DNA from: Deltaproteobacteria bacterium RIFOXYA12_FULL_61_11
Lineage (GTDB): Bacteria; Bdellovibrionota_F; JAHFAK01; YA12-FULL-61-11
Assembly (NCBI GenBank): GCA_001799195.1
Contig: MGSU01000310.1
Coordinates: forward strand, 1 to 27,483
DNA length: 27,483 nucleotides
Direction of reading: 5' to 3'
Under the pieces are notes generated by a model. That model searched no databases and was not told where the DNA came from. It was given only the letters and a program-made list of their open reading frames with translations. Below, in pieces: positions 1-27,483 of the stretch. Position 1 is the stretch's first letter, and each line of letters opens with the position of its first letter. A program made the translations under genes and the position numbers.

Positions 1-35
1 TGTATTTTGCTGGTTATTTAGGCAAAGAACTTCAG

Positions 36-57
36 GTTAGAATCTCGTTAGAATCTC
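36..57. repeat. two tandem copies of an 11-base repeat
   Basis: GTTAGAATCTC occurs twice head to tail. It lies just beyond the 3' end of the minus-strand signalling operon. A short hairpin (GGCAC-TTC-GTGTC, 70-82) sits between it and the last gene, but no T-run follows on the minus strand, so I do not call a terminator. No function can be assigned. Confidence 0.6.
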
Positions 58-102
58 ACGTTGGACTTCGGCACTTCGTGTCCCATACGAACGTTCCCGG
101 GT

Positions 103-594
103 TCAGCGCTGTTCGTCGTCGAGCTCGCGCATGCGGCGCAGGATCCCGAGAGGGCTGGAACTCAGCGCGATCCTCCCCAGCTCATCCAAACGGGCCTGAT
201 CTTCCTTGAACTTCCGCTCGAGCCGCACCTGGTAGGCCTTGCCGAGGACCTCGATCAGCTTGTCCATCTCGTAGGGTTTGGGCAAATAGCAGAAGGCGCC
301 GAGCTTGGTGCAATCCACCGCGGATTCGAGCGATCCGTGACCGGTGAGGATAATCACCTCCAAGAAACGATGTTCCTGCTTGAGGTGCTCCAGCACCTGC
401 TTCCCGTTCAGGCCAGGCATCTTCAGGTCCAAGAGGGCGAGGTCGAAGCGCTCCTCGTGGGCCAGCTCGAGCGCACGTACCCCGTCATGCGCGGTCAGGA
501 CCTCGAACCCGCGCAGCTCGAGGCGCTTGGCGATGGACTCGAGGAACTTTACCTCGTCGTCGACGATGAGCAGCTTGATCTTCTTGTCGGTCAT
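103..594 (-). CDS. single-domain response regulator with helical C-terminal extension
   Basis: A 163-residue CheY-like receiver protein. Acidic pocket residues D12/D13, phospho-acceptor D56 (in LLDLKMP), T84 and K106 (in LPKPYE) are all present, so it should be phosphorylatable. After the receiver fold (about 5-122) there is a charged helical tail of about 40 residues with no DNA-binding or enzymatic output domain. It probably passes on or buffers phosphoryl groups, or binds a partner protein. The start is well supported by GGAGG six bases before the ATG. It is the last gene of the minus-strand operon, 25 bases after the receiver-transporter gene, whose receiver it resembles (for example DxKMP, LTxHGSL, KPxxxxxLI). 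The kinase just upstream in the operon is its likely phosphodonor, but that is inferred from position only. Confidence 0.9.
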   Translation of the reverse strand: MTDKKIKLLIVDDEVKFLESIAKRLELRGFEVLTAHDGVRALELAHEERFDLALLDLKMPGLNGKQVLEHLKQEHRFLEVIILTGHGSLESAVDCTKLGAFCYLPKPYEMDKLIEVLGKAYQVRLERKFKEDQARLDELGRIALSSSPLGILRRMRELDDEQR

Positions 595-619
595 GATCGT
601 CCTCCGGTCATGGGTTCAT

Positions 620-2650
620 TCATGAGGGAAAGCCCAGCCAACTCCAGTAGCCCAGGATGACCCAGCCCCAGAGCAGGGTGAAGGAAATGAGCAACGCGGC
701 AAAGCCGTGGATGAGGAAATCCTTGATGGTCACCAGTTGCTCTCCCGTGATCGGGTCCTTGGCCATGGCATAGGCGATGGCGTTGTTCGGGGTCCCGACC
801 AGGAACATGTGAGCGAAGGAGGAGGCGAAGGCCGTGGCCAACCCGACCATCCAGGGATGGGTGTCGGCGATGATGGCCATGGGTACGGTAATGGGCCCGA
901 GCATGGACACGGTCGCGCCGTCGCTCATGAAATTGGTGCTGATCCCCGTAAAGAGGCTCGCCGCAATGGCGAGCCCAGGGCCGCTCTTCATCGCTTCGGG
1001 CAGGATCGCCACGAACTGGTCTGCCAGGTAGAGCGCTCCGCCGGTCTCGGCCAGGCCCTTGCCCAGGGCACAGGCGCTGGCGTACAGAGCCACCACCTCC
1101 CAGTGGATCGAGGCAATGTCGCGCCAGGTCAGGATGCGGAAGAGGTTAAGGAGGACCACGGCGACGATGGCCGGGCCGCCCATACCGTTGTCGTCCGAAA
1201 TGGCGATCCACATCGAGACCAGTAACACCAGGATCACGGCCGTGATCACCTCGTCCCGGGTCATCGGACCGATGCGACGCGAGGCCTCGCGGACGTAATC
1301 GGCAGCATTCACCTTCAACCCGCGCAGCCGCCGCCAGAACACCAGGTAGAAGTAGGCCCCGATGCTGAGCGCCGCGACCGGCACGAAGGGCAGACCGTAC
1401 TTCACCCACTGCCCGAAGGATGGCGCGGTGCAATAGTCGGCCAGAATACCCTGCATGATAGCGTTGCGGCCACCAGCCGCGGGAGAGCCCGGTCCCCCGA
1501 GGTTCGCGGTGAAGGTCAGGGCCAGGACCAGCATCACCGCAAGATTGCGGTTCCCTCCCGTACCGCGGGTCCCAGCGACATAGACCAAGATGAGGATCGG
1601 CATCAGGAAGGCCACGATGGCGTGCTCGGAGAGGAAGGAACAGGCCATGCCGACCATGGGGAGGAAGAGGAACATCACCCGCGGCAGCGAGGTCGAGGTC
1701 CCGAGCAGGAGGATGCCGATGCGGCGGTCCAGTCCGGTCTTCGAGATCGCCTTGGTCAGCGCCAGGACGCAGAAGATGAAGATGACCGCGTCCTTGGCAT
1801 ACGCCGCGGCGATGGTGTCGGGCTTGAAGATCTCGAACAGGTACATCAAGCCGCCGACCACGAGCGCGGTCACGCCGACCGGCATGGCTCCCGTGGCCCA
1901 GAACAGGGCGCACAGGACCAGGATGCCGAGCATGATCATCCCCCGTCTGGCGACCTGCTCCGGCGAGAGCGGTTGCTTCTTCTGCCCCTCTCCCAGAGTG
2001 ATGCCGAGCTCGTACTTCGCACTGTAGTAAGATGCGATGGTCTCGCCGACCTTCATCTTCTTGTACGCCGCGTACCCCATGATCGGGTCGCCGGTCTCCC
2101 CTTGTTTCACGCTCCCGCTGAGTTCGAGCATACGCTCGGGTATGGCCCCATAGGCGAGCAGCACGAAGGCCACAACCCCGAGACCGATCACCAAGGGGCG
2201 GGAATTTTCCACGCCCTTGAGCTTGGACCACCACGATCCTCGCGGTTGGAGCGGGACCTCGAGGCGGTGGTGCAGACGAGGTTTGTCCTGGCGCGCCATC
2301 TCGAGCGTCGCGATCAACTGCTCGAAATCACAAGGTTTCTGCAGGTAGGCGTAGGCTTCCAGCTTTCCCGAGGTCATGGCGGAACTCAAACTGCCGTGCG
2401 CGGTGAGCATGATCACCTGCAGCTCGGGCCGGTATTGCTTGAGTTCCTTCAGGACCTGCTCGCCGTCGGCATCGGGCATCTTGCGATCGAGGACGACCAC
2501 GTCGATGTCCGAGTCGGTGCGCGCGGTCTTCAGCGCCTCCGCCCCCCTCTCGAGTTCGACGACCGTATAGCCGCGACGCCGCAGGCGATCGGCCAGGGCC
2601 AAGCGAAAGGTGTTCTCGTCGTCGACGAGGAGGATCTTGTTGGATTTCAT
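620..2650 (-). CDS. receiver domain fused to a DASS/SLC13-family transporter
   Basis: A 676-residue membrane protein. Residues 1-120 are a complete receiver domain (D10/D11, D55, T83, K105). A linker of about 30 residues leads to a polytopic DASS/SLC13 permease (about 150-676) with many hydrophobic segments. Family landmarks are the GG-G-P loop near 384-396 and a TPNNA motif at 620-624, close to the usual TPPNA. DASS proteins normally import dicarboxylates, citrate or sulfate with Na+. Both signature SNT tripeptides are altered here, to SEH (341-343) and SDG (576-578), so substrate and coupling ion cannot be assumed. The ATG at 2650 overlaps the stop of the CBS gene by four bases (ATGA), supporting translational coupling. 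The frame stays open further upstream, but that stretch lies within the CBS gene and reads as non-protein. Phosphorylation of the receiver probably gates or recruits the transporter. That is inference. Confidence 0.88.
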   Translation of the reverse strand: MKSNKILLVDDENTFRLALADRLRRRGYTVVELERGAEALKTARTDSDIDVVVLDRKMPDADGEQVLKELKQYRPELQVIMLTAHGSLSSAMTSGKLEAYAYLQKPCDFEQLIATLEMARQDKPRLHHRLEVPLQPRGSWWSKLKGVENSRPLVIGLGVVAFVLLAYGAIPERMLELSGSVKQGETGDPIMGYAAYKKMKVGETIASYYSAKYELGITLGEGQKKQPLSPEQVARRGMIMLGILVLCALFWATGAMPVGVTALVVGGLMYLFEIFKPDTIAAAYAKDAVIFIFCVLALTKAISKTGLDRRIGILLLGTSTSLPRVMFLFLPMVGMACSFLSEHAIVAFLMPILILVYVAGTRGTGGNRNLAVMLVLALTFTANLGGPGSPAAGGRNAIMQGILADYCTAPSFGQWVKYGLPFVPVAALSIGAYFYLVFWRRLRGLKVNAADYVREASRRIGPMTRDEVITAVILVLLVSMWIAISDDNGMGGPAIVAVVLLNLFRILTWRDIASIHWEVVALYASACALGKGLAETGGALYLADQFVAILPEAMKSGPGLAIAASLFTGISTNFMSDGATVSMLGPITVPMAIIADTHPWMVGLATAFASSFAHMFLVGTPNNAIAYAMAKDPITGEQLVTIKDFLIHGFAALLISFTLLWGWVILGYWSWLGFPS

Positions 2651-3222
2651 GGCCGCCGCTCCTCCTCGAGCTTCGCACTCTTGGTATGCCGCACCTGCGC
2701 GGTCAGCTCGGTGAAGAGCTCTGCCAGGCGGAACAAACCGACCACGGTGGAACCGTCTTTCACGAGCAACGAGAGAGTCTGGCTCATGATCAGGCGGTGG
2801 AGTCCATGGGCGATCGAGGCATTGTGCTCGAGATAGTCCTCGATCGGGTGCATCACCGAGGAAACCTTGATGCTCGCCGCCCGCCCCGCGATGTCCTCGA
2901 GCGAGCCGCGCCAGAAGCGGAATTGTTCCAGCATGGAACCGACGAGCTCTTGGCTGACCCCTGCCCGAGCCAGGAGTTCGAGGTCGCCGAAGAGATCGTA
3001 GCGCGGTTCCAGGCCTCTGAGCAGCGCAAGGTAGCCGAGCTTGCCGACCACGAGACCTTGCTGGTCCACGACCAGTACCACCCGCAGGTGGGGTCGCCCT
3101 ATCGGCGAGCTGCGTTGCGCCTCGTCGAGCACCAAGAACACCTCTTCCAACGTGGCGTCGGTGCTGACCTTGGGACACTCGGACAGGGGGATCATCAGGT
3201 CCCCGACCGTGTTCAACTGCAT
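2647..3222 (-). CDS. CBS-domain-pair protein
   Basis: A 191-residue soluble protein with two CBS-like halves. The first is about 1-75 (VGDLMIP, a VVLVVDQQGLVVGKL strand-turn, then LLRGL). The second is about 115-175 (VSSVMHP, then SLLVKDGSTVVGLFRLAELF). A helical insert of about 40 residues separates them. CBS pairs usually bind adenosyl nucleotides and tune transporters, channels or enzymes. There is no attached catalytic domain, so it probably acts in trans on a neighbour. The start is fixed by AAGGAGG six bases before the ATG. It overlaps the upstream kinase gene by 10 bases and the downstream receiver-transporter gene by 4. A role as an energy-state sensor for the transporter or kinase is an inference from this context. 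Confidence 0.82.
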   Translation of the reverse strand: MQLNTVGDLMIPLSECPKVSTDATLEEVFLVLDEAQRSSPIGRPHLRVVLVVDQQGLVVGKLGYLALLRGLEPRYDLFGDLELLARAGVSQELVGSMLEQFRFWRGSLEDIAGRAASIKVSSVMHPIEDYLEHNASIAHGLHRLIMSQTLSLLVKDGSTVVGLFRLAELFTELTAQVRHTKSAKLEEERRP

Positions 3223-4910
3223 GGCGTTCCTCCTTGACGGTCTCCCGGAGAGGATGCCTCCCCTACCGGCAATGTGATGATGAAGGTGGTCCCCTTGCCC
3301 ACGACGCTCTGCACCGCGATGGTTCCCCCAAGATTGCGGACGATGCCGTAGGACACGTGCAGACCGAGGCCGGTGCCCTTGCCGACCTCCTTGGTCGTGA
3401 AGAAGGGCATGAAGATCTTCTCGAGCAGTTCCTTGGGTATGCCTTTCCCCGTGTCGGCCAGAGATAGCGCCACCCTGCCCTCGGGCACGAGCGAGGTAGT
3501 GAGGACGATGGAACCTTGGCCTTCGATCGCGTCGATGGCGTTGTTGAGCATGTTGAGCAACACCTGGCGAAGCTGGTTGGCATCGGTCGTGATCGTGGGT
3601 AGCTCCGGAGCGAATCGCCGCTCGATACTGATGTTCTCCACGCTCAGTTCGCGCAGGAAGAGGGTCTCGAGCAGGTCGTCGATCAGGGCGTGCAGGTCAG
3701 TCGACGCCAACTCGGCGTCGCTGCGGCGGACGAAGCGCAAGAGCTTGTGGGTGATGTCCCGACAGCGGAAGACCTCGGCCTGGATGGAGGCGAGTCGGGT
3801 GTCCAGTTCGGCGGGAACCAGGCCGTCTCCGAAACGCGGATCGAGCATATCCCGGATGAGGCCTGCCTCCTCGGCGATACTGGCCAGGGGGTTGTTGATC
3901 TCGTGGGCGATCCCGGCCGCCAGTTCCCCGATCGAGGCCAATTTCGAGGCTTGCAGGAGCTGTCCGGACAGCTCCGAGGTCGTGGCATCGGTCTCGATGC
4001 GTACGGCCATCACCTGCCGGGCGCGGACGGCGATGATGCCGATGATGACCAGGGTCAAGAGCAGGGCGAACAACAGGACCCGCTGCTCTTGGGGCGTCAA
4101 CCAGGGTTCTCCGGGCGAGCGCCGTTCATCCACCAGCACGGCCCAGGCCGTGGTGTGCAGCCAAGCATAGCCATAGACCTTACCCGAACGATCTTCACCG
4201 GAATCCGCGCGGGGCTCGCGGGGCGGCAGAATCACCGAGGTCTCGAGCGGGTTGCCGAGATCGGGATTGGCGGACTGATAGATCCCATGGCCATTGATCA
4301 AGGCCACCCGCACCACCTTGGCCTCTTCCAGACTCTCGATGTACTCATGGACCTGACTCGGAGCCAAGGTCGCACGGAGCACCGAGAGCTGCTGCCCCCT
4401 GCGCCGGGAGACGGCGAGGGTGAAGTGGGGTTCTTGCCGGAAGCCGAGGTAGATGTCGGTGACCACCTGCCCGACCTTGCCGGCCCGCAACTCCTTGAAC
4501 CACGATTCCTCGCTGTAGTCCTGCCGGGTCAGATCGGGATAGGGTCCGGCATAGGCCACCATCTGCCCCCGCTCATCGAAGACGCCGAGATCGATGTACG
4601 TATCGCTCTGGCGTCGGAGGTTGCTGAGGTGGTCCTGCAAGTCCGTCTCGTCCGGTCGCTCCGGGAACCCGGGATCGTCGATGATGTGGGAGAGGTTCCG
4701 CACCCGTTCGGAGAGGAACAGGTCCAGCGTGGTGGCGAGGTTCTCGGAGAGCGACACGAGATGATTGCGACGGCCTTCGAGGACCAGACCGCGGTACTGG
4801 ACCAAGAAATACCCTTCGGCGACCAACAACGGGGTGAGATAGGTCAGGAGCAAGCGGGCGAGCAAGCGACGTCTCTGGTCGCGATAATTCGGTCCCGGCT
4901 TCGTCGACAT
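3213..4910 (-). CDS. membrane sensor histidine kinase with periplasmic Cache-like domain
   Basis: A 565-residue kinase. TM1 (about 15-36) and TM2 (about 277-296) flank a periplasmic sensor region of about 240 residues that resembles a double-Cache fold (DLGVFDERGQMVAYAGPY and SWFKELRAGKVG are typical). The transmitter has the H-box GIAHEINNPLAS with phospho-acceptor H336, the N-box LLNMLNNAIDAI, DTGKGIP, and FFTTKEVGKGTGLGL. There is no HAMP match or attached receiver. The chosen ATG precedes MSTKPG. The frame extends 76 codons further, but that part overlaps a promoter-like gap and does not read as protein. It is the first gene of a four-gene operon (kinase, CBS, receiver-transporter, receiver). 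Double-Cache domains often sense small carboxylates, which would fit regulation of a DASS transporter. The ligand is not determinable here. Confidence 0.9.
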   Translation of the reverse strand: MSTKPGPNYRDQRRRLLARLLLTYLTPLLVAEGYFLVQYRGLVLEGRRNHLVSLSENLATTLDLFLSERVRNLSHIIDDPGFPERPDETDLQDHLSNLRRQSDTYIDLGVFDERGQMVAYAGPYPDLTRQDYSEESWFKELRAGKVGQVVTDIYLGFRQEPHFTLAVSRRRGQQLSVLRATLAPSQVHEYIESLEEAKVVRVALINGHGIYQSANPDLGNPLETSVILPPREPRADSGEDRSGKVYGYAWLHTTAWAVLVDERRSPGEPWLTPQEQRVLLFALLLTLVIIGIIAVRARQVMAVRIETDATTSELSGQLLQASKLASIGELAAGIAHEINNPLASIAEEAGLIRDMLDPRFGDGLVPAELDTRLASIQAEVFRCRDITHKLLRFVRRSDAELASTDLHALIDDLLETLFLRELSVENISIERRFAPELPTITTDANQLRQVLLNMLNNAIDAIEGQGSIVLTTSLVPEGRVALSLADTGKGIPKELLEKIFMPFFTTKEVGKGTGLGLHVSYGIVRNLGGTIAVQSVVGKGTTFIITLPVGEASSPGDRQGGTPCS

Positions 4911-4963
4911 GGGGGTACACCTCGAGGCCGTGCCACATACTGAGTTCGGCCGCGAGGGCCCTG

Positions 4964-4979
4964 GGCAGGATTCGTGCCG
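4964..4979 (-). promoter_or_regulatory. candidate sigma-54 (-24/-12) promoter of the kinase-CBS-transporter operon
   Basis: On the minus strand the sequence reads CGGCACGAATCCTGCC. It keeps GG and GC exactly ten bases apart and matches the GGCACG core of the -24 box and TGC of the -12 box. The predicted start point is about 43 bases before the kinase ATG at 4910. It lies in the only sizeable gap of the cluster, directly downstream of an NtrC-type activator gene. The match is visual and not experimentally supported. Confidence 0.55.
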
Positions 4980-5082
4980 CGAATAATTCCATCGCACGAT
5001 CAAATTGTTGCCAGAAAAGCACCTCCTCTTGCACCGTACGCCTGGGGCAGAACGAATCACACCCGGGTGCAGGGTGGGCGGC

Positions 5083-5139
5083 AATGCCCCGGACAGCCTT
5101 CCCACCGGGCCTGCCCTGCTCCTTGCCAGGTGGGGCATT
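5083..5139. promoter_or_regulatory. inverted repeat upstream of the sigma-54 promoter (possible activator site)
   Basis: AATGCCCC (5083-5090) and GGGGCATT (5132-5139) form a perfect 8-base inverted repeat. A third TGCCCC half-site on the minus strand lies near 5043-5048. The arms sit about 120 and 170 bases upstream of the -12 box of the candidate sigma-54 promoter, which is the usual distance for NtrC-family enhancer sites. The repeat could also form an RNA hairpin in the 3' end of the regulator transcript. Which of these applies cannot be settled from sequence. Confidence 0.4.
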
Positions 5140-5168
5140 CTGCCTCGGTGCCCACACTCCGCCCGCGG

Positions 5169-6527
5169 TTATTGGCGAGGGGGGATATTATAGACGGCGA
5201 GTTTTCGTAAAAGGGTCCTGCGATTGATCCCGAGGATCTTGGCGGTCTTGCTCCGGTTGCCCTGGCAGCGATCCAGCAGTTCGAGGATATAACCGCGCTC
5301 GACCTCTTCGAGCGTCCGTAGATCGGTGTGCTGGGCGTTTCCCGACGTGGTGATCCAGGCCGGAAAGTCGTCCCGCTTGATCAGGCCTGTCTTGCGCATG
5401 ATCACGGCATGTTCGACCGCGTTTTCGAGCTGGCGCACGTTTCCCGGCCACGGGAAACTGGCGAGGAGTTCGAGGGCATCCTGACGGAAACCCTCGACCG
5501 AGAAGCCCTTGTTGAACATGCGCAGGAAGTGATAGGCCAGCGGGGTGATGTCTTCGGGCCGTTCGCGGAGGGCCGGGAGGTTGATCGGTATCACCGCGAG
5601 CCGGTAGAACAGGTCCTCGCGGAACTGCCCTGTGCCGATCATTGCGCTGAGATCGCGGTGGGTGGCGGAGACCAGGCGCACGTCCACGCAGTGCTCCTTG
5701 GTATCCCCGACCCGACGGCAACGGCGTTCTTGGAGGAAGCGCAAGAGCTTGGCCTGGGCAGCGGGACCCATTTCGCCGATCTCGTCCAGGAACAAGGTGC
5801 CGTGATCGGCCTGTTCGAGCAAACCCGGTTTGTCCTGCACCGCGCCGGTGAAGGCCCCGCGCTTGTGCCCGAACAACTCGCTCTCGAACAAGGCATCCGG
5901 GATGGTATTGACATCGACCGGGATGAAGGGTCCCTTGGCCCTGGAGCTGCGCAGGTGCAGTTCTCGGGCGATCAATTCCTTGCCGGTGCCGGTCTCGCCG
6001 CCGAGGAGCACCGAGGCATTGCTCTCCGCAACCTCGTGGACGATGGCCAGTACCCGCCTGAAGACCTTGCTGCGGAAGACGATCGGGAAGGCCGGGGCCT
6101 CTCCGCTCTCTCCCTTGTCGCGGAGCTGGCGGTGGGCCCGGACCTGTTCGGCGATCTCGGCCATGACCGCGAGCAACTCCTCGAGGTCGAAGGGTTTGGT
6201 GATGTAGGAATACGCTCCTTCCTTCATGGCCTGAACCGCGGTCTCGATGCTCCCGAAGGCGGTCATGACCACCACGGGTTGACGCAGGTACGAGGCCCTT
6301 GCGCGCCGGAGCACCTCCAGCCCCGAGGCGCCGGGCATCTTCAGGTCGGTGACGACCACGTCGTAATCTCGCCGCTCCAGCGCGGCGAGAGCATCGGTCC
6401 CATTGTTCGCGGTGAGGACCTGATAGCCCTCCTCGGTCAAGACGTTCTCGATGAGTTCAAGCATCTCCTGGTCATCCTCGGCAACCAGGACCGTGATCGG
6501 GTCATGCGGGTTCTCGCTTGGTGCCAT
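5169..6527 (-). CDS. NtrC-family sigma-54-dependent response regulator
   Basis: A 452-residue three-domain regulator. The receiver (about 12-125) has D18/D19, D61, T89 and K111. The AAA+ domain has Walker A GETGTGKE (177-184), an intact GAFTGA loop (224-229) that contacts sigma-54, and Walker B TLFLDEIGEM (244-253). A Fis-type helix-turn-helix lies at the C-terminus (TAKILGINRRTLLRKL). All key residues are present, so it should activate sigma-54 promoters when phosphorylated. The ATG at 6527 lies inside the end of the upstream kinase gene (26-base overlap). A GTG five codons earlier (6542) is an alternative start, preceded by AGGTGG. The kinase immediately upstream is its evident partner. The sigma-54 promoter candidate just downstream (4964-4979) is its most likely target. 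Confidence 0.93.
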   Translation of the reverse strand: MAPSENPHDPITVLVAEDDQEMLELIENVLTEEGYQVLTANNGTDALAALERRDYDVVVTDLKMPGASGLEVLRRARASYLRQPVVVMTAFGSIETAVQAMKEGAYSYITKPFDLEELLAVMAEIAEQVRAHRQLRDKGESGEAPAFPIVFRSKVFRRVLAIVHEVAESNASVLLGGETGTGKELIARELHLRSSRAKGPFIPVDVNTIPDALFESELFGHKRGAFTGAVQDKPGLLEQADHGTLFLDEIGEMGPAAQAKLLRFLQERRCRRVGDTKEHCVDVRLVSATHRDLSAMIGTGQFREDLFYRLAVIPINLPALRERPEDITPLAYHFLRMFNKGFSVEGFRQDALELLASFPWPGNVRQLENAVEHAVIMRKTGLIKRDDFPAWITTSGNAQHTDLRTLEEVERGYILELLDRCQGNRSKTAKILGINRRTLLRKLAVYNIPPRQ

Positions 6528-8268
6528 CCTCCTCCCCCTCACTCGGTTCCACCTCGGCCAAGGTTAAGGCAAAAAGCGTACCCACGCCGACAACGCTGTG
6601 GACCTCGAGATGGCCGTCGAGGTCGCGAACCACTCTGTCCACCAGGGCTAGACCCAATCCCGTACCCCTTCCCGAGCCCTTGGTGGTGAAGAAGGGTTGG
6701 AAGATTTTCGGCAGGTCCTGAGGTGAAATGCCACATCCATGGTCCTCGACCTCGAGGAGGATGGTGCCCAGAGGCCCTCGGCGACAACGCAGATGGAGTT
6801 CTCCCCTCCCGGCCATCGCCTGGCAGGCATTGACACACAGATTGAGCAGAGCCAACTCCAGATCCCGCCGCGGAGCCTGCACCAGAAGGTCGGGGGTGAG
6901 GGCGAGCCGGGTCTCGACCCCGGGGTACAGGTCTGCCATGGCCTCCGCGGCCTCGGTGAGCATCGGGGCGAGTTCGAAGATGCTGGGCAGGGAGGGTTCT
7001 TGCCGGGTCAGATCGAGCAGGTTGCGCATCAAGGTCGCGATGCGTTTGGTCTGTTCGACGATCTTCTGCAGCCGCGAGGTCGTGGACTCGTCCCCGGCGT
7101 GCCGGCGCAACAAGACTTGAGCATTGCCGCGTACCACGTTCAGGGGGGTTCCCAGTTCATGGGCCAGACCAGCGGCAATCTCCCCCATGGTGGCAAAACG
7201 CTCGGCGCGCAGCGAACGTGCCTCCGCGGCCCTCGCACGCTCGATGTGCAGGTTGAGATCGGCCACCAGGCGATTGAACTCGCCGATACGCAGCACCTGG
7301 TAGGAGACCTCGACCGGTTGGAGGGGGTCGCGCTCATGGTTGACGAGCTGAGCGGTGATCTCGAGCATGGGGCGGACCTGCATCCTGAGGAAGCGGTAGA
7401 AGACGGCCACGGCCAAGAGGCAGGCAACCCCGAGCGCGAGGATCAACCAGCCGAGGCGTTGGCGCAGGTCGAGCAGCTTCTCGGCAACGTCATAGCTGAC
7501 GATCACCCCCCAGCCCGTGGAGGGCATGACGTGGACGAAACCCGAGCGTTCCTTGCCCGAGATGGTGCTCACGAAATGCAGGGGCCCGCGCTGCCCCCCC
7601 AGGAAGGCCCGTACGGGCGGATTGCTCGCCAGGACGTGCGCATCGGGGTTGGAGTCCTCGAGACTATAGAAGATCGGCCTCCCGGCTCGATCGAGCACAT
7701 AGACATGTCGGTGGAGCAGGGTACCGACGTTCGCGGTCAGGTGCAGGCGCAGGTACTCCGCATCGAGGCAGGCCAGGCGGGGGCGTGTCGGTGGGCCGCT
7801 GCGCCCCCCGGTGCGCAGCAAGACGCACGGCCGCGGCAACGGGGCGAGTTCGAGGACCGGGGTGACCTCGAAGAGGAACGAGGGAGGACTCTCGACCGCG
7901 CTGAACGGGAGAGCCTCGGGGTAGCGCGCACCGGAACGGGCCTCCCCCAAGGAAGAAGCCGTCACCATGCCCTGCTCGTCCAGGAATTCTGCCAGGGAGA
8001 AGGCCGGGAAGTCCAGGGCTTGCAAAGGGTTCGACGCGCTGCTCAGCACCGTGGCCGCATGGCGCAGGGTTTCGTCGAGGAGTCGCTCGGCCAACAACGC
8101 GACCTGGCGATTCGTCTCTTCCGCTTGCTGTTCGAAGAGCACGCTCTCGCGGCGGTGCAGGTAGACCGTCACCGCCACCAGCGGCACCAAGGGTAGCGCC
8201 AGCATCAGGAGCAACGAGCCCGTCACCATGCGGGTCAAGGTCGTGGTCGGCGCGGGGAGCTCGGTCAT
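6502..8268 (-). CDS. membrane sensor histidine kinase, partner of the NtrC-type regulator
   Basis: A 588-residue kinase. TM1 is about 15-37, a periplasmic sensor region is about 38-270, TM2 is about 272-293, and a HAMP-like linker is about 294-347. The transmitter follows, with the H-box GLAHELGTPLNVV (phospho-acceptor H370), the N-box LALLNLCVNACQAM, DHGCGIS, and FFTTKGSGRGTGLGLAL. The sensor region is Cache-like (YVLDRAGRPIFYS, STGWGVIVSYD). The ATG at 8268 gives a normal signal-anchor N-terminus. Longer in-frame starts exist, but they lie in the intergenic promoter region. Overlap with the regulator gene marks a cognate pair of the NtrB/NtrC or DctB/DctD kind. The pairing with a transporter operon resembles DctB/DctD, but the transporter family differs and the ligand is unknown. 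A -10-like TATACT lies on the minus strand at 8284-8289 without a clear -35. Confidence 0.92.
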   Translation of the reverse strand: MTELPAPTTTLTRMVTGSLLLMLALPLVPLVAVTVYLHRRESVLFEQQAEETNRQVALLAERLLDETLRHAATVLSSASNPLQALDFPAFSLAEFLDEQGMVTASSLGEARSGARYPEALPFSAVESPPSFLFEVTPVLELAPLPRPCVLLRTGGRSGPPTRPRLACLDAEYLRLHLTANVGTLLHRHVYVLDRAGRPIFYSLEDSNPDAHVLASNPPVRAFLGGQRGPLHFVSTISGKERSGFVHVMPSTGWGVIVSYDVAEKLLDLRQRLGWLILALGVACLLAVAVFYRFLRMQVRPMLEITAQLVNHERDPLQPVEVSYQVLRIGEFNRLVADLNLHIERARAAEARSLRAERFATMGEIAAGLAHELGTPLNVVRGNAQVLLRRHAGDESTTSRLQKIVEQTKRIATLMRNLLDLTRQEPSLPSIFELAPMLTEAAEAMADLYPGVETRLALTPDLLVQAPRRDLELALLNLCVNACQAMAGRGELHLRCRRGPLGTILLEVEDHGCGISPQDLPKIFQPFFTTKGSGRGTGLGLALVDRVVRDLDGHLEVHSVVGVGTLFALTLAEVEPSEGEEDGTKREPA

Positions 8269-8365
8269 GGGCAGTTCGGTTCCAGTATAGCGTAACCTCC
8301 GACCAATACTCTTGGAAGCGGCCCGTACGCAAGACAGACCCTCTCGTCCCAATCCGATTCCCGGT

Positions 8366-8393
8366 TTGCATCCCCGCGCGGATCATCTATGAT
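8366..8393 (+). promoter_or_regulatory. candidate housekeeping promoter of the tat operon
   Basis: TTGCAT, 16 bases, TATGAT. The predicted start point is near 8400, about 22 bases before the tatB-like ATG. It matches the TTGCA(C/T)-16/17-TAnnnT layout seen at several other genes in the window. Confidence 0.5.
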
Positions 8394-8422
8394 GACCTCG
8401 ACGTTGCACCCAGGCGGCGACC

Positions 8423-8764
8423 ATGTTCGGTATCGGCAGCTCGGAACTCGTCCTCATCTTGATCCTCGCCCTGATCTTTCTCGGCCCGAAGAAACTCCCC
8501 GGGCTCGCGCGCGGCATTGGCAGGGCCTTGGCGGAATTCCGCCGCGCCGGAGGAGAGATGCGTTCCCAGCTCGGTGGGATCTCCGAGCGGGCCATGGAAG
8601 AGGTGCACCGCCTCTCCGAGGCCGCGACCCGCGAGGTGCACGAATCTCAACCAACCCCGCCACCCCCGCCCACCGGCGAATCCGGCCCGCAGGGCTCCCC
8701 GCCCGACCTCCCCCCGAACACAGAAGCGAAGGAGGAGGTCGTTGCTCCTCCCACCAAGGGCTGA
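8423..8764 (+). CDS. TatA/TatB-family twin-arginine translocase subunit (TatB-like)
   Basis: A 113-residue protein with one N-terminal membrane helix, then an amphipathic helix (about 24-45), a charged helix, and a disordered tail rich in Pro and Glu. The N-terminus MFGIGSSELVLI carries a glutamate at position 8, and the helix ends in FLGPKKLP. Both are TatB-type features, whereas TatA usually has FG and no E8. In the Tat pathway TatB and TatC form the receptor that recognises RR signal peptides on folded proteins. In lineages with one bifunctional TatA/B the same protein can do both jobs. The ATG follows a weak AGGCGG-type ribosome site. tatC starts two bases after the stop. Confidence 0.88.
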   Translation: MFGIGSSELVLILILALIFLGPKKLPGLARGIGRALAEFRRAGGEMRSQLGGISERAMEEVHRLSEAATREVHESQPTPPPPPTGESGPQGSPPDLPPNTEAKEEVVAPPTKG

Positions 8765-8766
8765 GC

Positions 8767-9510
8767 ATGTCCGCGAAAACCCCTCAGACCTTTCTCGACC
8801 ACCTCGAGGAGCTTCGGTGGCGCTTGGTCCGCTCCCTCATTGCTGTAACCGTTGGATTTCTCTGCTGCTTCGGTTTCGCCGAGGAGCTGTTCGAGTTGCT
8901 GATGCGTCCGGTCCTGGCTGTCTTGCCCCCGGCAGGCCAACAGCTCCACTTCACCGGTCTGCTCGAACCCTTCATGGTCCATCTCCACGTCGGGGTGCTC
9001 GGTGGGCTCTTCGTCGCCAGTCCTTACATCTTCCATCAGGTCTGGGGCTTTGTCGCTCCCGGCCTCTATCATCATGAACGCCGCTACGTCGTGCCGTTCG
9101 TCCTCGTCTCGTCGCTCTGCTTCGTCGGCGGGGCCCTGTTCGGTTACCTGGTCGTCTTCCCTGCCGGGTTCAGGTTCTTCCTCTCCTTCACCACCGAGAG
9201 CCTGGTACCCGTGCTGACCATGGGCGAATACCTCTCGCTCTCGACCAAGCTCATCCTCGTTTTCGGCTTGGTCTTCGAAACCCCGGTCATCATCTTCACA
9301 CTGTGCGGGCTCGGCATCGTCACCCCGCGGAAGCTCCTGCAGAGCTGGCGGTACGTGGTCGTCGGCATCAGCATCATCTCCGCGGTCTTGACCCCGGCCG
9401 ACGTGCTGACCATGATCCTCATGGCCATTCCCCTCCTGATACTCTACTTCGGCAGCACCCTCATCACCATGGCCTTGCTGCGACGCCGCGAACCCGGGGA
9501 GGCAGCATGA
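8767..9510 (+). CDS. Sec-independent protein translocase TatC
   Basis: A 247-residue polytopic inner-membrane protein matching TatC end to end. It has the N-terminal FLDHLEELRWRLVRSL signature, which forms part of the signal-peptide binding site, then LLEPFMVHLHV, YIFHQVWGFVAPGLYHHERR, and F-E-TPVII in the fourth helix region. It ends with SAVLTPADVLTMILMAIPLL. The length is normal for TatC. The ATG lies two bases after the tatB-like stop and is the first sensible start, since the same frame open further upstream overlaps tatB. The last four bases (ATGA) overlap the following HEAT-repeat gene, so the three genes are probably co-translated. Confidence 0.96.
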   Translation: MSAKTPQTFLDHLEELRWRLVRSLIAVTVGFLCCFGFAEELFELLMRPVLAVLPPAGQQLHFTGLLEPFMVHLHVGVLGGLFVASPYIFHQVWGFVAPGLYHHERRYVVPFVLVSSLCFVGGALFGYLVVFPAGFRFFLSFTTESLVPVLTMGEYLSLSTKLILVFGLVFETPVIIFTLCGLGIVTPRKLLQSWRYVVVGISIISAVLTPADVLTMILMAIPLLILYFGSTLITMALLRRREPGEAA

Positions 9511-9902
9511 AGCTCTTCCTCGTATCCGCCCTCCTGTTCTCCCTCGCGACGATCGCCGCCGATCAACGCTTCGCCGTCTGGACCAAGGCCCTGCACCATG
9601 ACAACCCACTGATACGCAAACAGGCGGTGGTCCAGCTCGGCTGGTTGCGGGACCGACGCACCGTGGAGCACCTCGTGCCGCTGCTCGAGACCGAGGCGGA
9701 CGACTTCTTCAAGATCGCCGTGGTCAAGACCCTCCTGCGCACGCCGACCCCCCGGGTCAAGCACGCGGTCGAGGCCGCGCTGCGGCGGGAGCGCTCGAGA
9801 GAGCTGCGCCGGGCCTTGCTCCACGCAAAAGAGGTCCTCGACAACCTGACCGCCAAAGACCGGCTCATGCCCGATCCTCCCCGAAAGGATGCAAAACCCT
9901 GA
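9507..9902 (+). CDS. small exported HEAT-repeat-like protein
   Basis: A 131-residue protein. It has a Sec-type signal peptide (MKLFLVSALLFSLATIAA, cleavage probably after IAA). About 100 residues of HEAT/PBS-lyase-like helical repeats follow (NPLIRKQAVVQLGWLRDRRTVEHLVPLL, then DFFKIAVVKTLL, then PRVKHAVEAAL). The C-terminus is basic. HEAT repeats are protein-binding scaffolds, and there is no catalytic domain. The ATG overlaps the tatC stop. Linkage to tatBC may be incidental or may mark a periplasmic accessory protein. It has no twin-arginine motif, so it is not itself an obvious Tat substrate. No specific function can be assigned. Confidence 0.75.
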   Translation: MKLFLVSALLFSLATIAADQRFAVWTKALHHDNPLIRKQAVVQLGWLRDRRTVEHLVPLLETEADDFFKIAVVKTLLRTPTPRVKHAVEAALRRERSRELRRALLHAKEVLDNLTAKDRLMPDPPRKDAKP

Positions 9903-9977
9903 ACCCGAGCGATGGTCTTTTTTGTAACTAATTTTTTCCCATTCATGACATTTGTTACCAAAATATTCGCCCCACTC

Positions 9978-10006
9978 TTGCACAGGTCTCTTTCCTGAGG
10001 TACGTT
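9978..10006 (+). promoter_or_regulatory. candidate promoter of the YfbK-like vWA lipoprotein gene
   Basis: TTGCAC, 17 bases, TACGTT. The start point would be about 25 bases before the ATG at 10039, which also has a strong GGAGGGGG ribosome site. An AT-rich stretch (9915-9975) lies immediately upstream and may act as an UP-like element. It contains no gene. Confidence 0.5.
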
Positions 10007-10038
10007 CGAACAGGTCGACATCACCCGGAGGGGGAACC

Positions 10039-11700
10039 ATGGACCGTCATGCTTCAGCACTCCCGATCAGCGTGCTACTCAGCGTCGTGTTGGTGTTCGG
10101 CGCCTGCAGCGACACCGAAGACTCCGCCACCAAGCCGGACTCATCAAGCGCCGACCTCACGCCGATCAGTCCCATTGTTCCGGGGGGCACTATTCCCGGG
10201 GCTCTGCCATCCTCGGTCATCCCCTCCAACCAGACCGTTGACGGTGCTCCCCTCGTCATGGAAGATGCCTACCTGAGCGGTGACATAGCCCCTTCCGCGC
10301 CGATGCCCAAAGGGGACCAAGAGGAGGCTCCCACCGACAACAGCACCTTCGAGGACTACGGTTTCAACGAGTTTGTCACCGATGTCTCGGCCGACCGGCT
10401 CTCGACCTTCGGCCTCGACGTGGACACCGGCTCCTACACCGTGATGCGGGCCTGGTTGAACGACAACCGACTTCCCGACAAGGCCGGCGTCAGGACCGAG
10501 GAATACCTCAATTATTTCAATGCGAACTATCCCGACGACTTCGAAGAGGCCTTCAAGGTCACCTTCGAGGCCGCACCCTCGCCCTTCGGCCAGGGGCTGC
10601 ACATGCTCAGGGTCGGGTTGCAGGCGAGAGGGGTCAAGCCCTCGGAGCGCAAACGGGCCAACCTGGTCTTCCTGGTGGATGTTTCCGGCTCGATGAGTGC
10701 GGCGAATAAATTGCCCCTGGTCCAGAGTAGCCTGAAGCTCCTCACCGAGGTGATGGCCGAGGACGACCGCATTGCCCTGGTCACCTATGCCGGTCATACC
10801 TCTGTCGTGTTACCCTCGACCAGCGGGGACAAGAAGACCGAGATCAAGGCAGCCATCGACCAACTCAGCTCGGGCGGCGGCACCTCCATGGGGTCCGGCA
10901 TGGCCTTGGCCTACGAAGAAGCAGAAAAGGGGTTCATCACCGGCGGGATCAACCGCGTGCTCGTGTGCTCGGATGGCGACGCCAACATCGGTGCAACCAG
11001 CTCCGAAGACATCCTCTCGACCATCGAAGCCAAGGTCGACCAGGGCATTACCATGACCACCCTCGGCTTCGGCATGGGCAACTATAACGACACCATGATG
11101 GAGCAGCTCTCCAACAAGGGTAACGGGAACTACTTCTACCTCGACGGTGAGGCCGAAGCCCGTCGCCTGTTCGGCGAACGCCTCTTCTCGACTCTCCAGG
11201 CCGTGGCCAAGGACGCCAAGCTCCAGGTCGAGTTCGATCCCGGCGTGGTCAAACGCTACCGACTGCTGGGCTACGAGAACCGCGACATCGCCGACGACGA
11301 CTTCCGCAACGACCGAGTCGACGCGGGAGAGATAGGAGCAGGGCACAGTGTGACCGCCCTCTACGAAGTCGAACTGGTCGACGGCGGCAGCGGCGCCCTG
11401 GCCACGGCCAGACTCCGCTACAAAGACCTCGCCAACAAGGAGACCGTCGTCGAGAAGTCCTTCCCCTTCCAGCGCGACCAGGTCAAAACCGACCTCTCGG
11501 CCGCGAGCACGAAGTTCCGCTTCCTCCTCTCCGTGGCCGAGTTTGCCGAGCACCTCCGGCACCACCTCTACTCCGAGCACGACCTGGACGAGATCCTCAC
11601 CCTGGCTCGGGCCAACGCCGACGAACAGGACGAGCGCGAACAGGAGTTCCTCGAGCTGATCGCCAAGGCCAACACCTTGGAACAAGGCCAACAGGACTAG
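10039..11700 (+). CDS. YfbK-like von Willebrand factor A domain lipoprotein
   Basis: A 553-residue exported protein. The N-terminal signal ends in LVFGAC, a slightly atypical lipobox, so it is probably lipid-anchored. A Ser/Pro-rich linker leads to the YfbK N-terminal domain (about 110-175: FVTDVSADRLSTFGLDVDTGSYTVM is typical). A vWA domain follows (about 208-390) with a metal-ion-dependent adhesion site: DVSGSMS with D214, the GGGTSMGSG threonine near 281, and CSDGDANIG near 311-319. The C-terminal part matches the YfbK/DUF3520 region (VKRYRLLGYENRDIADDDF, RLRYKD). vWA domains bind protein ligands through a divalent metal, and YfbK proteins are widespread but poorly characterised. Frames opening upstream overlap the promoter, so the start at 10039 is preferred. 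Confidence 0.9.
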   Translation: MDRHASALPISVLLSVVLVFGACSDTEDSATKPDSSSADLTPISPIVPGGTIPGALPSSVIPSNQTVDGAPLVMEDAYLSGDIAPSAPMPKGDQEEAPTDNSTFEDYGFNEFVTDVSADRLSTFGLDVDTGSYTVMRAWLNDNRLPDKAGVRTEEYLNYFNANYPDDFEEAFKVTFEAAPSPFGQGLHMLRVGLQARGVKPSERKRANLVFLVDVSGSMSAANKLPLVQSSLKLLTEVMAEDDRIALVTYAGHTSVVLPSTSGDKKTEIKAAIDQLSSGGGTSMGSGMALAYEEAEKGFITGGINRVLVCSDGDANIGATSSEDILSTIEAKVDQGITMTTLGFGMGNYNDTMMEQLSNKGNGNYFYLDGEAEARRLFGERLFSTLQAVAKDAKLQVEFDPGVVKRYRLLGYENRDIADDDFRNDRVDAGEIGAGHSVTALYEVELVDGGSGALATARLRYKDLANKETVVEKSFPFQRDQVKTDLSAASTKFRFLLSVAEFAEHLRHHLYSEHDLDEILTLARANADEQDEREQEFLELIAKANTLEQGQQD

Positions 11701-11780
11701 CCGGACCCGCTCCTCTCCCCTGGTACACCTTCTCATCCCTAGGTCCCTTCCGGAAGCCCCGCCTACCGAAGAACTCGGCC

Positions 11781-11809
11781 TTGCACTCGCCCGCAACCGC
11801 TGCTAGGAT
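11781..11809 (+). promoter_or_regulatory. candidate promoter of the giant lipoprotein gene
   Basis: TTGCAC, 17 bases, TAGGAT. The start point would be near 11816, leaving an untranslated leader of about 158 bases. That is much longer than for the neighbouring genes. The -35 is identical to that of the vWA lipoprotein gene. Confidence 0.5.
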
Positions 11810-11850
11810 GCGGCCTCGACCAGGCAGCTTGGCATGAGGCGGTACGGCCT

Positions 11851-11901
11851 GAGGTTGTGGGCCAACGAGGCACAACTCGTTGACACAAGAACTCTCGTGT
11901 C
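11851..11901 (+). promoter_or_regulatory. leader RNA hairpins, two of them mutually exclusive
   Basis: GAGGTTGTG (11851-11859) can pair with CACAACTC (11871-11878), with one bulged base. CAACGAG (11863-11869) can instead pair perfectly with CTCGTTG (11876-11882). The pairings share 11876-11878, so both cannot form at once. A third hairpin, GACAC/GTGTC (11882-11901), follows. All lie in the leader of the giant lipoprotein gene. I recognise no known riboswitch core. Confidence 0.35.
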
Positions 11902-11973
11902 CCAAGCAGGGATAGTACCAGCCCTCGTTCGAACCTCGCTGCACTCGGTGCGCGTCCCTAGGGGGGGAATACA

Positions 11974-14900
11974 ATGAAGACGACCAGCAACCTCATCATC
12001 CTCCTGTTCCTCGCCGGACTCCTTGCCTGCGAGGACGACAAGAAGTTCGTGGCCCAGGATCCCGGTTCCTCGGTCCTGGACGTGAGCACCGATCTCGTTC
12101 CGGATACCCCCTACCAGCCCGCGCCCGACTCCGGGGGCACGGTGGTCGAAAAACCGGCGGTACAGCCCGGGCAGGAGCAACCGGAACCTCCGGAGCCGAC
12201 CGAGCCGGGGAAACCGCCCAAGCAACAGACCGATCCCATCGTCGTCGACGTCATCGACGAGGCCGCAATCCGCGAGGGGCTACGGGCTATCGCCGAGGAC
12301 TGTCTCACGCGGATCAAAGTTGGAGTTCCCTACGAGTGCGATCTGACCACGGTCTCGGGGGACGAGGACATCACCTTCGCCATCGCCAACCCGCCCGAGG
12401 GGCTGACCATCGACCCGGTCACCGGGCAACTTCATTGGACCCCGACCGAGGATCAGCTCGGCCGACACGTACTGGACGTGGTCACCATGCAAGGCCAGCA
12501 CAACACCGTCACTCAGCTCACCCTCGTGGTCTTCGAGAACACGCCCCCGACCTTCACCGGCCTGGACTGCGAGACCGAGGTAGCCATCGGTCTGCCGTGG
12601 GAATGTCAGGTCACGGCCGACGACCCGGATGGTGACGCCTTGACCTTTACCCTCGAGGTTGCGCCCGACGGTATGACCATCGACGAGCACGGCCTCATCT
12701 CCTGGACCGCGGAACCCGACGACTCCGGTTGGAACAACTTCGTCGTCCAGGTCGAGGACGGCACCGCCCAGGATTCGTTCCAACAGCTCGTGCATGCCTA
12801 CGATCCGAACAATCCACCGATCTTCGAGTTCGTCGATTGCGCCCTGACCGCGGAAGAAGACACCTGGTACGAGTGCGGCTTCGTCCTCATCGATGACTCC
12901 ATCCCCGACGAAATGTCCTTGTGGCTCGAGGACTTCCCCGAGGGCATGCTCTTCGACCGCGAGGCCCAGACCGTGAGTTTGTTGGTGCAGAACGTCGAAG
13001 CCGCCACCAAGATCGAATACACCGTGGTCATGGACGTGCTGGGCGTAGAGCATCGCGAGCGCAACTTCTTCCTCGCCTTGCCCATGAACGATCCTCCCTC
13101 CCTCCGTTTCCTCGATTGCGGCGCCGAGGTCTTCGAGGACGAGCTGTACGTCTGCCGTTTCGAAACCGTCGATCCCGACGGCGGCGAAGTGTTCCTCAGC
13201 CTGGACGCCTTCCCGGCCGGGATGACTCTGGATGAGGCCGCGGGCCTTGTGAGTTGGCGGCCCGGCAACACACTCCAAGCGACCGAGGAACCCTACGAGT
13301 TGACGGTCAGCGACGGCCGCCTCGCCCAGCGCTATCCCAAGGCCGTGACCGTGCTACCGGTCAACGACCTTCCCGGGGTGCGGTTCGAGGACTGCGCCCA
13401 GAGCGCGGAAGAAGATTCCTTATACTCCTGTACCTTCCTGACCCTGGACCTCGATAACGACGAGGTGGTCACCACCCTGCTCGACGGCCCGGCAGGGATG
13501 GTTCTCGAGGACGGGACCCTGACCTGGCTTGTCCCCAACGTGCTGGAGGAAGAAACCCAGACCTTCACCCTGCTCCTCGACGATGGCCAGGACCAGGTGG
13601 AAGTATCACGCAGCCTCACCCTGCTACCCGTGAACGATTCTCCGACCCTGAGCTTCCGAGATTGCGCCGTCACGGCGGCCGAAGACACGGTGTACTCCTG
13701 TTCCTTCTTCCCCTTCGACCTCGACGGCGACGTGGTCACGGCCAGCCTCGAGGACGGGCCGCTCGGCATGAGCCTCGACCTCCTCAGCCACAGGCTCACC
13801 TGGACCGTGCCGAACGCCGCCACGCCCTATGACGTTGTCTATGCGATCCGACTCGATGACGGCCAGGAACAGCCGCGTTTCGAGCAGACCTTCGAGGTCT
13901 TGCCGGTCAACGATGCCCCGAGTTTCCGTTTTGTCTCTTGCGCCGACCGGGTGTTCGAGGACGAGACCCTTCGCTGCACTTACGAAACCGCTGATCCCGA
14001 TGGCGACGTGGTCACGGTGACTCTGCTCGAAGGCCCGGCCGGGATGCTCGTGGACGAGGCTCAGCACCAGATCCTCTGGACCGTGCCCAATGTTTTGGCC
14101 GAGACCGAGGTTTCCTTCCGGGTGCGGGTGAGCGACGGCACGGTCGAGCAACTCTACGCGCGCACCGTGCTCACCCTGCCGGTCAACGACGCACCGACCC
14201 TCGTCTTCGAGAATTGCCCCGCGACGATCTCTGAGGACCAGCTCTACACCTGCGGCGTACAGGTGGCCGACATCGACGGCGACTCCCTGACCTGGTTCGT
14301 GGTTGGCGGCCCCGCCGGGATGCTCGCCGAACCGTTGTCGGAACGGGTGAGCTGGAACGTACCCAACACCCTCATCGCCACGACGGTCACCTTCGAGGTC
14401 GTGGTCCAAGACGGCAATGCCGAGACCCGCGGCACGAGGTCGGTACAGGCCCTGCCCGCGAACGATCCCCCGGCCCTTACCCTCTTGGCCTGCCCCGCGG
14501 AGGTCGATGAGGACGAGACCTTCGTCTGTTATTACCAGCTCGGCGATATCGACGGGGATCCGCTGCTCGTGTACCTCGAGGCAGCTCCTCCGGGTATGAC
14601 CGTAGACCAAGCGCAGCGCAAGGTCAGCTATCTCGTGCCGAACACCCTGGAGAGAACCCCCATCTCCTTCACCCTGACGGCCGATGACGGTCAAACCGAA
14701 ACCCAGGCCGGGGCTTCTTTCGATGCACTGCCCCGGAACGACGCGCCTCTTCTCACCTTCCAGAATTGCGCGACGACGGTCCTCGAGAACGCCGTCTACT
14801 CGTGCTCGTACTCGGTCGCGGACCTCGACGGTGATTCCGTGACCGTGGAACTCTCCGGCCAAGCCGAGGGCATGACTCTCGACACCCTCAACCGCACCAT

Positions 14901-17900
14901 CACCTGGATCGCGCCCGAGATGCCGGCCGAACCGTCTCGCGTAGACGTGTCCTACAGGGTGTTGTTCGGCGACGGCACGCTCACCCTGAGCCTGGAACGG
15001 CCGCTCAGCGCGCTCGCCGTCAACGACGCTCCCACGATCACCCTCGAAAACTGCCCGGCGGTGATCGAAGAAGACCAGCAGTACACCTGCTCGGTCTTCC
15101 TGGCCGACCCCGACGGGGATGTGCTGGCCTGGTCCCTCTCCGGCGCCCCCACCGGCATGCTTCCCGACCTCGTCAACGGGCGGGTGGTCTGGACCGTGCC
15201 CAATACGCTCGCGGAGACCACGGTACACTACGACATCGTGGTCCAGGACGGCGCGGTGGAGACCAGGCGAGCGGTCTCGTTCCAGGTCCTGCCCGTGAAC
15301 GACCCCCCGAGCCTGACCCTGCTCTCGTGCCCGACCAGGGTGAACGAGGACGCCTCGTTCGTCTGTTATTACCAGACCGGGGACCTCGACGGCGACAGAG
15401 TGACCGTGACCCTCGCCGACGGACCCGCGGGAATGATCCTGGACCAGACGGCCCGCAGGGTCACCTACCTCGTGCCCAACACCGTAACCGAGACCCAGGT
15501 CTCCTTCACCCTCGAGGCCGACGACGGACACGTCACCGTCACGGCAGAGGGTTCTTTCGAGGCCGTCCCGCAGAACGACGCTCCGACCCTGACCTTCACC
15601 TCCTGTCCGACCTCGGTCCTCGAGGATGAGACCTATACCTGCACCTACACGCTCGCGGACCTCGACGGCGACGAGGTGACGGTCACCCTCGCGGGTCAAC
15701 CGCTCGGCATGATCCTCGATCAGGGAAGCCGGACCATCTCCTGGACCGTACCCAATATCGCAGCACCATTTGAGGACTTCGACTACCAGCTCGAGCTGAG
15801 CGACGGAGAGGGTGGTACCGCGACCTACCAACGGCCCCTGCGCGGCCTACCGCAGAACGACGCGCCGACGATCGACTTCCTCGCCTGCCCGACCGCGGCC
15901 GACGAAGACGAGCTCTATCTGTGCACCTTCCAACTCTCGGACCTCGACAATGACGGCGTGACCGTGACTCTCGTCGGCGCTCCGACGTGGTTGAGGGTCG
16001 TCGGGACTAGCCTGACCGGCGTCGTGCCCAACACCCTTGTCGAGACCACTCTCGAGTTCACCGTGCGGATCGGCGACGGCCAGGCCGTGGTCGAAGTGCC
16101 GCGCAGCCTGACCCTCACCCCCCTCAACGACGCTCCGACCCTGAGCCTGCTCGATTGCCCCCCGACCGTGGACGAGGACGAGGTCTACACCTGTCGCTAC
16201 CAGGTCGGGGATATCGACAACGACCCCGTGACCGTGACCCTGCAGGACCTCGCCGGGATCGGTCTGGTCCTGGATACGGTCAACCGCACGATCACCTATC
16301 CGGCACCGAACACCCTGGAACCGATCACCCGCTCCTTTACCCTGACCGCCGACGATGGCGAGACCGGGACCGAGCTCGGCGGATCGTTCCAGGTCCTGCC
16401 GCAGAATGATGCTCCGACCATTTCCTTCCAGAACTGCGCCACCACGGTGCTGGAGAACGAGAGTTACCTCTGTGCATACACGGTGAGCGATCTCGATGGG
16501 GATATCCCTACCGTGGCACTCGTAGACCCACCGGCTTGGATCACCCTCGACCCGAACACCCCGCGCATTTTCGGCACCGTTCCCGAGCTGGACCCCACCC
16601 CGATCGAACAGCCCCAGGACTATCAGGTCCAGGTGAGCGACGGAACCACCACCGTGACCGTGGCCCGTCCGCTCGTGGCCATCGCGGTCAACGACGCACC
16701 CATGATCAGCTTCGGCGACTGCGTCACCTCGCTCGAAGAGGACCAAGTCTACACCTGCTCCTATACCCTCAGCGACAGCGACACCCCGCCCGGCGACGTC
16801 AGCGTGGACCTGACCGCCGCCCCCGCGGGCATGACCCTCGACCGCGTCCAGCGCACGGTCACCTGGTCCGTACCCAACATCCTGACCCCGCACGCCGAGA
16901 GCTTCACCCTCCGGGCCTATGACGGCGAGACGACCACCAACGCCTCCCAGAGCGTGCTCGTCGTGCCGGTCAACGACCCGCCGGTGATCACCCTCCAGGA
17001 CTGCCCGAGCTCCGTGAACGAGGATGCCCCCTACACCTGCACCTACACCGTGAGCGACCTCGACGGCGATGCGCTGACGGTAACTCTCCTCGGCGGACCT
17101 GCCGGGCTCGTGCATGATGCAGAGAACCTCCGCGCCACCTGGACCGTGCCCAACACCCTCGCGCCGACCGCGTATACCTACCAGCTCGAGGCCAGCGACG
17201 GTGCTGCCCAGACCCGGGCCGGGACCAGCTTCACGGCCTTGCCGCAGAACGACGCGCCGACGATCGACTTCCTCGTCTGTCCGACCTCGGCCAACGAGGA
17301 CGAAACCTATTCCTGCACCTATCAACTCACTGACCTCGATGGCGACGGCGTGGCCGTGACGCTGCTCGGCGCGCCGGCCTGGCTGCAAGTCGACGGGGGA
17401 GGCAACCGTCTCGTCGGCACCGTGCCCAACACCCTCTCCGAAACCACCCTCGAGTTCACCGTGCGCCTCAGCGACGGCACCGCGGCGGTGGACACCCAGG
17501 CCACCCTGACCCTCCTGCCACGAAACGACGCTCCGGCGCTGAGCTTCGTCGACTGCCCCACCTCTGCCCGCGAGGACGAACTTTACGTCTGCACCTACCT
17601 CGCGAGCGACCTCGACGGTGACCCGCTGGCCCTGGAGCTCCTCGGCGCTCCGGTCTGGCTCGCCCTCGACGAAGCCAATGCCCGCCTCTACGGCACGGTG
17701 CCCAACACCGTGGAACCCGAGACTCTGACCTTCACCCTCGTGGCGAGCGACGGCCAGGCCCAGACCTCGAGGCCCCGCTCCGTGACCCTCGCCCCGCAGA
17801 ATGACGCCCCGACCATCACCGTGGGTCCCTGCGACGCGACCGTGAACGAGGACGACACCTATACCTGTTCCTACACCGTGGCCGACCTCGACGGGGACGA

Positions 17901-20900
17901 CCTCACCGTCACCATCCTCAGCGGACCTCCCGAGCTGATCCACGACCCGGTCAATCACAGCGTGAGCTTCCTCGCGCCCAACACCCTCGTGCCGACCGAG
18001 TACCGTTACCAGCTCGAGGTCGAGGACGGAACGACCTCGGCCAGGGCCGAGGCAGGCTTCACGGCCATGCCGCAGAACGACGCGCCGACGCTCGAGTTCC
18101 TCGTCTGCCCCGCTTCGGCCGACGAGGACGAGGCCTATACCTGTACCTTCCAGCTCGGCGACCTCGACGGCGACCTCGTCTCCGCGAGCCTCCTCGGCGC
18201 TCCGGCCTGGCTGCGGATCGACGCCGGCACCAACCGGCTCTTCGGCACCGTGCCCAATACCCTGACCGAGACCACCCTTGAGTTCACCGTGAGGATCGGT
18301 GACGGTCAGGTCGACGTGGACACCCCGCACAGCCTGACCCTCTTCCCTGGGAACGACGCCCCGACCCTGAGCCTCGGCGATTGTCCGGCCTCGGTCCGAG
18401 AGGACGAGTCATACCTCTGCACCTACACGGTCGGCGATCCGGACGGTGATGCGTTGACCGTCTCCTTCCTCGGCGCTCCCACCTGGCTGACCCTCGACCG
18501 AGAGAACGGGCGGGTCACCGGCACCGTGCCCAATACCCTGACCCAGACCACCGTGACCTTCACCCTCACCGTCGACGACGGCCAACTCCAGGCAGACGTC
18601 CTGCAGTCGCTCGTGCTCCTGCCCCAGAACGACCCGCCGACGATCACCCTCGGCCCTTGCCAGAACGAGGTTTGGGAAGACGCGCTCTACGAGTGCTCCT
18701 ACACGGTGACCGACCTCGACGGCGACAGCCTCACCGTGGCCCTGATCGGAGGACCCACCGGCATGGACCTGGATCAGGTCAACCGCCGGGTGACCTTCCT
18801 GGTACCCAACACCCTCGAGCCGACCGACTACAGTTACCAGCTCGAGGTCGGCGACGGTACCGCCCTGGTGCGCGCCGCGGCGACCTTCACGGCCCTCCCG
18901 CAGAACGATCCGCCGAGCATCGACTTCCTCTCCTGCCCGACCTCGGCGAACGAGGACGAGGCCTTGAGCTGCACGTATCAACTCGCCGACCTCGACGGCG
19001 ACGCCATGACCGTGACCCTCGTCGGTGCCCCAACCTGGCTACGGGTCGACCAGGGCGGCAGCCGTCTCTTCGGCACCGTGCCCGAAGTCCCGGAAGAAAC
19101 GACTCTCTTCTTTACGGTGAGCCTCGACGACGGGCAATTCACCGTGGATAACCAACGCACTCTTACCCTCCACCCGGTGAACGACGCCCCGGTCCTCAGC
19201 TTCTCGGGGTGCCCGGATGCGGTCTACGAGGATGCGGTCTATACGTGCACCTACGCAGTCAGCGACCCGGACGGCACGATCCCGACCGTTTCCCTCGTCG
19301 GTGCCCCGGCCTGGCTCGGTGTGGATGCCGTGAACTCGCGCCTCACAGGCTCGGTGCCCAACACCGTGATCCAACAGACTCTCACCTACCAGGTCACGGC
19401 CTCGGACGGCCAATTCCAGACCACGCGCAGTCAATCGGTGCTGCTGCTGCCGGTCAACGACCCACCGACCATCGTCCTCGTCGCTTGCCCAACCGTGGTT
19501 GCCGAGGACGCGACCTACACCTGTACCTACCAGACCGCCGACCTCGACGGCGACCCGGTCGAGGTCAGCCTGTTCTCGGCCCCGGACTGGATGAGTCTCG
19601 ACCTGGCCAATCACCGGGTCAACGGGGTAGCGCCCAACGTCCTCGCCGAAACCTCCTTCGGCTTCACCCTGGCGGCGAGGGATGCCGCCACCGAGGTCCG
19701 GACCAGCGGTTCGGTACGGGTGACCCCGATGAATGACCCGCCGACCCTGACCTTCACCTCCTGCGCCGAGACCATCGCCGAGAAGAGCCTCATCAACGGG
19801 CTCTGGGTCTACGGAGTCTTCCGCTGCGACTTCACGGTCAGCGACCAGGACGGCACCATCCCGACCGTGAGTGTGACCGGCGGTCCGACCGGCCTGGTCC
19901 TCACCAACGGCAACCGCCGCGTGGAGTACACGATTCCGGAGATAACCTCGGACACCGTCATGACCTTCACCCTCACGGTAAGCGACGCCGAGTTCAACGT
20001 GCCCTACCCGCGGAGCGTCACCGCCGTGAACGTCAACCTGCCGCCGGTCCTCGCTTCGATCGGCAACCAGACGGTCCCCGCGCTGGGCTCCCTTGTGCTG
20101 CAGCTCCTGGCCTCAGACCCCGACCAAGGTCAGCTCCTGACCTTCCAGGTGAGCGGTCTGCCCGCGTTCGCCGCTTTCGATGGTGCCCGCACCATCACCT
20201 TCTCCCCGGGACTCGATGACCTCGGTCCCTACCCCATCACGGTCACGGTGAGCGACGGCAGCGCCTCGGACAGCGAGACCTTCGGCCTGACCGTCGAGGC
20301 GGCCGGGCCACAGGACGCCACCGACACGGTCGACCTGCAGGGCAACACCAACCTGAAGGTGGATATCCTGTTCGTGATGGACACCTCCGGATCCATGGAC
20401 TGGGTGGCGGCCGGGGTTTCGGACTTCCTCCAGGACTTCCTCGGGGAGATCACCAAACCGCCCATGGACCAACACCTGGACTTCCAGATCGCCCTGATGC
20501 TGGCGCACAGCAACACGCCCTGGTCCGGCCGGCTCTACAACTACGGCACGGCACCGAAGATCCTCAAGAAAAGCAATTACCTCAATCCCGACGGTTCGGT
20601 AAACCTGACCGCCCTCCAGGCCGCCTTCGCGATGAACTTCGAGCATTACGTCGGCGGACAACCCGACGGTGGTGAGGCTGGGCTGTACTCCTACCACAAG
20701 GCCCTGACCGACTGGTTGGCCGCAAACTCGACGGGCAACTTCAGCGGGATACCCGACCTCCACGATTTCTTCCGGCCCGACGCTACGTTGAACGTGATCT
20801 GGCTCGGAGACGAGAACGATGTCTGCTACCGCTACGGCATCGATCCGTCGATCACGTACACCAACGCGGACATCAACTGGCTGTGCACCAACCACCGCAC

Positions 20901-21534
20901 CCACGTCGACTTCTTCGGCCAGGACACGGACAACAGCAACGAGTGTTCGTCCTACTTCAGCCTATGCTTCAGCTCCGCCACGCAGGTACTGCAGCGGCAC
21001 CCCGCCGCGCGGACCATCACCGCGGAGAGCATCTACGACAAGACCGCGCAGGTCATGGCGGCAAAGGGTGAGCGTTCGGTAAGCATGTCTGGGATCATCT
21101 TCCGGGACATGGACAACCCGAGCCTATATCCTCAATACGCCTTCAACGGCGAGAACCAGACAGGCCGAGGCTACAAGGAGGCCATCAAGGTCAGCCTCGG
21201 CAACCCGGACCTCTTGGATGATGATCCAGCGTTCCTCGGACACGTCGTCGACATGCTCGAGATCAAGGCAGGAAACACCACCTTCGAGGAGTCCATGGCC
21301 AAGCTCGGTGCTGTGGCCGGCGCCGTGGCCGTGGACGTCACCCTCGACCACGAGCCGATCCCCGATACCCTCTTCGCCTTCATCGTGGCGGTGAACGGCG
21401 TGCCACTGGCCGAGCTTGATTTTATTGAGGTCAGCGTGCAACCGAAAGATGGCCCCGTGGTCAGCGTGATCATTCCCGGAGAGTATTATTTCGACAACCT
21501 CCAACTCGACATCGATTTTCAATACCTGCCATGA
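11974..21534 (+). CDS. giant repeat lipoprotein with C-terminal vWA domain
   Basis: A 3186-residue surface protein. The signal peptide ends in the lipobox AGLLAC (C19), and a Pro/Glu-rich spacer runs to about 95. From about 99 to 2689 there are 28 tandem modules of about 92 residues resembling cadherin-like/He_PIG Ig folds. Their consensus is CP-x(5)-EDE-x-Y-x-C, then DLDGD, P-x-GM-x-LD, W-x-VPN, and a terminal LP-x-NDAP. Each module carries two cysteines about 12-14 residues apart, probably disulfide-bonded outside the cytoplasm. The repeated Asp-rich and EDE motifs suggest calcium binding. The last module (about 2690-2778) lacks cysteines. A vWA domain follows with MIDAS motif DTSGS (D2803), then a cysteine-containing C-terminal region. 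The first two modules are closest to He_PIG. The ATG has AGGGGGG six bases upstream. The likely role is adhesion or matrix binding on the outer surface. The ligand is unknown. Confidence 0.93.
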   Translation: MKTTSNLIILLFLAGLLACEDDKKFVAQDPGSSVLDVSTDLVPDTPYQPAPDSGGTVVEKPAVQPGQEQPEPPEPTEPGKPPKQQTDPIVVDVIDEAAIREGLRAIAEDCLTRIKVGVPYECDLTTVSGDEDITFAIANPPEGLTIDPVTGQLHWTPTEDQLGRHVLDVVTMQGQHNTVTQLTLVVFENTPPTFTGLDCETEVAIGLPWECQVTADDPDGDALTFTLEVAPDGMTIDEHGLISWTAEPDDSGWNNFVVQVEDGTAQDSFQQLVHAYDPNNPPIFEFVDCALTAEEDTWYECGFVLIDDSIPDEMSLWLEDFPEGMLFDREAQTVSLLVQNVEAATKIEYTVVMDVLGVEHRERNFFLALPMNDPPSLRFLDCGAEVFEDELYVCRFETVDPDGGEVFLSLDAFPAGMTLDEAAGLVSWRPGNTLQATEEPYELTVSDGRLAQRYPKAVTVLPVNDLPGVRFEDCAQSAEEDSLYSCTFLTLDLDNDEVVTTLLDGPAGMVLEDGTLTWLVPNVLEEETQTFTLLLDDGQDQVEVSRSLTLLPVNDSPTLSFRDCAVTAAEDTVYSCSFFPFDLDGDVVTASLEDGPLGMSLDLLSHRLTWTVPNAATPYDVVYAIRLDDGQEQPRFEQTFEVLPVNDAPSFRFVSCADRVFEDETLRCTYETADPDGDVVTVTLLEGPAGMLVDEAQHQILWTVPNVLAETEVSFRVRVSDGTVEQLYARTVLTLPVNDAPTLVFENCPATISEDQLYTCGVQVADIDGDSLTWFVVGGPAGMLAEPLSERVSWNVPNTLIATTVTFEVVVQDGNAETRGTRSVQALPANDPPALTLLACPAEVDEDETFVCYYQLGDIDGDPLLVYLEAAPPGMTVDQAQRKVSYLVPNTLERTPISFTLTADDGQTETQAGASFDALPRNDAPLLTFQNCATTVLENAVYSCSYSVADLDGDSVTVELSGQAEGMTLDTLNRTITWIAPEMPAEPSRVDVSYRVLFGDGTLTLSLERPLSALAVNDAPTITLENCPAVIEEDQQYTCSVFLADPDGDVLAWSLSGAPTGMLPDLVNGRVVWTVPNTLAETTVHYDIVVQDGAVETRRAVSFQVLPVNDPPSLTLLSCPTRVNEDASFVCYYQTGDLDGDRVTVTLADGPAGMILDQTARRVTYLVPNTVTETQVSFTLEADDGHVTVTAEGSFEAVPQNDAPTLTFTSCPTSVLEDETYTCTYTLADLDGDEVTVTLAGQPLGMILDQGSRTISWTVPNIAAPFEDFDYQLELSDGEGGTATYQRPLRGLPQNDAPTIDFLACPTAADEDELYLCTFQLSDLDNDGVTVTLVGAPTWLRVVGTSLTGVVPNTLVETTLEFTVRIGDGQAVVEVPRSLTLTPLNDAPTLSLLDCPPTVDEDEVYTCRYQVGDIDNDPVTVTLQDLAGIGLVLDTVNRTITYPAPNTLEPITRSFTLTADDGETGTELGGSFQVLPQNDAPTISFQNCATTVLENESYLCAYTVSDLDGDIPTVALVDPPAWITLDPNTPRIFGTVPELDPTPIEQPQDYQVQVSDGTTTVTVARPLVAIAVNDAPMISFGDCVTSLEEDQVYTCSYTLSDSDTPPGDVSVDLTAAPAGMTLDRVQRTVTWSVPNILTPHAESFTLRAYDGETTTNASQSVLVVPVNDPPVITLQDCPSSVNEDAPYTCTYTVSDLDGDALTVTLLGGPAGLVHDAENLRATWTVPNTLAPTAYTYQLEASDGAAQTRAGTSFTALPQNDAPTIDFLVCPTSANEDETYSCTYQLTDLDGDGVAVTLLGAPAWLQVDGGGNRLVGTVPNTLSETTLEFTVRLSDGTAAVDTQATLTLLPRNDAPALSFVDCPTSAREDELYVCTYLASDLDGDPLALELLGAPVWLALDEANARLYGTVPNTVEPETLTFTLVASDGQAQTSRPRSVTLAPQNDAPTITVGPCDATVNEDDTYTCSYTVADLDGDDLTVTILSGPPELIHDPVNHSVSFLAPNTLVPTEYRYQLEVEDGTTSARAEAGFTAMPQNDAPTLEFLVCPASADEDEAYTCTFQLGDLDGDLVSASLLGAPAWLRIDAGTNRLFGTVPNTLTETTLEFTVRIGDGQVDVDTPHSLTLFPGNDAPTLSLGDCPASVREDESYLCTYTVGDPDGDALTVSFLGAPTWLTLDRENGRVTGTVPNTLTQTTVTFTLTVDDGQLQADVLQSLVLLPQNDPPTITLGPCQNEVWEDALYECSYTVTDLDGDSLTVALIGGPTGMDLDQVNRRVTFLVPNTLEPTDYSYQLEVGDGTALVRAAATFTALPQNDPPSIDFLSCPTSANEDEALSCTYQLADLDGDAMTVTLVGAPTWLRVDQGGSRLFGTVPEVPEETTLFFTVSLDDGQFTVDNQRTLTLHPVNDAPVLSFSGCPDAVYEDAVYTCTYAVSDPDGTIPTVSLVGAPAWLGVDAVNSRLTGSVPNTVIQQTLTYQVTASDGQFQTTRSQSVLLLPVNDPPTIVLVACPTVVAEDATYTCTYQTADLDGDPVEVSLFSAPDWMSLDLANHRVNGVAPNVLAETSFGFTLAARDAATEVRTSGSVRVTPMNDPPTLTFTSCAETIAEKSLINGLWVYGVFRCDFTVSDQDGTIPTVSVTGGPTGLVLTNGNRRVEYTIPEITSDTVMTFTLTVSDAEFNVPYPRSVTAVNVNLPPVLASIGNQTVPALGSLVLQLLASDPDQGQLLTFQVSGLPAFAAFDGARTITFSPGLDDLGPYPITVTVSDGSASDSETFGLTVEAAGPQDATDTVDLQGNTNLKVDILFVMDTSGSMDWVAAGVSDFLQDFLGEITKPPMDQHLDFQIALMLAHSNTPWSGRLYNYGTAPKILKKSNYLNPDGSVNLTALQAAFAMNFEHYVGGQPDGGEAGLYSYHKALTDWLAANSTGNFSGIPDLHDFFRPDATLNVIWLGDENDVCYRYGIDPSITYTNADINWLCTNHRTHVDFFGQDTDNSNECSSYFSLCFSSATQVLQRHPAARTITAESIYDKTAQVMAAKGERSVSMSGIIFRDMDNPSLYPQYAFNGENQTGRGYKEAIKVSLGNPDLLDDDPAFLGHVVDMLEIKAGNTTFEESMAKLGAVAGAVAVDVTLDHEPIPDTLFAFIVAVNGVPLAELDFIEVSVQPKDGPVVSVIIPGEYYFDNLQLDIDFQYLP
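12268..20040 (+). repeat. 28 tandem module-coding repeats of about 276 bases
   Basis: These are the DNA copies of the cysteine-paired modules of the giant lipoprotein. Units 18-26 (16984-19467) are each exactly 276 bases. They group into three 828-base blocks beginning at 16984, 17812 and 18640, with corresponding modules most alike across blocks (18/21/24, 19/22/25, 20/23/26). Units 8-16 show a similar three-module rhythm (8/11, 9/12/15, 10/13/16) with small length changes. Unit 14 is closest to 19/22/25. Unit 28 has a short insertion between its cysteines. The first four units are the most divergent. Confidence 0.9.
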
Positions 21535-21569
21535 ACCCAGGTGGTTAGACAACTCGGCAAAGCTGCCCA

Positions 21570-22778
21570 TCAATTCCTCTTGGGCATCACGTACTCCCGG
21601 TCCTGCTCCAACCTCCGGGCGTACGGTGAGTTCCAGACTTGGTCGAAGCTCTTCGCGAGCTTTTTCACCTCGGCCGGATACTTGAACACGAGCTCCAGAT
21701 TCCGCGAGCCGGTGAAGTAGTCGGGGCTGAAGTTGCTGGTGCCGACCCAACCGACCTCATCGTCGACGACCATGATCTTGGCGTGGTCGACCCGGGCGTA
21801 GGGGACGAACCCCTCTTCGGCCTGGGGGATCGTGGTGATCTTAACTTCTATACCGGGCAGGGCTGCCAGGCGTTTCACCTCGTCGATATTGGGCCGGCGG
21901 TTGTTCCAGTCGCTGACCAGGAAGGAAATCTTCACCCCGCGGGCCGCGGCCCGTCGGAAGGCAGCGTCGAGGTCGTCGCGGACGGACTTGTCGTACCCGG
22001 TGAGCGAATAGGTCATGACCTCCGACCGAATCGAGGAGCGCGCCGAATCGATCAATTCGACAAAGGTCTCGAGCCCGTCGCCGAACCCTTGCACGGGGAG
22101 CTTCGCCGGGCTCAGGACCGGCTTGACGTAGGCGATGCCCTTGTTCGGGTTGGTGAAGCCGACCGCCTTACGCCCTGCGGTCTTGTGCGGATAGGCCCTG
22201 CCCATGCCGAGCTGCCAGTCGGCCTCGAAGACCTTGCGCAGCATGACGGCCAAGGGGCGGCTCTCGAGCAGTACACCCATCTCGCGGATGTGCTTCAGCG
22301 AACGCCAGTCGAAGTTCTGGCTGCCGACGAAGCACGCGCGGTCATCGACGCAAAAATACTTGGCATGGTGGATCCCCCCGGTCAGACCGGTGATATCGTA
22401 TTCGGCCAGGGCGATCCCCGGGGTGTTGCGAAGTCTGTCGAGCACCTCCTGGTTCTGCGCCACCATCTTCTTGTCCACCAGGAGGCGCAGCTCGTCGAGC
22501 TCTCCGGCCTTTGCGGTCAAGAGGTCGAGGATCGGCCGCAGCGGTTCGCCCTCGGCGTCGGTGATGTAGAACTGCCCGCTGAACAGCGAGGTCTCTGCCG
22601 ACGCGATCAGGTCGGTAAAGACCTCGGCCGCGTCCGGGATATCGGCGAGCCCGAGAGCGGTGCCCACGGGAACGGTCTCGACCAGCGCGAGATCCAGGTC
22701 CGGGTCCTCGAGCAAGGTCCACTCCGCGGCTTCGAGTTGCCACGAGAACACGAACAGGATGAATACTGCGCGTTTCAT
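21570..22778 (-). CDS. secreted phospholipase D-family protein with two HKD motifs
   Basis: A 402-residue protein. A signal peptide (1-18, cleavage probably after LEAA) precedes two PLD catalytic halves. The first HKD motif is HAKYFCVDDRACFVGSQN (H138, K140, D145). The second is HAKIMVVDDEVGWVGTSN (H332, K334, D339). Both are complete, so it should be an active phosphodiesterase or transferase. Substrates in this superfamily include phospholipids, cardiolipin synthesis intermediates and nucleic acids. The exported, two-HKD, roughly 400-residue layout resembles the PLD3/K4-like group more than cardiolipin synthase, because it lacks N-terminal membrane helices. The ATG at 22778 has GGGAG seven bases upstream. 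The longer frame upstream is AT-rich and does not read as protein. It is convergent with the giant lipoprotein gene (35-base gap, no clear terminator). Confidence 0.9.
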   Translation of the reverse strand: MKRAVFILFVFSWQLEAAEWTLLEDPDLDLALVETVPVGTALGLADIPDAAEVFTDLIASAETSLFSGQFYITDAEGEPLRPILDLLTAKAGELDELRLLVDKKMVAQNQEVLDRLRNTPGIALAEYDITGLTGGIHHAKYFCVDDRACFVGSQNFDWRSLKHIREMGVLLESRPLAVMLRKVFEADWQLGMGRAYPHKTAGRKAVGFTNPNKGIAYVKPVLSPAKLPVQGFGDGLETFVELIDSARSSIRSEVMTYSLTGYDKSVRDDLDAAFRRAAARGVKISFLVSDWNNRRPNIDEVKRLAALPGIEVKITTIPQAEEGFVPYARVDHAKIMVVDDEVGWVGTSNFSPDYFTGSRNLELVFKYPAEVKKLAKSFDQVWNSPYARRLEQDREYVMPKRN

Positions 22779-23164
22779 AGTGCGACTCCCGAGTCTCGAA
22801 CATGGATCCAACTTCAATAGTCTGCATGAACTGCACCATTTCAACATTACATTACTTATTGCCAACTTATTAAGTATATTTAATTTCATCATTTCTTTAT
22901 CCTGAAACCACAAGTAATCAGTTTTCAAAATACCCATTGCACCTCACCCTCTCGTGGGCTGATGACCCTAGCCATGGGGAAGGCCGTCCCGACAGTGGCA
23001 CTACGGCCCTGGTATCCGCCGATTTGGTGACAAGGTGGACGATTTCATGTTACAGTATTTATCATAATGTTTTGATATTTTTTGATTAAATTACAGGATA
23101 GAGATTCGGCATACGTATTGCTGTTGTCATTTTCCATTGTGTTCAAACCCACAAGGAGCGCACC
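22779..23164. other. AT-rich divergent intergenic region
   Basis: This stretch of 386 bases lies between the divergently transcribed PLD gene and the small secreted-protein gene. Two parts (about 22810-22925 and 23041-23110) are strikingly AT-rich against the GC-rich background, with a GC-rich middle (22936-23020). I see no open frame with protein-like composition and no RNA gene. It presumably holds both promoters. On the minus strand a TATACT lies within the first AT-rich part but lacks a good -35. Confidence 0.6.
23027..23056 (+). promoter_or_regulatory. weak candidate promoter for the small secreted-protein gene
   Basis: GTGACA, 18 bases, TACAGT, about 100 bases before the start codon. 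A second possibility, TTGATA-16-CAGGAT, lies closer (about 23074-23101). Neither is strong, and the two cannot be separated by eye. Confidence 0.3.
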
Positions 23165-23584
23165 ATGAAGACCCTCATCACCGTCACCTTGACCCTTCTC
23201 CTCTGTACCCAGGCTCTGGCCGTCGAGCGCACCTACCGCATTTCCGCTACACCCGCCGGACCGATGTACAGTATGGACATTTGCGTCGGCATCAAGGATC
23301 TCTACCAAGAACAACTCCCCGCGCTGCTTGTGGAGGGGCTCGGAGAGGAAGCACTGCTCGAGCTGGAGCTGGAATGTGTCCCTGTCTACAAGGGCCTCTT
23401 CAAGAAGACCCTCGAGTACATCATGCTGCAGAGCACGGTTCTCGCGAAAGGTACTCTCGACGTGGTCGAGCCCGTCCGCGTGGCCATCAATCAGGTCAAG
23501 TTGGGCGGATACACTTCGGAGAAGAACATCCTGGTCACCACCAAATACCTCTCCGTCACCCTGGTCGAACCGGAAGCCGAGTGA
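23165..23584 (+). CDS. small secreted protein of unknown function
   Basis: A 139-residue protein. It has a clear signal peptide (MKTLITVTLTLLLCTQALA, cleavage after ALA) and a mature part of about 120 residues. Two cysteines lie about 30 residues apart in the mature part (DICVGI and ELECVPV), which may form a disulfide. The alternation of short helices and strands gives no family I recognise. It has no transmembrane segment after the signal peptide and no lipobox. The ATG follows AAGGAG seven bases upstream, so the start is secure. It stands alone between an AT-rich promoter region and a structured intergenic element. The codon pattern and signal peptide make it a credible gene. Confidence 0.75.
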   Translation: MKTLITVTLTLLLCTQALAVERTYRISATPAGPMYSMDICVGIKDLYQEQLPALLVEGLGEEALLELELECVPVYKGLFKKTLEYIMLQSTVLAKGTLDVVEPVRVAINQVKLGGYTSEKNILVTTKYLSVTLVEPEAE

Positions 23585-23618
23585 GCTGAACCGACCGTCC
23601 CACCTTGCCTTCTGAATG

Positions 23619-23839
23619 CCTTCAGTACAGTGTAGTTTTTGGTGAATTGCACATAAGTGATCACTCCGTCGACGGGGTGGCACCGACGGGGGACCCCCGC
23701 CACGGTGGGTGCATGGATGCACACCTCCAAGTGGTGCGCAGGATGCCGCACCATCGGGCGCAAGGATGAGCATGGTGGGGGCGAGAGGTGACAGGACCCC
23801 TCGTACCACCAAAAACTGAAATCCCCCCAATTCTGAAGG
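23619..23839. other. highly structured intergenic element bounded by nested inverted repeats
   Basis: The outer arms are CCTTCAG (23619-23625) and CTGAAGG (23833-23839). The inner arms are AGTTTTTGGTG (23634-23644) and CACCAAAAACT (23807-23817), perfect over 11 bases. Between them are the palindrome AGTGATCACT (23656-23665) and CCGTCG/CGACGG (23666-23689). Next comes GTGCA-TGGA-TGCAC (23709-23722), then a 7-base stem from TGGTGCG to CGCACCA (23732-23753) with loop CAGGATGC, then GAGG/CCTC (23785-23802) with ACAGGA in the loop. No protein-like frame is evident. It could be a small non-coding RNA, a miniature inverted-repeat element, or an mRNA leader/3' structure. There is no obvious T-run terminator on the plus strand. 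Confidence 0.5.
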
Positions 23840-23864
23840 GATACCGTCCTCCTCTCGGGAATCC

Positions 23865-23893
23865 TTGCCAATTCCGCGCGCTCCTGCTAGAGC
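23865..23893 (+). promoter_or_regulatory. candidate promoter of thrS
   Basis: TTGCCA, 17 bases, TAGAGC. The -10 is weak, but position and spacing match the other promoters here, and the surrounding CTGCTAGAG resembles the GCTGCTAGGAT at the giant gene. The start point would be about 38 bases before the ATG. No T-box-like leader fits in that length. Confidence 0.35.
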
Positions 23894-23936
23894 GCAGGGA
23901 ACGGAGCCCTTGCGGCCCGTCCAGCGCGAGGTACCC

Positions 23937-25754
23937 ATGAGTCAGCAGCACCATCCCGACGACGACCAACTCCACAAGCTCCGTCACTCCCTGGCCCACA
24001 TCCTGGCCCAGGCAGTGCTCGAGGTCCGCCCCGAGGCCAAGCTCGGCTTCGGCCCCCCCGTGGAGAACGGTTTCTACTACGATTTCGACTTCGGTGACCG
24101 CCCCATCGGTCCCGAGGACTTTCCCGACCTCGAGGAACGCATGCAGCGCATCGTCAAGGCGAGGCAGGAGTTCGAGGGTTTCGAGCAGGACCTCCAGGAG
24201 AGCGAGGCCATGCTCGGCACGACCGATCAGCATTACAAGATCGAATACGCCCGGGAGCTGGTCGAGAAGGGCATCGCGCAGGGTGGCCGCCTCACGTTCT
24301 TCCGCAACGGTCCTTTTCTGGACATGTGCGAGGGACCTCACCTCAAGCACACCGGAGAGGTCCCCAAGGCCTGCTTCAAACTCGACAAGATCGCGGGGAG
24401 TTACTGGCGGGGGGATGAGCACCGGCCCATGCTCACCCGCATCTATGCCCTGGCCTTCCCCTCGCGGGACGAGCTCAAGGAGTTCCTCGGTCGGCGCGAG
24501 CTGGCCATGCAGCGCGACCACAAGAAGCTCGGCGCCGAGCTGGAGCTGTTCTTCCACGACGACGACGTCGGGGTCGGCCTACCGCTCTGGCTGCCCGGCG
24601 GCACGGCCATCCGCGAAGAGCTGGAACGCTGGGCCAAAGAAGAAGAATTCCGCGCCGGTTACCAGCGGGTCAGTACGCCGATCATCACCCGGGCCGGTCT
24701 CTACCACCGTTCCGGCCACCTGCCCTACTACGCCGAATCCATGTACCCGCCGATGCTGGTCGATGAGCACGACGAATATTACCTGCGACCGATGAACTGC
24801 CCTCACCACCACAAGATCTACGCCTCGCGCGGCCGCAGCTACCGCGAGCTGCCGCTCAGGTTGTGCGAATACGGCAACGTCTTCCGGTACGAGAAACACG
24901 GTTCGCTCTCGGGGCTCCTGCGGGTGCGGGCGATGTGCATGAACGACGCCCATATCTACTGCGCCTACGAGCAGATCGGCGAGGAGTTCGCCAACGTCAT
25001 GGCCCTGTACGACCGGTACTATCAGCACCTGCACCTCAGCGAGTTCCGGGCGAGGCTCTCCCTGCACGACCCCGACAGCCCCAAGTTCGCCAAGGACGTC
25101 GACGAGTGGCGCCGTTGCGAGGACATCATGCGCTCGATCCTGAAAGAAGCGGGCGTGGACTTCGAGGAAGAGGTGGGTGAGGCCGCCTTCTACGGTCCCA
25201 AGCTCGATCTGCAGATGAAGAACCTGATGGGCCGCGAGGAGACGGTCTCGACCGTGCAACTCGACTTCTTGATGCCCGGCCGCTTCGGTCTCACCTTCAC
25301 GGACCGCGACGGCAGCCGCCAAGCACCTTACATCATCCACCGCGCGCCGCTCTCGACCCACGAACGCTTCATCTCATTCCTCATCGAGCGCTTCGGCGGG
25401 GCCTTCCCGACGTGGCTGGCCCCCATTCAGGTCGCCCTGATCCCGGTCGGCGAACACGCCCTGGCCTACGCCGATGAGCTGCGCCGCACCCTCACCGAAC
25501 GCCTGTTCCGGGTCGAACTCGACGACAGCTCGGAAACCTTCAACAAACGCATCCGCACGGCCGTGACCAGGAAGATCCCGAACCTCTGGATCCTCGGCGC
25601 CGAAGAGACCGCGGCGCGCTCGGTGACCTGGCGGCGTTACGGCGTGAAGGAACAGCAAAGGCTCGACCTGGCCAAGGCCCTCGACACGCTCGATGCCCTG
25701 CGGGCCGGAAGGGTCATGGACAATCTTCCCGAAACAGCGTGGCCGCAGATTTGA
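23937..25754 (+). CDS. threonyl-tRNA synthetase lacking the N-terminal TGS domain
   Basis: A 605-residue class II synthetase that charges tRNA-Thr with threonine. It begins directly in the N2 editing domain: RHSLAHILAQA has the H17-x3-H21 pair and DMCEGPH has the editing cysteine C131. The catalytic core follows. Zinc ligands are C288 (MNCPHH), H339 (NDAHIYC) and H468 (IIHRAP). Motif 2 is FRYEKHGSLSGLLRVRAM, and motif 3 is STHERFISFLIERFGG. The anticodon-binding domain starts near WLAPIQVALIP. The usual TGS domain of about 60 residues is absent. In-frame codons before the ATG do not encode one, and GAGG five bases before 23937 supports this start. infC, rpmI and rplT, which often follow thrS, are not here, so this could be a stand-alone or second copy. 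Confidence 0.95.
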   Translation: MSQQHHPDDDQLHKLRHSLAHILAQAVLEVRPEAKLGFGPPVENGFYYDFDFGDRPIGPEDFPDLEERMQRIVKARQEFEGFEQDLQESEAMLGTTDQHYKIEYARELVEKGIAQGGRLTFFRNGPFLDMCEGPHLKHTGEVPKACFKLDKIAGSYWRGDEHRPMLTRIYALAFPSRDELKEFLGRRELAMQRDHKKLGAELELFFHDDDVGVGLPLWLPGGTAIREELERWAKEEEFRAGYQRVSTPIITRAGLYHRSGHLPYYAESMYPPMLVDEHDEYYLRPMNCPHHHKIYASRGRSYRELPLRLCEYGNVFRYEKHGSLSGLLRVRAMCMNDAHIYCAYEQIGEEFANVMALYDRYYQHLHLSEFRARLSLHDPDSPKFAKDVDEWRRCEDIMRSILKEAGVDFEEEVGEAAFYGPKLDLQMKNLMGREETVSTVQLDFLMPGRFGLTFTDRDGSRQAPYIIHRAPLSTHERFISFLIERFGGAFPTWLAPIQVALIPVGEHALAYADELRRTLTERLFRVELDDSSETFNKRIRTAVTRKIPNLWILGAEETAARSVTWRRYGVKEQQRLDLAKALDTLDALRAGRVMDNLPETAWPQI

Positions 25755-25820
25755 AGGGAGCAGGCATTACCCCCGCCACTACAACCTAGTACAAGAGACG
25801 AACCATCGCCGACTGATGCG

Positions 25821-26156
25821 CTAGACCTCACCCTTTGGTCCCAACGATGGGGTCTCATCGCCGCACGAGGTCCCCTCGCTCTGTTGGTCCCGCCTCTTGG
25901 GGACAGTCGGCTCCTGGGCCGCACTGCCAGTATCGCAGTTCGATGCCTCGATGCTCGAACCCGAGGTCTTGGATGGCTCGCGTAAACCGTCCTGTGCGCG
26001 GAGTGCCGCAAGACGGCGGCTCAGCTCGGCCATATTCTCCAGGGCGAGGAAGCGCTCTCGCAAGGTGAGCTGTTGATTGCGGCGGAGTTGCTCTTTGCGA
26101 CTGCCGTCATACGTCGTCAAGCTCCAATCGATGGTGGGCAACTGTTCCCTACTCAT
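25821..26156 (-). CDS. small protein paired with the nucleotidyltransferase gene
   Basis: A 111-residue protein. The first 55 or so residues look conserved and helical (IDWSLTTYDGSRKEQLRRNQ, then LTLRERFLALENMAELSRRLAAL). The rest is polar, low-complexity and possibly disordered. I recognise no named family. The ATG at 26156 overlaps the end of the nucleotidyltransferase gene by eight bases, so translation is probably coupled. A TTG further upstream (26195) is a less likely start. The tight two-gene arrangement resembles nucleotidyltransferase-based toxin-antitoxin or modification pairs, but the partner is not an obvious HEPN or AbiEi protein. The function remains open. Confidence 0.6.
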   Translation of the reverse strand: MSREQLPTIDWSLTTYDGSRKEQLRRNQQLTLRERFLALENMAELSRRLAALRAQDGLREPSKTSGSSIEASNCDTGSAAQEPTVPKRRDQQSEGTSCGDETPSLGPKGEV

Positions 26157-26661
26157 GGCTCTGTCGTTGCTCCAGTATCCAACGAAGATGGACAACGTCG
26201 TCGCGATCCTTAGGACGATCGGCTGCTTCCTTCATGCGAATCAGCGTCTCGAGCGCAACGAAAGGTACCTCGAGCCCGGGTAACAAGGCACCTCGCATTG
26301 CCCGGGTGTATTCAGTTGAAAAGTCGAAAGGTTCTTCGATGAAAACGTCGATCGCGGTATCTCGGTGCTGTTCACAGTAAAAACTGAGCACCTGCATCCC
26401 TTTTTCCTCCCGCCAGGTTGCCCGTTGGGTCGGCTCAGCGAATTGCCGAGCCTCGATCGGCACCCGGGGTCGATAGCCGATGCCGACCAATGCGGCAAAG
26501 AAGGCCTGTATGTTGCCGCGATCGAGGGTAATGACCAGATCAAGGTCGCAGGTGAGGCGCAGGTAACCGTGCGCATTGACGGCCAGACCCCCAGCGACAA
26601 GATAGCGAACGCCAGCAGCGTTCAAGGCGCCGAAAATCGTATCCAGGGTGGTCACGTGCAT
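26149..26661 (-). CDS. MNT/AbiEii-like minimal nucleotidyltransferase
   Basis: A 170-residue protein with a DNA polymerase beta-type nucleotidyltransferase fold. VAGGLAVNAHGYLRLTCDLDLVI carries the GG motif followed by the catalytic D-x-D (CDLDLV). A later acidic strand (TAIDVFIEEPF) supplies the third carboxylate. The C-terminal helices (VPFVALETLIRMKEAADRPKDRDDVVHLRWIL) are typical of these small enzymes. Family members transfer nucleotides to proteins or tRNA and often serve in toxin-antitoxin or phage-defence pairs. The ATG has GGAGAG upstream. The second gene overlaps its 3' end. The call of a nucleotidyltransferase fold is good. A defence or toxin role is only inferred from the gene-pair layout. 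Confidence 0.82.
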   Translation of the reverse strand: MHVTTLDTIFGALNAAGVRYLVAGGLAVNAHGYLRLTCDLDLVITLDRGNIQAFFAALVGIGYRPRVPIEARQFAEPTQRATWREEKGMQVLSFYCEQHRDTAIDVFIEEPFDFSTEYTRAMRGALLPGLEVPFVALETLIRMKEAADRPKDRDDVVHLRWILEQRQSHE

Positions 26662-26697
26662 AGTCCGTCTCTCCGTTGCTTAGCGACGTAGCACGTC

Positions 26698-26713
26698 AGT
26701 CGGTAGACCGACT
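26698..26713. repeat. perfect 7-base inverted repeat upstream of the nucleotidyltransferase gene
   Basis: AGTCGGT-AG-ACCGACT lies about 40 bases upstream of the start codon at 26661. It is followed at once by a second overlapping pairing, CGACT-CGA-AGTCG. It may be an operator for autoregulation of the gene pair, or an RNA hairpin. The rest of 26662-26891 shows no gene. Confidence 0.45.
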
Positions 26714-26891
26714 CGAAGTCGGACTTGGTTCCTCACCCGGCACCCTCTGGACCAGCCTCTCCATTGTCATCGAGGTTACCACGCCAGCGTGGGTGGGGCA
26801 ATGCGAGGCAATGAAATGGAAAGGCGATTCGTTGGCTTGAAGTCCAAGGTGGGTGTATGGCGTAGGTTTATGGTTTATTTCGCGACGATGC

Positions 26892-26910
26892 TGAGGGTTT
26901 GTCTCCCTCA
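26892..26910 (-). terminator. weak hairpin just after the SpoIIAA-like gene
   Basis: TGAGGG, 7-base loop, CCCTCA, starting three bases beyond the stop codon on the minus strand. No T-run follows, so this is at best a weak or factor-dependent terminator. Confidence 0.3.
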
Positions 26911-26913
26911 ACG

Positions 26914-27267
26914 TCACCGCTTGCGCAGCCAGTTCAAGGCCTTGGTTTCGTCCCGGAACGCATCGACCGTGAGCTGGGACAGGGTTTTGGTAAAACCCAT
27001 GACCAGGAGCTGGATCTTCATCGAGGCGCAGACCACGGCGATCCTTCCGGTGTGGGCGTGCCGCATCACCGCCTTGACCAGACTCTTCATCTCGTCGGAG
27101 TAGCCGCCGACCTTGCGCAGATCGACCAGGATCGGTACCTTGTCCTGCGCTCCGTCGAGCGCGCGTACAACCTCTTCCTCGAATTGCCCTGCCGGCCGTG
27201 GCCCACCATCCTGCGGGAAGGGAACTACCTTGAGGATACCTTGTTCCATCGCGACCATGCTGCTCAT
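26914..27267 (-). CDS. SpoIIAA/STAS-like protein
   Basis: A 117-residue soluble alpha/beta protein. The pattern VPILVDLRKVGGYS, then MKSLVKAVMRHAHTGRIAVVC, then a final DAFRDETKALNWLRKR matches the SpoIIAA-like family (STAS-type fold). Such proteins bind partners or lipids. No phosphorylatable serine equivalent to the anti-anti-sigma site is clear, so a SpoIIAA-type regulatory role is not implied. The ATG at 27267 has GGAG nine bases upstream and a good promoter about 30 bases before it. Longer in-frame starts would include the promoter. It has its own transcription unit. Confidence 0.75.
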   Translation of the reverse strand: MSSMVAMEQGILKVVPFPQDGGPRPAGQFEEEVVRALDGAQDKVPILVDLRKVGGYSDEMKSLVKAVMRHAHTGRIAVVCASMKIQLLVMGFTKTLSQLTVDAFRDETKALNWLRKR

Positions 27268-27296
27268 GACGCTTCGCTCCGTGTCGTGCCGAGAGA

Positions 27297-27325
27297 AGCG
27301 TAGCGAGGAACCGCCCGTCGTGCAA
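27297..27325 (-). promoter_or_regulatory. candidate promoter of the SpoIIAA-like gene
   Basis: On the minus strand: TTGCAC, 17 bases, TACGCT. The start point is about 23 bases before the ATG at 27267. It has the same -35 and spacing as the promoters at 9978 and 11781. Confidence 0.5.
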
Positions 27326-27428
27326 CTCGATTTTTCGGGGGGCGGGAACCCTTGTCCCGACCTCCGCGGCTCCCCGGGCAGGAGCTGGTCCGACATACTC
27401 TCGAGCAGCGGTGATTGTCGGGGTCACT

Positions 27429-27483
27429 TCAGCCGAACAGGTGTTCCGCGGTCCACCAACACAACCAGACCACGAAAATCCCC
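27429..27483 (-). CDS. C-terminal end of a gene cut by the window edge
   Basis: Seventeen codons read GIFVVWLCWWTAEHLFG then stop, on the minus strand. The hydrophobic, tryptophan-rich composition suggests the end of a membrane protein. Too little is present to identify it, and it may be a chance open frame. Confidence 0.35.
   Translation of the reverse strand, partial: GIFVVWLCWWTAEHLFG

Follow-up and report, generated by a model that had tools for sequence, protein, structure and literature searches.

A receiver domain fused to a DASS-family carrier in genomes with sulfate-reduction genes

Receiver and carrier in a single chain

Can a phosphoryl signal act on a transport protein itself? 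The question is raised by a minus-strand gene at 620..2650 of the window (the whole stretch of DNA analysed here, 27,483 nucleotides), whose 676-residue product carries a receiver at its N-terminus and a DASS-type transporter behind it, as supported by the open reading frame, Pfam and 11 full-length fused homologues. The initial annotation had read in this protein a receiver with D55, T83 and K105 followed by an SLC13-type permease, and had proposed a search for Response_reg and Na_sulph_symp in one chain. Both are there and over cut-off: Response_reg spans residues 6-116 (87.5 bits, cut-off 30.2) and Na_sulph_symp residues 230-673 (110.8 bits, cut-off 27). The three receiver residues are as claimed, the permease takes a DASS fold in a structure model, and both families are matched by all ten proteins of the fusion alignment. 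The Pfam search found no SPX domain in the protein; its N-terminal domain is the receiver.

The fusion gene begins inside the end of the CBS gene, its ATG and the CBS stop codon overlapping over 4 bp (ATGA, 2647-2650), and the fusion frame stays open across that gene, giving a longer ORF that reaches 3178. We favour the 676-residue start because of the ATGA overlap and because most homologues start at nearly the same position.

The receiver domain itself (residues 4-121; 2288..2641, minus strand) is supported by Pfam, alignment, dN/dS and the model. Its full catalytic set, D10, D11, D55, T83 and K105, is invariant in 10 of 10 aligned fusions, the codons of the last three lying at 2486-2488, 2402-2404 and 2336-2338 on the same strand. 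Between close pairs the receiver has a dN/dS of 0.05-0.11, with similar values for the transporter part and, judging by these substitutions, the fused receiver is under purifying selection. Mean pairwise identity is 0.61 in the receiver, 0.70-0.74 in the transporter core and 0.53 in the linker that joins them (residues 122-151; 2198..2287, minus strand); despite this lower overall identity, several linker positions do not vary among the fusions, and R129, G146, N149 and R151 are conserved. The charges of the linker and of the TM1-TM2 loop gave no clear signal on topology, and we assume that the fused receiver is cytoplasmic because receivers act in the cytoplasm.

A structure model built from 48 homologous rows reached a pLDDT of 92.8 and a pTM of 0.87, superseding a poor first model from 10 sequences (pLDDT 67); its region of lowest confidence is the linker (about residues 131-150). 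The receiver part shows the (beta-alpha)5 fold, with Z of about 21-23 to many receivers, while the transporter part aligns with NaCT, Drosophila INDY, NaS1, plant DiT, Pho90 and VcINDY at a VIA-align Z of about 33-40 (35.5 for yeast Pho90).

A protein of this kind could in principle come from a frameshift or an assembly error that joined two genes, and a single metagenome-assembled genome, taken alone, could mislead on this point; the initial annotation had itself raised such an error, or a fusion missing from relatives, as a concern. The same in-frame join, at about the same length, occurs, however, in eleven other genomes, whose homologues are 55-62% identical to the window protein, and the artefact is therefore rejected, with a negligible probability left to it. 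The full-length fusion is present in 12 genomes of several phyla, the window's own and 11 others. A scan with one genome per species gave eight full-length relatives, two of them from Electryoneota and two from Zixiibacteriota. Searches of whole genomes further yielded G025, G059 and G060, every genome of one small phylum in the searched collection, and G208 (= G395), which is taken to be one and the same genome as that of locus L012. The fusion is rare, with five cases in a survey of 386 genomes. In a tree of receivers, the fused ones group in a clade of their own, apart from that of the operon's second receivers (100/95 support against each other), and on this phylogeny the join is one old fusion event, since retained.

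The operon and related modules

The initial annotation had also placed a sensor kinase, a CBS protein and a second receiver in the same operon, and all three lie where it described them. The CBS-type protein (191 aa; 2647..3222, minus strand) stays below the Pfam cut-off (17.2 versus 24 bits), and we assign it through its homologues, since the CBS family is matched by 10 of 10 aligned members (best 1.6e-15). The kinase gene (3213..4910, minus strand) encodes, by Pfam, dCache_1 (PF02743, which we take to be the double-Cache family IPR033479), HisKA with an AHEINNP box, and HATPase domains. On the other side of the fusion gene, a stand-alone receiver of 163 aa (103..594, minus strand) belongs to an orthologous clade found beside the fusion; it has no Pfam output domain, only a conserved C-terminal tail of about 45 residues. 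Neither this second receiver nor the fused one has a DNA-binding domain.

Upstream of the kinase, Pfam identifies an NtrC-type sigma-54 response regulator (5169..6527, minus strand) and a second histidine kinase, its probable partner (6502..8268, minus strand). Since an NtrC-type regulator with its own kinase adjoins the operon, a separate transcriptional layer probably stands beside it. NtrC-type genes likewise precede the kinase in G025, G059 and G041, and a search for sigma-54 promoters gave no excess over shuffled sequence. Elsewhere in the window, and judged by eye, TatA/B- and TatC-like genes (8423-9510) run divergently from the signalling operon, and an ORF of 3186 aa (11974-21534) contains many similar cysteine-bearing repeats of about 85-90 residues each and a VWA-like C-terminal part (DTSGS).

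A survey of genomic neighbours, proposed initially alongside the domain search, found the order dCache kinase, CBS, receiver/DASS, receiver mostly conserved in relatives: it holds in the window, in L006, L007 and L009-L012, and in the truncated L008. The operon of L009 has two CBS genes, and L005 is cut by its contig. In G025, G059 and G060 the fusion follows a dCache-type kinase or lies amid several DASS genes, kinases and many receivers, and these loci lack a CBS gene at the operon's usual place. G208 carries a further copy of the operon (L045 5412-8381) that looks broken, with a receiver and partial transporter, a stop inside the transporter match, and a shortened CBS gene and kinase. G041 (L046 8052-11403) has a dCache-type kinase, a receiver without the usual acidic pair and a second-receiver orthologue, with no DASS gene beside them. 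In a Desulfococcaceae genome (L013 5971-9480), a second-receiver orthologue precedes two genes that resemble cation/proton antiporters when their translations are read by eye.

Receivers and CBS proteins also accompany unfused DASS genes. In the window's own genome, a tandem double receiver (2189-3061 of contig C322, L002) lies directly upstream of an unfused DASS gene (315-2162) with SDH/ADG motifs, and on contig C27 a CBS protein lies directly upstream of another DASS gene; in G007 a kinase, two receivers, a CBS protein and a DASS carrier are encoded consecutively. Receiver and CBS modules can moreover be fused to each other, as Response_reg plus two CBS stretches in Pfam terms: such proteins occur in DASS clusters at L026 (9249-10274, 10849-11784) and L042 (4231-5154, 10023-10934), where the adjoining DASS genes belong to genomes G025 and G060, and at L046 (6984-7892) beside a second-receiver orthologue. 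The G025 cluster also holds a cytidylate-kinase-like domain with a receiver fused at its C-terminus (L026 7935-9164). The receiver profile also matched within two further DASS genes each of G025 and G060, the second and the third; these matches are most likely an artefact of misaligned N-termini in the profile, and a Pfam re-scan of one of these genes found no receiver.

Across 30 DASS loci from 38 genomes, those with an AHT motif adjoin a CBS gene in 4 of 4 cases, against 1 of the 26 remaining loci (p = 2e-4). Almost every SNT-type gene of the same set lacks both a CBS gene and a receiver at distances up to about 1.5 kb. The two kinds of neighbourhood indicate that the presence of receivers and CBS proteins follows certain non-SNT branches of the family. 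From fusions and neighbourhoods together, we infer that receivers, CBS proteins and non-SNT DASS carriers are linked functionally at the protein level.

Coupling, sulfate reduction and cargo

The transporter part of the fusion (residues 152-676; 623..2197, minus strand) has a DASS fold with TM1, a loop of about 59 residues, and transport and scaffold helices. Aligned to VcINDY, it lacks the two SNT motifs at the hairpin tips: S341-E342-H343 (1622..1630) stands in place of the first, in HPin, and S576-D577-G578 (917..925) in place of the second, in HPout, while R395 (1466..1468), an arginine in loop L5ab, falls by alignment near the Na1-equivalent region (all on the minus strand). SEH, SDG and R395 are invariant across the aligned fusions. 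In VcINDY the two SNT motifs take part in substrate binding and line the sites for Na+ (PMC9098524), and in the exchanger LaINDY the place of Na1 is taken by Arg159, in a salt bridge with Glu146, and that of Na2 by His392 (PMC7553777). As far as alignment can tell, the likeness between the pattern seen here and that of LaINDY points to a charge built into the Na1-like site and hence to a different mode of coupling. Because SNT has given way to SEH and SDG, Na+ coupling cannot be assumed, and both coupling ion and substrate may differ from those of VcINDY; the substrate is not readable from the binding-site residues. With 169.1 bits the protein also does not reach the curated cut-off of 198.6 bits of the NCBIfam model TIGR00785 (dass) and, by that model, is a divergent relative outside the dass subfamily.

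The genome of the window encodes dsrA (574 bits), aprA (854.5 bits) and sat (377 bits), all over cut-off; dsrA by itself is no proof of the pathway, and by gene content alone the host is a probable dissimilatory sulfate reducer. Among the 12 fusion genomes dsrA is over cut-off in nine (the window's own and the eight of the first scan), and each of these eight has a second, weaker match, mostly directly beside dsrA, where it is probably dsrB. G025, G059 and G060 show only short 5' pieces of dsrA that stop at contig ends, some of them on the contigs that also carry aprA (C97, C112 and C125, respectively), and we take the gene to be broken there by assembly. aprA is found in 10 of the 12 genomes and sat in 11, with neither over threshold in G208.

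Against a base rate of 31 dsrA genomes in the 386 surveyed (8%), the association between fusion and dsrA has a Fisher p of 4e-6 with the three contig-end cases counted as positive and of 0.054 with them counted as negative, both values being weakened by shared ancestry, since related genomes are not independent. All seven fusion genomes outside the survey are dsrA-positive. The dsr, apr and sat genes are not adjacent to the fusion in any locus examined. In sulfate reducers, carriers of the DASS family already count as candidates for sulfate import (PMC5840216, PMC11887813) and, taken with the association with dsrA, aprA and sat, this points to sulfate as the most likely cargo of the fusion transporter, an assignment that we hold with fair confidence.

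Proposed control, alternatives and known systems

The initial proposal of a dedicated control at the level of the transporter thus holds up indirectly, through the single-clade fusion, the purifying selection, the conserved operon, the receiver-CBS fusions near related DASS genes and the lack of a DNA-binding domain; the link to sulfate reduction, the loss of SNT and the published Desulfobacteraceae clusters of DASS, two-component and CBS genes had escaped it. On balance, we lean towards reading the protein as a secondary anion importer that is gated by phosphorylation, serves dissimilatory sulfate reducers and most probably carries sulfate. Mechanistically, the dCache kinase of the operon would sense an extracytoplasmic ligand, with sulfate as the leading candidate, and would phosphorylate D55 of the receiver fused at the cytoplasmic N-terminus. 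DASS carriers are homodimers with elevator-moving transport domains. Phospho-D55 would probably alter receiver-receiver or receiver-transporter contacts at the cytoplasmic face of this dimer and, in turn, the changed contacts would modify the elevator motion, raising or lowering flux without new protein synthesis. The second receiver would probably compete for phosphoryl groups as a sink or join the same complex, while the CBS protein would report on energy or APS inside the cell. The inferred parts of this scheme are phosphotransfer, the gating with its sign, the sulfate cargo and the roles of the CBS protein and the second receiver. One precedent is inhibitory, the N-terminal SPX domain restraining the DASS-family carriers Pho87 and Pho90 (PMC7381174), and a CBS protein has been suggested as energy or APS sensor in a Desulfobacteraceae cluster (PMC11887813).

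Other readings of the same protein have to be weighed against this one. The same gating might serve a different cargo, such as a dicarboxylate, a sulfur oxyanion other than sulfate or a counter-exchanged anion, and the carrier might be an exchanger and not a Na+ symporter. The replacement of SNT by S-E-H and S-D-G with an invariant R395, which recalls Arg159/Glu146 and His392 of LaINDY (PMC7553777), would fit such a carrier, and dicarboxylates are carried by other DASS members. Nevertheless, the analogy with LaINDY is one of alignment position, and 12 of 12 hosts have dsrA (three as contig-end pieces only), nearly all of them with sat and aprA, so that a different cargo seems unlikely, if still deserving of some weight.

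The signal might also run outwards from the transporter, with the DASS part sensing the anion and setting the phosphorylation of the receiver or the kinase, and sensor-type fusions of transporter and kinase do exist in Amt5 (PMC5764959) and CbrA (PMC7096432). In the window protein, however, the transporter is joined to a receiver and not to a kinase, receivers being as a rule the output side, and the operon kinase already has its own dCache sensor, which makes a transceptor improbable. We give a similarly low probability to a receiver that merely tethers the kinase cluster or drains its phosphoryl groups while transport goes unaffected. Receivers do crowd these clusters, and phosphate sinks of the DifD type are known (PMC12802240), but a free receiver would suffice as a sink and the operon already has one; moreover, the fusion has been kept across phyla with several invariant linker residues, and receiver-CBS fusions adjoin related DASS genes.

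If the importer is indeed gated by its receiver, uptake would be adjusted on the transporter itself, beyond gene expression alone. Sulfate reducers are reported to shut high-affinity uptake above about 1 mM sulfate, which saves energy and avoids over-accumulation, and the accessible text of that report names no switch (PMC5840216). With its receiver, the probable importer has in D55 a defined control residue that can be mutated. It is conceivable, though we would put it short of probable, that aspartyl phosphorylation of the transporter directly switches sulfate uptake in several phyla of non-model sulfate reducers, with the receiver as a built-in gate. Two-component signalling would thereby gain a type of output of which we found no description, a secondary carrier within the receiver's own chain, and it becomes worth asking whether the carriers are also the targets of the many free-standing receivers of DASS clusters.

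The closest known systems include the Desulfobacteraceae clusters, which combine DASS carriers, cache-domain kinases (IPR033479), response regulators and CBS proteins, as for the sulfate transporters Dvar_38230 and Dvar_38430 of Desulfosarcina variabilis, clustered with two-component and CBS genes (PMC11887813). The window's operon looks like a fused variant of this cluster. There, however, the response regulators are called WalR type and modelled as acting on promoters, with regulation mainly transcriptional, and the main text describes no fusion (PMC11887813), whereas here the receiver is part of the transporter. If our proposal is correct, the transcription-centred model for those clusters would need a post-translational layer, with stand-alone receivers and CBS proteins also acting on DASS carriers.

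A receiver that acts post-translationally on a membrane protein, with a second receiver as sink, has a counterpart in Myxococcus, where EpsW, a single-domain receiver, targets a membrane enzyme directly once phosphorylated and DifD is a phosphate sink (PMC12802240); EpsW and its target EpsZ are, however, separate proteins, and the target is a phosphoglycosyl transferase and no carrier. Amt5 and CbrA do join a transporter domain and a two-component module in one chain, but their module is a kinase, which makes the transporter the sensor, instead of a receiver. VcINDY and human SLC13 proteins (NaS1, NaDC, NaCT) share fold and Pfam family with the fusion, which differs in its unconserved SNT motifs and in an extra receiver, linker and TM1-TM2 loop of about 59 residues.

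Both the cluster type, from Desulfobacteraceae, and an N-terminal regulatory domain on a DASS carrier, from SPX proteins, are thus known. In the searchable literature we came across neither the receiver-DASS fusion and its spread nor its link to sulfate reduction and its altered SNT motifs, and no report of a receiver-transporter or receiver-SLC13 fusion, a weak absence given that mostly non-subscription papers were covered. SPX is part of inositol-pyrophosphate phosphate signalling. The yeast SPX-DASS carriers Pho87, Pho90 and Pho91 have in common with the fusion a regulatory domain on a DASS carrier, N-terminal in Pho87 and Pho90, and removal of SPX raises uptake (PMC7381174). The proposed input here is instead a phosphoryl group from a histidine kinase, and cargo and organisms differ; by this analogy, the fusion protein may work like an SPX-DASS carrier, without being a member of that group.
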